From the NCBI GenBank assembly GCA_021232515.1, contig JAJPOQ010000117.1:1-64000 (forward strand): 64,000 nt of DNA. The letters run 5' to 3'. The stretch's first letter is position 1. Every line of letters starts with the position of its first letter. Positions 1-64,000 of the stretch are shown here, piece after piece. The notes beneath the pieces are model-generated. The model had not been told where the DNA came from. It searched no databases and saw nothing but the letters and a program-made list of their open reading frames with translations. Position numbers and translations under genes: made by a program. Source of the DNA: Lentisphaeraceae bacterium (GTDB taxonomy: Bacteria; Verrucomicrobiota; Lentisphaeria; Lentisphaerales; Lentisphaeraceae).

Positions 1-36
1 TGCCAGAAGCTAGAGAGCAAGTTAATTATGTTCATT

Positions 37-99
37 AGTCGTTCCTTCTGAGATTGTTTAATTGTGGTAAATCAAACTAAATCAGAAGAACGACTTTTT
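37..99 (+). terminator. Long-loop inverted repeat followed by T-run
   Basis: A 14-bp inverted repeat (37-51 with 82-95, one bulged base) is separated by about 30 bases and followed by TTTTTC. It could end a gene lying left of the window, or be part of a structured RNA. The long loop makes a simple terminator less certain. Confidence 0.35.
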
Positions 100-145
100 C
101 TTGCCTAGATTAGAAACCACACAATTCCGTGAAGAACCTTAAATG

Positions 146-172
146 AGGCCTGCTAAAAGCAGGCCTATTTTG
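146..172 (+). terminator. Rho-independent terminator-like hairpin
   Basis: A perfect 8-bp stem, AGGCCTGC (146-153) with GCAGGCCT (159-166), has a 5-base loop and is followed by ATTTTGT. It probably ends transcription entering from the left edge. No gene is visible in bases 1-145. Confidence 0.55.
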
Positions 173-197
173 TATTCAGACTAATAATGGGATAAAT

Positions 198-330
198 GCG
201 GATAAGCTATCCGCGCTCCAATACTCGCTTACAGAATACTCTTCACTAGCTAATTAATATGCGGATAGGCTATCCGAGCTCCAGCATCATTTACTAACTA
301 TCCGCGCTCCAATACTCGCTCACGGAATAC
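198..330. repeat. Short direct repeats with hairpin core
   Basis: A 32-bp unit at 208-239 recurs at 299-330 with two mismatches. A GCGGATA-TATCCGC mini-hairpin at 198-214 recurs in imperfect form at 261-277. The units overlap in a mosaic, like small interspersed repeats. Apart from this the stretch up to the gene at 401 holds nothing I can identify. Confidence 0.6.
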
Positions 331-400
331 AAACTTTCCCTAAGTAAGCACTTTCATGAAATGAGAATCGTTCTATTTTCTAAAAAAATGGATTGCTGAT

Positions 401-607
401 ATGCCTAAAACATTAATGATCATTGGTGGAGTCGTACTCGCAATTGGAGTTCTTACCCACTTCCTACCAAATGCCTTTAGTTGGTTTGGCAGACTGCCTG
501 GCGACATACGTATAGAAAATGAAAACAGTAAGATATATTTCCCCATTACTACTATGATCATCGTCAGCATTGTCCTTAGTCTCTTATCAAAAGTATTTAC
601 TCGATAG
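401..607 (+). CDS. DUF2905 family small membrane protein
   Basis: A 68-residue protein with two predicted membrane segments (about 4-21 and 47-64). They are linked by a loop with the family hallmark GRLPGDIRIE (residues 30-39), then a YFP motif and a Ser/Leu-rich second helix. Length and order match DUF2905, conserved inner-membrane proteins of unknown function found in many phyla. It appears to be monocistronic; the next gene starts 84 bases downstream. The family call is confident, the function unknown. Confidence 0.85.
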   Translation: MPKTLMIIGGVVLAIGVLTHFLPNAFSWFGRLPGDIRIENENSKIYFPITTMIIVSIVLSLLSKVFTR

Positions 608-691
608 GGTCATCTCCCGCCTTTCTTAAAAAGATGATTGATTTTTTTGTCTAAGTGAAAGATAATTGATTAACCAATAGTTAAACAATAC

Positions 692-2692
692 ATGGCAAAC
701 GACGAACTCTTACAAAAAATATTTTCTGATGCAATTGAGCTAAAAAACTCAATTGAGTCACAAGACCTTAATCAAGAGCTTAGAAACCTTGAGGATCGAT
801 ACGAGATTAAAAACTTGATCGGTGAAGGTGCTGTCAAAAAAGTTTTTCTTGCTTACGATAAGATGATGGATCGAGAAGTCGCGCTCGCCAAGATTAAAGA
901 AGAGTCTTCTGAACAAATAAATGACTTCCTAAACGAAGCAAGATTATCCTCAAATCTAGAACATCCATATATCGCTCCTGTATACGATCTTGGTTTTGAT
1001 AAAGATGGTGCTCCATTTTTTGTAATGAAACTCTATGAGGGTAAAAATCTACGAGAAGAACTCTTGCAGAGAGATAAACAAAGCTTTGAACTTAAAGACA
1101 AGGTTACTTGGGTCCTCAACATCTACTTAAAAGTTTGCGAGGCCGTTTCATTCGCCCATTCAAAAGGCATCCTTCACTTAGATATAAAACCATCAAATAT
1201 TCGTATAGATAACTTTGGTGAAGTCCTACTCTGTGATTGGGGTATTGCTCGTTACATTAATAGTTATGAAACATGTGAAGACTCAGACACTCCCTTCTCT
1301 GAGAACTTACTTTCTCGAGCAACTCTAACCGGACAAGTTCGCGGTACTCCTGGCTTCATGGCTCCTGAGCAAAAAACGAAAGAAACACAACTCGACGAAC
1401 GCACTGACATATTCGGACTTGGTGCATTATTGCATGATATGCTGACAGGTTCACCGGAATTCTCAGATACTGAAAATAGTCTTCCTCATGAACTCAAAGC
1501 CATTTGCCAAAAAAGCCTTTCCTCTCGACAAAATGATCGTTATAAAAACGTTCAAGAACTCATAGACGATCTAAATAAATTTCAAAGTGGTAAAGTCACA
1601 ACCGCAGAAAATGCCAATATATTTTCAGTCTTAAAAAAGTGGTCCTGGAGACACCGAAAACCTATCTTATTAACGATCTTAAACCTTATTATCTTTTCGA
1701 GCCTCATCACGCTTTATGTGCGCGATATAAATGCGAGTAAAGAAAGTCTCAAAACAGTTGTAAATGAGCTTAAATCACAAGAACTCAAAGCCAATTCGGA
1801 AAACATAAAATTAGCAAAAAACTATTTCGATCAAGGGTATGCCGCTTACTGCAATGCAGTCTCTGACTTTGACTATGATAAGGACGATATAGAACTGGGA
1901 AAGAAGCTTTTACTTAAGTCAACTGAGCTCAATCCAAACGACTCAAAAGCATGGGCCCTTCTTGCTAAACTCAAACTGAATCAATACGATTTTGAAAGTG
2001 CTTTAATTGACTTCCAAAAGGCTGGGCAAGAATTTAAACCCTATACAGAAACCGTAAGGAAGAATTTGGAAATACTTCAAGCCAAGGTAAATACCAGTCT
2101 TGCAACCATCCCTCTTATCCATGACCTGACAAATTCTAACAGATTTGACCGTCGGTTACGAAACCACCTCATTTTCAAAGGTATACATAGCTTAAAAAAA
2201 GATAAGGGTTTACTCGAGTTTAGCATTGAGTCTATGAAAGCAGTCAATCAACTTGAAGAGTTTTCCTACACATACGATGCTGACCTGAAAAGCCTCGACC
2301 TACAAAGAAATGGCATCAAAATCTTATACCCGCTAAAAACACTCAGAATTAATAAGTTAAACCTAAGCCACAACCCTTTATGGAACTCAGAATTTTTTAA
2401 CTTGCGTAGAATCCCCCTAACTCACCTCGACATTTCCTACTGTAAACTCATCGCCCTCAATCGCTTTTCAAACCCTGAGATTCAACACCTCAACCTCGAA
2501 GGTAATCCTTTGGAGAATATAACTAACATCACCAAAATAGGCATAAAATCAATCAACATCGCCCATACCAAAATTAAGCTAAAGCAATTAACACAGTTTA
2601 AAAAACTTGAGAAGGTCATATGTTCAGAAGAGCAATATAAGGAACTCAAAAAACTCTTAGAAAAGTCTGTGCAAATAATTATAAAGAAATGA
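692..2692 (+). CDS. Transmembrane Ser/Thr protein kinase with TPR and LRR regions, WNK-like lysine
   Basis: A 666-residue kinase. The kinase domain spans about 37-300 with HLDIKPSN (162-169, a non-RD catalytic loop), DWG in place of DFG (182-184) and GTPGFMAPEQ. The glycine-rich loop reads GEGAVKKV. The canonical VAIK lysine position is Ala66 (VALA), and a lysine (Lys49) sits 17 residues earlier, as in WNK kinases. One membrane helix (about 324-343) is followed by TPR-like helices (about 370-470) and C-terminal leucine-rich repeats (about 560-660), probably outside the cytoplasm. Unlike the other two kinases it has no adjacent sigma factor. No Shine-Dalgarno is obvious before the ATG. Sensing role is inferred. 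Confidence 0.85.
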   Translation: MANDELLQKIFSDAIELKNSIESQDLNQELRNLEDRYEIKNLIGEGAVKKVFLAYDKMMDREVALAKIKEESSEQINDFLNEARLSSNLEHPYIAPVYDLGFDKDGAPFFVMKLYEGKNLREELLQRDKQSFELKDKVTWVLNIYLKVCEAVSFAHSKGILHLDIKPSNIRIDNFGEVLLCDWGIARYINSYETCEDSDTPFSENLLSRATLTGQVRGTPGFMAPEQKTKETQLDERTDIFGLGALLHDMLTGSPEFSDTENSLPHELKAICQKSLSSRQNDRYKNVQELIDDLNKFQSGKVTTAENANIFSVLKKWSWRHRKPILLTILNLIIFSSLITLYVRDINASKESLKTVVNELKSQELKANSENIKLAKNYFDQGYAAYCNAVSDFDYDKDDIELGKKLLLKSTELNPNDSKAWALLAKLKLNQYDFESALIDFQKAGQEFKPYTETVRKNLEILQAKVNTSLATIPLIHDLTNSNRFDRRLRNHLIFKGIHSLKKDKGLLEFSIESMKAVNQLEEFSYTYDADLKSLDLQRNGIKILYPLKTLRINKLNLSHNPLWNSEFFNLRRIPLTHLDISYCKLIALNRFSNPEIQHLNLEGNPLENITNITKIGIKSINIAHTKIKLKQLTQFKKLEKVICSEEQYKELKKLLEKSVQIIIKK

Positions 2693-2693
2693 C

Positions 2694-3236
2694 TTAAGTT
2701 AAAGACTTAACCATAGCTCGAATTGCGGAGAAATAGTTTTTCTCACCAGAAATACGGTCTACCAACATAGCCCCTTCAAGACTACTTATAAAAATCAAAG
2801 CTAGCGAATCTATAGGTATATCTTTAGTACCTAGACGTTCAATTGTATCTTGCAGCCAATTCTCCAATGCCCTAAAAGTTGCTTTTAGCTCTTCGGTCAC
2901 CTCTTTATCCAAGTGCATCATATCTGCGGCTAGCATACCACAAACACAAAATTTACCTTCATCTAAAACCCCTTCAAATATATCTATAAGGGCTAATAAA
3001 ACTTCTTGAAGAGAGTCTGACTCTTCTGACAGCTTTACTAATCGTTCTGACAAAGACTCTCTAAAGTCGATGATAATTGCTTTAAATAATTCATTCTTAT
3101 TTCGAAAGTGATAATGAACACTTGATGATTTTATCCCAACCGACTCTGCTAAGTCTCGAAAGCTAAAGCCATTTACTCCACCTTTTTGAAGAGCATAACA
3201 AGCTGTTTGCATTATTTCTTTTTTCTTTAAATTCAT
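2694..3236 (-). CDS. TetR/AcrR family transcriptional repressor
   Basis: A 180-residue protein. The N-terminal helix-turn-helix (about 10-55) contains the FSFRDLAESVGIKSSSVHYHF motif region (shown as residues 24-44) typical of TetR proteins, followed by an all-helical ligand-binding and dimerisation domain. It is divergent from the GST operon at 3397, and the 160-base gap carries repeated CTATC-N4-GATAG palindromes, so autoregulation and control of that operon are likely. The ligand is unknown; an electrophile or xenobiotic is plausible given the glutathione transferases. The gene converges with the kinase at 692 with only one base between stops. Confidence 0.9.
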   Translation of the reverse strand: MNLKKKEIMQTACYALQKGGVNGFSFRDLAESVGIKSSSVHYHFRNKNELFKAIIIDFRESLSERLVKLSEESDSLQEVLLALIDIFEGVLDEGKFCVCGMLAADMMHLDKEVTEELKATFRALENWLQDTIERLGTKDIPIDSLALIFISSLEGAMLVDRISGEKNYFSAIRAMVKSLT

Positions 3237-3267
3237 TATTAACCTAAATTGTTCTTATATATTCAAT

Positions 3268-3281
3268 CTATCACTAGATAG
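3268..3281. promoter_or_regulatory. Probable TetR operator, proximal to the repressor gene
   Basis: CTATCACTAGATAG has inverted arms CTATC/GATAG around CACTA-like bases, 31 bases upstream of the TetR start. It matches the half-sites at 3339-3371 with one or two differences. Confidence 0.55.
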
Positions 3282-3338
3282 ACAAATTTCAATATTTCTA
3301 AACTTTCACTCTTGTATATTCTTTCTCTTTGCCGTAAC

Positions 3339-3371
3339 CTATCAGTAGATAGATAATCTACCTACTGATAG
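3339..3371. promoter_or_regulatory. Probable double TetR operator of the GST operon
   Basis: CTATCAGTAGATAG (3339-3352) and CTACCTACTGATAG (3358-3371) are near-perfect reverse complements around a 5-bp spacer. They form a 33-bp palindrome ending 25 bases before the GST start. Each half also resembles the site at 3268. A ribosome binding site AGAAAGGA follows before the ATG at 3397. Confidence 0.65.
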
Positions 3372-3396
3372 ATTCACTTAAAAGAAAGGACCTAAC

Positions 3397-4014
3397 ATGA
3401 AGCTTTACAATCACTCATTAGCACCGAACCCAAGACGCGTAAGAATATTTTTGGCCGAGAAAGGAAAGTTAGATCAAGTAGAACTAATCGATGTTGATAT
3501 TTTGAAAGGAGAACAAAACAAACCTTGCTTTAGAGAGAGAAACCCTTTTGGAGGTGTTCCTGTCCTCGAGATAGATGACACTACATACATCTCTGAAAGT
3601 GTCTCTATTTCACGATATTTTGAAAATATATACCCCGAAAACTCATTACTTGGAAAGTCTGCTCTTGAATCGGCTACTATAGATATGTGGCAAAGAAGAG
3701 CTGAAGTTGGAGTTCTGACTCCCATAGGTACTTACTTTCATCAAGCGACTGAAGGACTAGGAGAAAAAGACAAATACCGCAATAAAGAATGGGGGCAATA
3801 CAATCTTGTTTTTTTGAAGAACTCACTCACTATTATTGAACATCAACTTCAAAAACAAGCCTATTTAGCAGGGTCAGACTACAGTATCGCTGACATCACG
3901 TTGTTATGCGCTTTAGACTTTGGTCTGTATGTCGGAATCATAGACTTTGAAGAAATACCTGCAGTCAAAAGTTGGTATGAGTTAGTTTCAAAAAGAGTAT
4001 CATCTGGAGCATAA
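3397..4014 (+). CDS. Glutathione S-transferase family protein
   Basis: A 205-residue protein with a thioredoxin-like N-terminal domain (about 1-82). It includes an N-terminal SLAPNPRRVRI segment at the glutathione site, cis-proline VPVLE (55-59) and the ESVSIS glutathione-binding turn (68-73). A helical C-terminal domain follows with the SDYSIADIT capping box. Length is typical for bacterial GSTs. It is the first gene of a four-gene TetR-controlled operon and has a good AGAAAGGA ribosome binding site. It probably conjugates or reduces electrophiles; substrate unknown. Confidence 0.88.
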   Translation: MKLYNHSLAPNPRRVRIFLAEKGKLDQVELIDVDILKGEQNKPCFRERNPFGGVPVLEIDDTTYISESVSISRYFENIYPENSLLGKSALESATIDMWQRRAEVGVLTPIGTYFHQATEGLGEKDKYRNKEWGQYNLVFLKNSLTIIEHQLQKQAYLAGSDYSIADITLLCALDFGLYVGIIDFEEIPAVKSWYELVSKRVSSGA

Positions 4015-4020
4015 GTTAAC

Positions 4021-4728
4021 ATGAAAATTCACGCCGACCTCAACCAAAACACCAAGGTAAATCAAGATGATTTACCTTGGGTAAAGTCTCCACAACAAGG
4101 TGTATCTAGAAAAATGATAGAACGCGATGGTGCAGAAGTCACTAGAGCAACAAGCTTAGTAAAGTATGAGGCTCAATCATTTTTTCCTGATCACACTCAT
4201 GATATGGGTGAAGAGTTTCTAGTTTTGGATGGCGTATTTTCTGATGAATCAGGGGATTTTAAAAGTGGAACATATGTTAGGAACCCCTGGGGTACAAAAC
4301 ATCGACCTTTCAGCAGAGAAGGCTGTACTATTTTTGTAAAGTTACGACAAATGCACTCTGAAGATCAGAATAGTATTCGTGTCCATCACGATGAAATAAA
4401 CTTTACAAAAATCAACGATGCTCTCGAGTACTCAAGCATTCACTCATTTGGCACTGAAAGTGTGGCTTTTGTTAAAGCAGTAAATGAGTTCCATTGGCAA
4501 AGTGCTCTTCTTGGTGGACTCGAAGTCTTCATCATAAATGGTGAGATAACTTCTGAAAAGAATCAACTTCCAAAAAATGGTTGGTTGCGCTTTGCGCCAA
4601 ATCATCAAGCGGATTTCATTATTAGAGAAAACAGTTTATTGCTTATAAAAACAGGACACTTACCTACTGTCACAAGTTCTGCTGCGTCAGTTAATTGGAC
4701 TAAAATATTATCAACTAAGGAATCATAA
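4021..4728 (+). CDS. ChrR-like cupin domain protein
   Basis: A 235-residue protein with two cupin-like halves. The first has the ChrR-type metal-binding signature: HTHDMGEEFLVLDG (residues 59-72), then DESGD, GTYVRNPWG and a later His in KHRPF. This is the fold of the anti-sigma factor ChrR cupin domain, but the N-terminal zinc-binding anti-sigma helices are missing and no sigma gene is adjacent, so an enzymatic or stress role is more likely than anti-sigma activity. The second half (about 125-230) is degenerate. It lies 6 bases after the first GST and one base before the second, so it is surely co-transcribed. Confidence 0.78.
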   Translation: MKIHADLNQNTKVNQDDLPWVKSPQQGVSRKMIERDGAEVTRATSLVKYEAQSFFPDHTHDMGEEFLVLDGVFSDESGDFKSGTYVRNPWGTKHRPFSREGCTIFVKLRQMHSEDQNSIRVHHDEINFTKINDALEYSSIHSFGTESVAFVKAVNEFHWQSALLGGLEVFIINGEITSEKNQLPKNGWLRFAPNHQADFIIRENSLLLIKTGHLPTVTSSAASVNWTKILSTKES

Positions 4729-4729
4729 C

Positions 4730-5347
4730 ATGTCATCACTTAAAATATATAGTTTTCACCTCTCTGGCCATGCTCACAAAGCTCGACTTTTTGCCTCAAT
4801 CCTAGGTTTAGACTATGAAGTTCACGAACTAAACCTCAAAGAAAAAGAGCATAAAAGCGAAGAGTATCTTAAAAAAAATCTCTTTGGACAATTCCCTATT
4901 CTTGAAGATGGCGATATTATCATACCAGACTCAAATGCGATACTAGTTTACCTCGCCAAAAAATACGACAAAACAGGACAGTGGCTTCCAAATGACGCGA
5001 TCCTTGCTGCTCAAGTCGAACGTTTCCTCACTGTTGCAGCAGGTAAACTTGCTTATGGTCCTGCGAAAGCCCGTGTTATAAACCTCTTCTCAACAGGCCA
5101 AGATCCAGAAGTATACATTGACGAAGCTCATTCTCTGCTAAAAGTTCTAGATCAACATCTAGCAGATAAAGAGTGGCTTGTGGGTGAGCATGCAACTATC
5201 GCAGATATCTCTAACTACACTTACATCCTTTTAGCTCCAGAAGGAAACGTCTCTCTGGACGACTATAAAAATGTCCAGACGTGGTTAAAAAGAGTAGAAG
5301 ACATACCTGGTTTTATTCCGATGGAAAGAAGTAATATTGCCAAATAA
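4730..5347 (+). CDS. Glutathione S-transferase family protein (second copy)
   Basis: A 205-residue GST. The thioredoxin-like domain has the Ser-rich start SFHLSGHAHKARL, cis-Pro in QFPILEDGD and the PDSNAILVYLAKKY glutathione-site segment. The C-terminal helical domain has the EHATIADISNY box. It is clearly diverged from the GST at 3397 rather than a recent duplicate. Third gene of the operon. The substrate is unknown. Confidence 0.88.
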   Translation: MSSLKIYSFHLSGHAHKARLFASILGLDYEVHELNLKEKEHKSEEYLKKNLFGQFPILEDGDIIIPDSNAILVYLAKKYDKTGQWLPNDAILAAQVERFLTVAAGKLAYGPAKARVINLFSTGQDPEVYIDEAHSLLKVLDQHLADKEWLVGEHATIADISNYTYILLAPEGNVSLDDYKNVQTWLKRVEDIPGFIPMERSNIAK

Positions 5348-5376
5348 ATGCGGCGCTTTTTAAAAGGACATTTATA

Positions 5377-6285
5377 ATGACAACGACTGAAAGCTCACCT
5401 TTCCATGAAGGTGAGTTACAAATACAAAAAAGCCTTGGTGTAGCAGAGAAAATGGCCGTATTTGGTAAAAAGGTTATTCGTTCTTTTATACCAAAACAAC
5501 ATCGCCAGTTTTTCCAAGACTTGCCTTTCATTATATTGTCTCATGCAGATCAAAATGAAAACTGTTGGACATCTTTATTGACTGGTGAACTTGGCTTTAT
5601 TCAATCACCAACAGACACAAGCTTAATCATAAATCAATTACCCACAGAGGGTGATCCTTTAAACGCTAAGTTACACGAAGGTATGCATCTTGGTATTTTA
5701 GGTATCATGCTTTACAGCAAGCGGAGGAATCGCCTTTCCGTGGTAGTTGATAAGATCTTCGACCATGGGTTTTCGGTTAAAATAAAACAATGTTTCGGTA
5801 ATTGTCCAAAATACATTAAGCATCGCTCTCCACGGATGTTACAGCCTGAAGAAATACAGGAAGTTAAAGTCTCTCACTTTGACCACTTCGATTCTAATTT
5901 AACGAGCTTTATAAGTGAAGCTGAAACATTCTTTGTCGGTAGCTATAAAGGACACAATCTTAAATCTTCAAGCGATGGTACAGATGCATCTCACAGAGGT
6001 GGAGAAAAAGGTTTTATTCAAGTAAATGATGAGAAGACGCTTACCATCCCTGATTACTCAGGAAACTTTCACTTTAATACTCTTGGAAACTTCCTTATAA
6101 CACCAAAAGCTGGTCTCCTGTTTATAAACTTCGAGACCGGTGACCTAGTAACTATGACCGGTACACCAAAAGTTCTTTTCGACCCTCCAAGCCTAAAAGA
6201 CTTTCCTGCTGCCGAAAGACTTTGGACCTTTCAAATAAGTCATGGATACATCATCAAAAATAGTAGCCGTATTGTTTGGGAGTAG
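5377..6285 (+). CDS. Pyridoxamine 5'-phosphate oxidase-like flavin-binding protein
   Basis: A 302-residue protein of the PNPOx-related split-barrel FMN-binding group. It has an N-terminal helix, a split barrel with LPFIILSHADQNENCWTS, GMHLGILGIML and RRNRLSVVV strands, then an FGNCPKYI segment seen in this subgroup. The C-terminal half repeats the barrel pattern (PDYSGNFHFNTLGNFLITPKAGLLFINF region, about 228-255). It has an AAAGGA ribosome binding site 8 bases before the ATG and closes the TetR-controlled operon. Likely an FMN-dependent oxidoreductase; the reaction is unknown. Confidence 0.8.
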   Translation: MTTTESSPFHEGELQIQKSLGVAEKMAVFGKKVIRSFIPKQHRQFFQDLPFIILSHADQNENCWTSLLTGELGFIQSPTDTSLIINQLPTEGDPLNAKLHEGMHLGILGIMLYSKRRNRLSVVVDKIFDHGFSVKIKQCFGNCPKYIKHRSPRMLQPEEIQEVKVSHFDHFDSNLTSFISEAETFFVGSYKGHNLKSSSDGTDASHRGGEKGFIQVNDEKTLTIPDYSGNFHFNTLGNFLITPKAGLLFINFETGDLVTMTGTPKVLFDPPSLKDFPAAERLWTFQISHGYIIKNSSRIVWE

Positions 6286-6322
6286 TCTATTCTAAACCTT
6301 TAAATAAAAATCTCATTTGCGT

Positions 6323-6955
6323 TTAGTGATAACCTCGAGTTGGATCTAAATCTGCCGCATCTGATATAGTATCATAAAAAAGTGGGAAGCTATAAAGCTT
6401 TGCATGCCCATCTAAAAAGAGTATGTTACAACGACGATTATTTGTCCCACCATGCCACTGCATACGCGGATCTCGCCATTCACGATTATTGTGCCACAAG
6501 TCACCGAGTATGATCTTAATGGTTGGATGATCATAGTAGTCTTTTTTTCTTGGTTCATCATTATCAAATATATAGCCAACACCCGAACGATTTACTTGAG
6601 CTGCAGCCTGGTAACTCGTGCCTTTTAGTTCGTGATACTTAAGCTGACTATTACCTATGGAGTCTCCTTTATCTGAAGGGCAAATCATCGAGACTTCTAC
6701 GTCTATATAGTTTTCTAAAGCATTGTTAGTAACACCATTATTAACTGTACTTGTCCAACCATCGTACTGCGGAAAATAATTATTATTGCCAATGGTGTAA
6801 AGCTCTAAACCTAGACCGATCTGTCGGATATTATTCAAGCAAACCGCCCATTTCCCTTTATCTCTTGCTTTCGATATAGAAGGAAGTAAAATGCTCGCTA
6901 GTATGCCAATTATAGCAATCACGACAAGCAGTTCAATTAAAGTAAATTTTTTCAT
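6323..6955 (-). CDS. Type II pseudopilin with H-x9-DG motif
   Basis: Prepilin-type N-terminus [20 protein letters not shown] with Glu at +5 of the mature protein and a hydrophobic helix. The globular domain ends with the [19 protein letters not shown] motif (H-x-DG type). About 210 residues. I chose the ATG at 6955 because prepilin leaders are usually very short; a start at 6964 is also in frame. It is probably exported and processed by a prepilin peptidase. It is divergent from the sigma factor at 7046 and lacks the shared promoter element seen in the 20-23 kb array. Confidence 0.88.
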
Positions 6956-7045
6956 ATCAGCCATTTTTCCAATTAATTGTGTTACTTGCTAAAAGGGCAG
7001 GTTTTTGATATATTTGATAAAAATTTCAAATCTTTTAAAAGTTTT

Positions 7046-7624
7046 ATGAATCAATCTACGAGAAGAACATTAATCGAAAGGGTCACTAACTCAGCTGACG
7101 AGAGTTCTTGGGACGAGTTTGTGAATGTTTACCAGCGCTATGTCCTAGGTTTTATGCTTAAGATGGGCATCAACTTTCATGAAGCTGAAGACCTCACTCA
7201 AAAAGTTATGGTTAAACTTTGGAAAAAGCTTCCTGAGTTTGAGTACCGCCCCGGAAGTTGTCGCTTTCGCAGTTGGTTAGCAATTATCAGTCGTAGCCTT
7301 ATTCGTGACCATCGAAACCTTAAGCAAAATAAGCTTAATAGCCAAATGAGCGATGAAGAAGTACCTGATGTTGAAATAACTGCAGAAATAGAAACTATAA
7401 GTCTCAATGAGTGGAAAGAGTTCATCTCGAAACTTGCTTGGGAGAGAATCTCAAAAAGATTTAATCAACTAGCTCTAGATGTCTTTCTACAATCATCTCA
7501 AAAAGAGATTGCCGACATTGCGCAGGACTTAGGTCTGGCAGAAAACACTGTCTATGTTTACCGAAAACGAGTCGAAACTGCTCTTAAAAAAGAGATCCAT
7601 AACTTAAATTATGAGCTTGGTTGA
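7046..7624 (+). CDS. ECF-type RNA polymerase sigma factor
   Basis: About 192 residues. Region 2 includes EAEDLTQKVMVKLWKKLPEF and FRSWLAIISRSLIRDH. The region 4 helix-turn-helix reads EIADIAQDLGLAENTVYVYRKRV. I chose the ATG at 7046 because the resulting N-terminus (NQSTRRTLIERV) aligns with the two other ECF factors in the window (TRMTLIQRV, TRKTLLQRA); the frame is open further upstream to 6977. It converges with the kinase ending at 7626, one base apart, so it is not in the usual sigma-then-kinase operon. No anti-sigma factor is adjacent. Confidence 0.88.
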   Translation: MNQSTRRTLIERVTNSADESSWDEFVNVYQRYVLGFMLKMGINFHEAEDLTQKVMVKLWKKLPEFEYRPGSCRFRSWLAIISRSLIRDHRNLKQNKLNSQMSDEEVPDVEITAEIETISLNEWKEFISKLAWERISKRFNQLALDVFLQSSQKEIADIAQDLGLAENTVYVYRKRVETALKKEIHNLNYELG

Positions 7625-7625
7625 A

Positions 7626-9548
7626 CTACTTCACTTTTATAACCTTAATCGATTTAGGTAAGCCACTTAACTTTTTTGTCGGAAAACTAGAATCTACTTT
7701 AAGAGTTCTAAGGCTCTTAATACTTAAAAGTGGGTTTAAGTCTGAAACATTGGTGCCATTCAGTGACAAACTTTTAAGTGGTAAGGTTTTTAACTCGCTG
7801 ATCGAACTTACATTTGTTGACGATAAGTCTAACTCTACAATCGGCCCTAAATACTTCAGGTATTGTAATGAACTCACTTTACGGTTGCCATGTAAATCAA
7901 CAGAAAAACCACCTGAAGTTTTCTTTACTAAAAAATTATATTTTGGGTGAAGACCGTCTTTTTCCTTCATCATTTCGCGTATGCATTTATAACGCTTATC
8001 ATATCTAAAAACCGGCAATTGCTGGTCTAATACTCTATGCAGTATAGGATCGTCTTTAAACTCAGTGAATAGAGCCAATATGGCTTCAAATGTCAGTTCC
8101 ACTGGCCGCTCAAATAAAAGCTTCAGCTCTTTGAGCATTTTAACTTTCTTGCTATCCAATCCTTCAAGAGCGAGTTCTGCCTTATCGTATTGACCTTTGA
8201 GCAAGTGTATTTTAGACTTGAGGATTTTAGAGTCCTCATCGCTCTGATACTTTATTAGTGCAAGCGCCTGCTTAAAATCGCCTATTTTATAGGCTTTAAA
8301 AGCATCTTGACCCAAAGCGGACTTAAACTTTTCTACGTAGAAAAATGTTTTCTCTTTTTCCTCTTTCAAAAGCTTCAAGGTCTCAACAGCTTTATCCCTT
8401 TCAACTTCTGCTAAAAGCTGCTTCTCTTTTAAACTAAAAAAGAAGAAAATTAACAGTACAAAAGAACAAGTTATAAAGAACAGAGAAAGGAGCATAACTG
8501 CAGTATTTCTACGGCAAAAAAGACTCAGCTGTTCAAAGGAGCCTGCTTGTTCAGCATCGGTAGCAAACCCACGTGTGTATGCTTGAAGGTCCTCAATTAT
8601 ATCATTTACTGACTGGTAACGATCAGCAGGGTCTGTCTCCAAAGCCTTCATACATATAGCTTCAAGACTACGGGGAACACTCTTAACTAAGTGACTCGGT
8701 TTTTTTATCCTCCCTTCTATAGTTTTTTTCAAAACTAACTTAAGACTTTCACCCATAATTGGCTTTCTCAAAGTAAGCATTTCATAAAGTAATGCGCCCA
8801 GTGCATAGATGTCCGACCGATGATCTCTATGCCTACCTGGAACTGCTTGCTCAGGAGAAAGGTACCCTAAGGTTCCTTTGACATAACCATCTATAGTTTT
8901 GTTGTCTTTATGAAGCTCACTTAGCGAGTAGGCCTCAAAACGTTCATCGACCCAATCCTCATCTATAATCTTCGCTAAACCCCAGTCTAAAATAAGGACT
9001 TCACCATAGTCACTTATCTGTATATTTGCGGGCTTTATATCGAGATGAACAACACCTTTAGAGTGAGCATAAGCGATGGCTTCATTGACCTTGATAAAGA
9101 CTTCTATCAATGACTCAAGAGGCACATCTTTCTCTGAATTTTTCTTCTTAAAAAGAATCGTCTCTAAGGTTTCCCCTTCGATCAACTTCATAGTAAAGAA
9201 AGGACGACCAAACTGATCTACGCCTATGTCGTAAACCGGAATAATGTTTGGGTGTTGCAAGGAAGCTGTAATCCTTGCTTCTCGAAGAAAACTTTCAACT
9301 TCCGCTTCACTGCTGGATTCTTTCATAACAGCTTTCGCCAAAAGTCGTCCGGTGGCTTCATCCTGACAAACAGTTATGGCTTTCATACCACCAAGAGCAA
9401 ACTGTCTTTCACCTATATAACGGCGACTTATTTCAGTGATTTCTTTGTAAAGGTTTGAAGGTGCTATCTCCATCGCTTCATCGTAAAAAGAAGTGATGAA
9501 ATTTTGCTCAGTTTCATTTATGTTCGACTTCTGATCCATCATACCCAA
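7626..9548 (-). CDS. Transmembrane Ser/Thr protein kinase with LRR tail, WNK-like lysine
   Basis: 640 residues. The kinase domain (about 45-330) has HLDIKPAN (168-175, non-RD), DWG (188-190) and GTLGYLSPEQ. The glycine loop is LGGMKAI with Lys56; the VAIK lysine position 17 residues later is Ala73 (LAKA). One membrane helix lies at about 349-372. A coiled, Lys/Glu-rich stretch and TPR-like helices follow, then a short leucine-rich repeat region (about 560-640). It lies 65 bases downstream of the ECF sigma gene 9614-10195 in the same direction, a typical sigma-kinase pair in planctomycete relatives. Target and signal are unknown. Confidence 0.87.
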   Translation of the reverse strand: MGMMDQKSNINETEQNFITSFYDEAMEIAPSNLYKEITEISRRYIGERQFALGGMKAITVCQDEATGRLLAKAVMKESSSEAEVESFLREARITASLQHPNIIPVYDIGVDQFGRPFFTMKLIEGETLETILFKKKNSEKDVPLESLIEVFIKVNEAIAYAHSKGVVHLDIKPANIQISDYGEVLILDWGLAKIIDEDWVDERFEAYSLSELHKDNKTIDGYVKGTLGYLSPEQAVPGRHRDHRSDIYALGALLYEMLTLRKPIMGESLKLVLKKTIEGRIKKPSHLVKSVPRSLEAICMKALETDPADRYQSVNDIIEDLQAYTRGFATDAEQAGSFEQLSLFCRRNTAVMLLSLFFITCSFVLLIFFFFSLKEKQLLAEVERDKAVETLKLLKEEKEKTFFYVEKFKSALGQDAFKAYKIGDFKQALALIKYQSDEDSKILKSKIHLLKGQYDKAELALEGLDSKKVKMLKELKLLFERPVELTFEAILALFTEFKDDPILHRVLDQQLPVFRYDKRYKCIREMMKEKDGLHPKYNFLVKKTSGGFSVDLHGNRKVSSLQYLKYLGPIVELDLSSTNVSSISELKTLPLKSLSLNGTNVSDLNPLLSIKSLRTLKVDSSFPTKKLSGLPKSIKVIKVK

Positions 9549-9613
9549 GTTCTAATTCTGTTTTACTCTAAAAGGGAAGACTTAAAAAGTTTTGAACAAT
9601 TCTACGTTTTTTT

Positions 9614-10195
9614 CTACTCTAAATCATTAACTAGTAATACAATCTCGCGAGTTACTACAGCCTTAACTCTCTTATTGTAAACGTAAACAGAACTTTCAGA
9701 CACTTCGTACTTTTGGGCAATTGCATCTACTGTCTGACCATTTTGAAATGCTAAGTAGATATCGACGACTTTATCAGAAAAGCTTTCTCTTACTTTCTCT
9801 ATAGCAAGTTTTACGATGTAAGTTTGCCACTCTTTTTCGATTATTTCATCTAACTCAGCTTCTTCCGGCCCAAGTATTTCCTCGTTTACCTCAACATCGT
9901 TTTGTTTTTTTTTCTCACGCCCAAAAAAGGTATAGATCTGATTTCGACTAACAGTGGTTAACCAAGTACGAAACTTACACTTTTCTGGATTGTACTCAAA
10001 GTTCTCAATACTCTTCCAAACTCGTAAAAGGATGTCCTGACACAAGTCATCTATATGAGGTAAAGGAACTCCTGTTTTATATGCGATGGCCTTGATATAG
10101 GGTTCATACCAACGAGCAAACTCCTCCCACGATTTATCGTCGAGTCGATTCTTCACTCTTTGTATGAGCGTCATGCGTGTTGAGTTGATGTCCAT
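9614..10195 (-). CDS. ECF-type RNA polymerase sigma factor (kinase-paired)
   Basis: About 193 residues. Region 2 contains HIDDLCQDILLRVWKSIENF and CKFRTWLTTVSRNQIY. Region 4 contains the helix-turn-helix TVDAIAQKYEVSESSVYVYNKRV. I placed the start at 10195 (MDINSTRMTL) rather than the farther upstream in-frame 10240 because the other ECF factors here begin at this point. It is the first gene of a two-gene unit with the kinase at 7626. The lack of an anti-sigma gene and the kinase partner suggest control by phosphorylation. Confidence 0.88.
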   Translation of the reverse strand: MDINSTRMTLIQRVKNRLDDKSWEEFARWYEPYIKAIAYKTGVPLPHIDDLCQDILLRVWKSIENFEYNPEKCKFRTWLTTVSRNQIYTFFGREKKKQNDVEVNEEILGPEEAELDEIIEKEWQTYIVKLAIEKVRESFSDKVVDIYLAFQNGQTVDAIAQKYEVSESSVYVYNKRVKAVVTREIVLLVNDLE

Positions 10196-10309
10196 GAGGC
10201 CAATAATATGGCAATCATAGATAAATCGCAAGTCTCTCAAAAAATATTCCGAAAAGTGTAAGATTTTTTCAGAAAGCCTAGTTAAACAATTAAAATCTGG
10301 AATCTTTTT

Positions 10310-12241
10310 ATGAAAAAATCACTTTTAACTGGGCTGTTATTAGCGACCTCTGGTCAAGCAAAAGAGCTTACCTTGAAGTCTGAAGTCACTCCTTTCTTAA
10401 ACAAATACTGCATCGAATGTCACGGTGGTAAAAAAGTTAAAGGCAAACTCGATCTCACAAAAATAAAAAACCAAAAAGACCTTCTCAAAAACTATGAGGT
10501 CTTTGAGTCCGCGTTAGATCTTATTCACGAAAAAGAAATGCCCCCAGACGATGAGCTTCAACCAAGTAAAAAAGAAGTCGCTCTATATGAAAACTGGTAC
10601 AAAAAGACTTTTATACAAAATGTAAAAGCTCAAGCCGGACCTGCTAAGCCAAGACGTCTTTCTGTAAATGAATATAAAAACACTCTCCGCGATCTTCTTG
10701 GTTTTGACCTAAATATAAATTTTGCTGAAGCTGAAGAGACCGTTATGGAAAAGTCTTTAGTCAAGAAAATTATGCCTCTTGACCCTCCTGGAAAGAGTGG
10801 CTTTCAAAACGATACTCATGACACTCCGCTAACATCTGTACTCTGGGGTAAGTATGCATTTATCTCTGAAACTGCAGTAAGTAACCTTTTCCAAAAGAAA
10901 AATAGATCGCACTTAGAAAAGTACTCTGGAACAATCACAAAGAATAACTTCACTAAAAGTCATGCCGAAAAGCTTATTAAGAACTTTGCTCCTATGGCTT
11001 TTAGAAGACACATGCCAACAAGTGAGATCCAAAAAACTCTTAGTCGTATTGATAGCGAAGATGTTATTGAATCCACCAAATTTGAGCTCAAGGCAATGCT
11101 CATGTCACCAAGATTCCTTTTCCGAGGTCACATGGTCAAAACCCAATCAGGAAAGCAACAAAAAGTCGATGACTATGAAATAGCCGAAAGACTATCCTAT
11201 TTCATCTGGGGATCTATGCCTGATAAAAAACTCCTATCGCTAGCTTATCGAAAGAAACTTAATTCACCAGAAATCCTTAAAAAGGAAATAAATAGAATGG
11301 CTAGTGACGACAAATCAAAAAACCTAGCCGAGGACTTTGCTTACCAATGGTTTGCTCTCAATGAGATCGAACATATAGGCGGTCGCTTCCCTGTTACAAA
11401 GTCGATGATGACTCAACCTGTCTATTTCTTTAATTATCTGATCAAAGAAAATCGCCCTCTCATGGAATTAATCGATTCCAAAGTCAGCTTCGCTAACCCA
11501 CTCCTCCGTAGTTACTACGACAAGAAAGATCAAAAAGGAATCAAAGCCTATCGCAAAGGAAAAGGCATAGAAATAGAGTACGTACCTCATTCTAGAATAA
11601 CTTTAGAAAACACTACAACTCGTGGTGGCATATTAACCATGCCGGGTATACTCGCAATGAATGCCTCAAAAGGACGTACAAGTCCTGTTTTAAGAGGAAC
11701 TTGGGTACTGGAAAGAATTCTTGGCGATCATCTTCCAGAACCACCAAATGATGTCGGTGTGGTGGCGGAAAACAAGAAAGGTCAAAACTTGTCATTTCGC
11801 GAGCGGTTTGAAATACATAAAAGCAATAAAACCTGTGCTGTATGTCACGATCGCATCGACCCTCTTGGTTTTGCTCTCGAGTCTTATGACTCTATGGGCA
11901 AGTTCCGCAGTCACATGGGTGGCATAAAAAACAGAAAGACAAAAGTTACTTCGCCTAAGTCTCCAATAGATGCTTCAGGTGAATTGTACGGCGAAAAATT
12001 CACCGACTTCACAGGCCTCAAGAAACTTCTTAAGACTAAGCATAAAGAGACAATTATTCGAAATATTGTCCGCAAAACTATGTCTTATGCTCTCTGTAGA
12101 AAATTAGAAGTTTACGATAAAGAGGCAGTCGAAAAAATAGTTTCAAAAATGATCAAAGAAAATGGTACTTACCAAGACCTTATATTTACCATTTCTCAAA
12201 GTATGCCATTTCAAGAAGTTTACCTTGCCAAGGAGAATTAA
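10310..12241 (+). CDS. DUF1592-type cytochrome c-like secreted protein
   Basis: 643 residues with a short signal peptide (about 1-17). A planctomycete-type cytochrome c motif YCIECHGG (residues 34-41) comes first. The multi-domain order DUF1587-DUF1592-DUF1588-DUF1585 follows, with a second haem-like motif CAVCHDRIDPLGFALE in the DUF1588 region and a helical C-terminus. Probably periplasmic or envelope-associated and redox-active. It is 2 bases upstream of a DUF1552 Tat protein, the usual partner. Function is not established for this pair in any organism that I know of. Confidence 0.88.
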   Translation: MKKSLLTGLLLATSGQAKELTLKSEVTPFLNKYCIECHGGKKVKGKLDLTKIKNQKDLLKNYEVFESALDLIHEKEMPPDDELQPSKKEVALYENWYKKTFIQNVKAQAGPAKPRRLSVNEYKNTLRDLLGFDLNINFAEAEETVMEKSLVKKIMPLDPPGKSGFQNDTHDTPLTSVLWGKYAFISETAVSNLFQKKNRSHLEKYSGTITKNNFTKSHAEKLIKNFAPMAFRRHMPTSEIQKTLSRIDSEDVIESTKFELKAMLMSPRFLFRGHMVKTQSGKQQKVDDYEIAERLSYFIWGSMPDKKLLSLAYRKKLNSPEILKKEINRMASDDKSKNLAEDFAYQWFALNEIEHIGGRFPVTKSMMTQPVYFFNYLIKENRPLMELIDSKVSFANPLLRSYYDKKDQKGIKAYRKGKGIEIEYVPHSRITLENTTTRGGILTMPGILAMNASKGRTSPVLRGTWVLERILGDHLPEPPNDVGVVAENKKGQNLSFRERFEIHKSNKTCAVCHDRIDPLGFALESYDSMGKFRSHMGGIKNRKTKVTSPKSPIDASGELYGEKFTDFTGLKKLLKTKHKETIIRNIVRKTMSYALCRKLEVYDKEAVEKIVSKMIKENGTYQDLIFTISQSMPFQEVYLAKEN

Positions 12242-12243
12242 GA

Positions 12244-13830
12244 ATGAGTTACTCAATAGATAGAAGAAGTTTCCTCAGAGGTGCTGGAGCCGCTATGCCA
12301 TTGCCTTTCCTCAATATGATGAAGGCCTCTGCAAAAAGTAAAAATGACGACCAGAGCCCATTGAGATTTGTAAGTTTATTTAAACCAAATGGTGTTCACC
12401 CGCCGTCTTGGAATGTCACAGGAGGAAATCAAAAGGAGTATCGCCTGGCTCCTCTTATGCAGCCATTTGCAAAACATAAAAAAGATCTCCTCATCTTCGA
12501 CAATATGGGTGACTTTGGTTTTTCTGCTCACCAACACGCCACTAGACGCTTTATGTCCGGTCACCACCAAAATACAAAAAGTGCTTCTATGGACCAACTT
12601 ATTGCCGATAAAATAGGCAAGAAGACTCCGGTTCGGTCACTAGAGCTTACAACTGAAGGTCTCTTTGTTAACCAAATCGGTTGCAGCTACATTTCTTACG
12701 ATGCTAAAGGCAAAGCTATTCCAAGAAATAGTGACCCTCAGATAGTTTTTGATCAACTCTTTAGAAACCCTATGAGTCACCCAAAAAAGAAAGCTGAGAT
12801 GTCTTCTCTTCTAGACCGTGTTCGCGATGATGCTAAAACACTAGAACGCAAAGCTGGACACCAAGATAAAGATACACTTGATCAGTACTTCACCGCAGTA
12901 AGAGAAACTGAAAAAAGACTGCAAAATATGAATAACCGATCCACTTCAAAAGTAGACTTTTCTACTCTTAAGCGACCTGAAGTCAGCGGTAACTTAGACG
13001 ATCAAGTTGAAACTATGTTGGACCTCATGGCGCTCGCATTGTGGACTGACTCAACTCGCTGTATCTCATACATGCTCGGTAACAGCAACAGTCGTATGGT
13101 CTTTGATTTCCTAGGAATAACCGAACAACACCACTACCTTTCGCACTTCTTTAGAAACTTTAGTCGAGAGAATATCGACGCTCTTCTAAAAATCAGTAAG
13201 TGGCATATGGAAAAGTTCGACTCACTACTGACTAAAATGAAGTCATATAAAGATGTAAATGGCCAAACAGTCCTCGACAATAGTATCGTCCTTTACGGTT
13301 CTGGCATGGGCCACAGTGACAACCATACTGCAACCAGAATCCCGGCGATCATTGCGGGTAAAGGTGGTGGTTTGATCGAAACTGGTAGGTACCTACGCTA
13401 CAACGGAAACCAAAGACTTGGAAAGCTTCATCTAGCAATTCTTCAAAAGTTTGGTGTCGATGTAAACTCCTTTGGCGGTGAATCACAAGCCCTCAACGGT
13501 CTTAGCGGTGAGCGTATAGATGAACACCGCGAAAAAGCCTTTAGCCGTTGGGTGAAAGTCAATAGTGACGAGATCGTCGTCCAGTCTAGACTTCGTTTAT
13601 CTGATGACCTAAACGAAGCAAAAGTTTTCTACCTTGATTTACCTGACGGATCTAGCGTGAAACTTGAAATTCAGTTTAGAGACTTCCATGACTTCAACCT
13701 CGCCTACTACTGTGGTGAGGCCATAAAGCTTACCGGAAAAGGTTCGAATAAAAACGGTCAACTGACTATCACTAAAGTCACCGAGCTCAAGTCGCTATTT
13801 GGTAAAAAAGCAGGGTCGACTGGAGGGTAA
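12244..13830 (+). CDS. DUF1552 Tat-exported protein
   Basis: 528 residues beginning with a twin-arginine signal RRSFLRGAG (7-15). The DUF1552 core follows with MDQLIADKIG, LALWTDSTRC, the LYGSGMGHSDNH motif and PAIIAGKGGG, resembling an alkaline-phosphatase-like fold. After the normal family end at about 430 there is an extra C-terminal region of about 95 residues, beta-rich and absent from the 422-residue paralogue at 13881. It is co-transcribed with the DUF1592 gene before it and probably exported folded. Reaction unknown. Confidence 0.87.
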   Translation: MSYSIDRRSFLRGAGAAMPLPFLNMMKASAKSKNDDQSPLRFVSLFKPNGVHPPSWNVTGGNQKEYRLAPLMQPFAKHKKDLLIFDNMGDFGFSAHQHATRRFMSGHHQNTKSASMDQLIADKIGKKTPVRSLELTTEGLFVNQIGCSYISYDAKGKAIPRNSDPQIVFDQLFRNPMSHPKKKAEMSSLLDRVRDDAKTLERKAGHQDKDTLDQYFTAVRETEKRLQNMNNRSTSKVDFSTLKRPEVSGNLDDQVETMLDLMALALWTDSTRCISYMLGNSNSRMVFDFLGITEQHHYLSHFFRNFSRENIDALLKISKWHMEKFDSLLTKMKSYKDVNGQTVLDNSIVLYGSGMGHSDNHTATRIPAIIAGKGGGLIETGRYLRYNGNQRLGKLHLAILQKFGVDVNSFGGESQALNGLSGERIDEHREKAFSRWVKVNSDEIVVQSRLRLSDDLNEAKVFYLDLPDGSSVKLEIQFRDFHDFNLAYYCGEAIKLTGKGSNKNGQLTITKVTELKSLFGKKAGSTGG

Positions 13831-13839
13831 AATAACTTC

Positions 13840-13868
13840 AAAAAAAATCCCGGAGAAAGCTCTCCGGG
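13840..13868 (-). terminator. Terminator of the 17.6-13.9 kb operon
   Basis: Stem CCCGGAGA (13849-13856) with TCTCCGGG (13861-13868), loop of 4, followed on the minus strand by TTTTTTT. There is no T-run on the plus side, so it mainly serves the minus-strand DUF1552 gene. Confidence 0.75.
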
Positions 13869-13880
13869 CATACACACAAC

Positions 13881-15137
13881 TTAAACTTCTAGGGCTTTGC
13901 GACTTGTGCCAAAGCTATCTGCCTTAACACCGAACCAGTGCAACATAGAGAGGTAAAGGTTACAAAGCGGCGTCGCTATCTTATCTTTATCGTACATGTT
14001 TTTATGCTCACCATGTTCCAAACCACCTCCAGCAAGTATGACTGGTAGGTTGCGGTTAGAGTGAGCACTACCGTTGCCCATACCTGCACCATTTAAGACG
14101 ATGGTGTTATCAAGTAAGTTTGACTCTCCATCTTTGATGTTCTTCAACTTATTCAAGAAGTTATTGAATAGTGTCATGTGATAAGCTTCGATCTTAGCCA
14201 ACTGAGCCAAGCGACTCTTAGAATGACCATGGTGAGATAGTAAATGACAACCTTCTGTGATGTCATCTCCCAAGTCGCTATAGACGTTGTTTGTCACTGG
14301 TAATTGCAATGATGCAACACGAGTGGAATCTGTCTGCAGCGCTAAAGCGATGATGTCATAGTAAAGCGGAAATAGTTCTTTAATGTTTGATGGAACTGTA
14401 CCGATGCCTTTGACCTTTGGCTTAGCACTCATGACCCACTTATTTTGAGCCTGAATTTTCTTTTCAGTTTCACGTAGGCTACTTAGGAACTCGCTCATTT
14501 TGACTTTGTCGTCTTTATTCATCTTACGACTTAGGTCTTTACTTTGACCTAAGACTGTGTCGATTACACTGCTATTTTCTTCTAGGATCTTTTTTGCTCT
14601 CTTACGAGCAGTTAAAGTCTCTTCGGTAAATAACTGACTGAAGACTAGGTCAAGCTTTTCTTGCATAGGCACTGAGACTCCAGCACGAGTCCATGAAGTA
14701 CGGTCATAACGACCAACTCCACCAGGAAGTGCTAAGTGAAGTGAAGAAAAGCGTGTATTAAAGCCAACATGTTCAGCAGCTTTCATATCAACGGATATAT
14801 TGCCTTCCTTGTACTTTTTCGCATCTTCGATATGGACACCAGTCAAGAAAGCATGTTCGGCATAATGACCGCCAGTAACTCCATGCTCTAGACCAGAGTA
14901 TACGGTAAATTTATCTTTATTCTCAGCAAGCGGCAGCAAAGTCTTTGACAGTTTATAGTCTTTACCAACTTCTTTTGGAAAGAAGGCTCTAGGCTCCCAA
15001 CCTAAACACTGGTGTACACAAACCATACGACGTTTTGCGTCTGTAGTTTTTTGACCTGCCGCGTGAGCCAATGAAGGCATAAATGGCAAAGCAATAGAAA
15101 TGCCAGAGGCTTTTAAAAAGTTTCGTCTATTCATCAT
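13881..15137 (-). CDS. DUF1552 Tat-exported protein
   Basis: About 418 residues with a twin-arginine signal NRRNFLKASG and an Ala-rich cleavage region. The DUF1552 core has HAFLTGVHIED, ALALQTDSTRVASLQ, LNGAGMGNGSAHSN and PVILAGGG. I placed the start at the ATG at 15137 because GGAGG lies 5 bases upstream; a GTG at 15149 would put the Shine-Dalgarno inside the gene. It is 14 bases after the DUF1592 gene and shares its ECF-like promoter. It lacks the C-terminal extension of the paralogue at 12244. Confidence 0.88.
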   Translation of the reverse strand: MMNRRNFLKASGISIALPFMPSLAHAAGQKTTDAKRRMVCVHQCLGWEPRAFFPKEVGKDYKLSKTLLPLAENKDKFTVYSGLEHGVTGGHYAEHAFLTGVHIEDAKKYKEGNISVDMKAAEHVGFNTRFSSLHLALPGGVGRYDRTSWTRAGVSVPMQEKLDLVFSQLFTEETLTARKRAKKILEENSSVIDTVLGQSKDLSRKMNKDDKVKMSEFLSSLRETEKKIQAQNKWVMSAKPKVKGIGTVPSNIKELFPLYYDIIALALQTDSTRVASLQLPVTNNVYSDLGDDITEGCHLLSHHGHSKSRLAQLAKIEAYHMTLFNNFLNKLKNIKDGESNLLDNTIVLNGAGMGNGSAHSNRNLPVILAGGGLEHGEHKNMYDKDKIATPLCNLYLSMLHWFGVKADSFGTSRKALEV

Positions 15138-15151
15138 CTTTTCCTCCACTC

Positions 15152-17599
15152 CTATCGCGACTTAAAGGTGTTACTTTTTAGAATTGTAATCAACAGGTCT
15201 CTAAAACCTTGTTTTGTTTCGAGTCCTTTAGCGATCTTATCTATCTCGCCTCGTTCCAAGTAAGTCATATCTCGACCAGTTGCATAACTCAGTAACTTCT
15301 CAGTAAGACACTTGGCAAATAATGGTTTGTTCTCCATCAAGAACTTTTTATACTGAATGATATTCTCAATCTTAGTTCCGTTTGAAGTCACCGTTGCAGC
15401 TTCAACAACAAGCTTCTTTTTGCCGCCGTAGTCTGTTCTAAATTTACCAACTGCATCAAAGTTTTCTAAAGGCATACCGAGGGGATCGATTTTTTTGTGG
15501 CAGCTAGAACAACTCTCCATTTCGCGGTGTTTTTTAAGCTGCTCAACTAAAGTCGTAGCGCCACGTATATCTGGCTCAAGAGGTTCGACATCTGCCGGCG
15601 GTGCTGGTGGAGGTGTTCCTAGTAAATTTTCCATAACCCATATACCGCGAGTTACTGGCGATGTATCAACACCATTTGAAGTTGCGGCTAAAACACTTGC
15701 TTGAGTTATAAGACCACCGCGAATAGAGTTTGGCGGTAACTTCAGAGCCTTAAAACCTTTGCCTTTGAAGCCTTTCAAACCATAGTGCTTGGCCATGGCG
15801 CTATTCACCATAACATAGTCACTGTCGACGCAGTTATAGATGCTTTTGTTATTTCTCAGAAGATCAATTAAAAACTGGTTCGTCTCTTCTGTTATGTACT
15901 TACTCGCACCACTTTTGTAGAAGCTCTTAAATTTGTTTTTATCTGGCTGCATCACCAAGATTTTACCAAAGTTTAACCACTGAAAAGCAAAATCTTTCAA
16001 CATCTTATTTGTCTTTGGAGAATCAACCATGGTCTTGATTAATTGATCATAAGATTTTTCATCTGTTAACTTACCATTCACCGCCATCTTCATCAGATCT
16101 TCACTCGGTGCTGTTCCCCAGAGGAAATATGAAAGTCTCGATGCCAGACCATAATCGTTCAGCATGCCGTCATTTTGATAATGGTACAGAAAACCAGGTG
16201 AAACTAAGATCGCTTTCATACCGATCTTAAGAGCATTTAAGTCACCAGCTTTTAAGTTTGCTTTTGCTAGTTCGATGATTTTACTAATTTCTTGTTTTTG
16301 TACCGGACGACGCCAAGCTTTAGATGCAAACTTAACAAGATGACTTTCTAAGTACTTCGCATCTACTTTCTCTGGGAGTTTCCCATCAAAAGCCTTCTTA
16401 GTAATCTTTGGTGGCCACTCTTTAAAAAATGGACCTTCGATCTCCATGCCATAAACTCGAATTCTAGAGCCTCGGTAGTACATGTCAGTTACTTTCCAAC
16501 GACCATGCTTTAAGTAAACTTCATTTCGACCTTTCACGCCGAAACGCTTTTTAGCTATTTCAGTTATCTTACCTGAGTAAGCTCCTTTGACGCCGTTTAG
16601 CCAGATCATATAAGGAGCAAAACCTTTTTTTAGGTGAGCCTCAACTTCATAGTCCATTTTGTCATCACCAATGACTAGTGTCTTCAAGTGATAGTCTGAA
16701 ATGTTGTCTGCTGAGATCTGCCCATACTCTTTTGAAGTAGCGTATACTCCAAGCTTAAAATCGTCTTTAGGGTTTGGCGTAGTGTGAAGCTTCCAGTCAG
16801 GATGGTTTCTGTTTAAAACCTGAGCTTTTATGCGAATTTTATAGGTACCTTCAATTGGTGCTTCAAAACCTTTTTCAACCCAGCATCTCGAAGCCATCTT
16901 CATACTACCAATAAGATCTGCATAAGATTTACCTTCTTTGTCTTTGTGATAAACCGGAACATCACGGCCACCCCAAAGGTTTTCTGGTGTTAAAGTCCAC
17001 TTTCTTGGTTTTGGAACCTTTCTAGGTAAGACAACATTGTCCAAAACTTTATCGGCCACTTTAAGGTACTTCTCATAAAGGAAACTTGTGGTCTTCAGTT
17101 CTTTGGCGTTGTTGTTAAATCCATGCTCAATTGAGTCTTCTGGTAAACCATAGGCCATGAGGAAGTTTGGATCGTTGAACTCAAAAAGGTCGTAGAGAGT
17201 ATTACTAAATTCTTTGTGAGATAAGCGACGCATGACAGTACCAGTTTTGCTGGCGAGCTTTTCTTCGCGGATCTTGTCCATTTTAGTTGTTATCCAAGCA
17301 ACTATCTCTTCTTGTTTTTCAGAAGTTGGAAATGGTTTCTTAGGTGGCATTTCGCCAAGGTGAAGTTGATCGAGCATATCCTGCCAAAGAAAAGCCGACT
17401 CTCTATCTGAGAAGTCTGAGGAGATCATATCATAACGACGATCACCTTTTTGCTTTTTCTCCCCGTGACAACGTATACAGTACTCATCTAAAAATGGTTT
17501 AACGGTTGTTTCAAAGTACTTATCCTCAGCCTGCACAGCTGGAACTAAAAATAACAAAGCCAAAAGGTTAAGTAGGCTTACTGATTTTCTTTGATTCAT
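15152..17599 (-). CDS. DUF1592-type cytochrome c-like secreted protein
   Basis: About 815 residues with a signal peptide (SLLNLLALLFLVPAVQA). The N-terminal haem motif is YCIRCHGE, followed by DUF1587. A beta-rich insert (about 190-400) is absent from the shorter paralogue at 10310 and may bind carbohydrate, judging only by composition. Then come DUF1592, DUF1588 (SCSSCHKKIDPLGMPLENFD) and DUF1585. The start at 17599 has GAGGA 5 bases upstream; an in-frame GTG lies at 17614. It is the first gene of a pair with DUF1552 and is driven by the ECF-like element at 17664-17696. Confidence 0.87.
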   Translation of the reverse strand: MNQRKSVSLLNLLALLFLVPAVQAEDKYFETTVKPFLDEYCIRCHGEKKQKGDRRYDMISSDFSDRESAFLWQDMLDQLHLGEMPPKKPFPTSEKQEEIVAWITTKMDKIREEKLASKTGTVMRRLSHKEFSNTLYDLFEFNDPNFLMAYGLPEDSIEHGFNNNAKELKTTSFLYEKYLKVADKVLDNVVLPRKVPKPRKWTLTPENLWGGRDVPVYHKDKEGKSYADLIGSMKMASRCWVEKGFEAPIEGTYKIRIKAQVLNRNHPDWKLHTTPNPKDDFKLGVYATSKEYGQISADNISDYHLKTLVIGDDKMDYEVEAHLKKGFAPYMIWLNGVKGAYSGKITEIAKKRFGVKGRNEVYLKHGRWKVTDMYYRGSRIRVYGMEIEGPFFKEWPPKITKKAFDGKLPEKVDAKYLESHLVKFASKAWRRPVQKQEISKIIELAKANLKAGDLNALKIGMKAILVSPGFLYHYQNDGMLNDYGLASRLSYFLWGTAPSEDLMKMAVNGKLTDEKSYDQLIKTMVDSPKTNKMLKDFAFQWLNFGKILVMQPDKNKFKSFYKSGASKYITEETNQFLIDLLRNNKSIYNCVDSDYVMVNSAMAKHYGLKGFKGKGFKALKLPPNSIRGGLITQASVLAATSNGVDTSPVTRGIWVMENLLGTPPPAPPADVEPLEPDIRGATTLVEQLKKHREMESCSSCHKKIDPLGMPLENFDAVGKFRTDYGGKKKLVVEAATVTSNGTKIENIIQYKKFLMENKPLFAKCLTEKLLSYATGRDMTYLERGEIDKIAKGLETKQGFRDLLITILKSNTFKSR

Positions 17600-17663
17600 T
17601 CTTTTCCTCGACACAAATTTTTAAGGCTGTCGTTCTTCACAACAACCAACTCTCTCTATTTGC

Positions 17664-17696
17664 TTATACACACGAGGACATCTCAAGAAAAAGGCC
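17664..17696 (-). promoter_or_regulatory. ECF-like promoter element upstream of the DUF1592-DUF1552 pair
   Basis: On the minus strand: TGGCCTT, 16 bp, CGTGTGTATA. Same two blocks and same spacing as four elements before pseudopilin genes. The -35-like block lies in the 3' arm of the upstream gene's terminator hairpin. Confidence 0.6.
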
Positions 17697-17744
17697 ACGT
17701 TCATCAAAAAAATGAAAACATTTTTTAAAATGAGCCGTGGCCTT
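17690..17744 (-). terminator. Terminator of the membrane toroid gene
   Basis: Reading the minus strand, AAGGCCACGGCTCA pairs with TGAACGTGGCCTT, which continues into TTTTC. The loop is A/T-rich and may itself pair. It follows the stop of the gene at 17807. Confidence 0.6.
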
Positions 17745-17806
17745 CATCCGAAAGCCTACGAATAGACTTTCTTGGTTTTGCTTTGTGTGAGAAATTTTTC
17801 TAAAAC

Positions 17807-19384
17807 TTAATCGATAAGATCAAGCTCCTCTTCAGGCATAGCGCCCATCTTCTTTTTCTGATCTTTCTGAGTAAGAATTGAAACACTTTTGTTTGAAGGC
17901 AGGTAACGGTAATAAACCGTTAACATGAGTGCAGAGAGAGTTGTTGCATAAACTCGCTCTTCTAACTGGCCGTTTATAATCCTAGCTACACCATCATGTA
18001 AACTCGGATAGTCCCAGTAGCCTTCTTCACTTTGGTTTGTCGTAAGCTCTTTTTGAAACTTACGATTCCAAGGTTTCCAGTTTTTACCGCCAGACTGAAA
18101 CATAACTTGAGTCGCATAGTACCAGCCATATAGAGAAAACTCTTTGGGTGGGTTATTCCAGCTCAACTGTTTCAGGTCTTCAGTCGCAATTAGACGAATA
18201 TCTTCTTTGATCTCGTCGCAATTCCCTTCGCCAAATAACTGTAAACAAAGTGCACCAACAGCTCTCATTGACTGCTGTCTCTTTTTAGGTGAGTTACCAA
18301 AGTTATTATTTGTATACTCATAGACAAAAGAGTTCGTTGCACCGCCCATGCTTTTAAGACAATCAATCGACTTCTGTATAGCTCCCGGAAGCTTCTCAAG
18401 TTCACAGCCAGCACCATAAGCAGCTTTCATGGCTTGGTAGTTCCAACCTGCTAAAGACAAGTCCTGACGTCTTTCTGACTTGGCATAACCATAGTCAAAT
18501 GAACCGCCAGCTTGCTGATTATCTAAAATAAGTGACATACACTCATTCATTGCCGGTCCGATCATACTTACACCAGTCATAGCATAAGCTTCAGATAAGG
18601 CATATGCTTTGATTGCGTGGTTATAAGAACCATGTTTTTTACCGCGATCAATTTTATCATTTATTAAATAGTCTATGGCTTTTTTAACCGTTGGCCCAAA
18701 TGATTTAGAAAGGTGTGTTTCACCATGTGCCAAGAAAGTTAGTAGACCTAGACCGGTCAGTCCAGCCTGATTTTTCGCACCCCATGAACCGTCAGGTTTC
18801 TGAACTTTTTTCAACCACCAAAGAGCTTTTAGAAGTGAAGCTTGCCCTGCTTTAGTACCACCAAAGTTTGACACTGCACTTGCTCGACCAGCAGCAGAAC
18901 GGCCACCATAGACATTTGGCGAAGCAAAAGCTGATGGGCTAACAACTATATCTGAAACAGCTTCTACAGTTGAATCGTCATCTGTTGAAGGAGCTTCATC
19001 GTTGGTATCTTCTAAAGCAGCATCGTTGGTATCAACATTTTCTATAGCCACAGTCGTCAAGACAGGATTCACAACATTATCTTCTTGTTCAACAGGCTCT
19101 GGCTCTTCCACCGGTGGTGGTTCTTCCAACTTTATCTCTTCTACCTGTTCCATCTTCACAACTATTTCTGGAACTTCATCTTTATACTTATCGGTAATCA
19201 TTATTGCTAAAACAACGATTAAAACAAGGTGAAATACTGTTGATATGATAGGCCCTATCAAAGTTTCTTTGAGACGCTTTTTACGGTATTCTTCTTGGAT
19301 TTCTAAAATATCATCAGTCGTCAGTTCTTCAGACTCATGATCTTCTAAATAGTCATACTCTTCTTCATCTGGATAGTTATCCAT
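17807..19384 (-). CDS. Membrane-anchored alpha/alpha-toroid protein with TonB-like N-terminus
   Basis: About 525 residues. An acidic cytoplasmic start is followed by one membrane helix (about 45-63) and a Pro/Glu-rich stretch (EEPPPVEEPEPVEQ) like a TonB or biopolymer-transport linker. A helical-repeat domain follows (about 180-490) with KPDGSWGAKNQAGLTGLGLL and LDNQQAGGSFDYG motifs of prenyltransferase/squalene-cyclase-like toroids. The protein ends EEELDLID, a tail shared with the protein at 29915. The start at 19384 is preferred because GGAAAA lies 7 bases upstream; a TTG at 19396 is possible. Likely periplasmic; function unknown. Confidence 0.75.
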   Translation of the reverse strand: MDNYPDEEEYDYLEDHESEELTTDDILEIQEEYRKKRLKETLIGPIISTVFHLVLIVVLAIMITDKYKDEVPEIVVKMEQVEEIKLEEPPPVEEPEPVEQEDNVVNPVLTTVAIENVDTNDAALEDTNDEAPSTDDDSTVEAVSDIVVSPSAFASPNVYGGRSAAGRASAVSNFGGTKAGQASLLKALWWLKKVQKPDGSWGAKNQAGLTGLGLLTFLAHGETHLSKSFGPTVKKAIDYLINDKIDRGKKHGSYNHAIKAYALSEAYAMTGVSMIGPAMNECMSLILDNQQAGGSFDYGYAKSERRQDLSLAGWNYQAMKAAYGAGCELEKLPGAIQKSIDCLKSMGGATNSFVYEYTNNNFGNSPKKRQQSMRAVGALCLQLFGEGNCDEIKEDIRLIATEDLKQLSWNNPPKEFSLYGWYYATQVMFQSGGKNWKPWNRKFQKELTTNQSEEGYWDYPSLHDGVARIINGQLEERVYATTLSALMLTVYYRYLPSNKSVSILTQKDQKKKMGAMPEEELDLID

Positions 19385-19396
19385 ATAATTTTCCAA

Positions 19397-19776
19397 CTTA
19401 ATGCTATTAACACAAAGCAGTGAGGCAATAAAAATATGAGGGATCGCAAGCGTGGTTCACACAACAACACTTTTCTCCGACAATGCACACTACAACAACT
19501 TTAGTGATAGAATGGAAAGTTGAGAATCTTACAAACTTTCCATAATTCACAAACACATATAGGGAATACTGGCTTTAGCCATTTCTTCCCTTGCTCTTCT
19601 CACGAACACCAGTTTCAAGCACAAACCCAGCACACATTTATAGGTTTGTCTCATGCAACTTCTACCAGATCACTTATACCTTAAGTGACCTAGAGGAGCG
19701 TTTTGGACAGCAAACTATCCAAAAAATCTAAATTTCTTTTAAATGAATTGTTACAAAGGTGAAAGTTGACACACGT
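19397..19776. other. Hairpin-rich 380-bp intergenic region
   Basis: No ORF with coding character. At least five inverted repeats follow one another: 19513-19521/19534-19542, 19561-19566/19586-19591 (with an inner GGCT-TT-AGCC hairpin), 19621-19627/19643-19649, 19670-19676/19682-19688, and 19701-19707/19718-19724. On the minus strand this would be the leader of the toroid gene. It may be a structured 5' leader or a small RNA; no known family is recognised. Confidence 0.45.
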
Positions 19777-19798
19777 TTACCACCAAAAAACTCGGCCG
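19766..19798 (-). promoter_or_regulatory. Weak candidate ECF-like element before the toroid gene
   Basis: On the minus strand CGGCCGA, 16 bp, CGTGTGTCAA. The GGCC and CGTGTG cores and the spacing agree with the five stronger sites, but both blocks are imperfect and it overlaps the 3' end of a pseudopilin gene. It would give a leader of about 370 bases. Confidence 0.25.
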
Positions 19799-20454
19799 CT
19801 GCCAACATTTAGCCGCTCACGCCACGTCGTAAAGCTTTTTAACTTGGCATGTCCATCGACATAAGATGCACTTTGGTCCAAACGCCCATAACCATAGTGA
19901 TTCGTCTTTTCGCCGTATTGAGTTATCCAGCTAAACTTCCCATTTAACTTGACTGTATCGTCAATGATCAGCTTATCATCAGATGGATTTTCAACCTCAG
20001 ATATACGATCAACCCATTCTTGATTGAGAATTGAACGACTAGTGATATTTCCATTCGGTCTCAAGAATGTGAAGGAGTAATTAGCAACTCGGTAAACTGC
20101 GTTGTGTACCCAGGCTGCTTCACGGTTATAAACTTCTTTAACTGGACAATAGTAATTTTCTTGAGGTAACATCAATTCATCTGTATTTCTTTTAGTGATA
20201 TTATTAGGAAAATTCCCATTATCTGAAGAAACCACATCCCAAAAATAACGCCCGTTATAGTTGGCCGCATTTTTCAAAAACGCTTGATTCAATTGAGCGG
20301 TGTTATTCAAGCAAAGAGCTTTCTTGGCTTGAAGACGTGCCGAACTTAAAGATGGCAATAAGATTGACAACAGTATGCCAATTATCGCAACAACAACTAA
20401 GAGCTCAATCAAAGAGAAGCTTTTTCGAATATGTAAGTTTTTCAGATTCGTCAC
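19777..20454 (-). CDS. Type II pseudopilin, array member 1
   Basis: 225 residues. Prepilin motif [17 protein letters not shown] after a short leader, then KKALCLNNTAQLNQAF, PSDDKLIIDDTVK, SASYVDGHAKL and the C-terminal tail VFWW. Start is a GTG. Only 15 bases separate it from the pseudopilin at 20470, so the two share a transcript. It is closely related to the members at 21289, 22009 and 22749 across the whole length. Confidence 0.87.
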   Translation of the reverse strand: MTNLKNLHIRKSFSLIELLVVVAIIGILLSILLPSLSSARLQAKKALCLNNTAQLNQAFLKNAANYNGRYFWDVVSSDNGNFPNNITKRNTDELMLPQENYYCPVKEVYNREAAWVHNAVYRVANYSFTFLRPNGNITSRSILNQEWVDRISEVENPSDDKLIIDDTVKLNGKFSWITQYGEKTNHYGYGRLDQSASYVDGHAKLKSFTTWRERLNVGSGRVFWW

Positions 20455-20469
20455 TTAAAAGTTTAGCCT

Positions 20470-21183
20470 TTAGTCATCTTCTAGTTCTTGGTACATCCTT
20501 AACAATCGATTATTCCCAGGTGTCGACGAACTAGCAGTTTTCATCTCACTTCCAGGTCTAACCCACTTTACTGAGCCTTCTCCAAGAAGACGATTGAAAC
20601 CCGTGTTCTTATGAGGCCAGTAAATGCTTACCGTACCATTTGTCCAATTATTCACACCGACAAAGTCAGTATAAGTCACTTTATCGGCATAGTTTATAAG
20701 CTTCCAATCAGTCTCAACTTCTATGCCACCTGTACCATCGGAAATAGCTCTGGAAGTAAAAGAAGAACGCCACTTTATGCCACCCCAAGTATTTCCTGTA
20801 CCATTGTGCTTCAACAAGGCATTTTCTTGTTGAGAATGAGCCGGACAGTAAAATATCTCTTCAGTCTTTAAGTACTCAGCTTCATAAAGAAGGCCAATAC
20901 CGCGATACCTACCGTTATAAAACATCCAGTAAGAAGCAAAGTTGGAGTTCCCCGTTCTAAACCATGTCGGCAAGTTTCCGTTGTCATCTTTACTAAATAA
21001 ACTGGAGCCAACGCCCACTTGCTTGAGGTTACTTGCACACACCGCTCGATAAGCCATGTCTCTTGAGTTTCTCAACGACGGCAATAACAATGACGCCAAT
21101 ATTCCTATGATTGCGACAACGACTAAAAGCTCTATCAAAGTAAAACTTCGCCGGCCGACTCCCTTACACCTAAACATTCTCAT
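20470..21183 (-). CDS. Type II pseudopilin, array member 2 (divergent)
   Basis: About 237 residues. Prepilin motif [26 protein letters not shown], then [19 protein letters not shown] typical of the H-x-DG pseudopilins. The C-terminus has [14 protein letters not shown] instead of the DGHA motif and lacks the FWW tail, so this is a different subtype inserted among the paralogues. I prefer the ATG at 21183; a TTG at 21195 is in frame. First gene of a two-gene unit with array member 1 and preceded by an ECF-like element. Confidence 0.83.
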
Positions 21184-21234
21184 ATACACATCCAATTATT
21201 CAACAACACAAAGCCTTCCAATACTCACACACCC

Positions 21235-21265
21235 TATACACGGAAAGTTGCATACAATAAGGACA
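21235..21265 (-). promoter_or_regulatory. ECF-like promoter element before array members 2 and 1
   Basis: On the minus strand TGTCCTT, 16 bp, CGTGTATA. The -10-like block matches the other sites exactly and the -35-like block differs at one base. It lies just after the stop of array member 3. Confidence 0.6.
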
Positions 21266-21288
21266 TCACTTTCAAAAAAATTTGAGAA

Positions 21289-21942
21289 TTACCACCAGAA
21301 AACTTTATTACCGCCGACATCTAAACGTGCATTCCACGTTTGTAGACTGGTGATTTTTGCATGGCCATCGACAAAAGAAGAGCTTTGATCTAAGCGCCCA
21401 TAACTGTAATGATTTGTCTTTTGCCCATAGATCGTTATCCAATCAAACGCCCCATTTCTCTTCACTGTGTCGTCGATGATAAACTTATCTTCGGCTGGAT
21501 TTTCAACTAGAGAAAACTTTTCGACCCAATTCTGATTCACCAAGCTTCGTTGAGAAATACCACCGTTGGGCCTTTTAAAGGTAAATGAGTAGTTCACGAC
21601 TCTGTAACTAGCATTGTGCTCCCAAGCGCCGTCTGTATCGTAACCAAGCTTTACTGGACAATAATAGATTTCTTTGGGAAGATTTATTTCTTCGGCATTT
21701 CGACGGGTAATAGTGTTTGGAAATTGACCATTATCACCAGTTTGAGTATCCCAAAATGGGCGATCATTGTGATTTTTAGAATTTGCTAAAAAAGCGCGAT
21801 TCATTTGAGCAGTTTGATTTAAACAAACGGCTTTCTTAGCTTTAGTTCTAGCAGCTTTCAATGAAGGTAATAGTAAGGATAACAAGATCCCAAGAACAGC
21901 AAGAACTACCAAGAGTTCTATGAGAGTAAACTTTTTCAACAC
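21289..21942 (-). CDS. Type II pseudopilin, array member 3
   Basis: 217 residues. Prepilin motif [18 protein letters not shown] with a very short leader, KKAVCLNQTAQMNRAF, PAEDKFIIDDTVK, SSSFVDGHAKI and tail KVFWW. The start is GTG with GAGG 5 bases upstream. It has its own ECF-like promoter at 21965-21995. Tandem paralogue of members 1, 4 and 5. Confidence 0.88.
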   Translation of the reverse strand: MLKKFTLIELLVVLAVLGILLSLLLPSLKAARTKAKKAVCLNQTAQMNRAFLANSKNHNDRPFWDTQTGDNGQFPNTITRRNAEEINLPKEIYYCPVKLGYDTDGAWEHNASYRVVNYSFTFKRPNGGISQRSLVNQNWVEKFSLVENPAEDKFIIDDTVKRNGAFDWITIYGQKTNHYSYGRLDQSSSFVDGHAKITSLQTWNARLDVGGNKVFWW

Positions 21943-21964
21943 AACAACCTCAACAATTTTGATC

Positions 21965-21995
21965 TATACACGATAGATAAGTAACACTAAGGCCA
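21965..21995 (-). promoter_or_regulatory. ECF-like promoter element before array member 3
   Basis: On the minus strand TGGCCTT, 16 bp, CGTGTATA: both blocks match the consensus of the set. The -10-like block ends 23 bases before the start codon. Confidence 0.65.
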
Positions 21996-22008
21996 CAGCG
22001 CTAAAACT

Positions 22009-22665
22009 TTACCACCAAAAGACTTTATTGCCGCCAACATCCATACGGGCGGTCCAACTCTTGTAAGAGGTCAATTTTGCATGACCGTCCACATAAGCAG
22101 AGTTTTGGTTTAGCCTGCCATAACCATAGTGGTTGGTCTTCTCGCCGTAGATAGTTATCCATGTAAAATTTGATCCTAGTTTAACCGTATCGTCGATCAC
22201 AAACTTATCATCGGAAGGATTTTCAACTGCCCCAAATCTATCTACCCATTCTTGCCCAGTTATCGTGCGGTTAGATATTTGACCATTGGGTCGTAAAAAA
22301 GTAAATGAGTAATTCGCAACTCGAAAGCTGTCATTAAATACCCAAGCCCCATCAGTGTCATAACCTTGCTTAACTGGACAGTAGTAAATATCTTGCGGAA
22401 GATCGAGTTCAGTAGTATTTCTTCGAGTTATATTATTTGGAAAGTTGCCATTGTTCCCTGTTACTTCGTCCCAAACTGGGCGATCGTCATGGTTCATTGA
22501 GTTTCCAGTAAAAGCTTTATGAAGTTGAGATGTATTGCTCAAACACACAGCTTTTATCGCTTTAATTCTAGCTTGGCTAAGTGACGGCAAAAGCATCGAA
22601 GCAAGAATGCCAATTATTGCGACTACAACCAACAGCTCTATCAAGGTGAATTTTTTATTGCTCAC
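22009..22665 (-). CDS. Type II pseudopilin, array member 4
   Basis: About 218 residues. Prepilin motif [62 protein letters not shown] and tail GGNKVFWW. I chose a GTG at 22665 (leader [11 protein letters not shown]) because AGGGGAG lies 5 bases upstream; the frame is open from an ATG at 22689. Own ECF-like promoter. Tandem paralogue of members 1, 3 and 5. Confidence 0.87.
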   Translation of the reverse strand: MSNKKFTLIELLVVVAIIGILASMLLPSLSQARIKAIKAVCLSNTSQLHKAFTGNSMNHDDRPVWDEVTGNNGNFPNNITRRNTTELDLPQDIYYCPVKQGYDTDGAWVFNDSFRVANYSFTFLRPNGQISNRTITGQEWVDRFGAVENPSDDKFVIDDTVKLGSNFTWITIYGEKTNHYGYGRLNQNSAYVDGHAKLTSYKSWTARMDVGGNKVFWW

Positions 22666-22703
22666 TGAGACTCCCCTCTTAGTAATCATTTATACTTACA
22701 GTC

Positions 22704-22735
22704 ATACACACGTGAGGGGTTTCGTAAAAAGGCCA
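22704..22735 (-). promoter_or_regulatory. ECF-like promoter element before array member 4
   Basis: On the minus strand TGGCCTT, 16 bp, CGTGTGTAT. It begins 14 bases after the stop of array member 5. Same spacing as the other sites; the -10-like block is the TGTAT variant also seen at 17664. Confidence 0.6.
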
Positions 22736-22748
22736 CGCTGATAAAAGA

Positions 22749-23417
22749 TTACCACCAAAAAGCTTTGCTACCGCCAATTGCTATGCGCGATGTCCAGTTT
22801 TTATAAGAAGTTACTTTTGCATGTCCATCGACATAAGCTGCATTTTGATCAAGCTTGCCATAACCGTAGTGGTTTGTCTTCTCTCCATAGATAGTAACCC
22901 AACTAAAGTCACTGCCATTTTTAACCGTATCGTCAATGACAAACTTATCATCGGAAGGGTTTTCAACTGTACTGAATCTGTCGACCCACTCTTGGTTCGA
23001 GATGATCTTCGTACTGATCTCACCATTTGGCCTTGAGTAGGTAAATGTATAATTTGCCACACGAAAGTTCGGGTTATAGATCCAAGCGGAGTCTACGTTA
23101 TAGACTGACTTTACTGGGCAATAGTAAGATTCTTTCGGCATGTCTAAGTTTGTTGTTGTACGGCGTGTGATGTTATTTGGGTATGGACCACTATCTGAAG
23201 TTTTGGTATCCCAGGCTGGACGGCCATCATCATCTATGGCATTTCCCATAAGAGCTTTATGGAGTTGGGAAGTATTGTTTAAGCAAACAGCCTTTATTGC
23301 TTTAGTCCTAGCACCTTTTAAAGACGGCAAAAGAATAGAAGCAAGAATGCCAATTATCGCTACAACAACCAACAGTTCTATCATAGTAAACGTTCTATAA
23401 GCCACAAAAGTCTCCAT
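22749..23417 (-). CDS. Type II pseudopilin, array member 5
   Basis: 222 residues. Prepilin motif [61 protein letters not shown] and tail GGSKAFWW. A GTG at 23405 with GGAG upstream is an alternative start giving a shorter leader. The ECF-like promoter at 23440-23470 is 23 bases from the ATG. It is divergent from the sigma-kinase pair at 23619. Confidence 0.87.
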   Translation of the reverse strand: METFVAYRTFTMIELLVVVAIIGILASILLPSLKGARTKAIKAVCLNNTSQLHKALMGNAIDDDGRPAWDTKTSDSGPYPNNITRRTTTNLDMPKESYYCPVKSVYNVDSAWIYNPNFRVANYTFTYSRPNGEISTKIISNQEWVDRFSTVENPSDDKFVIDDTVKNGSDFSWVTIYGEKTNHYGYGKLDQNAAYVDGHAKVTSYKNWTSRIAIGGSKAFWW

Positions 23418-23439
23418 TGTATTGATTCAACCATTAGCC

Positions 23440-23470
23440 TATACACGTAAGTAATTTTTCGAGAAGGCCA
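23440..23470 (-). promoter_or_regulatory. ECF-like promoter element before array member 5
   Basis: On the minus strand TGGCCTT, 16 bp, CGTGTATA, a full match to the consensus. It lies in the divergent gap shared with the ECF sigma gene at 23619. Confidence 0.65.
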
Positions 23471-23618
23471 TGATTAAGTAAATTACTTTAAATCTTCCGA
23501 CAAATGAAACTTTTCTCGAAAAGACCTTTGACTTAAAGACAAACCCTGAGTAAGCATTAGGCAATAAATTGCGCTTAGAGCCTGCAATATATATACTAGT
23601 ATCAACCTATGGGGAAAG

Positions 23619-24206
23619 ATGACCGAACGCTGGAACACAAGAAAAACTCTTCTACAACGAGCTCAAGATAAAAACGACTCTGAGGCTTGGAATGATTTTG
23701 TTTTTTACTACCGCGACTTTCTTAAAATGGTTTTAGTTAAAATGAACTTCAATGCAACTGAGTCTGAAGATGTCATCCAAGAGATCCTGCTCAAACTTTG
23801 GAAAGCTCTGCCAAACTTTAGTACAGAAGGCAAAGCAAAGTTTAGAACTTGGCTCAGTCGCTTAATCCGCAATAGCGCAATCGACTATTTGAGAAAGCAC
23901 CATAAGACTGAGTCCACAGAGTTTGACGAAAAGAGCTTTGATCTTGCGGAAGAGCCTGACGTTTCGCAGTACATCCAAGATGAATGGGAAGTCCATATCG
24001 TTGCTCTAGCGTTAAATGAAATAGCTCCTCTTTTTTCAGAAAAAGCTATGATAGTTTTTAAAATGGCCATGAAAAGCAAGTCAACTGCTGACATAGCTAA
24101 AGAACTGGACATCACTGAAAATTCAGCTCTAAAACTCAAGAATCGAGTTAAGCATAGAATGGTTCAAGAGATAAACTCTCTAAGGGAAAAGCTTGAGTAC
24201 TTCTGA
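23619..24206 (+). CDS. ECF-type RNA polymerase sigma factor (kinase-paired)
   Basis: 195 residues. Region 2: ESEDVIQEILLKLWKALPNF and AKFRTWLSRLIRNSAIDYL. Region 4 helix-turn-helix: TADIAKELDITENSALKLKNRV. The stop overlaps the start of the kinase gene (TGATG), so the two are translationally coupled. It is transcribed away from the pseudopilin array, whose promoters share an ECF-like element, and is the best candidate for the cognate sigma factor. No anti-sigma gene is nearby. Confidence 0.9.
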   Translation: MTERWNTRKTLLQRAQDKNDSEAWNDFVFYYRDFLKMVLVKMNFNATESEDVIQEILLKLWKALPNFSTEGKAKFRTWLSRLIRNSAIDYLRKHHKTESTEFDEKSFDLAEEPDVSQYIQDEWEVHIVALALNEIAPLFSEKAMIVFKMAMKSKSTADIAKELDITENSALKLKNRVKHRMVQEINSLREKLEYF

Positions 24207-26068
24207 TGGATGACGAACTAAGAGATCTTGCCCGTGGCATGAAGCACTTGTACGAGGAGTCCAAAACTATCCCTCATGCAAATGCTCCTATCTACAATGA
24301 ATTGGGAGACTTAGTTAAACAGTACTCAAACAAGACTTTCCTAAATGAAGGTGGTATGAAAACCATCTATAAAGTCTTTGACAAAAAGACAGATCGGTAT
24401 GTCGCCATGGCTGAACTTCATGACGATGCTTCTGATGAACTATATGAGATATTTTTAAGAGAGGCACGACTCACTGCTAAACTCGAACATCCAAACATCA
24501 TCTCTGTTCATGACATAGGTCTTTCTGAAGACAAACCATTTTTCACAATGGATTTGAAGGTCGGCGACTCCCTCCGAGATATACTCCGAAAGTTAGCTGA
24601 GCGCGATGAAGAGTATCAGAAAAACTACCCTTTAAACGTTCTTCTCGAAATCTTTAATAAGATCTGCGACGCCATGGACTACGCTCACTCTCGCGGCGTA
24701 ATTCACCTAGACCTAAAACCAGATAATATACAGATCGGTCTTCACGGCGAAGTCTTAGTTTGTGATTGGGGTTTAGCCAAGATTGTCACTGAACCTGAGT
24801 TCTACAGCGGAGAAAATGAGGTGAAACTCAGCCCTGACTTACTCTACAGCATGACTCAAAATGGTGAGCTCAAAGGCACTCCAGGTTATATGGCTCCTGA
24901 GCAGGCTTCTCTCGATGGTGTAAAAACAGAAAGCACCGACATCTATGCTCTTGGTTGTTTACTCTTTTCCATTTTGACTTATCAATCAACTGTAAATGGT
25001 TCGATTGAGGAAGTCCTTAAAGCAACCAAACTTGGTAACTTGCGCCTACCCTCGAAAGCCATTCCCGAAAAGTTCCTGCCGCAAACTCTGGATCATATAT
25101 TTAAGAAAGCGACATCTCTCAAAGCCGAAGAGCGCTACCCCTCTGTAAAAGCTTTAAAACGCGACATCTCTAACTTTCTCGCGGGTTACTCTACCTCAGT
25201 CGATAAAGGTTATTTCTTTAGGGAAGCCGCTTTATTTTTCAAGCGAAATCAAACTGCTTGTTTAACTGGCTTTAGTCTTATCTTCATCATGTTCGTAGTG
25301 ACTTTACTCTTTGTCTTTAATCTTAATCGAAGAATCACCGAAGCCGATACTGCAAAGATAATTGCTAACCACTTATCTCAAAAGTTTCTAGGTGATCAAC
25401 AAGCTGCTAAAAATCGCTACTCACAACTTTCCCGAGACTTTGTCTTAGAGACAGATAAGTTCTTAAACTTATCCGTTTACTCTAAACCTCATGAGTCGAT
25501 CAAGGTCGCGCTTCACACCATAGATGAGTACCTCAAAGAAAACCCTGAGAATGAATTAGCTCTCGATTTCCGCTACAATTGTCTACTCATCAAACAAGAC
25601 TTTGATGAGATAATAAATAGCGCCAGCCGCACTTCGAAAATTTATCGATTGGCAAAGCGTTATGCAGAAATTCGCGGTAGCCAAAAGTTTCTCTCAGAAG
25701 ATAATTTGGCCTTACTTTTTAAAGAAGCTCATTTATTCAATGTTGAGTTATCTACTCTGGAAAGAATGCTGTGTTATCAAAATGCCGCGCAACCTCGAAA
25801 AACACTAGATGGGGCCATTTTACGACTGCTATGTATTGCCAATAAAGACAGCAAAAAAGACTTTTATAAATTCAGTTCTAAAACTCAGACCTTATCCATC
25901 AGCAGTCCAAACTTTCACACAGTTTCAAACTTAGGAACTAACGCATCCAACTTGCCTTTAACGAGATTTCTTAAACTAGAAAACATCATCCTTACCGGCA
26001 CAAAAATCACGACTCCTGAACAAATAGAAAATCTACCCAAAGGGATAAAAGTCGTTTTAAAGCCTTAG
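24206..26068 (+). CDS. Transmembrane Ser/Thr protein kinase, WNK-like lysine
   Basis: 620 residues. Kinase domain (about 42-328): GGMKTIYKV loop with Lys52; VAMA with Ala69 at the usual VAIK lysine; HLDLKPDN (167-174, non-RD); DWG (187-189); GTPGYMAPEQ. One membrane helix (about 350-373). A helical, TPR-like extracytoplasmic region and a short leucine-rich tail follow. Shares the architecture of the kinases at 692 and 7626. Overlaps the sigma gene by one base, indicating a functional pair. A role in activating or releasing the sigma factor is inferred. Confidence 0.88.
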   Translation: MDDELRDLARGMKHLYEESKTIPHANAPIYNELGDLVKQYSNKTFLNEGGMKTIYKVFDKKTDRYVAMAELHDDASDELYEIFLREARLTAKLEHPNIISVHDIGLSEDKPFFTMDLKVGDSLRDILRKLAERDEEYQKNYPLNVLLEIFNKICDAMDYAHSRGVIHLDLKPDNIQIGLHGEVLVCDWGLAKIVTEPEFYSGENEVKLSPDLLYSMTQNGELKGTPGYMAPEQASLDGVKTESTDIYALGCLLFSILTYQSTVNGSIEEVLKATKLGNLRLPSKAIPEKFLPQTLDHIFKKATSLKAEERYPSVKALKRDISNFLAGYSTSVDKGYFFREAALFFKRNQTACLTGFSLIFIMFVVTLLFVFNLNRRITEADTAKIIANHLSQKFLGDQQAAKNRYSQLSRDFVLETDKFLNLSVYSKPHESIKVALHTIDEYLKENPENELALDFRYNCLLIKQDFDEIINSASRTSKIYRLAKRYAEIRGSQKFLSEDNLALLFKEAHLFNVELSTLERMLCYQNAAQPRKTLDGAILRLLCIANKDSKKDFYKFSSKTQTLSISSPNFHTVSNLGTNASNLPLTRFLKLENIILTGTKITTPEQIENLPKGIKVVLKP

Positions 26069-26736
26069 TACCACTCGGTTTTATTCCACAGAAACATATT
26101 TAGCTTCGTGATCTTAGTACCTTGATACTTTAGACTGTTATCTTTCATCAAAATGTTAAAGTGAATGTAGTCATACTTCCATTGATAATTCGGAAACCAA
26201 ATCGCCTTACTCTCTTCTGGAAAATCAACAATCAAGGCATTATCCGACTTCTCATTTACAGAAGTTATCTGACTCCTTTCAGCGTCTTTACCATTGCGAT
26301 ACTTTTTGTAAGGATCTTCATCCTTAGGCGCTTTGAAATTCAAATAAGCGTAGGTTCCCCACAAGCCCTTATTACCAACTTTTGGATTAATCACAAACTG
26401 TTGATCGGTCACTACCAATGGGCAAGAATAAACCTTCTCTGTGCCTAGGTACTCATATGTCCAAAGAGCTGGATTGCCCGGAGCGATACTGCCACTTTGC
26501 CTACCGTCGCCTTCATGTGGAGCGTCACAAGTGCCATTTCTAAAAATGGGCATGATGTTGTCATTGCTAATCACATACATCGCTATGGCACTGCCAAACT
26601 GCTGAAGATTACTTTTGCAGAGCGCTATCTGAGTTTTAGCGCGCGCTTCAGTTAAAGCTGGAACAAGGATAGAAAATAAAACCCCAAGAATCGCCATAAC
26701 AACGATGAGTTCTATAAGAGTAAACCTTTTCTTCAT
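26065..26736 (-). CDS. Type II pseudopilin (isolated)
   Basis: 223 residues. Prepilin motif KKRFTLIELIVVMAILGVLFS, then QIALCKSNLQQFGSAIAMYV, YSCPLVV and a C-terminus ending KTEWY. It lacks the DGHA motif and the FWW tail of the array and is a separate subtype. It overlaps the 3' end of the kinase gene by 4 bases, converging. No ECF-like element was found upstream. Confidence 0.85.
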   Translation of the reverse strand: MKKRFTLIELIVVMAILGVLFSILVPALTEARAKTQIALCKSNLQQFGSAIAMYVISNDNIMPIFRNGTCDAPHEGDGRQSGSIAPGNPALWTYEYLGTEKVYSCPLVVTDQQFVINPKVGNKGLWGTYAYLNFKAPKDEDPYKKYRNGKDAERSQITSVNEKSDNALIVDFPEESKAIWFPNYQWKYDYIHFNILMKDNSLKYQGTKITKLNMFLWNKTEWY

Positions 26737-26897
26737 GACATCCTTTGAGCTTCAATTGCCCCAACCATACATCTTAGACGGGGCAGATAAAACTATTCCA
26801 AAAGAAACTCATTGAGGATTTTTTGATAACTGATGGTAATCTAACAAGATAATAAGCCTAAAATAACTACTTTAGAGTTAAACAAAATCGGGAAAGC

Positions 26898-28322
26898 ATG
26901 AGTCTTAAACTACTGTCCGTAAACCACTATGTCTTGAATATGCAAACGCGCATTCCTTTTAAGTATGGTATAACGACACTCAGAGCTCTTCCACATCTTT
27001 TCCTCGAAGTAGAGCTCTCAATTAATGGGCAAATCCATAAAGGCATTTCGTCTGAAGGCTTAGCGCCCAAGTGGTTCACTAAGAATCCTGAAACAAGTAC
27101 GCAGTATGATATAGAAGAAATGCTCGAAGTAGTCCTTTCTGCTTCTGAATTAGCTCTGAAAATAGAATCCTCAGAAACCCTCTTTTCATTTTGGTTAGAG
27201 CTCTACAAACTACAAGAAAGTAAGCTTGCCTCTACCAAAGAACCACTGCTTTACTCTTTTGGAGTTTCTCTAGTTGAAAGAGCTCTTATCTCGGCGTTTT
27301 GTGCAGCTCATAAAAAGCCTTTTGCTGATTTACTTAAAAGCGGTCAACTCGGATTCAAACCTGAAGTTATCTACCCCGAACTACCGTCAAAAACATCTAA
27401 GGAGTGGTTTCACTTTGAACTATCCCAAAGTGTATTTGTACGGCACACTGTTGGTCTTGCCGATCCTATATTAAACACAGACCTAACTGACAATGAAATA
27501 ATTGCTGACGGCCTTCCACAAACCCTTGAAGAGTCTATCAATACTTACGGACTCCAGTATTTTAAGATCAAGTTATTTGGCGATCTCGAAAAGGACTCTA
27601 AAAGGCTGAACAAAGTCGCAGACCTCATGAAAATTTATTGTCCTGACTACTCTTTTACATTGGACGGCAATGAATTCTTTACGGATGCTCATGACTTTAT
27701 AAGTTACTGGCAAAAGCTTTCGCAAAATGAAGAGCTGCAAGACTTCTTCAAAAACCTGTTATTTATTGAACAAGCTCTCCATAGAAACCTTGCTTTATCT
27801 GCTGATACGGCAAAAGCATTTAATAACTGGCCTAACAAACCAAAAATGATCATCGATGAAGCTGATGGTAAACTTAAGAATGCTCAACTTGCGATGGATT
27901 CTGGATATGTTGGAACGAGTCACAAAAACTGTAAAGGTGTTTTTAAAGGACTCGCAAACTTCTGCCTCACTCAAGAACAGGGCGGGATTTTAAGTGGTGA
28001 AGACCTTTGCAATGTAGGCCCCGTAGCCCTTATTCAAGATCTATGTGTTGGAGCCGCGCTTGGTTTGAAACATATAGAACGCAACGGTCACCACTACATG
28101 AAAGGCTTGAGTATGTACTCCAAAGAACTACAAATGGCTGTTACAGAAGCTCACTCCGACCTTTACGAAAATAGCCGTGGCTTTACTTCACTAAACATTC
28201 AAAATGGCCAAATCTGTTTAGAGACAATTAATAAAGCTCCGTTTGGTCTTGGGCTTAACTTAGAAATGAACGAGTTTACTCCTCTTCCCGATTGGGATAT
28301 CGACTCTTTGTTCAAAAATTAG
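26898..28322 (+). CDS. Enolase-superfamily (mandelate racemase-like) enzyme
   Basis: 474 residues with an N-terminal capping domain and a C-terminal barrel. Visible catalytic elements are the KxK-type YFKIKLFGD, the metal ligands LDGNE (first Asp) and FIEQAL, IIDEADG, and a late GTSHKNCKG lysine segment. The order fits the mandelate racemase / muconate lactonising branch, which abstracts a proton alpha to a carboxylate using Mg. It is longer than the usual 350-400 residues. It sits 92 bases upstream of a sulfatase, which hints at sugar-acid or sulfated glycan catabolism. Substrate not assignable. Confidence 0.75.
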   Translation: MSLKLLSVNHYVLNMQTRIPFKYGITTLRALPHLFLEVELSINGQIHKGISSEGLAPKWFTKNPETSTQYDIEEMLEVVLSASELALKIESSETLFSFWLELYKLQESKLASTKEPLLYSFGVSLVERALISAFCAAHKKPFADLLKSGQLGFKPEVIYPELPSKTSKEWFHFELSQSVFVRHTVGLADPILNTDLTDNEIIADGLPQTLEESINTYGLQYFKIKLFGDLEKDSKRLNKVADLMKIYCPDYSFTLDGNEFFTDAHDFISYWQKLSQNEELQDFFKNLLFIEQALHRNLALSADTAKAFNNWPNKPKMIIDEADGKLKNAQLAMDSGYVGTSHKNCKGVFKGLANFCLTQEQGGILSGEDLCNVGPVALIQDLCVGAALGLKHIERNGHHYMKGLSMYSKELQMAVTEAHSDLYENSRGFTSLNIQNGQICLETINKAPFGLGLNLEMNEFTPLPDWDIDSLFKN

Positions 28323-28414
28323 TATTTTTATTATAAAATATTCAATAAGTATAACTTTATAGTCATAGTTTATATTTTCTTTCGTAGTGCTTACAACGAT
28401 CAAAAAGGAATTTC

Positions 28415-29857
28415 ATGTTTAAATATTGTTGCCTCATATTTTCTTTCTTTCTAAGCCTCAGTTCATTCGCCGAGAAGCCAAATATAGTCCTCGTCATGAC
28501 CGACGACCAAGGTTGGGGTCAAACAGGTTATATGAATCACCCTCTTCTTAAAACACCAAATTTAAATGCTATGGCGGCAAACGGCTTACGCTTCAACCGC
28601 TTCTATGCTGCAGCTCCCGTTTGTTCTCCTACAAGAGCAAGTGTATTTACTGGTCGTGCTAACGATCGAACTGGCGTTTACGCTCATGGTTATGCGATAA
28701 GGCTTGAAGAGAAAACACTTCCTCAAGCTCTCAAGAAAGCTGGCTATGCTACTGGTCACTTTGGTAAGTGGCACTTAGACGGTCTGCGTGGTCCTGGCAT
28801 ACCTGTACTGGCAGATGACCCACATAGTCCTGGCGCTATAGGTTTTGATGAATGGTTGACAGTTACAAACTTTTTCGACCTAAATCCTGTTATGGGTCGC
28901 AAAGGAACGTTTGAAGAGTTCAAAGGCGACTCATCTGAGATAATCGTCGATGAAGCTCTTAAGTTTATCAAAACTCAAAAAGAAGCAAACAAACCATCTT
29001 TCACTGTTATCTGGTATGGTTCCCCACACAATCCATTCCACGCTTTAGATAAAGATATAGAACCGTTCAAAAATCTCAAAGATAAAAATGCTCAAAAACA
29101 CCACGCAGAAATCCGCGCTATGGACAGAAGTGTTGGAACCTTAAGAAAAGCTCTTCGCGACATGGGTATAGCTGACAACACTATTATCTGGTTCAATAGT
29201 GATAACGGTGGCCTTAAATCCAAAGAAGTTGAACTTGATTCTGTCGGTGGTTTACGAGGAAACAAAGGTACAATGTATGAAGGCGGCTTGAGAGTTCCTG
29301 GTATAATCGAGTGGCCGGCAAAGATCCAAGCTCGTATAACTGACTACCCAGCCTCAACTATGGACATCATGCCGACTATCTTAGATCTTCTGGATCTTAG
29401 TTCTGAAAATATGCTTTCAGTTGTCGATGGTGCTAGTATAAAACCCCTTCTAACAAAAGAAGTTGGTCCTCGTCAAAAGCCGATCACTTTTCATTACCAT
29501 AAAAATCAAGCGGCAATAATTGATAACAATTACAAAATTCTGCAGCTAAATACCTCTAAAGATAAATACGAACTCTATGACTTAGCTAAAGATCCAAATG
29601 AGACGAAAAATCTATTTAATGAGAATTCTGAAATTTCTAAAAAATTAAAAGCTCAACTAAAGAGTTTCACTGTATCTGTAGGCAAAAGTATTGCTGGCTC
29701 GGATTATCCAAACGGCATAGAATTCAAACAAGCTACCAGAAAGTTTTGGTACGAGTCTGAACACTATAAAGAATACTTCGAAGATTTCTGGAAAAGACCA
29801 GAGTATAAGAACTGGAAAAAGAAGTACGAAAATTACTTAAAGAACCAAAAGAAATAA
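28415..29857 (+). CDS. Secreted sulfatase (formylglycine type)
   Basis: 480 residues with a signal peptide (about 1-19). The sulfatase signature CSPTR starts at Cys70, the residue converted to formylglycine, with metal ligands D30/D31 in MTDDQGWG and a later NSDNGGLK segment. Length and motif fit the S1 arylsulfatase family. AAAAGGA lies 7 bases before the ATG. Likely periplasmic and acting on sulfated polysaccharides, common in Lentisphaera. A modifying enzyme gene is not in the window. Confidence 0.9.
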   Translation: MFKYCCLIFSFFLSLSSFAEKPNIVLVMTDDQGWGQTGYMNHPLLKTPNLNAMAANGLRFNRFYAAAPVCSPTRASVFTGRANDRTGVYAHGYAIRLEEKTLPQALKKAGYATGHFGKWHLDGLRGPGIPVLADDPHSPGAIGFDEWLTVTNFFDLNPVMGRKGTFEEFKGDSSEIIVDEALKFIKTQKEANKPSFTVIWYGSPHNPFHALDKDIEPFKNLKDKNAQKHHAEIRAMDRSVGTLRKALRDMGIADNTIIWFNSDNGGLKSKEVELDSVGGLRGNKGTMYEGGLRVPGIIEWPAKIQARITDYPASTMDIMPTILDLLDLSSENMLSVVDGASIKPLLTKEVGPRQKPITFHYHKNQAAIIDNNYKILQLNTSKDKYELYDLAKDPNETKNLFNENSEISKKLKAQLKSFTVSVGKSIAGSDYPNGIEFKQATRKFWYESEHYKEYFEDFWKRPEYKNWKKKYENYLKNQKK

Positions 29858-29863
29858 AATTTC

Positions 29864-29891
29864 AAAGCCTGTAGTTAACTCTGCAGGCTAA
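29864..29891. terminator. Weak bidirectional hairpin
   Basis: AGCCTG (29866-29871) pairs with CAGGCT (29884-29889) between convergent genes. There is no strong T-run on either side. Confidence 0.3.
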
Positions 29892-29914
29892 TACTTCAAT
29901 AGTTCATCTTTTAT

Positions 29915-31192
29915 TTAATCGATTAAGTCGAGACCTTCTTCGTTTAAAGCCTCTTTTTGCTTGTCGTGTGTAGGAACTCTATAATGCATTCTAAAGTGAC
30001 GACTATAAATAGTCGAGAATTCAATAAGAGTTGGAAAACTTAACGACAATAGTCTATTTTCAAAGTCTGTAAATTTTTTCGAAAACTCATAAATTCGTTC
30101 TCTTGACTTAAGCGCTTTAGACTTTTCCTTCCAAGTATCCCTAAAGTTTTTGTATCCTCGTCCCCTACGTCCCATTCCCCACATAAAGATCAAGTCATCC
30201 CAACCATTTAGATTTGCATCTAAGTAACTCTTATCAAAATTTTTAGAAAGCCCATCTGTATTGTATTTAATATTCAACTGGTAAGTCACTGCTGAAATAA
30301 GTAGCTTCTCAGGATAATCTTTAGTTAGTTTTACGAGTTCTTCTCGGTAAGACTCAAAACCAAAGTTTTCATCACCACTATAATAAAGCGCCCGAACTGC
30401 CAAATTTTGTTGAAAGAATTTAATTGGAGCGGATTCAAACTCATCGATCTTCAAAAGATTCTTTTCAAACATCGGAAGTACTTCTGCAATTCTTTTTTCT
30501 AGAATAGTCATAGCAGTGAAAGAAAAACCTTCAGCTAAGCACCACATATATAAATCGATACCATTTTTACTCGGCTGACTTTTGAGTAAATATTTCATTC
30601 CTAACTTAAAACTTTCACCATATTTTTTTGAGAAATGAGTCTCTCCAGTATACATAAATGTCAACATAGCTACTGAAGTACAGTAAACTTTATTTCTAGT
30701 CCCCCAGCTACCATCTTTATTTTGATTTCTTCTCAAAAATCTTAAAGACCGTATTTCTTGGATCCAACTCAACCGCTTGGGAAAATCTTTGATATTTGTA
30801 AATAGGTCTGGGAACTCACCCAAATACTCTTTATATGGATAATCTATTAAACTTTGAGCAATTAAAAATCGTTCTTCTTGAAGAAAAAGCTTCTCATGAA
30901 AATCAGGATACTCTTGATTGATAAGCTTAACTATCTTATCCCAATTGAATTCAAATGAAATAAAATCATAATAATCGGTATTTAGTGCCCACCTAATTGA
31001 TAAGTCGTAAACTGTCCTCAAAATAGCTTTAGGTTCAGCCGAAAAAAGACGACGAACTCTTTCAATATCTTTAGAATCGATTGCTTCATAGGCTTCTTCA
31101 AACCTTTCAGTCTCAAAGTCTTTCTTGAACTGACCTTCTTCTGCATGAACAAGATTACAACATAAAAGAACTATCGCGATATACTTAAGCAT
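29915..31192 (-). CDS. Secreted alpha/alpha-toroid protein with LDLID tail
   Basis: 425 residues with a signal peptide (about 1-17) instead of the membrane anchor of its relative at 17807. The central region NQNKDGSWGTRNKVYCTSVAMLTFMYTGETHFSKKYG (about 155-190) is clearly homologous to the toroid start of that protein. Other repeats are less clear. The protein ends EEGLDLID, matching the EEELDLID end of the relative. A sigma-70-like promoter is visible upstream. Function unknown; binding of peptidoglycan or glycan is only a guess from fold and location. Confidence 0.65.
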   Translation of the reverse strand: MLKYIAIVLLCCNLVHAEEGQFKKDFETERFEEAYEAIDSKDIERVRRLFSAEPKAILRTVYDLSIRWALNTDYYDFISFEFNWDKIVKLINQEYPDFHEKLFLQEERFLIAQSLIDYPYKEYLGEFPDLFTNIKDFPKRLSWIQEIRSLRFLRRNQNKDGSWGTRNKVYCTSVAMLTFMYTGETHFSKKYGESFKLGMKYLLKSQPSKNGIDLYMWCLAEGFSFTAMTILEKRIAEVLPMFEKNLLKIDEFESAPIKFFQQNLAVRALYYSGDENFGFESYREELVKLTKDYPEKLLISAVTYQLNIKYNTDGLSKNFDKSYLDANLNGWDDLIFMWGMGRRGRGYKNFRDTWKEKSKALKSRERIYEFSKKFTDFENRLLSLSFPTLIEFSTIYSRHFRMHYRVPTHDKQKEALNEEGLDLID

Positions 31193-31232
31193 AAACCCTC
31201 TTTTCTATTTACAGCTTAAACTCCCATATATC

Positions 31233-31261
31233 ACAATAGTCAATATTGACACTTTTGTCAA
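31233..31261 (-). promoter_or_regulatory. Sigma-70-like promoter
   Basis: On the minus strand TTGACA (31256-31261), 17 bp, TATTGT (31233-31238), about 40 bases before the ATG of the toroid gene. The -35 lies in a TTGACA-TGTCAA palindrome that may also act as operator or as the end of the DoxX transcript. Confidence 0.4.
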
Positions 31262-31269
31262 ATTTTTAA

Positions 31270-31716
31270 TTACTTTGCCCATTTCTTGATGATTAAGTTA
31301 TCAATAGAAAAGCGACCTGGTCCAGTCAGAAACAAAGTAATAAAACCGAAGAAGTATACCAACGCAAATTCTTTACTGGCTTGACCTGGAGCTGCAAAAA
31401 GTGGATCTGAGCTGTGAACGATAAAAGCCGCTACTGCCATAGTTGCCAATAGTTGGGTTAAGGCTAACCTACTGAATGCTCCTACTGCCAAGAGTATACC
31501 ACAAACTAACTCAGCAAATATGGCAAGCCCCATAGAAAGCTCACTACCAAGTCCAAGTGGATCTGGGAATTTACTAGAGTAAGCTGAGTAGTTCTGAAGT
31601 TTACCAAGTCCGTGACCAAAAGCCATAAATAAACCAAAGCCTACGCGACCAATCAATAAACCTAGATCTGTCAGAAGTTGCTGCTTCTTTTCACTTATTT
31701 GAAATACGAGTTTCAT
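31270..31716 (-). CDS. DoxX family membrane protein
   Basis: 148 residues with four predicted membrane segments and the DoxX motifs LLIGRVGFGLFMAFGHGLGKL and ELVCGILLAVGAFSRLA. It lies 10 bases after the pirin gene and is co-transcribed. DoxX proteins are poorly characterised quinone- or thiol-redox-linked membrane proteins. Pirin-DoxX neighbours under a LysR regulator are common. Confidence 0.85.
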   Translation of the reverse strand: MKLVFQISEKKQQLLTDLGLLIGRVGFGLFMAFGHGLGKLQNYSAYSSKFPDPLGLGSELSMGLAIFAELVCGILLAVGAFSRLALTQLLATMAVAAFIVHSSDPLFAAPGQASKEFALVYFFGFITLFLTGPGRFSIDNLIIKKWAK

Positions 31717-31726
31717 TTTTAAACCT

Positions 31727-32389
31727 CTACATTTTCACTATGATTAATTCAGTCTTTGTCAAACTTTTAATAGTTTTAGATTCTTTGTCTAATGCCACAG
31801 CATCACCAGCTTTAAGTTCTGTCCCATCAATAATTATTTCACCTTTGACAATATGAACATAAGTTTGAAACTCATCGCTTGAGGTCCACTCGCTATCTGC
31901 ATCAAGCCTCAACCGAATCACTTCCGCATTTGCATTTATTTTTAAACCATTGCCTCCATTTGAGGCCAAAACTTGGTAATCATCGGCTTCTGGAGTGTAT
32001 TGATCATACGAAGGCTCCAAACCTTCCTTTTCCGGAAATAACCACATTTGAAATAAGTGAGTCTCTTCAGAAGTTGGGTTCCACTCACTATGAACAACAC
32101 CTGTACCCGCTGACATGGCCTGAACTTCTCCTGCTTTTAAAGCACTTTCATTTCCCATGTCATCTTTATGGTGAAGTTCACCACTAAGCATGATCGTAAC
32201 TATTTCCATATTCTTATGTGGGTGCATAGGGAAACCACTGTTAGGAGCAATCTTATCCTCATTTAGAACACGCATCTTGCCAAATACATCCCAGTTACTA
32301 TCCCGGTATGAACCAAATGAAAAAGAATGTTTTGCTTCCAACCAGCCATGACTGACATGACCTCTTTCTTGACCTAAACGAATTTTCAT
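31727..32389 (-). CDS. Pirin family protein (YhhW-type bicupin)
   Basis: 220 residues. The N-terminal cupin has the metal-binding pattern FPMHPHKNMEIVTIMLSGELHHKD (HPH at about residues 57-59 and HH near 74) and GTGVVHSEWN with another His. The C-terminal cupin is shorter. Pirins of this type have quercetin 2,3-dioxygenase activity in vitro; the physiological role is unclear. It is divergent from a LysR regulator and upstream of DoxX. Confidence 0.9.
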   Translation of the reverse strand: MKIRLGQERGHVSHGWLEAKHSFSFGSYRDSNWDVFGKMRVLNEDKIAPNSGFPMHPHKNMEIVTIMLSGELHHKDDMGNESALKAGEVQAMSAGTGVVHSEWNPTSEETHLFQMWLFPEKEGLEPSYDQYTPEADDYQVLASNGGNGLKINANAEVIRLRLDADSEWTSSDEFQTYVHIVKGEIIIDGTELKAGDAVALDKESKTIKSLTKTELIIVKM

Positions 32390-32464
32390 AATTAACTCCT
32401 TGTTATATGCATTGAACTTAAACTAAGATCACATAATCAACAATGACTACTTTTATAACAAGAC

Positions 32465-32483
32465 TGTTGCTATATATTCAACA
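32465..32483. promoter_or_regulatory. Possible LysR binding site
   Basis: TGTTG (32465-32469) and CAACA (32479-32483) flank 9 A/T-rich bases directly before the LysR ATG, in the divergent gap with pirin. LysR boxes are typically T-N11-A inverted repeats. Confidence 0.35.
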
Positions 32484-33416
32484 ATGGATAAAATCGATAG
32501 CTTAAAAATATTTTGCCGCGTCTCAGAAGTAGGTTCCTACAGTGAAGTCGCACGAGAACGCCACCTTTCTAGGTCTGGTATATCACGAGTTATTTCTCAA
32601 TTAGAGGATGAATTCAAAGTCCAATTATTTACGAGAAGTACCCGTTCCCTCAAACTGACTCAAGAAGGTAAAGAACTACTCAAAGATGCAGAGAAGATTC
32701 TTCGTCAGTATCAACTTATGGAAGAAAAAATGGCTAGGCCACAACAAGAAGTTTCTGGCTTATTGCGCATTGGAGTTCCTGGGCCTCTCTCTGAAAGGTA
32801 TATCTTACCTGACATACAACTTTTTCATGAACTCTACCCTCAGATTAAGATATTTTTTCAAGTAAGCGAAAGTGTGTCCGACCTTTATAAAGATGAACTC
32901 GATATGGTTATCCGTATGGGAACTTTGAAGGACTCAAGCTTGAAAGTAGCTCACCTAACAAACCTTTCATTTACTCTAGCAGCTTCACCGACTTACCTTA
33001 AGAACTCGCCACCCATAGATTCTCCAGAAGACTTAAAACAGCAAAACTGTCTTTGTTTTCGAGGACGTGGCAGAGGAACAACTTGGACTTTCACATCAAA
33101 AAATAAAAAACTCACTCAAGCTGTAAATGGCAACTTTTCTGCAGACTGCGGATACACTCTGCGCTCCATGGCTTTAAGTCACCAAGGCATAGTTGCCATG
33201 CCTACTCCATTAATCAAAAATGAGCTCGAGTCAAAAAGCTTAGTTCAGGTTCTACCAAGTTGGGAACTAAACACGATTAACCATGATTGGAGCATACACA
33301 TCCTCTATCATGCCAATAATCAAAAGCTTAGACGACACCAAGCTTTTTTAGAGTTCATGAAAGACCCAAACAGACTCATTTATAACGGCAATATAATCAA
33401 CAACAAACTATCTTAA
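32484..33416 (+). CDS. LysR family transcriptional regulator
   Basis: 310 residues. The N-terminal winged helix (about 1-60) contains FCRVSEVGSYSEVARERHLSRSGISRVISQLE. A two-lobed effector domain follows with RIGVPGPLSERYILP. The short hinge and FTRSTRSLKLTQEG segment are typical of this large family. Divergent from pirin and DoxX, which it probably controls. The effector is unknown. Confidence 0.92.
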   Translation: MDKIDSLKIFCRVSEVGSYSEVARERHLSRSGISRVISQLEDEFKVQLFTRSTRSLKLTQEGKELLKDAEKILRQYQLMEEKMARPQQEVSGLLRIGVPGPLSERYILPDIQLFHELYPQIKIFFQVSESVSDLYKDELDMVIRMGTLKDSSLKVAHLTNLSFTLAASPTYLKNSPPIDSPEDLKQQNCLCFRGRGRGTTWTFTSKNKKLTQAVNGNFSADCGYTLRSMALSHQGIVAMPTPLIKNELESKSLVQVLPSWELNTINHDWSIHILYHANNQKLRRHQAFLEFMKDPNRLIYNGNIINNKLS

Positions 33417-33464
33417 TAATGGTATAAAAAATGAGTAGTGTAGCCTACATAGATAAAGGGTTAC

Positions 33465-35366
33465 ATGAAAATACTGATTATAGATGAGAGCCTGTTCAGC
33501 CGAAAAATAATTGAACAAGCACTAAAGCCACTTGGAATCACTTGCTTGCATGCAAGAGATGGAAAATCTGCGTGGAAGCTTTTGAGTGAAGACTCATCTA
33601 TACAGTTGGTAACGACATCTATGGTGTTGACTGATACTACAGGTCTAAAACTTCTAAAACGTTGTCGTGAAACAAAATCATTACTTAAAACCGATTTCAT
33701 TTTCATCACCAGTAATGACGACGAACAAACAAGAAGTAAAGCTTTTGAACTAGGAGCCACTAACTTTCTGTCGAAACCTTTTAAGCCAAAGACTCTTATA
33801 AATATCTGCAAAAGACTACTTTTCAGAGACAACCTTTTTTATGGCAGTAAAATTTTCATCATCGATGACTCAATGGTCACAAGAGAGTTAATCAAAAAAA
33901 CACTTTCTTTCCTAGGTGTAAATACCTTTGAAGCGACATCTGGCATTGAGGCTCTAGAAATGCTCAAGTCTGGATTATCTGTCGATCTGATCATCACTGA
34001 TATGATTATGCCTGGTATGAACGGTACTGAACTCACATGGAAGATCCGCCACCTCGACAACTTTCACAGTGTACCGATCATCATGTTAAGTGGCGATACT
34101 AAGATGGCAAATATCCTCAACTACTTTAAAGCCGGTATATCTGACTACCTTTGCAAGCCTTTCATCAGTGAAGAGCTTATTGCTCGTGTTCGAGTTCATC
34201 TCAACTTATACCTTCAGAGTCAAGAAGCTCAGGATAACATGCAAGAGCTTGAGAATCTTAGCCGTATGAAAGACGAGGTTTTAGCAGTTTGCTCACATGA
34301 CATACGCTCTCCTTTGAACGCCATACTGGGAAATACTGAACTACTTTTGGCAGATGCTGTTCCTGGAACAAAGTCTTATGCCCAAGACATACAAGACAGC
34401 GCGATGCACTTACTCGACTTAGTAACCGACCTTCTTGATGCAGGTAAAAAGCAAGCAAATGAATCACAGCAGAAAGTTCCACTAGACCTTCAACAAATCA
34501 TTCTGAAAGTCACTAGACAGTTAAATTCACAAATACTCAAAAAAGACTTAAACCTTCATACCTCTCTCCATAAAACTATGGTGCTTGGCGATGAATCATC
34601 ATTTAAAAGGATTTTCTTAAACCTTTTATCAAATGCCATAAAGTTCACACCAAATTCTGGTGAGATAAGTATGTCGATTGTCGAAAAAGGGAATAAGGCA
34701 CTGATTACAATAAGTGATTCTGGTATAGGTATCCCTAAAGGAATGATTCCTAAGCTTTTCGATAAATACACTGAAGCATCTCGATCTGGAACAGATGGAG
34801 AAGCAAGTACTGGCCTTGGCATGTCGATTGTCAAAGAATTGATTGAAGCAAACATGGGTTCCATAACCGTTGAAAGTAAAGAGGGTGAAGGAACTACCTT
34901 TAGCCTTCTCTTTCCATTTGCTGACATAGAAGTCAAAGCAGAGACAACAAACGCCAAAGAAACTGAGCCTATAGAACTCGATGAAGAAAAGATAACTAAA
35001 GCAAAAGTATTGATTGCTGATGACAACTTTGCAAACTTGCGGCTCTTAGAAAAAATTCTGACAAAGCTAGGTATAAACCAAATCACAAAGGCAAATGATG
35101 GGCTCGAACTCCTCGAAGCCTTTGATCAACATGCTCTAGATGAACCTTTTGATTTGATTATAACAGATATAGAAATGCCCGGAAAAAATGGTGACGATGC
35201 GACAAAACTAATCCGAGCTCAAGAAAATGTCCACCAACCATATATCGTTGCACTCTCTGGTCACTCTCAGGAGTTTTACACAGAAGGGCTATTCAATAAA
35301 GTTCTGCTAAAACCCGTCCTCCGAAATGATCTCCTTCGAACACTTGCAGAGTTTTGTAACAAGTAA
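33465..35366 (+). CDS. Hybrid histidine kinase with three receiver domains
   Basis: 633 residues, order REC-REC-HisKA-HATPase-REC. REC1 (about 1-118) has Ser52 where the phosphoacceptor Asp is expected, so it is probably not phosphorylated. REC2 (about 128-245) keeps Asp179 in LIITDMIMPGMNG. HisKA has SHDIRSPLN with His278. The ATPase has NLLSNAIKFT, DSGIGIP and TGLGMSIV boxes. REC3 (about 515-630) keeps its Asp in IITDIEMPGKNG. No membrane helix, so it is cytoplasmic. No output domain; it must signal to a separate partner. Likely monocistronic. Confidence 0.9.
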   Translation: MKILIIDESLFSRKIIEQALKPLGITCLHARDGKSAWKLLSEDSSIQLVTTSMVLTDTTGLKLLKRCRETKSLLKTDFIFITSNDDEQTRSKAFELGATNFLSKPFKPKTLINICKRLLFRDNLFYGSKIFIIDDSMVTRELIKKTLSFLGVNTFEATSGIEALEMLKSGLSVDLIITDMIMPGMNGTELTWKIRHLDNFHSVPIIMLSGDTKMANILNYFKAGISDYLCKPFISEELIARVRVHLNLYLQSQEAQDNMQELENLSRMKDEVLAVCSHDIRSPLNAILGNTELLLADAVPGTKSYAQDIQDSAMHLLDLVTDLLDAGKKQANESQQKVPLDLQQIILKVTRQLNSQILKKDLNLHTSLHKTMVLGDESSFKRIFLNLLSNAIKFTPNSGEISMSIVEKGNKALITISDSGIGIPKGMIPKLFDKYTEASRSGTDGEASTGLGMSIVKELIEANMGSITVESKEGEGTTFSLLFPFADIEVKAETTNAKETEPIELDEEKITKAKVLIADDNFANLRLLEKILTKLGINQITKANDGLELLEAFDQHALDEPFDLIITDIEMPGKNGDDATKLIRAQENVHQPYIVALSGHSQEFYTEGLFNKVLLKPVLRNDLLRTLAEFCNK

Positions 35367-35435
35367 ATTTGATTTTCTGTCACATTTGGTGTTCTATTCA
35401 AGCTCAAACATTGCATGCATTTAAACGGACATAAA

Positions 35436-36839
35436 ATGAAATTACTTTTATTCACTCTTCTCCTAACAAGTTCACTACCCTCGTTTTCTCAACAAAAAAA
35501 TATACTCTTTATCGCTGTAGATGACCTCAAACCCACACTCGGCTGCTACGGAACTGAACATGTCATTTCGCCAAACATCGATCGCATCGCCAAAGAAGGT
35601 GCAACTTTTCTAAATGCCTACTGCAACGTACCTGTTTGTGGTGCTTCGAGAGCTAGTATCATGACTTCTATCCGCCCAATTGCCGGTAAGAGATTTATGA
35701 GTCACATGTCACAAGCCGATAAAGAAGCTCAAGGAATACTAACTCTTGCGGGTCATTTCAAAAACAATGGCTACACCACTATTTCGAACGGCAAAATACT
35801 TCACATGAAAGAAGACAGTGAAAGTGACTGGAGTGAAAAACCTTGGCATGACATAAACTACAGTCAAAAGAACTGGGCTAGTAATAACTTCGACGCTCTT
35901 TGGAAAGATCCGAAATCAAAAGAAAATCTATCTAAACGCGGTCGCGGCCCCTACTTTGAAGCAGCCGATGTGAGCGACGACGAACACCAAGACGGGCAAG
36001 TTGCTCTCAAAACTATAGAAGATCTCAAAAAACTTAAAGAGAGTGGTAAACCTTTTTTCCTCGCGTGCGGTTTTTGGCGCCCTCACCTGCCTTTCAACGC
36101 ACCAAAGAAATACTTCGACATGTATGATCCAACTAAGCTACCAATGAGTAAAAATAGTTTCCCAATAAGCAAACTTCCAAAAGGCTGCAAAAGCTCAAAA
36201 GAGTTCTACGCCTACTCAAAAGTTGAAGGGCGTTGGGGTTCTAAAGAATTCGAACGAGAAGCACGACATGGTTACTTTGCCTGTGTTACTTACATAGATG
36301 CCCAAATTGGCCGTATCTTAGATGAACTTGACAGACTTAAGCTTAGTGAAAATACTATTATCGTTCTCTGGGGTGATCATGGCTGGCACTTGGGCGAGCA
36401 CCAATTTTGGGGAAAACATAACAACCTTGACCAATCGACTCGAGCTCCACTTATAATCAAAGCCCCTGGACTCACCAAAGGATTTAAGTTAAAACAACTG
36501 GCTGAATTTGTTGACGTCTACCCAACCTTATGTGAACTCACTGGTACCGAAACACCTAAACATGTACAAGGTAAAAGTCTGAAAGCTGTTCTCGAAAGCT
36601 CAAAAGCACCAACAAAAGATGCCGTGTTCATTGAGTGGCGAAACTGTTACACCATCAAAACTGCAAAGTTCGCTTATACAGAATTCTTTGATAAAAAAGG
36701 AAAAGTTACTGACTTCATGCTTTTTGATCATATAAAAGACAGAGCTGAAAATACCAATATTGTTCATAACCCCGAATATCGGTCTGTAGTTACAAAGCTC
36801 CGTGCTCAACTCCATGAGCACCGAGCAAGTGTGAAGTAA
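35436..36839 (+). CDS. Secreted sulfatase (iduronate-2-sulfatase-like)
   Basis: About 467 residues with a signal peptide (KLLLFTLLLTSSLPSFS). The formylglycine motif is CGASR (Cys68), the C-x-A-x-R variant, with AVDDLKPTLGCYG upstream and LWGDHGWHLGEHQFWGKH downstream, both typical of iduronate-2-sulfatase-like S1 enzymes. I chose the ATG at 35436, which starts the signal peptide; an in-frame ATG lies at 35415. It is convergent with another sulfatase at 36843, 3 bases apart. Confidence 0.88.
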   Translation: MKLLLFTLLLTSSLPSFSQQKNILFIAVDDLKPTLGCYGTEHVISPNIDRIAKEGATFLNAYCNVPVCGASRASIMTSIRPIAGKRFMSHMSQADKEAQGILTLAGHFKNNGYTTISNGKILHMKEDSESDWSEKPWHDINYSQKNWASNNFDALWKDPKSKENLSKRGRGPYFEAADVSDDEHQDGQVALKTIEDLKKLKESGKPFFLACGFWRPHLPFNAPKKYFDMYDPTKLPMSKNSFPISKLPKGCKSSKEFYAYSKVEGRWGSKEFEREARHGYFACVTYIDAQIGRILDELDRLKLSENTIIVLWGDHGWHLGEHQFWGKHNNLDQSTRAPLIIKAPGLTKGFKLKQLAEFVDVYPTLCELTGTETPKHVQGKSLKAVLESSKAPTKDAVFIEWRNCYTIKTAKFAYTEFFDKKGKVTDFMLFDHIKDRAENTNIVHNPEYRSVVTKLRAQLHEHRASVK

Positions 36840-36842
36840 AAA

Positions 36843-38300
36843 CTACTTTCGAAAGATATCGAACTCAGGTGCGACACACTTTTTGCCATGTTCATCGTAA
36901 ACTTCAAATAGACCTTCGCGGGACTCTGGGTATTGACCTTTATCGTCAGTTTGCTTTATCCAGTTATTTAAAATGTCGCGGTGCTTCTGCAACTCATCTT
37001 TATACTGGGGGTCTTTAGCTAGATTATTGATTTCATGAGGGTCGTTTTCCAAATCATAGAGCTCTTCTGCCACACGCTGTCCAAAACCCCATTCTTGTGG
37101 CTTGTTTAGTGCACTATCTTTGTGAAGCTTTTTAAGATGGAGAATACTAGCGTATTTATCACGATACTGAGCTTGGAGCATCGGTCTATCAGTCTTAAAG
37201 TTTTTTAAGTACTTAAACTTTTTAGTACGTACAGCCCGTATACGATCGACGGCTATTCCACATCTGTCTCGAGCAGCGATAGTAAACTCTTTTTCTTTAT
37301 AAGCTGGGTCGAAAAAGTCTTCTGCTTCCATGAACTCTGGAACTGCATTACCAGTTAGTTTAAGAGTCACTGCCGCGAGATCGATACAGTTTACTATGTC
37401 ATTTCGAACTTTGCCTTTAGCTTCTAAAAACTTAGAATTTTGAGGCCACTGAATAACTAAAGGTACTTTGATCCCAGTCTCATAGAGAAACTGCTTGGAT
37501 CGAGGCATGGGATAACCATGGTCAGTAAAAAAGATGATCACTGTATTTTCATATAAACCAAACTCTTTGAGTGACTTTACGATGCTACCAACTTCGTCAT
37601 CTACTAATCGAATCTGTTCATAGTGACGAGCTATACCATTGCGAATCATTGGTGTATCTGGGTAGTAAGGAGGTACTTTTACATCTGCTGCTACAACCAC
37701 TGACTTCTGAGGAAAACGTGAACCTGTTTCGCCACCAACTTTACCTCCTGCTAATTGAATTTGGCCAAAAAACTTCTTGCCTTTGAGATTTTTAAACCAG
37801 CTATAATCTTCGGCCTTTAACTCTGCGCCGCGCTTCCTCTTCTTTCCTGCGTTTTTATGATACTTCTGAAACTCGGGGTTATAAAGATCTGCCCTTTTGT
37901 GAGCAAAGTTATAGTCATCTTTACGAGTATTAAATGTTAAGTAACCACTCTCTTTCACTAACTGAGCAAGAGGTTTTACACCCTTTGGTAAGTTTATATC
38001 GTAAGTTCGACCACTGCGATGATGGTGAACACCATAAGTTGTTTGAATACTACCAGTCATTATGGCGGATCGAGTCGTAGAACAAACAGGTGAAGGAACA
38101 AAAGCTTTATTAAATAATACTCCATTTTCTGCGAGATTGTTTATATGTGGCGTTTTGACTAAGTCGTAGCCATAACAGTTCATCCAGTCGTTCATGTCAT
38201 CGACCATAATCCAAAGAACATTTGGCTGATCTTTTTTTGCAGATTTTCCATGAGAACTGACCATACTCAACAAAAGCAATACTAAGACTAAACTTCTCAT
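36843..38300 (-). CDS. Secreted sulfatase with CSTTR motif
   Basis: 485 residues with a signal peptide (about 1-19). Metal ligand motif MVDDMNDW, active-site motif CSTTR at Cys73, and TDHGYPMPRSKQF for the second metal site. The third position of the formylglycine motif is Thr instead of the usual Pro or Ala. It may still be modified, or need a different maturation. It resembles choline-sulfatase-like planctomycete S1 enzymes. The substrate is unknown. Confidence 0.85.
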   Translation of the reverse strand: MRSLVLVLLLLSMVSSHGKSAKKDQPNVLWIMVDDMNDWMNCYGYDLVKTPHINNLAENGVLFNKAFVPSPVCSTTRSAIMTGSIQTTYGVHHHRSGRTYDINLPKGVKPLAQLVKESGYLTFNTRKDDYNFAHKRADLYNPEFQKYHKNAGKKRKRGAELKAEDYSWFKNLKGKKFFGQIQLAGGKVGGETGSRFPQKSVVVAADVKVPPYYPDTPMIRNGIARHYEQIRLVDDEVGSIVKSLKEFGLYENTVIIFFTDHGYPMPRSKQFLYETGIKVPLVIQWPQNSKFLEAKGKVRNDIVNCIDLAAVTLKLTGNAVPEFMEAEDFFDPAYKEKEFTIAARDRCGIAVDRIRAVRTKKFKYLKNFKTDRPMLQAQYRDKYASILHLKKLHKDSALNKPQEWGFGQRVAEELYDLENDPHEINNLAKDPQYKDELQKHRDILNNWIKQTDDKGQYPESREGLFEVYDEHGKKCVAPEFDIFRK

Positions 38301-38441
38301 AAATTTCCTTTTCTTTCTGACAGATAGGGCAAAGAACCCAAATACTTACACTTCACAATTCTTTTTTCGAAAATCTCTCTCTTCCAAGAATTGCTTAGAC
38401 TCTCAAGAGAAGTAATTTCTTGGAAACTAAATCGGGTCGCC

Positions 38442-39515
38442 ATGAGCTTTTATAAAAAACTAAACTTCAAAGAAAAAGTCACGAAATACACCAATGATAC
38501 TTTAGACCAAAGTGGCAGTGTAAATCTACTTTTTATTTTGAGTAAAATGAACTGGCTCAATTCTCAGCAGCTACAAAAGTGGCAACAAGGTCTTTATCCA
38601 AATCTCGAAGGCTTCTTTCAAAGTACCCCACAAAAGAGACTTGAAGTATACAAAATATTTCAAGCTGAGACCTCTGGTTTAAAGTTTATCGAAGCTCCTT
38701 GGACATTTCATTCATTACTCAATGAAAACATAAAGCTGAAAGTCTTAAGCGAAGAGAATGAAGACGTAGAAACACTGTTTTGTCGCCACTTTTTGTCCAA
38801 AGACATATCTACTCGAAAAACGGAAACTCTAAGAAAGAAATTAACTCAAAAGCCCGATCTAAGAGTTTTCCTTCACGAGGATAAAAAAGCTTTAGAGTGT
38901 AACGCCTGCCATGCCATAGTAGAAAAAGAAAATTTCTTCTACTCTGAGCTAAAAAAAACATATTGCCTTAAATGTGCCGAACTAGACAAACTCGCCTTTC
39001 AAGAAAGTGGCGATGCTACTCTAAGTCGACGGGCGAAAAAGTACTCTCAGAAATTTGCCGAAGTCGTCGAGTTCAATTCAAAAAAGAAACGCTTTGAAAG
39101 ACGCGGTATATTAGTCGATAAAAAAGCTATTGAACTAGCTCAAGTCTCCTGTTCTCAGGATGCCACAGAGCGAGCCACAAAAAGAATAAAAAGTAGCGAA
39201 AAAAGAGTTCAAGATGACTTCGACTTCACTCAAGAGTTCACCAAAAGTGTTGCGTCTCTTTTCCCTCTTTGCCCTGAAGGTGAAGTCTCTGCTATAGCTG
39301 AACACGCAACAGTTCGTGGAAGTGGACGGGTTGGTAGACGTGCAGCCGCAAAGAAACTGGATGACGAGAGCATACGCTTAGCTGTTATCGCCTACATTCG
39401 CCACAAGCACACTTTCTACGATCGACTTTTACTTAACCGAACTCCAAAGAAAACTTGTCGAAAGCTAGTCCAACCAGTGATTGAGAAAAAGCTTAAAAGT
39501 TGGGAAACTAAATAA
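38442..39515 (+). CDS. DUF2293 domain protein with zinc-ribbon-like cysteines
   Basis: About 357 residues. A central CNACH...CLKC pair suggests a zinc ribbon. The C-terminal portion (about 265-355) has the DUF2293 pattern LFPLCPEGEVSAIAEHATVRGSGRVGR and AVIAYIRHKHTFYDRLL. The rest is Lys/Glu-rich and cytoplasmic. I prefer the ATG at 38442; the frame is open from 38391. Nucleic-acid binding is plausible from composition but unproven. The last 8 bases overlap the convergent PilT gene. Confidence 0.72.
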   Translation: MSFYKKLNFKEKVTKYTNDTLDQSGSVNLLFILSKMNWLNSQQLQKWQQGLYPNLEGFFQSTPQKRLEVYKIFQAETSGLKFIEAPWTFHSLLNENIKLKVLSEENEDVETLFCRHFLSKDISTRKTETLRKKLTQKPDLRVFLHEDKKALECNACHAIVEKENFFYSELKKTYCLKCAELDKLAFQESGDATLSRRAKKYSQKFAEVVEFNSKKKRFERRGILVDKKAIELAQVSCSQDATERATKRIKSSEKRVQDDFDFTQEFTKSVASLFPLCPEGEVSAIAEHATVRGSGRVGRRAAAKKLDDESIRLAVIAYIRHKHTFYDRLLLNRTPKKTCRKLVQPVIEKKLKSWETK

Positions 39516-41688
39516 TATTCTTATCTAAGGCCATTCCAAGAACTGTTTCTCGAGAAATAACACCTTGGTCATAAAGATCTTTAAGTGCCTTATCCATGGT
39601 AATCATTCCGTCTTTTTGAGCCGTCTCCATTATAGCTCTCATCTGGTGAGTCTTGCCGTCGCGAATCAAAGACTTCGATGCAATAGTCCCCATCAATAGT
39701 TCAAAAACTGCAACTCTACCGCTTTTATCTTTTCTCGGCAAAAGGCGTTGAGCAACTACACCAACTAAACAAGCTGCTAATTGGGAGCGGATCTGATTCT
39801 GATGGTGCGGCGGAAAAGAATCGATGATTCTATCTACTGTCTGTATAGCGTCATTTGTGTGGAGTGTGGCGAGAACTAAGTGGCCTGTTTCAGCTGCCGT
39901 TAGCGCCGCCGCTATAGTTTCTGGGTCACGCATTTCACCTATCAAAATAACATCTGGGTCCTGACGAAGGATATACTTCATAGCATTTGCATAGCTATGG
40001 GTATCGGCATACAGCTCACGCTGTTCAATTATCGCTTTTTTATTTTTATGAACATACTCAATTGGATCTTCTATGGTGATGATGTGACAAGAACGAGAAT
40101 TGTTGATCTGATCAATCATACACGCCATAGTTGTCGACTTACCATGCCCCGTTGGCCCAGTTATAAGAACCAAACCGTGAGGTTTGTTGGCCATCTCAAC
40201 GACTGCCGAAGCTAAGCCTAAACTAGTCGGGTTTGGAATGACTTGGTTGATGACTCTCAAAGCACAAGAAATAGTTCCTTTCTGGTAAAAACCATTTACC
40301 CGAAAGCGATAGGTTTTCTCGAAACCTTTATCGTCAGCAATAGTGGTACTTAAAGCAAAATCTATTTCTTTTTTCTGCTCAAACTCTGCTCTTTGTTTTC
40401 TATTTAATACGCTGAAAAGTAAATTTCGAGTATCAGCAGAGGAAAGCTTATCGACATTCATTTCTAAAAGTTCCCCATTTATACGCAAAATTGGTGGATT
40501 CCCGGCACTAAAAAGCATATCACTGGCGCTGTAGTATAAAGCCGATTTCAGCAAACTTTTTATTGATGCATCGCCACTCGCTTCTCCAGTAGTTTTAGCT
40601 CTTAAAGTATCTATACCTGTTTCCATACCTTCTAATAAAAGCTTCATTTCTTCGCGATTATCGGCAACCGCAACTGCCGTTTCTCCCGAGATCTGATCAG
40701 ACTTAACCATATTGATGATTGAGCGATTAAAAGAAATCATTCCATCGGCAGCAGCACTCTTCATCACTTCAGAGATCTCATCGACTTCTTGTCGAGCTAT
40801 CAACTTACTGACTAGTGGAGTATTCACCAAAACCTCAACAGCAGGGATGAGCCCATCATTGCCTTTTTTAGGAACCAACCTTTGAGAAACTATCCCACGT
40901 AGAGAAATGGATAAATCGAGAGCAAATTGTGTCTGCTGACTTTCAGGGAAGTAGTTGATCATCCGCTCAATAGTCTGTTCCGCATTCACAGTATGTAATG
41001 TAGAGATAACTAAGTGACCTGTCATAGCCGCCGACATCGCCGTTTTGATTGTGTCGAGGTCTCGCATTTCACCGATAAATATAACATCTGGGCTTTGACG
41101 AACTACAGACTTTAAGGCAGTGGAAAAGCTCTTCGTGTCACTGCCCACCTCTCGTTGAGTGATGCGACTTTTACTGTCTTTATGAATATACTCAATCGGA
41201 TCCTCTATAGTGACGATATGCTTAGCGTAGTTACTATTTAGGTAGTGAATCATCGAAGCTGTAGTTGTTGATTTACCGGAACCGGTTGCGCCAGTCACTA
41301 ATATCAAACCTCTAGGTTCTTGAATAAGTTTTTCTAAAATGGGCGGAAGCGATAATTGATCAAAGTGCATCGCTCCTGAAGGTACTTTACGAGCAACTAA
41401 AGTGATCGCTCCTTGCTCGAAGCCTAAGTTTAAACGAAAGCGTTCATCAACCGAAAGGCTTAAGCCTAAATCTAGGTCCAACTCATCTTGTAGAGACTCC
41501 CAAGTAAGCTTCGGTAAGAACTCATCAAAAAATCCTAAAAAGTCCGTTCTTTTCAGGAGCTCTGTTTCGCCAAAATCCACCAAAAAAGAGTTCTTGCGAA
41601 CTTTGGCTGTCTTGCCTTCTGTTAAAAATATATCTGAAACAACATCATTCTTTAATTCATGTAAATAATCAATTATTTTCATTTCCAC
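39508..41688 (-). CDS. Tandem PilT-PilT fusion ATPase
   Basis: 726 residues that contain two complete PilT-type retraction ATPase modules. Module 1 (about 1-345): Walker A GATGSGKS (133-140), IEDPIEYIHK, Walker B region VIFIGEMRD (202-210) and STLHT. Module 2 (about 375-726): Walker A GPTGHGKS (511-518), IEDPIEYVHK, VILIGEMRD and ATLHT. Both seem active. Normally PilT and PilU are separate, roughly 350-residue proteins, so this is a fusion. It powers type IV pilus retraction or pseudopilus dynamics by hexameric ATP hydrolysis at the inner membrane. Co-transcribed with the small membrane protein at 41693. Confidence 0.9.
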   Translation of the reverse strand: MEMKIIDYLHELKNDVVSDIFLTEGKTAKVRKNSFLVDFGETELLKRTDFLGFFDEFLPKLTWESLQDELDLDLGLSLSVDERFRLNLGFEQGAITLVARKVPSGAMHFDQLSLPPILEKLIQEPRGLILVTGATGSGKSTTTASMIHYLNSNYAKHIVTIEDPIEYIHKDSKSRITQREVGSDTKSFSTALKSVVRQSPDVIFIGEMRDLDTIKTAMSAAMTGHLVISTLHTVNAEQTIERMINYFPESQQTQFALDLSISLRGIVSQRLVPKKGNDGLIPAVEVLVNTPLVSKLIARQEVDEISEVMKSAAADGMISFNRSIINMVKSDQISGETAVAVADNREEMKLLLEGMETGIDTLRAKTTGEASGDASIKSLLKSALYYSASDMLFSAGNPPILRINGELLEMNVDKLSSADTRNLLFSVLNRKQRAEFEQKKEIDFALSTTIADDKGFEKTYRFRVNGFYQKGTISCALRVINQVIPNPTSLGLASAVVEMANKPHGLVLITGPTGHGKSTTMACMIDQINNSRSCHIITIEDPIEYVHKNKKAIIEQRELYADTHSYANAMKYILRQDPDVILIGEMRDPETIAAALTAAETGHLVLATLHTNDAIQTVDRIIDSFPPHHQNQIRSQLAACLVGVVAQRLLPRKDKSGRVAVFELLMGTIASKSLIRDGKTHQMRAIMETAQKDGMITMDKALKDLYDQGVISRETVLGMALDKNII

Positions 41689-41692
41689 ACCA

Positions 41693-42280
41693 TTAAGCTT
41701 TCAAAGACTGTTGTCTCATTTGTACTCTTTTAAGAATCTTCTCATCATCTATTTTGGATTGAAGCGCGTCGATTAAATCCAAGGCCGCTTGCTTCTGTGA
41801 ACCGTCCAAGATATCCAATACTAAAAATATGAGTTTTTCATCTTCCGTTACAAGCTTTTCCGCATTCAACCTTTCATAGGCTACCTTCAGAGTTTCCTCT
41901 AGGTCGTGTATATGATCGTGAAGTATCTGACACTTTTTATAATAAGCTTTTGGGGCAAACTTAGATTTCAAAACATCTTCATCGATAAGAGCTAAAGCAC
42001 CCTCAAAGTCCTTCTTATAAATCAAGCTATCGACTTTTGAAAAATCCGTCCCAATATCAAAACCAGATGGATAAAAAATCTTTTCTATACGACTAACAAC
42101 TGGAGCAAACCAAAGATCTTTAAGAAATATGAAAGACGCCAATCCGGCCCCCATCGCAATAAAAAGGTTGAAGAGGTTTTCTAAGCCACCGCCATTAAAT
42201 GCCAACATCGAGTTAAACAATGCATAGGCCAATAAGGCAAAACCGATTATGTACTGAATTATGACGACCAAAGAATACAC
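41693..42280 (-). CDS. Membrane protein of unknown function next to the PilT fusion
   Basis: 195 residues. Two N-terminal membrane segments (about 5-25 and 33-52) precede a helical, TPR-like cytoplasmic domain (SLIYKKDFEGALALID). I do not recognise the family. It is 4 bases upstream of the double PilT gene in the same direction, so a role in pilus-motor assembly or membrane recruitment is a reasonable inference. Confidence 0.6.
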   Translation of the reverse strand: MYSLVVIIQYIIGFALLAYALFNSMLAFNGGGLENLFNLFIAMGAGLASFIFLKDLWFAPVVSRIEKIFYPSGFDIGTDFSKVDSLIYKKDFEGALALIDEDVLKSKFAPKAYYKKCQILHDHIHDLEETLKVAYERLNAEKLVTEDEKLIFLVLDILDGSQKQAALDLIDALQSKIDDEKILKRVQMRQQSLKA

Positions 42281-42446
42281 TCACTAAAAGTTCATTCATA
42301 TCTTATAAAAAATAAGCAAAGTTTTCTAGCTGGTTTTACGTGCCCAAGTATATTTAAATTAAAGAGTTTCTTCCGTTTCATTCTTTCATATCAAGTGCAA
42401 ATTAGGTACAACAAATAGTAACTTTTAAGATTTTGGGGATATTCCT

Positions 42447-43418
42447 GTGAAATACTATATAGGTTTCGACCTTGGTGGAACAAAAGTTGTTGCCGCTGTC
42501 ATTACTGAAAAATTTGAAATAATCACTAGAGTTAAAGAAAAGTCCGGAGCTCAACGCGGCGCCGACTCTGTCTATAAGGTTATCTGTGATGTTATCAAAG
42601 AAGCTACGAAAGAATCCAAAATAGATTTCAAAGACGTACTCGCTATCGGTGGTTGCGCTCCAGGCTTAGTTTGCCCCAAAACAGGCGTCATCTTCAATAC
42701 TCCAAATCTTGGTTTCAAAGACTATCCTCTTAAAGCAAATCTTGAACGAGACTTCAAAGTTCCCGCTGTCATCGAAAATGACGTAAATGCTGGACTTTAT
42801 GGTGAGCTCAAGTTTGGTGCTGCCAAAGGCATGCAAAATGTTCTAGCTCTATCTCCTGGAACTGGCATTGGTGGTGGCATCGTCATCGATGGAAAGCTTT
42901 ATCGCGGTCAAAAAGGTGGTGCAGCTGAGTTTGGTCACATCATTGTGCAACCTGACGGACCACTTTGTGGTTGTGGTCAAAGAGGTTGTTTAGAAGCCAT
43001 TTCTAGTCGTACGGCCATATCAATGCAACTCAATTCATTCTCAATTCGTGGAGCTATTCCTATTGTTGCAGAACATGCAAACGGGAATCTCAAAAAAATC
43101 AAAAGTGGACTCATCGCCAAAGCTTACAATTCTGGTAACGACATCGTTCAAGAAATAGTCGACCATGCTGCAAACTATCTTGGTATAGGCATGGCGAGTT
43201 TGGTAAATTGCTTCAATCCACAAGCCATCATTCTCGGCGGTGGATTAATCGAAGCTCTCCCTGAACCATTTCTCAAAATATCTTCTAAAAAAATGGCTGA
43301 CTCCGCCATGGGTGGCATGGGTAGAGAAGTAAAGGTGCTTGAAGCCGCGCTTGGAGACGACGCCGTCTTTATGGGCGCCGCTCAATCTGCAAAAGACCTA
43401 GTGGATTCTAAGAAGTAG
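42447..43418 (+). CDS. ROK family sugar kinase (glucokinase-like)
   Basis: 323 residues. The ATP-binding motif DLGGTKVVAAVI is at 8-19. ENDVNAGLYGE, GTGIGGGIV and the zinc motif CGCGQRGCLEAISSRTAI follow, with a GH of AEFGHI upstream. All are typical of ROK glucokinases and N-acetylmannosamine kinases. No DNA-binding domain, so it is an enzyme, not a repressor. The start is GTG with GGGGA upstream. The exact sugar cannot be read from the sequence. Confidence 0.88.
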   Translation: MKYYIGFDLGGTKVVAAVITEKFEIITRVKEKSGAQRGADSVYKVICDVIKEATKESKIDFKDVLAIGGCAPGLVCPKTGVIFNTPNLGFKDYPLKANLERDFKVPAVIENDVNAGLYGELKFGAAKGMQNVLALSPGTGIGGGIVIDGKLYRGQKGGAAEFGHIIVQPDGPLCGCGQRGCLEAISSRTAISMQLNSFSIRGAIPIVAEHANGNLKKIKSGLIAKAYNSGNDIVQEIVDHAANYLGIGMASLVNCFNPQAIILGGGLIEALPEPFLKISSKKMADSAMGGMGREVKVLEAALGDDAVFMGAAQSAKDLVDSKK

Positions 43419-43419
43419 A

Positions 43420-44013
43420 TTAACCTCTTCTTTTCTTGCGAACTCTATAAAGCCTTTCTGTAAAGCCACCCTTATTTTCGAATTGTTTGGCTAAAACACC
43501 TATCTGTTTATCCAGTAGATAACAGGTAACATTTATCAAAGCGAGTGCTGAGTTTGCTGCAAGTTCAGAGTAAGTTGGAGTAGACCTAGTGGACGTATTG
43601 GACTTAGTAGACAAGCTTAAATGAATCTGCTTTATCTACTCTGAAACTTCTTCGACAGTCTGAAAGCGTCTGTTGACCAACTCCTGCCTTAACGGTGAAG
43701 TCCGTTCCCAAAAACAAAGCCCTCGCTGCCTCAAAAAGTCTTCATAGTCCAACTTCAGCTCCTCCAAGCTAGCGCGAGCTACACTTGTAAGCTTTATCTC
43801 AAACTTCTTTGAAGTTCCCGAACATTGAGAACCTTCTGCGATGTTCTGTACACCAGAACGGGCTGCTTGCACCATTTGATCATGAGTTCGACTTTTGATA
43901 CTGATATACCGGTCACAAAAACGAACTGTTATATCATATACTAACTGTGAAACCTGAAAACTCTTAAGGTTTCTATAACCTCCGTGTGGAGGTATAAGAT
44001 CATCTTTAGACAT
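43420..44013 (-). pseudogene. Four-helix-bundle (S23/IVP-like) gene with in-frame stop
   Basis: The N-terminal part (125 codons, from 44013) has DLIPPHGGYRNLKSFQVSQ, RSRTHDQMVQAARSGVQNIAEGS-like text (residues 41-63) and SKKFEIKLTSVARASLEELKLDYEDFLRQRGL, all typical of four-helix-bundle suffix-domain proteins. The C-terminal part ends GGFTERLYRVRKKRRG, the usual family end. The parts lie in the same frame but are split by an amber TAG at 43636-43638. The join region is a 9-bp repeat encoding Ser-Thr-x triplets. The gene is either broken or the parts are made separately. Confidence 0.7.
43577..43612 (-). repeat. Four degenerate 9-bp repeats inside the broken gene
   Basis: On the minus strand GTCTACTAA, GTCCAATAC, GTCCACTAG, GTCTACTCC follow in phase and encode STK-SNT-STR-STP. 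It matches, in opposite orientation, the 9-bp repeat at 44051-44084. Confidence 0.55.
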
Positions 44014-44050
44014 GCCCTTGCCTTAGTTATTTTTGCCCTCCTCTAACCAA

Positions 44051-44084
44051 GTCCACTCTGTCCACTCTGTCCACTCTGTCCACT
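44051..44084 (+). repeat. 9-bp tandem minisatellite
   Basis: GTCCACTCT is repeated three times plus GTCCACT, just upstream of the four-helix-bundle gene on the plus strand and right after the sigma-54 activator's stop. Confidence 0.75.
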
Positions 44085-44094
44085 TCTTCTAATA

Positions 44095-45387
44095 CTAAGA
44101 AGACTTCTCTATCCCATATTTTCTCATCTTCGAATACAACGTTTGAGGATTAAGCTTTAATAGATCTGACGCGCCCCCATCTCCTTGAACCTTTCCTTTT
44201 GTTTGAGACAATGCAGATTCGATGATTCTCTTCACCTGCGCATCAAAGCTTATCGATTCAACAATATCCTCATCAATTTCGTCGTCTCCCAAGTATAATT
44301 TTAGATTTTTTCCTTGTGATAAAATCATCCCTTTTTCTAGTTCGTTTCGTAACTCCCTAGCGTTACCTGGCCAATCATGAAGTAATAACTGTTGAGTAAA
44401 GTTGGAACTCATAGCCTTAACATTTATTTTCAACTTCTCAGAAAGCTGTGAAATAAAATATTCCGCTAGTGGGTAGATATCTGTTTTTCTTTTTCTCAAT
44501 GGCGGAATAAATAAAGTAAAGGTGCTGAGTCGATAGTATAAATCTTCTCGAAACTCTTTAGTATTAACTGATACCTTAAGGTCTTTGTGAGTAGCAGCCA
44601 AAATCCGGACTGTAGACTTTAAAGTTTCATTACCACCAACTCTTTCATATTCGCCATTTTCCAAAACACGTAAAAGCTTTGCTTGTACCTCAAGACTTAA
44701 TTCGGCAACCTCATCCAGAAACAAAGTTCCTGAAGATGCTCTTTCAAAATACCCTTTTTTCTGATTATAAGCTCCTGTAAAAGCTCCCTTTTCATGTCCA
44801 AAAAGAGTACTTTCAATTAACAATGATGGAAGTGACGCACAGTTTATTGCCAAAAATGTATCTTTAGGTCTTTTAGAGTTTTTATGAATAAAGTTTGCGA
44901 GTACATCTTTTCCTGTACCTGATTCACCTTGAAGTAAAACCGATGTCTCAAAGGGAGCAACTAACAAAGCTTTCTCCAAAACTTTTTTCATTATTTCACT
45001 GAAAGCAATGACTCCCGGCTGAGATTTATTGGTTGCTAGTTTTTCCCAAGCTTTATGTGAAACAGAACTTAAAGATCTTGTTAACTCACAGCGGGAAGAT
45101 AATAACTTAAGAAGTCCTTTTAAGTTTCCTTGATCAAAAGATAACTCTTTCTGAAACCACCATTTAACTTCAGTATTTCGATTTAACTCAAAATCAAAGT
45201 CCGGCTGAGATGAAATACTAAAAGTCTCTTTACTAAAGTTTTTACTTTTAATTGAATAATAAGAGCTTTCTCTCTGCCGCACGACATGTACTTGAACATC
45301 CCCATCAAAAATAGATGACAAACGATTCAATAAGGCGCTCCACTGGCCTATTTCCGATACTATATTTAATAAATATTCAAATTTCAT
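44095..45387 (-). CDS. Sigma-54-dependent transcriptional activator
   Basis: 430 residues. The AAA+ domain (about 125-360) has Walker A GESGTGK (154-160), GAFTGA (201-206, the sigma-54 contact loop), LFLDEVAELS and the arginine-finger region FREDLYYRL. A Fis-like helix-turn-helix ends the protein (LLKLNPQTLYSKMRKYGI). The N-terminal ~110 residues are not a receiver or a recognised sensor. Divergent from a small ferredoxin. No -24/-12 promoter was seen in the shared gap. Confidence 0.9.
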   Translation of the reverse strand: MKFEYLLNIVSEIGQWSALLNRLSSIFDGDVQVHVVRQRESSYYSIKSKNFSKETFSISSQPDFDFELNRNTEVKWWFQKELSFDQGNLKGLLKLLSSRCELTRSLSSVSHKAWEKLATNKSQPGVIAFSEIMKKVLEKALLVAPFETSVLLQGESGTGKDVLANFIHKNSKRPKDTFLAINCASLPSLLIESTLFGHEKGAFTGAYNQKKGYFERASSGTLFLDEVAELSLEVQAKLLRVLENGEYERVGGNETLKSTVRILAATHKDLKVSVNTKEFREDLYYRLSTFTLFIPPLRKRKTDIYPLAEYFISQLSEKLKINVKAMSSNFTQQLLLHDWPGNARELRNELEKGMILSQGKNLKLYLGDDEIDEDIVESISFDAQVKRIIESALSQTKGKVQGDGGASDLLKLNPQTLYSKMRKYGIEKSS

Positions 45388-45555
45388 GATTATTTACAAT
45401 AACACTAATTATTATATTTAATAATTAAATTTCACAAAAAACACCTCCCTAAATTTTAAAGCATTCATTCAAAGCACTTTACAATCAAACTATAAAAACA
45501 AGAACAAAATATGCATTAATAAAATCCTAATTAAAACAACGAAAAGGATAATTTA

Positions 45556-45792
45556 ATGAGAAACTTAGAAGCACATCCACAAAATATTGATGGCAAACTC
45601 TACTGTACGGAAGAAGGCTTTGACAATGGCTGCATAGGCTGTGGTATTTGCTATGGGCAACTACCTCAAGTATTTGCAGAAGATGATGAGGCATATGCTT
45701 ATGTCTTTAAGATACCTAATGATGATGAACTAGAATTAGTCAAAGAAGTTATTCAAGATTGCCCTGTTGGCAGTATTATTCTAGAAGACTAA
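45556..45792 (+). CDS. Small [4Fe-4S] ferredoxin
   Basis: 78 residues with the single-cluster pattern CIGCGICYG (C26, C29, C32) and a later DCPVGSI cysteine, typical of monocluster ferredoxins. Acidic, soluble. AAAAGGA lies upstream of the ATG. Electron partner unknown. Divergent from the sigma-54 activator at 44095, which may control it. Confidence 0.85.
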   Translation: MRNLEAHPQNIDGKLYCTEEGFDNGCIGCGICYGQLPQVFAEDDEAYAYVFKIPNDDELELVKEVIQDCPVGSIILED

Positions 45793-45814
45793 AAACGGGG
45801 GCTAACAAGCCCCC
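45791..45814 (-). terminator. Terminator between ferredoxin and dehydratase
   Basis: Stem GGGGGCT (45797-45803) with AGCCCCC (45808-45814), 4-base loop; TTTTT follows on the minus strand. It may also slow plus-strand transcription but has no T-run there. Confidence 0.75.
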
Positions 45815-45820
45815 AAACTT

Positions 45821-47767
45821 CTACTCTGCCAATTTTTTACAGACTATATCTATGTCTGGAACACAACCACCCCAAACTCCACCGCCTGTTTGCTGAAGCG
45901 CGGCCCACATCCTAACTGACTGTGGTAGCTGGGCATCTGGTTGAAGGTCCGCACGAGGACTTCTTTCTGATAAAAGCTTATTGCCTGTTTCGACAGATAA
46001 ATCCGACTCTGGAGTATGTTTAGAACCGATCACATCGATACTGCCGTTGAGAGTTAAACCGTTGATCGAAACTTCGATTACGTCGCCATTCTGCAACTTA
46101 CCTACAGGACCACCGGCAAGTGCTTCTGGACCTATATGACCTATGCAAGGTCCACTAGAGAATCCAGAAAAACGACCATCTGTAAGAAGAACTATATTCT
46201 TCAAACCTTTGGTGTACTTCAATGCAATGGTGATCTGGGCTGTCTCTGGCATGCCAGCACCAAGAGGTCCACGGCAAAGAAGCAAGAGAACATCGCCCTC
46301 ATTTATTTCACCAGCTTTAAGAGCTTTTATGGCATCATCTTCAGTTACATAAATCTTTGCTGGGCCACGATGATAGTATTGATCATCTTTAAAAAGTTCT
46401 GGAGCTATGGCAGTACTCTTAACGACCGCACCTTCTGGAGTAATGTTACCAACAGGGAAAGCAAGTGTGCGACTCAAACCAAGCTTTGCAGCTTTTTCTG
46501 GACCCATGATCACGTCAGTAGGATCTACCCCATCTTGAGTTTGTAAATGCTTTCTAAATGCTGTTCGGCGTTCAGACTTTTCCCACTCATCAAGATTTTC
46601 ACCAAGAGTTTTACCGGTCACCGTCATAACATCTAGTTTCAAGTAACCCGCATCGCGTAAGTGAAGCATAACTTCAGGAACACCACCGGCTAAGAACAGC
46701 TGAACTGTCGTGTAGTTTTTCGGCCCATTCGGCAAAACATCGACCATACGAGGAACTAAACGGTTTATCTCTTCCCATTCTTCACAACTAGGCGCAGGAA
46801 CGCCGGCCATTCTGAGAGTCGCAGGCAGATGAAGTAGAAGATTACTTGAACCACCAACAGCTGCGTGAACCACCATCGCATTGTGAAGTGCATCTTTAGT
46901 TAAAATTTGTCTTAGATAAACGCCGTCTTCCATAAGCTTCTTCAAAGCATGTGCCGATTCAACGGCCATCTGCAACCATATTTCTTGACCTGAAGGAGCA
47001 AGTGCTGAGTGAGGAAGCGACATACCTAAAGCTTCGGCAATAACCTGAGAAGTCGCTGCAGTGCCTAAAAATTGGCAACCACCACCAGGAGTTCCGCAAG
47101 CGGCACAACCTAACGCGGCGGCTTCATCGACAGTTAATTCACCATGAGTAAAACGAGCACCGATCGATTGAACGCGCCCTGCATCCTCACCATGTTCTGG
47201 AGGGAGTGAAACACCACCAGGAACAATTATGCCTGGCTTATCACAGTTTTCAGCAAGAGCCATCATCATCGCTGGCATACCCTTATCGCAAGTTGCTATA
47301 CCCATGACAGCTTTGCGTTTTGGCAATGATCGAATCAAACGACCTAAAACTTCACTTGCTGAGTTACGGTAAGCTAAACTATCCATCATGCCGGCAGTTC
47401 CTTGAGAACGACCGTCACATGGGTCTGAACAATGACCTGCAAATGGCAAGTAACCATTGTCCGAAAGTGTCTTAGCTGCTTCTTTGACGAGAAGACCAAG
47501 TTCCCAGTGACCTGTATGGTAACCTAAGGCCAAAGGAGTTCCGTCGTCTTGACGCAAACCACCCATCGTTGTCAAAATCAATACTTGTGAGTCGGCTATG
47601 CGCTTGCCATCCCAGCCCATACCTACATCTTGAGACATACCAAAAAGGTCACCACCTGGACTGTGGCGAAGCATTTCTTCTGTTATAGGAAAGTCTGTTT
47701 TTCGGGTTGGAGCTTTTGTTAAAACATCATAAAAATTTTTATCTAAATCATACCAAGATTGACTCAT
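45821..47767 (-). CDS. YjhG/YagF-type sugar-acid dehydratase (IlvD/Edd family)
   Basis: About 648 residues. Three conserved cysteine segments for the Fe-S cluster are visible: HCSDPCDGRSQGTAGMMDSL, GIATCDKGMPAMMMAL and CGTPGGGCQFLGTAATSQ. The C-terminal DGRFSGFSSGPCIGHIGPEA box is typical. Length and the N-terminal SPGGDLFGMSQDVGMGWD text match YjhG/YagF, which dehydrate sugar acids such as D-xylonate. Start chosen at 47767 (AGAGGAA upstream), giving a 4-base overlap with the SDR gene; the frame is open to 47815. The exact acid is not determined. Confidence 0.85.
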   Translation of the reverse strand: MSQSWYDLDKNFYDVLTKAPTRKTDFPITEEMLRHSPGGDLFGMSQDVGMGWDGKRIADSQVLILTTMGGLRQDDGTPLALGYHTGHWELGLLVKEAAKTLSDNGYLPFAGHCSDPCDGRSQGTAGMMDSLAYRNSASEVLGRLIRSLPKRKAVMGIATCDKGMPAMMMALAENCDKPGIIVPGGVSLPPEHGEDAGRVQSIGARFTHGELTVDEAAALGCAACGTPGGGCQFLGTAATSQVIAEALGMSLPHSALAPSGQEIWLQMAVESAHALKKLMEDGVYLRQILTKDALHNAMVVHAAVGGSSNLLLHLPATLRMAGVPAPSCEEWEEINRLVPRMVDVLPNGPKNYTTVQLFLAGGVPEVMLHLRDAGYLKLDVMTVTGKTLGENLDEWEKSERRTAFRKHLQTQDGVDPTDVIMGPEKAAKLGLSRTLAFPVGNITPEGAVVKSTAIAPELFKDDQYYHRGPAKIYVTEDDAIKALKAGEINEGDVLLLLCRGPLGAGMPETAQITIALKYTKGLKNIVLLTDGRFSGFSSGPCIGHIGPEALAGGPVGKLQNGDVIEVSINGLTLNGSIDVIGSKHTPESDLSVETGNKLLSERSPRADLQPDAQLPQSVRMWAALQQTGGGVWGGCVPDIDIVCKKLAE

Positions 47768-48549
47768 TTCAATTCCTCTGCAAGATGAGGCGGTAAAGGA
47801 CTTGTCTTTGTCCAACCACCGTCAACCATTATCACATCACCACTAATATGTCGGGCCCGATCGTCTGCTAAAAATAAAGTCGTATAGGCGACGTCTTCGG
47901 GTGTACCAACGGTACCGCTAGGAGCGACAGATTTCCAGCCATTTTTATATTGAGAATCTTCCAACGTTCGTTCAGTCTGAGTCGCCCCTGGAGCAACAAC
48001 GTTGACTGTAATCCCATAATCACCAAGTTCTTCTGAAAGATTTTTTGCTAATTGAAGGATACCCGCTTTTGTCATAGCATAGGCACTAGCAAAGCGATGG
48101 GCTTGAACGCCACAGACCGATGACATAAGGATTATACGGCCTTTAACATTATTTTTAACCATCTCTTTAGCAGCAGCTTGCACAGTGAAGTACGTGCCGC
48201 GCATATTGACCGCCATGAGGTTATCAAACTCTTCCATAGAGACGTCGAGGAAACGATCAAAAACGGTAATCCCGGCATTAGCCACAAAAATGTCTAGACC
48301 ATTATTTTTACTAGAGAAATCTTGAATCGATTGAACAACTTGGGAAGTTTCGGAAATATCGCCGGGAATTCCAGTGACGGAATTTTTGCCAATTTCTTGA
48401 TTTATTTTATCGGCAGCAGCATATGTACTTTTTTCGGAGCGAGAATTGAGTCCTACAAAAGCTCCCTCTTGAGCGAATTGTCGACATATCTCATAACCAA
48501 TACCGCAACCAGCACCAGTGACATATACTTTTTTATCTTTGAATCTCAT
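47764..48549 (-). CDS. SDR family sugar dehydrogenase-like oxidoreductase
   Basis: 261 residues. NAD(P)-binding TGAGCGIGYE (residues 11-20), VANAGIT, and the catalytic Ser-Tyr-Lys with SSVCG and SAYAMTKAG. C-terminal PEDVAYTTLFLADDRARHISGDVIMVDGG is typical of classical SDRs. It is translationally coupled to the dehydratase gene. With the lactonase just upstream it likely oxidises an aldose to a lactone. Confidence 0.85.
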   Translation of the reverse strand: MRFKDKKVYVTGAGCGIGYEICRQFAQEGAFVGLNSRSEKSTYAAADKINQEIGKNSVTGIPGDISETSQVVQSIQDFSSKNNGLDIFVANAGITVFDRFLDVSMEEFDNLMAVNMRGTYFTVQAAAKEMVKNNVKGRIILMSSVCGVQAHRFASAYAMTKAGILQLAKNLSEELGDYGITVNVVAPGATQTERTLEDSQYKNGWKSVAPSGTVGTPEDVAYTTLFLADDRARHISGDVIMVDGGWTKTSPLPPHLAEELK

Positions 48550-48649
48550 TGCGATCTGCCTTCTATTAAAGTCTTTTCACTTAATAAAAAACAAATCGCC
48601 TTGAGCTGCAATAAGTAAATATTCTAATTTTGTTACAAAATTTAGGATC

Positions 48650-49744
48650 TTACTTTTCTAGAGCTAATACCCACATCGGCGCTTTGCCTGTTTTGTAAGT
48701 TTTAACTTCGCTTAAAATACCAGTTTTTTGGTCAATGCTATAAACAGTCAAAGTTGAAGAGTGAACTCCAGGTCCAAACAAGTACTTATTTGTCGTGTCA
48801 AGTCTAAGACAACGCGGATGACGACCAACACCAAAAGTACCAACTTTCTTCTCTAAAGCTCCTGTACTTTCATTTAAAGAATAAACTGTGATACAGTCAT
48901 TCCCCTTTGGGTTTTTACGGTCGAGGTTGTCTCGTTCAGCAATAAAAACAAAACGGCCATCTTTTGAAATAGTTATATCTGATGCTGCAAATTTTTCATT
49001 AGCGTTATCTGGAAGAGTATTCACAGTTTGTTTAAGAGTTAACTGCCCTGTTGCAGAACGTTCCCAAAGTGAAATACCACCACCACGCTCATTTGAAGTA
49101 TAAAGCAGGCTCTTACTTGGGTGGAAGACAAAGTGACGTGGCTCGTGATAGTTATTTTCTTTATCTGGACCATCGACTGAAGCAGGAGAAAGTGGAGAAA
49201 GTTTTTCATTTTCAAATCTGAACTGATAAACTTTATTTGGCGAAGTATGCGGAACGTAAACCATACCGGCGTCGTCTATACGAATAGAGTGAGCGCGGTC
49301 ATCTGTCTTAAGATCTGCAAGAACTTTGCCTTTGTAGATGCCTTTATTGAGCTTATAGGCAGTGATCTTCCCTTCTCCATAGTGAGAAGCAAAAAGGTAA
49401 GTACCTGTTTTATCGATAGCTAAGAAACCACAGTATTGAGGAGTCTCGGCGATGCCAACACTTTTAACTTTACCGTCTGCTAATATCTCGAGTGTTTCTA
49501 TGTTTGACTTGCGGTTTTTGCCCTTGCCGGTTCGAACAGATACATAGAGGTACTTCTTATCTGGGGAGATAACCGAATTTCCCGGAGCTCCCTTAGTCTT
49601 AAACTTGTCTTTGATAGAAAGAGCACCGTTATCAAAATCGTAGATTTCGAGAGTGCCGGTACCAGTTGAAGACACATAAACATACTGCTCTGCCATAAGT
49701 GGGAGCATGAAAAATGAAGCTATGAGTAAAAGAATCGATCGCAT
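48650..49744 (-). CDS. Secreted lactonase-family beta-propeller protein
   Basis: 364 residues with a signal peptide (about 1-18). Repeated blade motifs include YVSSTGTGTLEIYDFD, ISPDKKYLYVSV, HSIRIDDAGMVYVPHT, YHEPRHFVFHPSKSLLYTSNE and ISKDGRFVFIAERD. These fit the seven-bladed lactonase family (6-phosphogluconolactonase-type), though the signal peptide suggests a periplasmic substrate. It is 100 bases upstream of the SDR gene in the same direction. Confidence 0.83.
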   Translation of the reverse strand: MRSILLLIASFFMLPLMAEQYVYVSSTGTGTLEIYDFDNGALSIKDKFKTKGAPGNSVISPDKKYLYVSVRTGKGKNRKSNIETLEILADGKVKSVGIAETPQYCGFLAIDKTGTYLFASHYGEGKITAYKLNKGIYKGKVLADLKTDDRAHSIRIDDAGMVYVPHTSPNKVYQFRFENEKLSPLSPASVDGPDKENNYHEPRHFVFHPSKSLLYTSNERGGGISLWERSATGQLTLKQTVNTLPDNANEKFAASDITISKDGRFVFIAERDNLDRKNPKGNDCITVYSLNESTGALEKKVGTFGVGRHPRCLRLDTTNKYLFGPGVHSSTLTVYSIDQKTGILSEVKTYKTGKAPMWVLALEK

Positions 49745-49821
49745 AATATACCTTTTTTCCTATAAGAACGTGATGAACTATAGGAACGTGACAGCAATTT
49801 TACGAAAGCTTTAGAAAAAAA

Positions 49822-51618
49822 TTATTCCCACTCAATCGTGCCAGGAGGTTTATTCGTCACATCGTAGAAGATTCCATCGAAGTGAACTTTGTCCTGAACG
49901 AGCTGTGCCATCTTCTTGACCTTAGCCATAGGCAAACGACTGAAACTTGCAGTCATAGCTTCTGTACTATTGATAGGACGAAGAATAAGTGACTCGTTGC
50001 CTTGATGTAAACTCACCGGCAGAAGAGCTACTGGCATTTGCCAAATGTCCTCATATAACTTCTGGTCATAGAGGTACTCTGTCACAACATGATCGGCTTC
50101 TCTAAGAAGATCCAAACGATCCTTAGTCATGAAAGCTTTATTTAAAGTAATCTTGCCGTTCCAGTCTTCATCTGAGATCTGATAAACAACGCGATTCACT
50201 TCAGAGAAACGATTTGTGATATTTGTCGAAACACTCGCAAGAGTATCCCAGTCAGCTTCACCAGTAATCAAACAAGGGTGAGCGTATGTTCTAGCGTCGC
50301 CTTGAACACCAACACTCTTAACAGGAAGAACTCTTGCCGTTAAATTGTGCTCGCTAATCAAAGCGTTGATTTTATCTTCAACAGTCGAGAAGTCTTCTGA
50401 AACTTCATCGCCTGAACAAAGAACACGAACACCAAGACCCGGACCTGGGAATGGATGACGCCAAACTAGTTTATGTGGTAAACCAAGTAACTCACCAAGC
50501 TCGCGAACTTCATCTTTATATAGATCGGCAAGAGGCTCGATAACTTTGCCTTGAGCAATCAATTCATTCACACGATCAACGCGGTTATGGTGCGTTTTGA
50601 TCAAGGCTGCATGCTCTGTACCACCAGACTCAATTGTATCTGGGTAAATTGTACCCTGACCTAGCATCCAAGTCTCATCTAACATATGAGTATCTTCAAC
50701 AGCTTGGTCTTTTACATCTAGGAATGTATCGCCAATGATCTTTCTCTTGGCTTGTGGTTCCCAAACGCCCTCGATGTTCTTGAGGAAAGTTTCGCCAGCA
50801 TCAACAACATGGAAGTTGTCAAAACCATATTCTTTAAGGGTTTCTTTTACCCAATGAGATTCATCTAAACGCATAAAGCCGTTATCGACATGAAGACCAT
50901 AAACATTTTCTTCGCCAAGAGCTTTATTCAGCAAGCTGAATGCAACGTTTGAATCAACACCACCACTAACAAGAAGGAAAACCTTACGGCCAGCCGCTTG
51001 CGCTTGGATGTCTTTGATCGATTGATCGAGGTAACTTTGAATACTCCAATCAAAAGTACAGCCACAAACCTTAAGGAAGTTTTCCATAAGTTTAAGACCG
51101 TTCTCACTGTGAGTAACTTCAGGGTGATACTGAAGTCCAAAAATCTTTCTTTCCGGCCAGGCTACAGATGCCACAGGACAGTCGTCAGTAGAAGCAGTGA
51201 CGACAAAGTTCTCAGGGAGGGTCTTCACTGAATCGCCATGACTCATCCACATAACTTCAGAAGGGTTGAGCCCTTCATATATACCGGAGTTGTCTTCAAT
51301 ATTTATATGTGCAGTTCCGTACTCTTTTACATCGCCCGGCTTAACTTCGCCGCCAAGAGTATGACAAATGATCTGGTGCCCGTAACAGATGCCAAGGATA
51401 GGTTTTTCAAAATTTAGAATATCAGCGTTAAATGCAGGCGCGTCATCAGCGTAGACACTATGAGGACCACCAGAAAATATAAGACCAGTATAGTCTTGAA
51501 GTTCAGACAGTTGTGCTGTCGGTCTGACGATCTCAGAGTAAACTCCGAGTCTACGAACTCTGTTGGCAATCAAGTGGGCATATTGACCGCCGAAATCTAA
51601 AACACCAATTTTCTGCAT
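49822..51618 (-). CDS. guaA: GMP synthase (glutamine-hydrolysing), long form
   Basis: 598 residues. The class I amidotransferase domain has Cys78 in GICYGHQ and YHPEVTHSE. The ATP-pyrophosphatase loop is LLVSGGVDSNVA, then GTIYPDTIES and the GPGLGVRVL motif. The C-terminus ends KPPGTIEWE, as in all GuaA. The C-terminal dimerisation region is about 75 residues longer than in E. coli GuaA (525) and seems to contain two related halves (PVKSVGVQGD and PVSLHQGNES), as in eukaryotic-type GMP synthases. Converts XMP to GMP. Likely monocistronic. Confidence 0.95.
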   Translation of the reverse strand: MQKIGVLDFGGQYAHLIANRVRRLGVYSEIVRPTAQLSELQDYTGLIFSGGPHSVYADDAPAFNADILNFEKPILGICYGHQIICHTLGGEVKPGDVKEYGTAHINIEDNSGIYEGLNPSEVMWMSHGDSVKTLPENFVVTASTDDCPVASVAWPERKIFGLQYHPEVTHSENGLKLMENFLKVCGCTFDWSIQSYLDQSIKDIQAQAAGRKVFLLVSGGVDSNVAFSLLNKALGEENVYGLHVDNGFMRLDESHWVKETLKEYGFDNFHVVDAGETFLKNIEGVWEPQAKRKIIGDTFLDVKDQAVEDTHMLDETWMLGQGTIYPDTIESGGTEHAALIKTHHNRVDRVNELIAQGKVIEPLADLYKDEVRELGELLGLPHKLVWRHPFPGPGLGVRVLCSGDEVSEDFSTVEDKINALISEHNLTARVLPVKSVGVQGDARTYAHPCLITGEADWDTLASVSTNITNRFSEVNRVVYQISDEDWNGKITLNKAFMTKDRLDLLREADHVVTEYLYDQKLYEDIWQMPVALLPVSLHQGNESLILRPINSTEAMTASFSRLPMAKVKKMAQLVQDKVHFDGIFYDVTNKPPGTIEWE

Positions 51619-51790
51619 TTATCTATAAAACCTTGAACATAATATGAAAAAGAGGCATAAGATAACGTAATGAACCCTTTCGTCAAGGCTGTCTGAGTCC
51701 TATCCCCCTTTTGCTAAAGAATTTTTAACAATTCGTATGAGATTTTCATATAATAGTAGATATCTATGGTGAAACCAAGGAGGAGGAAAT

Positions 51791-52159
51791 ATGAAAATTT
51801 TACAGATATTAGCTTTTGTCATCACTATCTTTCTTTTCATCGACAAACCACAAGAAGAGATAGTCCAACCTGAAATACCAAATAAAGCAACTCAGCAAAA
51901 AGCCGATCTTACAAAGTTTGAATTAAAACACGAAGAAGTGGCTAAACTACTTTTCAAAAAGCTTCCAGTCATAAAAAATGTTGAAGTTCCAAGAACTGTC
52001 GCCATGAGTCAACAAGTCTTAAAAAACAGTCAATCGCCTCTTAGCGGGATTTGGGGATTTAACTCAAAAACTCAAGTAGTCCCATTTATTGATGCGAGAG
52101 AAAACCGCAATGAAACTACCGAACTCTTCTATGGGATAAACGTTTCCATTAGTTTTTAA
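51791..52159 (+). CDS. Small hypothetical protein with N-terminal membrane segment
   Basis: 122 residues. A hydrophobic N-terminal segment (about 3-20) is followed by a Lys/Glu-rich region and a C-terminal beta-like ELFYGINVSISF. No family recognised. It has an unusually strong Shine-Dalgarno, AAGGAGGAGG, 5-8 bases before the ATG, suggesting it is really translated. It overlaps the convergent DUF790 gene by 11 bases. Confidence 0.55.
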   Translation: MKILQILAFVITIFLFIDKPQEEIVQPEIPNKATQQKADLTKFELKHEEVAKLLFKKLPVIKNVEVPRTVAMSQQVLKNSQSPLSGIWGFNSKTQVVPFIDARENRNETTELFYGINVSISF

Positions 52160-53390
52160 CAATACTTTGGAGTTTACGCGACACTGTTGTAACTCCCGGG
52201 AAGTCTCGAAATAAAAAGCCTCTATTTTGAAACCATTCACTTGCCTCAAGTGTTTCGGCTAAACCGCCTTTATTGATCAAACCTCGATCAACTCCGACAA
52301 CTAAGTTTTCAAAAACTGAATCCTCGCATTCTTCTAAGCGACGAATAAGAGGAGCCATGTGCCAACGGTGAAACAACTCTAAATAAAATACTTTGCCATC
52401 TTTGTTTTCGAAACTTAAATCTGGAAAAATCATCTCACCTGATTCACTGTGAAGAAAAGGAGTATCGCCAACAATCTTCCACTCTTCTTGTTTCTCTTTA
52501 AACTGATTGTGAAATATCTTTATCTCTTCAGGCACATAAGAGCTGAAGTTTCTGTAGTGGCTGACAAGACCAGACTTTTGATCTATCTTTAAAACAAAAT
52601 TTTTGTTATTTAGCTTTATAACACTACTCAATGACCACTTTTCTAAATCTGGAATAGCCGGAAAAAAAGAAGCTAACTGCAAGCCATACTTATTTGTATT
52701 TTCAAACAAACTGGCCGGACCATCGATAGTCATCTTGATCGTTGAAGGTTCTTTATTTTTCCCTCGGCCCTTAAACTTCGTGCACTTTATATTTGCCAAT
52801 AGTCGGAAAAACTTTAGATACTTAAATAAGCGCCGCAATTTTTGTGGATGAGCATTGGGAATCTCTAAATGAATTTCTCCCGCATGTAGAAGTAAAGATT
52901 GAACCAGAGAAGAATTGTAACGTTCAAGTAACTGACGAGGATTAACTTCTTTAAACTTCGCCAAGGTCTCATTTTGCGGTAAGTCATTATAAAACTCACC
53001 TTGAGCAAATTCGCCAAACTTCTCAGTCTTCTTATAAACATCCATTTGAAAATCGTGATAATCTTCAAATTTAGATTCCTTCAGAACTGCTGCAGAAGCA
53101 AGAAATAACTCTTTTCTTTGGGCCGGATAATCTAGATCCTGAACTTTACCGAAATCTGTCCGGTCCTGACAAATCTTATTCAGACCTTTTCCGAGCTTTA
53201 AGTCCCGCTGACCATTGACGATCATTGTCGTTTGTTCGTCTATCTCAGCCCGAGTCATACCAACGCCGTTTTTGTAAACACCTAAAAGCTGCTCCGCTAG
53301 TTTCAACATGCGCCAGTCACCGACATCTATAAACGATGGCTTGAGTCGATCTTTCATACGACGAAATCTTATAAGGTCTTTATTGAGCAA
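52149..53390 (-). CDS. DUF790 (Bax1-like) nuclease family protein
   Basis: 413 residues. N-terminus MLNKDLIRFRR and the long alpha/beta organisation fit DUF790, whose archaeal member Bax1 is a nuclease partnered with the XPB helicase. A PD-(D/E)xK-like site is seen in FPDLSFENKDGKVFYLELFHRW. The start is TTG, supported by AAGGA 6 bases upstream and by family N-termini. No XPB-type helicase gene lies in the window, so its usual partner must be elsewhere or missing. Confidence 0.78.
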   Translation of the reverse strand: MLNKDLIRFRRMKDRLKPSFIDVGDWRMLKLAEQLLGVYKNGVGMTRAEIDEQTTMIVNGQRDLKLGKGLNKICQDRTDFGKVQDLDYPAQRKELFLASAAVLKESKFEDYHDFQMDVYKKTEKFGEFAQGEFYNDLPQNETLAKFKEVNPRQLLERYNSSLVQSLLLHAGEIHLEIPNAHPQKLRRLFKYLKFFRLLANIKCTKFKGRGKNKEPSTIKMTIDGPASLFENTNKYGLQLASFFPAIPDLEKWSLSSVIKLNNKNFVLKIDQKSGLVSHYRNFSSYVPEEIKIFHNQFKEKQEEWKIVGDTPFLHSESGEMIFPDLSFENKDGKVFYLELFHRWHMAPLIRRLEECEDSVFENLVVGVDRGLINKGGLAETLEASEWFQNRGFLFRDFPGVTTVSRKLQSIVKN

Positions 53391-53422
53391 AGCTTTTCCT
53401 TGAGTTGATCACAAGAAACTAG

Positions 53423-53446
53423 ACAGGATTTACAGGATTTACAGGG
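53423..53446. repeat. 9-bp tandem repeat ACAGGATTT
   Basis: Two full copies and a partial third copy between divergent genes. Similar short ACAGGATT-type runs are scattered in many bacterial genomes. Confidence 0.5.
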
Positions 53447-53526
53447 ACTCGTTCAATATTCTAAGAGTAATTCCTCGTAATGGCATAGATGAAGATTAAT
53501 TTAGTCTTCTCAAGGGAGTTATATTT

Positions 53527-54711
53527 TTGAAAAAACAAAAGTTTATCACATTTGCCAAGATCTTACTCATCAGTCTGATCACCATTCCATTTTGCATACG
53601 CTTTCTTTCTGTTCCATTTGCTCAAAAAGATGCAACAAACTATTTCACTGTTAATCATGAAAATTATCGCCAAATGGCCAATGGCATGGACTACTGGATT
53701 GATAAAAAGATGGGCCGTGAACACTTCAACACTGGTAGTCAGAGGTTTGACGGCGAGTGGTTATTTGGTACTTACCTCATGACTGCGATCGGCTATACTC
53801 AAGAAGCACTGATTTTTCCTGAGATGTACGATAAAAATATTGGCAAAATAAAAACTGCGCTTGAAGCAATAAACACAGAAAGTATTCAAAAATTCGACTT
53901 TGAAGCGTGGGGTGAAAGTCCACTTACATTCAAAACTTCCGATCATGCCGCATATCTTGGCTATTACAACTTAGCACTGAGCCTCTATCATTTACTCAAT
54001 AAAAATAAGATCAATAAAGAAACTGACGAATTGATCATTCTAAATACAAAGATCTCCAAGTTCTTAGAAAAGCGTCTTATTCTATCCCCTCTTAAAATGC
54101 TCCTTTCTTATCCCAAAGAAATATATTCTGTAGACAATTGTGCAGTGATCAGTTCATTAGCCGTTTTTGAAAAAGCAACGAATCAGCCTCAGTCCGAAAT
54201 CATTTCTACTTGGTTCGACGCATGTCGAGAGGTTTGCATGGATCCAAAAACGGGAACCTTGATACAAGCTTTGCATTGGCAGGATGCTTCGCTAGTTGAG
54301 TATCCACGTGCTTCAGGAACTTTCCTCGGTATTTATTTTCTAAGTTTTGCACATCCTGAATTCGCCAAAGAGCTCTACGAAAATGCTCGTGATGAATTTT
54401 TTACTACTGTTTTGGGACTTGGGGCTGTCAGAGAATACACTCGAGATGTTCCAGCTGGACTTGGTGATATAGACTCCGGACCAGTCGTCTTTGGCTTCGG
54501 TTTGTCCCCAATTGGTTTCATGTTAGGCTGCGCAAGAATTTTTGATGATGAGCAAACCTTCAGCTCTTTGTTTGGAACTTGCTATATCGGCGGTGCCGCC
54601 GTCAAAAGTGAAGATCGCTTCAACTGGTCAACAGGAGGATCAATTGGCGATGCCGTCATGTTTGGTATGTTAACCACGATTAAAGCCAAAGATTGGGAGA
54701 AATTCAAATGA
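53527..54711 (+). CDS. Membrane-anchored toroid-like protein (linalool dehydratase-isomerase-like)
   Basis: 394 residues. One N-terminal membrane or signal segment (about 8-28), then a helical-repeat domain. Features are DHAAYLGYYNLALSLYH, SVDNCAVISSLAVFEKA, GTFLGIYFLSFAHPEFA and DIDSGPVVFGFGLSPIGFMLGCAR. The pattern resembles alpha/alpha-toroid proteins related to linalool dehydratase-isomerase, but activity is not implied. Start is TTG with AGGGAG 8 bases upstream. It is coupled to the small membrane protein that follows (ATGA overlap). Confidence 0.6.
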   Translation: MKKQKFITFAKILLISLITIPFCIRFLSVPFAQKDATNYFTVNHENYRQMANGMDYWIDKKMGREHFNTGSQRFDGEWLFGTYLMTAIGYTQEALIFPEMYDKNIGKIKTALEAINTESIQKFDFEAWGESPLTFKTSDHAAYLGYYNLALSLYHLLNKNKINKETDELIILNTKISKFLEKRLILSPLKMLLSYPKEIYSVDNCAVISSLAVFEKATNQPQSEIISTWFDACREVCMDPKTGTLIQALHWQDASLVEYPRASGTFLGIYFLSFAHPEFAKELYENARDEFFTTVLGLGAVREYTRDVPAGLGDIDSGPVVFGFGLSPIGFMLGCARIFDDEQTFSSLFGTCYIGGAAVKSEDRFNWSTGGSIGDAVMFGMLTTIKAKDWEKFK

Positions 54712-54965
54712 AGAAATTCATCGAACCCATTCTCATCCTACTAATCACCGGTTTTGTTTGCCTCTCTCCAAATTGGCTTTTTGACCACCAGGCTGTATTT
54801 GCCCTACTTTCTCCAGGCCCACATACTCAGGTCTGGCATATATTCTTCTTTCTAACGTTCTTACTTCTGAGACTTTTTGTTATTCTTATTTTACCGGGTT
54901 ATTTGCTTGTCCGCTTGGGCTACATATTTTTTGAGAAATGTAAACCTAGAAAAGGTGAACAATAA
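54708..54965 (+). CDS. Small two-helix membrane protein
   Basis: About 85 residues with two predicted membrane helices (about 5-22 and 41-68) and a basic end KPRKGEQ. The ATG overlaps the stop of the previous gene (ATGA), so the two are translationally coupled. Family not recognised. An accessory membrane subunit for the toroid-like protein is inferred from the coupling only. Confidence 0.65.
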   Translation: MKKFIEPILILLITGFVCLSPNWLFDHQAVFALLSPGPHTQVWHIFFFLTFLLLRLFVILILPGYLLVRLGYIFFEKCKPRKGEQ

Positions 54966-55063
54966 TAATTCTTATTTCTCCGTATCGGAATGTGGAGTGG
55001 CCAATAAAAACACTAAATAAGGTCTCCTAACTTACTGAAAACTGATTACTAAATCACTGAATA

Positions 55064-56146
55064 CTAGTTAGTATCCTCTCCAAAAAGAAGATCTAAGAAA
55101 TCTAACTGCATGTCACTGGCATCGCTTTCATCGTAGAACTTCACTCCAGCACCAAGAAGGCGGACTCGCAATTCACTACGCTCTAAACCTTGCTGAAGTA
55201 AATCGTGGAAGAAAATGTCATCGGCTCCCTGCCAAGCACGTTCTACTGTGGTCGACTGAAAGTCGTTGAACTTCACTTTCACGAAAGCTGTTTTGACTTT
55301 GTAGTCGCCATTTTTCAAAAGGAAATTTTCTAAAGAAGTAAATAGGCGACGGATAAGAACTTTAAACTCTTCGTGACACTGTGCCTGAGTTAAATCATTC
55401 TCAAAAGTTCTCTCTTGACTGTAGGATTTTCGTCGGCGCTTATTTTCAACAGGACGATAGTCTATACCTCGAGCAAGATTATAAAGTTCCCCACCAAATT
55501 TACCAAAGCTCTTCGCAAGATCTGCCTTTTCAACTTTTTGAACATCTTCACAAGTATATAAACCCAAACCATGTAAACGCTCAGCTGTCTTTTTACCAAC
55601 GCCCCAGATCTTTTCCACTTTGAGATCTTTTACAAAGTCATCTATAGCATCGGGAGTCACGACAAATTGACCATTGGGTTTTTCCCAATCACTGGCAATC
55701 TTCGCCAGAAATTTATTTGGAGCTATACCTGCTGAAGCAGTAATATTTCTTTGTTCATAGATGCGATGGCGTATTTCTTGAGCGATAAGCGTTGCTGAAC
55801 CTTTATACTTCTTACAATCACTCACATCCAAAAATGCTTCATCAAGAGAAATATTTTGAATAAGGTCTGTGTAGTCGCGAAATATCTCGAAAATAAGCCG
55901 AGATTCTTCGCGGTAAATTTCAAAATTCACTGGTACTATGACTAAGTGTGGACACTTCTGCAAAGCCATAGAACTTGGCATAGCAGAACGCACACCATAC
56001 TTCCGCGCCTCGTAGTTTGCCGTGCACAAAACACTGCGTCGACTTCGCCCCCCAACAGCAACTGCTTTATTGCGTAACTCAGGCTTGTCACGCATTTCGA
56101 TTGCTGCGTAAAAGCAGTCCATGTCTATGTGAATTATCTTTCGCAC
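55064..56146 (-). CDS. dinB: DNA polymerase IV (Y-family)
   Basis: 360 residues. IIHIDMDCFYAAIEM carries the first catalytic Asp pair; YEARKYGVRSAMPS is the nucleotide-site motif; SLDEAFLDVS carries the catalytic Asp-Glu. NITASAGIAPNKFLAKIASDWEKPNG, the helix-hairpin-helix VEKIWGVGKKTAERL and the little finger domain follow. The end has LDFLDLLF, a plausible sliding-clamp-binding tail. No LexA box seen upstream. Confidence 0.95.
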   Translation of the reverse strand: MRKIIHIDMDCFYAAIEMRDKPELRNKAVAVGGRSRRSVLCTANYEARKYGVRSAMPSSMALQKCPHLVIVPVNFEIYREESRLIFEIFRDYTDLIQNISLDEAFLDVSDCKKYKGSATLIAQEIRHRIYEQRNITASAGIAPNKFLAKIASDWEKPNGQFVVTPDAIDDFVKDLKVEKIWGVGKKTAERLHGLGLYTCEDVQKVEKADLAKSFGKFGGELYNLARGIDYRPVENKRRRKSYSQERTFENDLTQAQCHEEFKVLIRRLFTSLENFLLKNGDYKVKTAFVKVKFNDFQSTTVERAWQGADDIFFHDLLQQGLERSELRVRLLGAGVKFYDESDASDMQLDFLDLLFGEDTN

Positions 56147-56222
56147 AATTTACTTTTATCAATAGCTGGAAGTTAGTTACGTTCTACCTTACATTGTGCG
56201 ACTTGAAGGAGCAACATCAAAC

Positions 56223-56591
56223 ATGCATGAATACAGTACAGCTTTACTACAGATAGTTTCGACAAAAATGAGTGCCGACGAATTGGCCGAAGGCCTGAGC
56301 TTGCCTAACGCAGCTAGACAACAACCGCCACCGCCACACTCATACTTTGGATTTGAGACAAAGACTATATGCTCAAGCGATGATCTAAATGCTCATATTG
56401 ATGTTCTTTTAAGTAAGCTTTCCTTCAAAAAAGGCTTCTTGAAAGAAAGACAACTTTCTGGTGACGAGATCACCGTTATCTGGTTTGCGAACTCACAAAA
56501 AGCACCTTTTTCCATCTTAACGCCGAATTCCATGAAAGCTTTAGCCGACTTCAATTTGTCAATATTAATCAAAAACTCGCCGGCACAATGA
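56223..56591 (+). CDS. DUF4279-like small protein
   Basis: About 122 residues. SADELAEGLSLPNAA is followed by HSYFGFETKTICSSDDLNAHIDVLLSKL and a C-terminal MKALADFNLSILI. The pattern resembles DUF4279, small alpha/beta proteins common in bacteria with no known function. I chose the ATG at 56223; the frame is open from 56196 but that start lies within the Shine-Dalgarno area (GAAGGAG). Its stop overlaps the ATG of the lipoprotein gene that follows. Confidence 0.6.
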   Translation: MHEYSTALLQIVSTKMSADELAEGLSLPNAARQQPPPPHSYFGFETKTICSSDDLNAHIDVLLSKLSFKKGFLKERQLSGDEITVIWFANSQKAPFSILTPNSMKALADFNLSILIKNSPAQ

Positions 56592-57460
56592 AACTAACAG
56601 TCCTCTGTATTCTGACTTTATTAATAAGCTCATGTTCTAAAAACTTCACAGACCCTCAAGCTTTTAGTTTAATTCCTGCCGATTTTAAAGTTATTGCAAA
56701 AGTCGATATCGATAAAGCTACAAAAATAAATGGCCTAGGTAGCCGACTCCTTTACGAAAGAAAACGAAAGCCAACTCTACAGATATTACCAATTAAAGAC
56801 ATCCAGACTCTTTACCTTGCCGCTGGTTCTGCCAAAGCGACAGCTGAAAAAGGTGGACTTTATATCAGCCAGATGAAAACTAACACGGATTTAGAGAAGC
56901 TCGTAAAAAACTTCATGGTAGACTTTTCTAAAGATAAAGAAGTCATACTTGGCAAAAGTAAATTCAATGACCTCATCATTCATACAATCCGCGACAAAAA
57001 GCAAGAGATCGCTATTTGCCAAGTTGGCCCAAAAACCTGTATCGGTGGACCTTTAAAACAAGTTTTAGCATCTTTAAAGTGCGGTGAGAAGAATATTCAA
57101 AATAACAAGACCTTGCAGAAGTATATGACTAGTGGTAAAGATGCTGATATGGCCATTTATATTCTTTCATCTGAAGACGGTGGCAGTCTTTTTCAAGGAG
57201 TTAATTTCTTTGAAACGGGTTTTATCACCATCTCGGGTCAAAATGATGCCACTCACATTTCAATCCAAACAGATTGTCTCGATGAGGAAACCGCCAAGAA
57301 AACAACTAGTGCCTTGACTGTTATTCGAACTCTCTTGCTCTACTCAAAAGCAAAGTATATAAAAGCTCAAGACATAGTCATTTCTCAGAAAGGCAAAGCC
57401 GCAATCGCAGTTGCGAATCTTTCTAAAGAAGCTATGAACGATCTTTTTGAAAAGGATTAA
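56588..57460 (+). CDS. Lipoprotein of unknown function
   Basis: 290 residues with a lipoprotein signal (LLISSC, Cys16), so it is probably membrane-anchored outside the cytoplasm. The body is a mixed alpha/beta protein with FKVIAKVDIDKATKING near the N-terminus and repeated beta-rich stretches. It resembles secreted DUF3352-like proteins in style only. It overlaps the previous gene by 4 bases, so the two are coupled. Convergent with the nitrilase gene at 57457. Confidence 0.6.
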   Translation: MKLTVLCILTLLISSCSKNFTDPQAFSLIPADFKVIAKVDIDKATKINGLGSRLLYERKRKPTLQILPIKDIQTLYLAAGSAKATAEKGGLYISQMKTNTDLEKLVKNFMVDFSKDKEVILGKSKFNDLIIHTIRDKKQEIAICQVGPKTCIGGPLKQVLASLKCGEKNIQNNKTLQKYMTSGKDADMAIYILSSEDGGSLFQGVNFFETGFITISGQNDATHISIQTDCLDEETAKKTTSALTVIRTLLLYSKAKYIKAQDIVISQKGKAAIAVANLSKEAMNDLFEKD

Positions 57461-58323
57461 TCGATAAATAAGTCGGCGTAGACTATTTCACTACCTGTTT
57501 CTTTGGGGCTGATACTTAAAACTACGCCATTTTTATAAACAACATTACTCCAACCACAACCAATCCACGGCTCTTTGCCTTTCTCTTGAGACCAATTCGC
57601 GGCAATGACTGAGAATTTATTTGGAACAACCACCTTCTTCGGAAAACGATTTTTATACCAATCCTCTGTGTTTGGGCCATACCAACCGACAGAATAAAGA
57701 ACTATATCTACCTTTTTAGCGGCCAACTTAGCTGGCATAGAGTGAACATCGTAACAAATCATCATTCCTAAACGACCATATTCCGTATCCACGACTTGTG
57801 CTTCGAGTTCTCCTTCCGAACACCAACCGCTATCACCATGCTTCCACAAGTCCTGTTTGCGATGGTGAGCTACTATTTCGCCTTTTGGGTTAGCTAAAAC
57901 TACTGAGTTATAAAATTCCCCTTCTGCACTTTCTATGAATGGAATCGTTAAGTAAACAGCTAATTCTTTAGCCAAACCTGAAAAATATTGAATAGATTCG
58001 CCATCTACTTTTTCGGCTGCTTTGTGAATGCTTAACTCTGTTTCTGTCTCTTTCCCTGTTGTCCAAGTTATATCGTTTATAGGGTCCATATAACCTGTAA
58101 CTGCAGCTTCTGGCAAGACAATAATCTTGGCGCCTTTCGACACTGATTCATGAATAAGTTGAGTTAAGCTCTCACGGTTTTCTTGGATCTTCCCCATAGC
58201 CGAGAAACACTGTATTGCAGCCACTTTCACTTTTTTACGAGCACTAGATTTTTGATCGGGCTCGACTTGAGAAGGTTTGCATGCCGTCGCTAAAAGAATG
58301 AGTAAAAGTAGTAGAATTTTCAT
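57457..58323 (-). CDS. Carbon-nitrogen hydrolase (nitrilase family) lipoprotein
   Basis: About 288 residues. A lipoprotein signal (LLATAC, Cys15) precedes the nitrilase fold. The Glu-Lys-Cys triad is in IIVLPEAAVTGY (Glu), HHRKQDLW (Lys) and MMICYDVHS (Cys). Most nitrilases are cytoplasmic, so a lipid-anchored, periplasmic version is unusual. It may hydrolyse an amide or transfer ammonia. The ATG at 58323 starts the lipobox; the frame is open to 58380. Four-base overlap with the convergent lipoprotein gene. Confidence 0.82.
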   Translation of the reverse strand: MKILLLLLILLATACKPSQVEPDQKSSARKKVKVAAIQCFSAMGKIQENRESLTQLIHESVSKGAKIIVLPEAAVTGYMDPINDITWTTGKETETELSIHKAAEKVDGESIQYFSGLAKELAVYLTIPFIESAEGEFYNSVVLANPKGEIVAHHRKQDLWKHGDSGWCSEGELEAQVVDTEYGRLGMMICYDVHSMPAKLAAKKVDIVLYSVGWYGPNTEDWYKNRFPKKVVVPNKFSVIAANWSQEKGKEPWIGCGWSNVVYKNGVVLSISPKETGSEIVYADLFID

Positions 58324-58477
58324 CGAATACTTTAGAAGAGGAAAAGACAAAAGTAAACTCTTAATTTCATCGAATAGCATACTCGATTATCAGTATGAAG
58401 TGATTCAAATTCAGATAAAGGTAGAGTCACTTGCTCGTGGGATTCCTCAAACTGTACTATTATTCATGTATCAATAG

Positions 58478-59290
58478 ATGCTAAAAATATCGAAACTTAT
58501 AAGGTTGAACTTCGTGAAATACATCTTGCTCTCTTTTCTTTTTATCTCGACGAGCCTAAGTGCTACAGAGAAAGAACCTCTTCCTGTTTTTATCTTAGTT
58601 GGTCAGAGTAATATGGTGGGCAAAAGAAGTCTTATTTCTAAGTTACCTAAGCACTTAACTCCTGCACAAAAAGATGCACTCTTCTATCACTCTAAAAAAG
58701 GGTGGAAAGCTCTTAAACCTAGCGAAACAGAAAAGCAGGGTTTCGGACCAGAAATAAGCTTTGCCTATGAAATGCAAAAGCTCATGCAAACTCAAATTGG
58801 CATTATCAAGTTTAGTATTGGCGGTACAAATCTTCACACTCAATGGAATCGAAATAACCCAAAGTCTCTTTATCACAAAACGATAAACTTATACAAAAAA
58901 GCAACTAAAGAAAAGAACATTAAAGTCCTCGGAATAATCTGGGTTCACGGTGGTGCAGATGCCAAGCGCAAGAAAGATGCGATTGCCTATGAAAAGAATT
59001 TTCGAAAGCTTATCACCAACTTCCAAGAGGATTGTAATGCTCCAGAATTAAAAGTCCTCTGCGGGCGCTGTGGGACATCTCCAACTCCCGAAGCCTATAG
59101 AAAGGTAAAACCTTATATCGACATCGTCAGAGAAGCTCAAGACAAGCTTAAGTATAAGTTCTACAAATCAGTCGATCTCGATCACATCTCAACTGGCCCT
59201 GACAATGTTCACTTTGATACGAAAGGCATGGTTAAAACGGGTGAGCTCTATGCTGAAGAAATGTTTAAGTTGATCCAAGACCAAAAATAG
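58478..59290 (+). CDS. Secreted SGNH-type acetylesterase (SASA domain)
   Basis: 270 residues with a signal peptide (LLSFLFISTSLSA). The SGNH block I motif VFILVGQSNMVGK carries the Ser. GIIKFSIGGTNL and GIIWVHGGADA follow, and the His is in NVHFDTKG. This is the sialate O-acetylesterase-like (SASA, DUF303) family, which removes acetyl groups from glycans. A periplasmic role next to sulfatases and glycan genes fits. Confidence 0.85.
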   Translation: MLKISKLIRLNFVKYILLSFLFISTSLSATEKEPLPVFILVGQSNMVGKRSLISKLPKHLTPAQKDALFYHSKKGWKALKPSETEKQGFGPEISFAYEMQKLMQTQIGIIKFSIGGTNLHTQWNRNNPKSLYHKTINLYKKATKEKNIKVLGIIWVHGGADAKRKKDAIAYEKNFRKLITNFQEDCNAPELKVLCGRCGTSPTPEAYRKVKPYIDIVREAQDKLKYKFYKSVDLDHISTGPDNVHFDTKGMVKTGELYAEEMFKLIQDQK

Positions 59291-59364
59291 TTTTTATAAT
59301 ACATCTCTCAGTATTTCTGTGTGAGTCTTTGAGTCTCTCAGTATGGAAACTCAAAAGCTTATTT

Positions 59365-59536
59365 ACACGCAGAGGCGGAAAGACGCGGAGAAAGAAGTAA
59401 TCTAAAAAGATTTACCACATTTCTAAATATAGGCTCTTAAATAGCCTTTCTCTGTGCCTCAGCGGCTCTGCGTGAGATTATTTTATCTCTCTAAAATTAA
59501 GAATGGGATTATCTCGCAGAGATGCAAAGGCGTGAA
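59365..59536. repeat. MITE-like inverted-repeat region
   Basis: An ACGCAGAGGCG...AGAAAG arm (59365-59394) is matched by an inverted arm CTTTCTCTGTGCC...GCGTGAG (59446-59475). A third partial copy lies at 59512-59536, and a small hairpin AGGCT-AGCCT is at 59431-59447. Similar CGCAGAGACGCAGAG-type repeats are scattered in several bacterial phyla. No transposase is nearby. The stretch contains no gene. Confidence 0.5.
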
Positions 59537-59544
59537 GTAAGGTA

Positions 59545-60012
59545 TTAACGAAAATACCTAAGGATTCCTCTTACGTAATAAGTAGCTTTACTGTCTCCTA
59601 AACTGACCAATACACTATTTTCAAAGCCATCAGTGTTTCCTACTTCTTTGATCAATGCAATCAGATACTCCTTAGAGTCTTGATTCAACGGTTTTTTCTG
59701 AGGAATAATAGCGTTATTACCATAGAGACTATTTACATCCTTGATGATTATAAACTTTTCAAAATCATTGTTATGAGGAATGAAAACTTCATTTGTAAAA
59801 ATACCATTTTTATAAAGTTTGATTCCAAGACTGCCGCCATCCAAATAAGTATCTGCACTAAGCCTCGTCACTCCTTCACATTCAGCTAGAAGTATTTTAT
59901 CAACTTTAGCAAGATCATACTTAGGAACGAAAGAATTGATGAAAAGACCAATCATAAGGATGATAAATACAACGATTATCTTTTTCTTTAAACTTAATTT
60001 AGCCATCTTCAC
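59545..60012 (-). CDS. Membrane-anchored hypothetical protein
   Basis: 155 residues. A basic start (KLSLKKK) and one membrane segment (about 11-29) are followed by a beta-rich domain with DGGSLGIKLYKNGIFTNE and a C-terminal LVSLGDSKATYYVRGILRYFR. No family recognised. The start may instead be the ATG at 60006. A short repeat region lies on its downstream side. Confidence 0.55.
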   Translation of the reverse strand: MKMAKLSLKKKIIVVFIILMIGLFINSFVPKYDLAKVDKILLAECEGVTRLSADTYLDGGSLGIKLYKNGIFTNEVFIPHNNDFEKFIIIKDVNSLYGNNAIIPQKKPLNQDSKEYLIALIKEVGNTDGFENSVLVSLGDSKATYYVRGILRYFR

Positions 60013-60049
60013 CCTTTAATATTTTCACTAATCTATTCTCATCTATCGA

Positions 60050-60090
60050 TAAAACAAAAAAGCCTAAAAGAGTTAACTTTCAGGCTTTAA
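60050..60090 (-). terminator. Terminator of the suf operon
   Basis: On the minus strand AAAGCCTGAAAG pairs with CTTTTAGGCTTT around a short loop, followed by TTTTTGTTTT. It lies 45 bases after the sufD stop. Confidence 0.7.
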
Positions 60091-60133
60091 AAAGGAACTT
60101 TATTTTTGCACCGAAATGCGAAATTCCAAAAAC

Positions 60134-61402
60134 TTATTTATCGAAAAGAGTTAAGTAAAGTTCGTCGAGATACTGACGGATAGCTTCACTTTTCACTTTG
60201 GCGATTATCTCTTCCATGTGACCATGAACGAGCATTGCCATAGCAGCTTCTTTTGAGATACAACGACTCTGGATGTAGAAAAGCTCATCGTCATTTAACT
60301 GACCGATGGCTGCTCCGTGAGCGGCTTTTACGTCATCTGCATAGACATCAAGCTCAGGCTTAGTATCTACACGAGCACTCTGACTCAAAAGCAAGTTTTT
60401 GTTCATCTGTGAGGAGTCAACTTGCTGAGCATCTCTAGCAATGAAAACTTTACCGTTAAAAACACCACGGCTGCGATCGTCTAGTATGCCTTTATAAAGC
60501 TGGTCACTATAAGTTCGAGCACTGTTGTGATTTATCGCTGTATGATTGTCAGCTAGCTGATTATTTCGAATAGCATACAAACCTTGAAGACCTGCAAAAG
60601 CATTTTCGTCATTTAAAGCTGTATCGAGATAGTTACGAGAAACTTTAGAACCATTTGCCAAAACTACTGAGTTAAAACGACTGTCTCTTTCCTGAGATAC
60701 ATTTACAGAACCTATGTGGAAAGACTCGTCATTTTGAGCTTGGTTTTTGGTGTAATTTAGCTCGGCATTTTTCGCTAGCTGTATGTCAGTCACAGAGTTT
60801 GAGAAGACAACTTCGTCACCAAGTGTGATATAGTCTTCAAGAATCTCAGCACTTGCGCTTTGACCAAGAGAAATGATATTTCTCGGCATAGAAGCCATGC
60901 CTTGAGTCGCACCAATGTAAAGAATGTGTAGCGGCTGATCCAACTCTTGCTTAGCTTCAAGTTTTACAAAGACGCCTTCTTGAACATTTGCTTTATTCAG
61001 GTTTGTAAAAGCACTGTCGATCGCAGACTGACCGATGATCTTCTCAACTTCTTCAGCATTTTCAACTATTGCTTTAGAAAGAGGCTTTATTTCAAAACCT
61101 TCAGGCAAGTTTGAAAGGCTTTCTGAGAATATACCGTCAGTAAATACTAAAGAGTATGTTCCTGAAATGAGTGGTGCTTCTACTTCACTTTCGGTTTCAG
61201 CAAAAGAAAATAGACCTTTAAGAAGTCCAGCAATATTTGTGTACTTCCACTCTTCAACTTTCTGAGTTGGGAATCCACTAGCTTGAACATCACTTAAAGC
61301 TTGAGAGCGTAGGTCATCTAACCATTGTTGCCCTGAAGCTTCGATTTTTAAGTCGCTGATGAATTCACCAGCTGGTAATGATAATTTACTCACTAAACTC
61401 AC
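60134..61402 (-). CDS. sufD: Fe-S cluster assembly protein SufD
   Basis: 422 residues. N-terminal FPTQKVEEWKYTNIAGLL, central beta-helix with HNSARTYSDQLYKGILDDRSRGVFNGKVF, and KNLLLSQSARVDTKPELDVYADDVKAAHGAAIGQLND, all SufD signatures. It partners with SufB and SufC in the scaffold complex. It is 2 bases after sufC. No SufS or SufU follows; the next gene downstream is an unrelated membrane protein. Confidence 0.94.
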   Translation of the reverse strand: MSLVSKLSLPAGEFISDLKIEASGQQWLDDLRSQALSDVQASGFPTQKVEEWKYTNIAGLLKGLFSFAETESEVEAPLISGTYSLVFTDGIFSESLSNLPEGFEIKPLSKAIVENAEEVEKIIGQSAIDSAFTNLNKANVQEGVFVKLEAKQELDQPLHILYIGATQGMASMPRNIISLGQSASAEILEDYITLGDEVVFSNSVTDIQLAKNAELNYTKNQAQNDESFHIGSVNVSQERDSRFNSVVLANGSKVSRNYLDTALNDENAFAGLQGLYAIRNNQLADNHTAINHNSARTYSDQLYKGILDDRSRGVFNGKVFIARDAQQVDSSQMNKNLLLSQSARVDTKPELDVYADDVKAAHGAAIGQLNDDELFYIQSRCISKEAAMAMLVHGHMEEIIAKVKSEAIRQYLDELYLTLFDK

Positions 61403-61404
61403 TC

Positions 61405-62157
61405 CTAACCTATGAGCCAGTCGTATCCCTTTTCCTCGATCTCGAGGGCAAGGGACTTATCACCAGTCTTAATAATTTTTCCATCATAAAGGATATGAAC
61501 AAAGTCAGGTACTACATAGTCGAGCAGTCTCTGATAGTGCGTTACTAAAACGAAGCTATTATGCTTATTTTTCAAAGTATTTATACCGTTAGCAACGATC
61601 TTCATAGAGTCGACGTCTAGACCTGAGTCAGTTTCATCAAGAAAAGCAAGACGAGGATTTAGGACGGCCATTTGAAGGATTTCGTTTCTCTTCTTTTCAC
61701 CACCTGAGAAGTCAACATTTACTGGACGACTAAGCATGGATTCTTTCATTTTCAGAAGCTCCATCTTGTCTTTGATAAACTCGTTAAAGTCCATAGGGTC
61801 CATTTCTTCTGCGCCTTGGTGACGACAGATAGCGTTGTAAGCTGCTCTTAGGAAAACTGTGTTACTTACACCAGGGATTTCAACTGGGTACTGAAAACTA
61901 AGAAAAACACCTTCACGCGCTCTCTCTTCTGGCTCAAGTTCTAAAAGGTTCTTCTCTTTGAAGTTCACTTCAAAATCAACTGAACCACCAGTTACTTCAT
62001 AGTCTGGGTGACCTGTGATAACTTTAGAAAGTGTACTTTTGCCAGAACCGTTTGGTCCCATGATTGCATGAACTTCACCAGGATTGACGGTAAGGTTTAT
62101 GCCTCTTAAAATTTCTTTATCTGCAACTTGTGCTGTAAGGTTACTAACTTTTAACAT
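61405..62157 (-). CDS. sufC: Fe-S cluster assembly ATPase SufC
   Basis: 250 residues. ABC-type ATPase with Walker [10 protein letters not shown] (35-43), Q-loop [10 protein letters not shown], signature [11 protein letters not shown], Walker [15 protein letters not shown] and the switch His in VTHYQRLL. These fit SufC closely. Energises the SufBCD scaffold. 2 bases before sufD and 21 bases after sufB. Confidence 0.96.
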
Positions 62158-62178
62158 ATTGATTTCCTGTAGGTAAAT

Positions 62179-63624
62179 TTATCCGATACTGTTTTCTAGT
62201 TTCATTTCTAGGAGTTTGACGGCTTCGACTGAAAACTCCATCGGTAGTTCCTTAAATACTTCTTTACAGAAGCCATTGACTAGTAGTGAAATGGCACCTT
62301 CGACATCTATCCCTCTAGATTGAAGATAGAAGATCTGATCTGCATTTATTTTAGACGTAGATGCCTCATGCTCGATAGTCGCAGAACTGTTTGAGCACTC
62401 AAGGTAAGGGAAAGTTGACGCGCTGCATTTATCTCCAACAAGTAGAGAATCGCACTGTGAATAATTACGAGCATTTTCCGCTCCTGCCGCAATTTTCACA
62501 AGACCACGGTAAGCATTTGAAGAATTATCTGCAGATATACCTTTAGAGATAATCGTACTACTCGTATTTTTACCGAGGTGGATCATTTTCGTACCAGTGT
62601 CCGCTTGCATGCGATTGTTCGTCAATGCAACAGAGTAAAACTCACCAGTTGAGTTGTCTCCTTTAAGAACAACACTAGGGTACTTCCAGGTTATAGCTGA
62701 GCCAGCTTCTACTTGAGTCCAAGAAATTTTAGAATTGTAACCTTCACAAACACCGCGTTTAGTAACGAAGTTGTAGATACCACCCACGCCGTTTTCATCG
62801 CCAGCGTACCAGTTCTGAACTGTTGAGTAGTTTACTTCTGCATTGTCCAAAGCAACTATTTCAACGACAGCAGCGTGCAATTGATTTTCGTCTCGCATAG
62901 GTGCTGTGCAACCTTCGAGGTAGTTCACAAAACTACTTTCTTCGGCAACGATCAGAGTTCTCTCGAACTGACCAGTTTCTGCAGCATTTATACGGAAATA
63001 TGTAGAAAGATCTAGAGGACAACGAACGCCTTTAGGGATGAAACAAAATGATCCATCTGTAAAAACAGCTGAGTTTAACGCTGAGTAAAAGTTGTCTTGT
63101 ACTGGAACCACACTTGCCAAATATTTTTTAACAAGTTCTGGGTGGTCCTTGATCGCCTCAGACATGGAACAAAAAATAACACCGTGTTTTTCAAGTTCTG
63201 CTTGGTGAGTTGTACCAACTGAAACTGAATCAAAGACTGCATCTACCGCAACGCCTGCAAGCCTCTTTTGTTCGGTTACTGGTATACCAAGTTTATCAAA
63301 TGTCTTTATAAGCTCTGGGTCTACCTCATCTAAACTTTCAGGTTTATCACCAGACTCCTGCTCTTTGCTTTTTGGAGCCGAGTAGTAACGGATGTCTTGA
63401 AAATCAATTGGTGGATAACTGACATGAGCCCAAGTAGGCTCGTCCATTTTTTGCCATCTTTCAAAAGCTTTTAATCTAAATTCCAACATCCACTCCGGCT
63501 CTTCTTTTTTAGAAGAAATTAATCGGATGATGTCTTCATTGAGACCTTTTGGAGCTACATCACCTTCGATGTCTGTAACAAAGCCATACTTATCTTGGCT
63601 TAAAGCGTGTCTCATTATTTCCAT
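62179..63624 (-). CDS. sufB: Fe-S cluster assembly scaffold SufB
   Basis: 481 residues. The YYSAPK region, then [51 protein letters not shown] and [25 protein letters not shown], then [29 protein letters not shown]. The C-terminal segment [22 protein letters not shown] is typical. SufB scaffolds new Fe-S clusters. First gene of the suf operon after the Rrf2-type regulator (18 bases). Confidence 0.96.
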
Positions 63625-63642
63625 AAATTCTAAAATCCTGTT

Positions 63643-64000
63643 CTAGCAGGATCCCTCCTTTTCAGGGCAGCGACTTTCATAATCCATAACCTCTTTGAGG
63701 CTGATAGTACTAAAAAAGTCACGCATTCTTTTGTTTAAATTCACTAATGGCGGAATGATATTACACGATGAGGCCATAGAGCAGTTACTCTCACTTTGAA
63801 CACAATTGACTAGACTGAGAGGTTCCACAACCATCTCCATGAAATCTAGAAAATTTATTTCGGCTAGGTCCATTCGTAATGAATATCCACCATGAGCTCC
63901 CTTTTCAGACTTTAGAACACCACCAGTAACCATTTTTTGCATAGATCTGGAGGTAACATCAAAAGGAGTCCCATACTTTTCGCATATCTCTTTAACAGAA
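63643..64000 (-). CDS. Rrf2/IscR-type Fe-S regulator (truncated by window edge)
   Basis: The visible part, continuing to base 64000, has a winged helix (SVKEICEKYGTPFDVTSRSM, then GGVLKSEKGAHGGYSL) and three cysteines spaced C-x6-C-x5-C in NCVQSESNCSMASSC, as in IscR/SufR-type cluster-binding regulators. The N-terminus lies beyond the window. It is directly upstream of sufB and probably senses cluster status to control the operon. Confidence 0.85.
   Translation of the reverse strand, partial: SVKEICEKYGTPFDVTSRSMQKMVTGGVLKSEKGAHGGYSLRMDLAEINFLDFMEMVVEPLSLVNCVQSESNCSMASSCNIIPPLVNLNKRMRDFFSTISLKEVMDYESRCPEKEGSC

Follow-up and report, generated by a model that had tools for sequence, protein, structure and literature searches.

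An ECF sigma factor-kinase gene pair in a Lentisphaeraceae bacterium and a candidate private promoter shared by the adjacent pseudopilin and DUF1592-DUF1552 genes

What does an ECF sigma factor control when it is encoded together with a membrane-bound protein kinase, and which promoter does it read? The question is raised by a gene pair at 23619-26068 of a 64,000-nucleotide stretch of DNA from a Lentisphaeraceae bacterium (contig JAJPOQ010000117.1 of assembly GCA_021232515.1, positions 1 to 64,000; here called the window), which lies beside an array of pseudopilin genes. We consider, with a probability of about two in three, that the pair is one of some 40 self-contained modules, in each of which a sigma factor switched by its own kinase reads its own private promoter, with each module insulated from the rest.

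The first gene of the pair (23619..24206, plus strand) encodes an ECF sigma factor of 195 amino acids, recognized by profile and sequence comparison, and the second (24206..26068, plus strand) a Hanks-type Ser/Thr kinase of 620 amino acids with one transmembrane helix, assigned from profile, alignment and an AF2 model. As the initial annotation stated, the genes overlap by one base: the sigma stop codon TGA occupies 24204-24206 and the kinase ATG starts at 24206, giving TGATG. The same annotation was right in placing the pair divergent from the fifth pseudopilin gene, which is on the minus strand and has an exact copy of the promoter at 23440-23469, and in noting the lack of an anti-sigma factor; none was recognized among the ORFs neighbouring the pair. 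A Ser/Thr kinase adjacent to the sigma factor, with no anti-sigma factor, is the arrangement of the STK-linked ECF systems. The sigma factor consists of sigma2 and sigma4 only, within about 200 residues, as in ECF (group 4) factors. In comparisons with Pfam and NCBIfam it matches Sigma70_r2 (PF04542, residues 30-96, 1.2e-17) and, above the cut-off, the sigma70-ECF superfamily TIGR02937 (residues 22-183, 1.3e-20); its score for the NCBIfam subfamily TIGR02989 is below that profile's cut-off. The sigma2.2 motif reads ESED-VIQE, with its acidic residues kept. Thr7 is conserved in 39/39 paralogues, position 10 is Thr or Ser in all 39, and Ser/Thr169 in sigma4 is found in 37 of the 39; the Ser/Thr residues of the linker sequence KTEST are not conserved among them.

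The kinase domain (PF00069, 1.6e-34) has the HxD, DxG, APE and Asn elements of Hanks-type kinases and lacks the beta3 lysine. Ala69 replaces the lysine of VAIK, and a lysine, K52, is found in the sequence GGMK of the glycine-rich loop; lysine at the third loop glycine, with none at beta3, is the arrangement described for the WNK active site (PMC1821047, PMC12599244), a feature that the initial annotation does not mention. HLD169 stands for HRD and DWG187 for DFG. Across 36 aligned kinases the catalytic residues D169, K171, N174, D187 and E232 are invariant, as is K52, and Ala69 is nearly so. The loop lysine is present in 48/48 sigma-paired kinases; all of them lack the VAIK lysine, with alanine nearly always in its place, and usually HLD replaces HRD and DWG replaces DFG. 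Examples in the window lie at 692-2692, 7626-9548 and 24206-26068. Altogether 51 loop-lysine kinases were compared with 73 canonical ones and no mixed states were seen, nor were the two states mixed in the nearest 80 loci among approximately 85,000 genomes. The loop-lysine kinases of those 80 loci belong to Lentisphaeria, Kiritimatiellales/Pontiellaceae and a few other Verrucomicrobiota, and many adjoin a sigma factor of the 23619 family, which is never found beside the standard-lysine kinases of the same 80 loci. In a tree built without the three diagnostic columns the loop-lysine kinases still form one group (51/51), with low support (0.53). By sequence the kinase is closest to bacterial PknB/PknD, and the closest solved kinases are PknB/StkP. 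Because the remaining catalytic residues are invariant, the loop-lysine kinases are read from their sequences as probably active and not as pseudokinases. Eukaryotic WNK kinases with this lysine arrangement are active, and a survey of 2007 regarded WNK as the only functional family of eukaryotic-type protein kinases without the lysine (PMC1821047). The open-access literature that was searched holds no study of bacterial WNK-like kinases or of Lentisphaerae ECF-kinase pairs, which does not prove their absence elsewhere.

Beyond the kinase domain, the AF2 model (pLDDT 84) has a long helix at 349-425 that includes the transmembrane segment and forms a stalk, followed by TPR-like helix pairs at approximately 428-545, predicted to be extracytoplasmic, and short C-terminal strands; the sensor modelled alone reached a pLDDT of 90.7. 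It had been suggested that this part is a paired TPR/LRR sensor. The helix pairs and strands of the model agree with that suggestion in outline, and the family assignment is not borne out: Pfam detected neither TPR nor LRR in the sensor part, and in a Foldseek search TPR proteins were among the top matches, none of them significant. 'TPR/LRR' is thus a fair structural impression from the model and not a proven family.

The window has five sites of the candidate promoter, GGCCTT-N16-CGTGTRTA, each of them on the minus strand and 15-52 nt before a gene. Moving away from the sigma gene, an exact site, GGCCTT-N16-CGTGTATA (23440..23469), lies 22 nt before pseudopilin 5 (22749..23417, minus strand; TIGR02532); GGCCTT-N16-CGTGTGTA (22705..22734) precedes pseudopilin 4 (22009..22689, minus); a second exact site (21965..21994) precedes pseudopilin 3 (21289..21942, minus); and GTCCTT-N16-CGTGTATA (21235..21264) precedes pseudopilin 2 (20470..21195, minus). 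Pseudopilins 2, 3 and 4 were assigned by profile match. Pseudopilin 1 (19777..20454, minus) has no site of its own and lies 15 nt behind pseudopilin 2, with which it likely forms one operon. The fifth site, again GGCCTT-N16-CGTGTGTA (17667..17696), stands before a two-gene operon that encodes a DUF1592/PSCyt1-type protein (15152..17614, minus; PSD2-5, PSCyt1 and PSCyt3 in Pfam) and a DUF1552 (HXXSHH) protein (13881..15149, minus). Between pseudopilin 1 and the DUF1592 gene there is also a 529-aa ORF (17807-19396, minus) with no Pfam match and no motif before it.

Five sites at up to two mismatches compare with 0.23 expected for the window, and none of 100 shuffles reached five. The 5.26-Mb genome holds no sixth site at up to one mismatch, which makes the motif specific to this locus (five in, none out; p=2.8e-8). 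Between sites, identity is 94% and 93% in the two boxes, 30% in the spacer and 26-40% in the flanks; since spacer and flanks have diverged and the boxes are conserved, the repeated boxes are taken to be promoter structure, and simple duplication of the upstream regions was ruled out on the same grounds. An ECF-type promoter is expected to have two boxes with some 16 nt between them, to lie shortly upstream of genes and to recur over a set of units, as it does here. A sigma-70 promoter scan of the region gave fewer sites than shuffled sequence. The promoter nearest to the start of the 23619 sigma gene is approximately 150 bp away, and it is this proximity that leads us to assign the motif to that sigma factor. 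Autoregulation was not seen, the best copy of the motif before the sigma gene itself having four mismatches. The initial annotation's proposal of direct control by this sigma factor holds in so far as a pair with no visible anti-sigma factor adjoins five units that share one ECF-like promoter, unique in the genome; the match of sigma factor to motif itself stays probable.

Motif-bearing genes in relatives that lack the pair would have argued against this proposal. They were sought in 39 relatives, where only scattered single matches and no clusters were found; the motif was also absent from 20 neighbourhoods of the nearest paralogues in relatives, and no orthologue of the 23619 sigma factor above 49% identity was found there. 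Motif and sigma factor are therefore both specific to the window genome among the genomes searched. Their joint absence from relatives fits the expectation, and cannot alone prove that they are linked.

The pair is far from solitary. Close paralogues of the 23619 sigma factor number 39 in this genome and are mostly paired with kinases; genomes of other Lentisphaeraceae have between 5 and 64 matches each. A kinase lies within 150 bp for 49 of the 59 sigma genes examined, and 38 of these 49 are co-directional with it and either overlap it or lie within 10 bp. Divergence of the sigma factors follows that of the kinase domains (r=0.70; null maximum 0.19); the correlation and the adjacency together indicate that sigma-kinase pairs are inherited as units. 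Near the sigma paralogues pseudopilins are enriched 2.4-3.9 fold and DUF1552 genes 2.3-3 fold. Over the whole genome, DUF1552 genes number 62 and pilin-like N-termini at least 150 (of 194 candidates, 150 were scored); most of both lie away from sigma paralogues. Two further paralogues are present in the window, at 6977-7624 and 9614-10240, 13-17 kb from 23619; with a loop-lysine kinase, these two genes (6977-10240) adjoin a second DUF1592-DUF1552 operon (10310-13830). The GGCCTT motif is not found upstream of that operon, and for the two sigma factors no separate promoter motif was detected.

Evidence for other private promoters comes from a de novo search for repeated -35/-10 dyads around each paralogue, with reassigned upstream regions as the null. 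At p<=1e-3 a private motif was obtained for 13 of the 39 loci, against a null mean of 5.6 and a maximum of 11 in 48 shuffles; for most of the 39 none was found. The clearest case is TGTTAAG-N16-CCTTCTA, of which all eight exact copies in the genome lie within about 30 kb (4960-34808) of the 41-kb contig C8, which has one full-length sigma paralogue, inside the promoter cluster. This motif precedes a pseudopilin gene, a sulfatase gene, an FHA-DUF1592 gene followed by a DUF1552 gene, a cytochrome c gene, two more DUF1592-DUF1552 pairs and a ThuA/DUF7133 gene. Similarly, the genome's three exact copies of AGTACAG-N16-CGTTCTA and its only copy with a single mismatch are all on contig C137 (8533-35188), before a DUF1592-DUF1552 operon, two genes of 3-keto-disaccharide hydrolase type and, assigned by eye, a sugar-isomerase-like gene; C137 carries three sigma paralogues, any of which may own this motif. 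A third motif, TGTTAGA-N16-TGTTTTA on C145, is common to a related sigma locus on C137 and has three sites elsewhere, and is best called semi-private. Two further species of the family have an orthologous sigma factor (87% identical), and its loci in the two share CTGTCCC-N15-GACGAA. Because C8 and C137 show other private promoters, the window locus is regarded as one case of a wider design, in which a sigma-kinase pair is combined with a private local promoter; the support for this design is good at a minority of the 39 loci, from which it is extrapolated to the others.

Two further candidates were not retained. TTGTCAG-N17-GGTTTTT on C79 was ruled out as a private promoter, its genome-wide frequency being near that of its reversed control. 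GGTCAGG-N15-CCGTTAC on C82 (43698-48941) was set aside since, of the three genes that follow it, one encodes a different ECF factor (12099 in L093) and another is PSCyt1-like; it looks like the regulon of an autoregulated ECF factor of the non-kinase type.

How might such a module work? The membrane kinase, with its TPR-like periplasmic part, would sense an outside signal, which might be a polysaccharide or fragments of one, and would switch the activity of the co-transcribed sigma factor by phosphorylation, with activation the likelier direction. For EcfP/PknT and EcfK/PknS it is established that the linked kinase phosphorylates the ECF sigma factor directly (PMC8999054, PMC13147305). Candidate phosphorylation sites are T7, position 10, Ser/Thr169 in sigma4 or, by analogy to EcfK, the linker KTEST. 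A switch of the EcfP type, the one activation route that is well proven, was ruled out, the sigma factor retaining the acidic ESED. The active sigma factor would then direct RNA polymerase to GGCCTT-N16-CGTGTRTA, with the four pseudopilin units (five genes) and a single DUF1592-DUF1552 operon as its regulon; the paralogous pairs would work likewise with different promoters, which would insulate the modules from one another. Sulfatases, 3-keto-disaccharide hydrolases and PSCyt genes lie nearby, which suggests a role of the pair in polysaccharide use, and PSCyt genes in Verrucomicrobia sometimes carry carbohydrate-binding modules (PMC5615132).

The kinase might instead be an inhibitor or scaffold, a pseudokinase that tethers the sigma factor at the membrane in the manner of an anti-sigma factor. 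The replaced beta3 lysine (Ala69), HLD in place of HRD and the absence of an anti-sigma gene would all suit such a role, as would the acidic sigma2.2 region, with which the sigma factor could be active by default. We nevertheless think it doubtful: the lysine at the WNK position is invariant, the catalytic Asp, Lys and Asn and the Asp of DWG are invariant in 36/36 kinases, which is unexpected of a dead enzyme, and the eukaryotic WNKs of the same arrangement are active (PMC1821047). We also think it unlikely, rather more so, that a nearby paralogue (6977-7624 or 9614-10240) or some other ECF factor recognizes the promoter and that the adjacent pair has other targets. Three paralogues do lie within 17 kb, and sequence does not fix the boundary of the module, yet the 9614 sigma gene adjoins a DUF1592-DUF1552 operon of its own that has no motif upstream, the nearest promoter is close to the start of 23619, and the only full-length paralogue of C8 sits within its promoter cluster.

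It seems very improbable that the boxes serve as operators or remain from gene duplication, and are not sigma promoters at all. The pseudopilins are tandem paralogues, as duplication would have it, but the contrast of boxes with spacer and flanks, the fixed 16-nt gap, the presence of the same boxes before the unrelated DUF1592 operon and the unrelated genes behind the C8 boxes all speak for promoters. The reading of a kinase-switched sigma factor with its own private promoter is the one we prefer.

On a broader reading, for which we see about even chances, the active receptor kinases with the WNK-like lysine are a clade that evolved in Lentisphaeria and some related PVC bacteria, mostly tied to ECF factors, and the sigma-kinase pairs form some 40-60 largely insulated channels per genome, each with a promoter confined to its own neighbourhood (pseudopilins, DUF1592-DUF1552 genes, sulfatases). 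In role the channels would then resemble the numerous sigma/anti-sigma systems of Bacteroides, the difference being that kinases are used to build them. If it is correct, one genome would supply dozens of naturally insulated sigma-promoter pairs, in which sigma specificity and its evolution could be read by comparing paralogues; the pseudopilins and DUF1592-DUF1552 proteins, abundant in PVC bacteria and so far unexplained, would gain a testable regulatory context; and the WNK-type lysine shift would be shown in a bacterial kinase clade.

Several known systems resemble parts of this arrangement. The STK-linked ECF groups of planctomycetes, ECF59, ECF61, ECF62 and ECF217 (PMC8999054), likewise have an ECF sigma factor beside a Ser/Thr kinase, with no anti-sigma factor, in PVC bacteria, and the acidic sigma2.2 region is kept both here and in STK-linked groups other than ECF43 (PMC8999054). 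The present family, which may belong to one of those four groups, stands apart in having approximately 40-60 paralogues per genome, private local promoters and the WNK-like kinase lysine. A linked transmembrane Hanks-type kinase is also shared with EcfP-PknT of Vibrio and EcfK-PknS of Xanthomonas, both of ECF43. In ECF43, however, STTA or QTTA stands in place of the acidic sigma2.2 motif and activation occurs by phosphorylation of the Thr there (PMC8999054), whereas the 23619 sigma factor has ESED and so falls outside that group; EcfK also has phosphosites in the sigma2-sigma4 linker (PMC13147305), where the Ser/Thr residues of KTEST are not conserved here. As in eukaryotic WNK, the lysine is lost at beta3 and occurs instead at the third glycine position in the Gly-rich loop; unlike WNK, the kinase is closest to PknB/PknD, has HLD and DWG, and is a membrane receptor with a TPR-like sensor, and we infer that the shift is convergent with that of WNK and not homologous in that feature. 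The initial annotation regarded ECF control of genes such as these as new, which is too strong for PSCyt/PSD-type genes: control of one by an ECF sigma factor was proposed earlier for Rhodopirellula baltica RB10049/RB10051 by Studholme (cited in PMC2754498). That proposal, as it is cited there, concerns DUF1549-DUF1553 in place of DUF1592-DUF1552 and mentions neither kinase linkage nor a promoter. What is new relative to the known STK-linked ECF systems is the unusual active site of the kinase together with promoters that are strikingly private.
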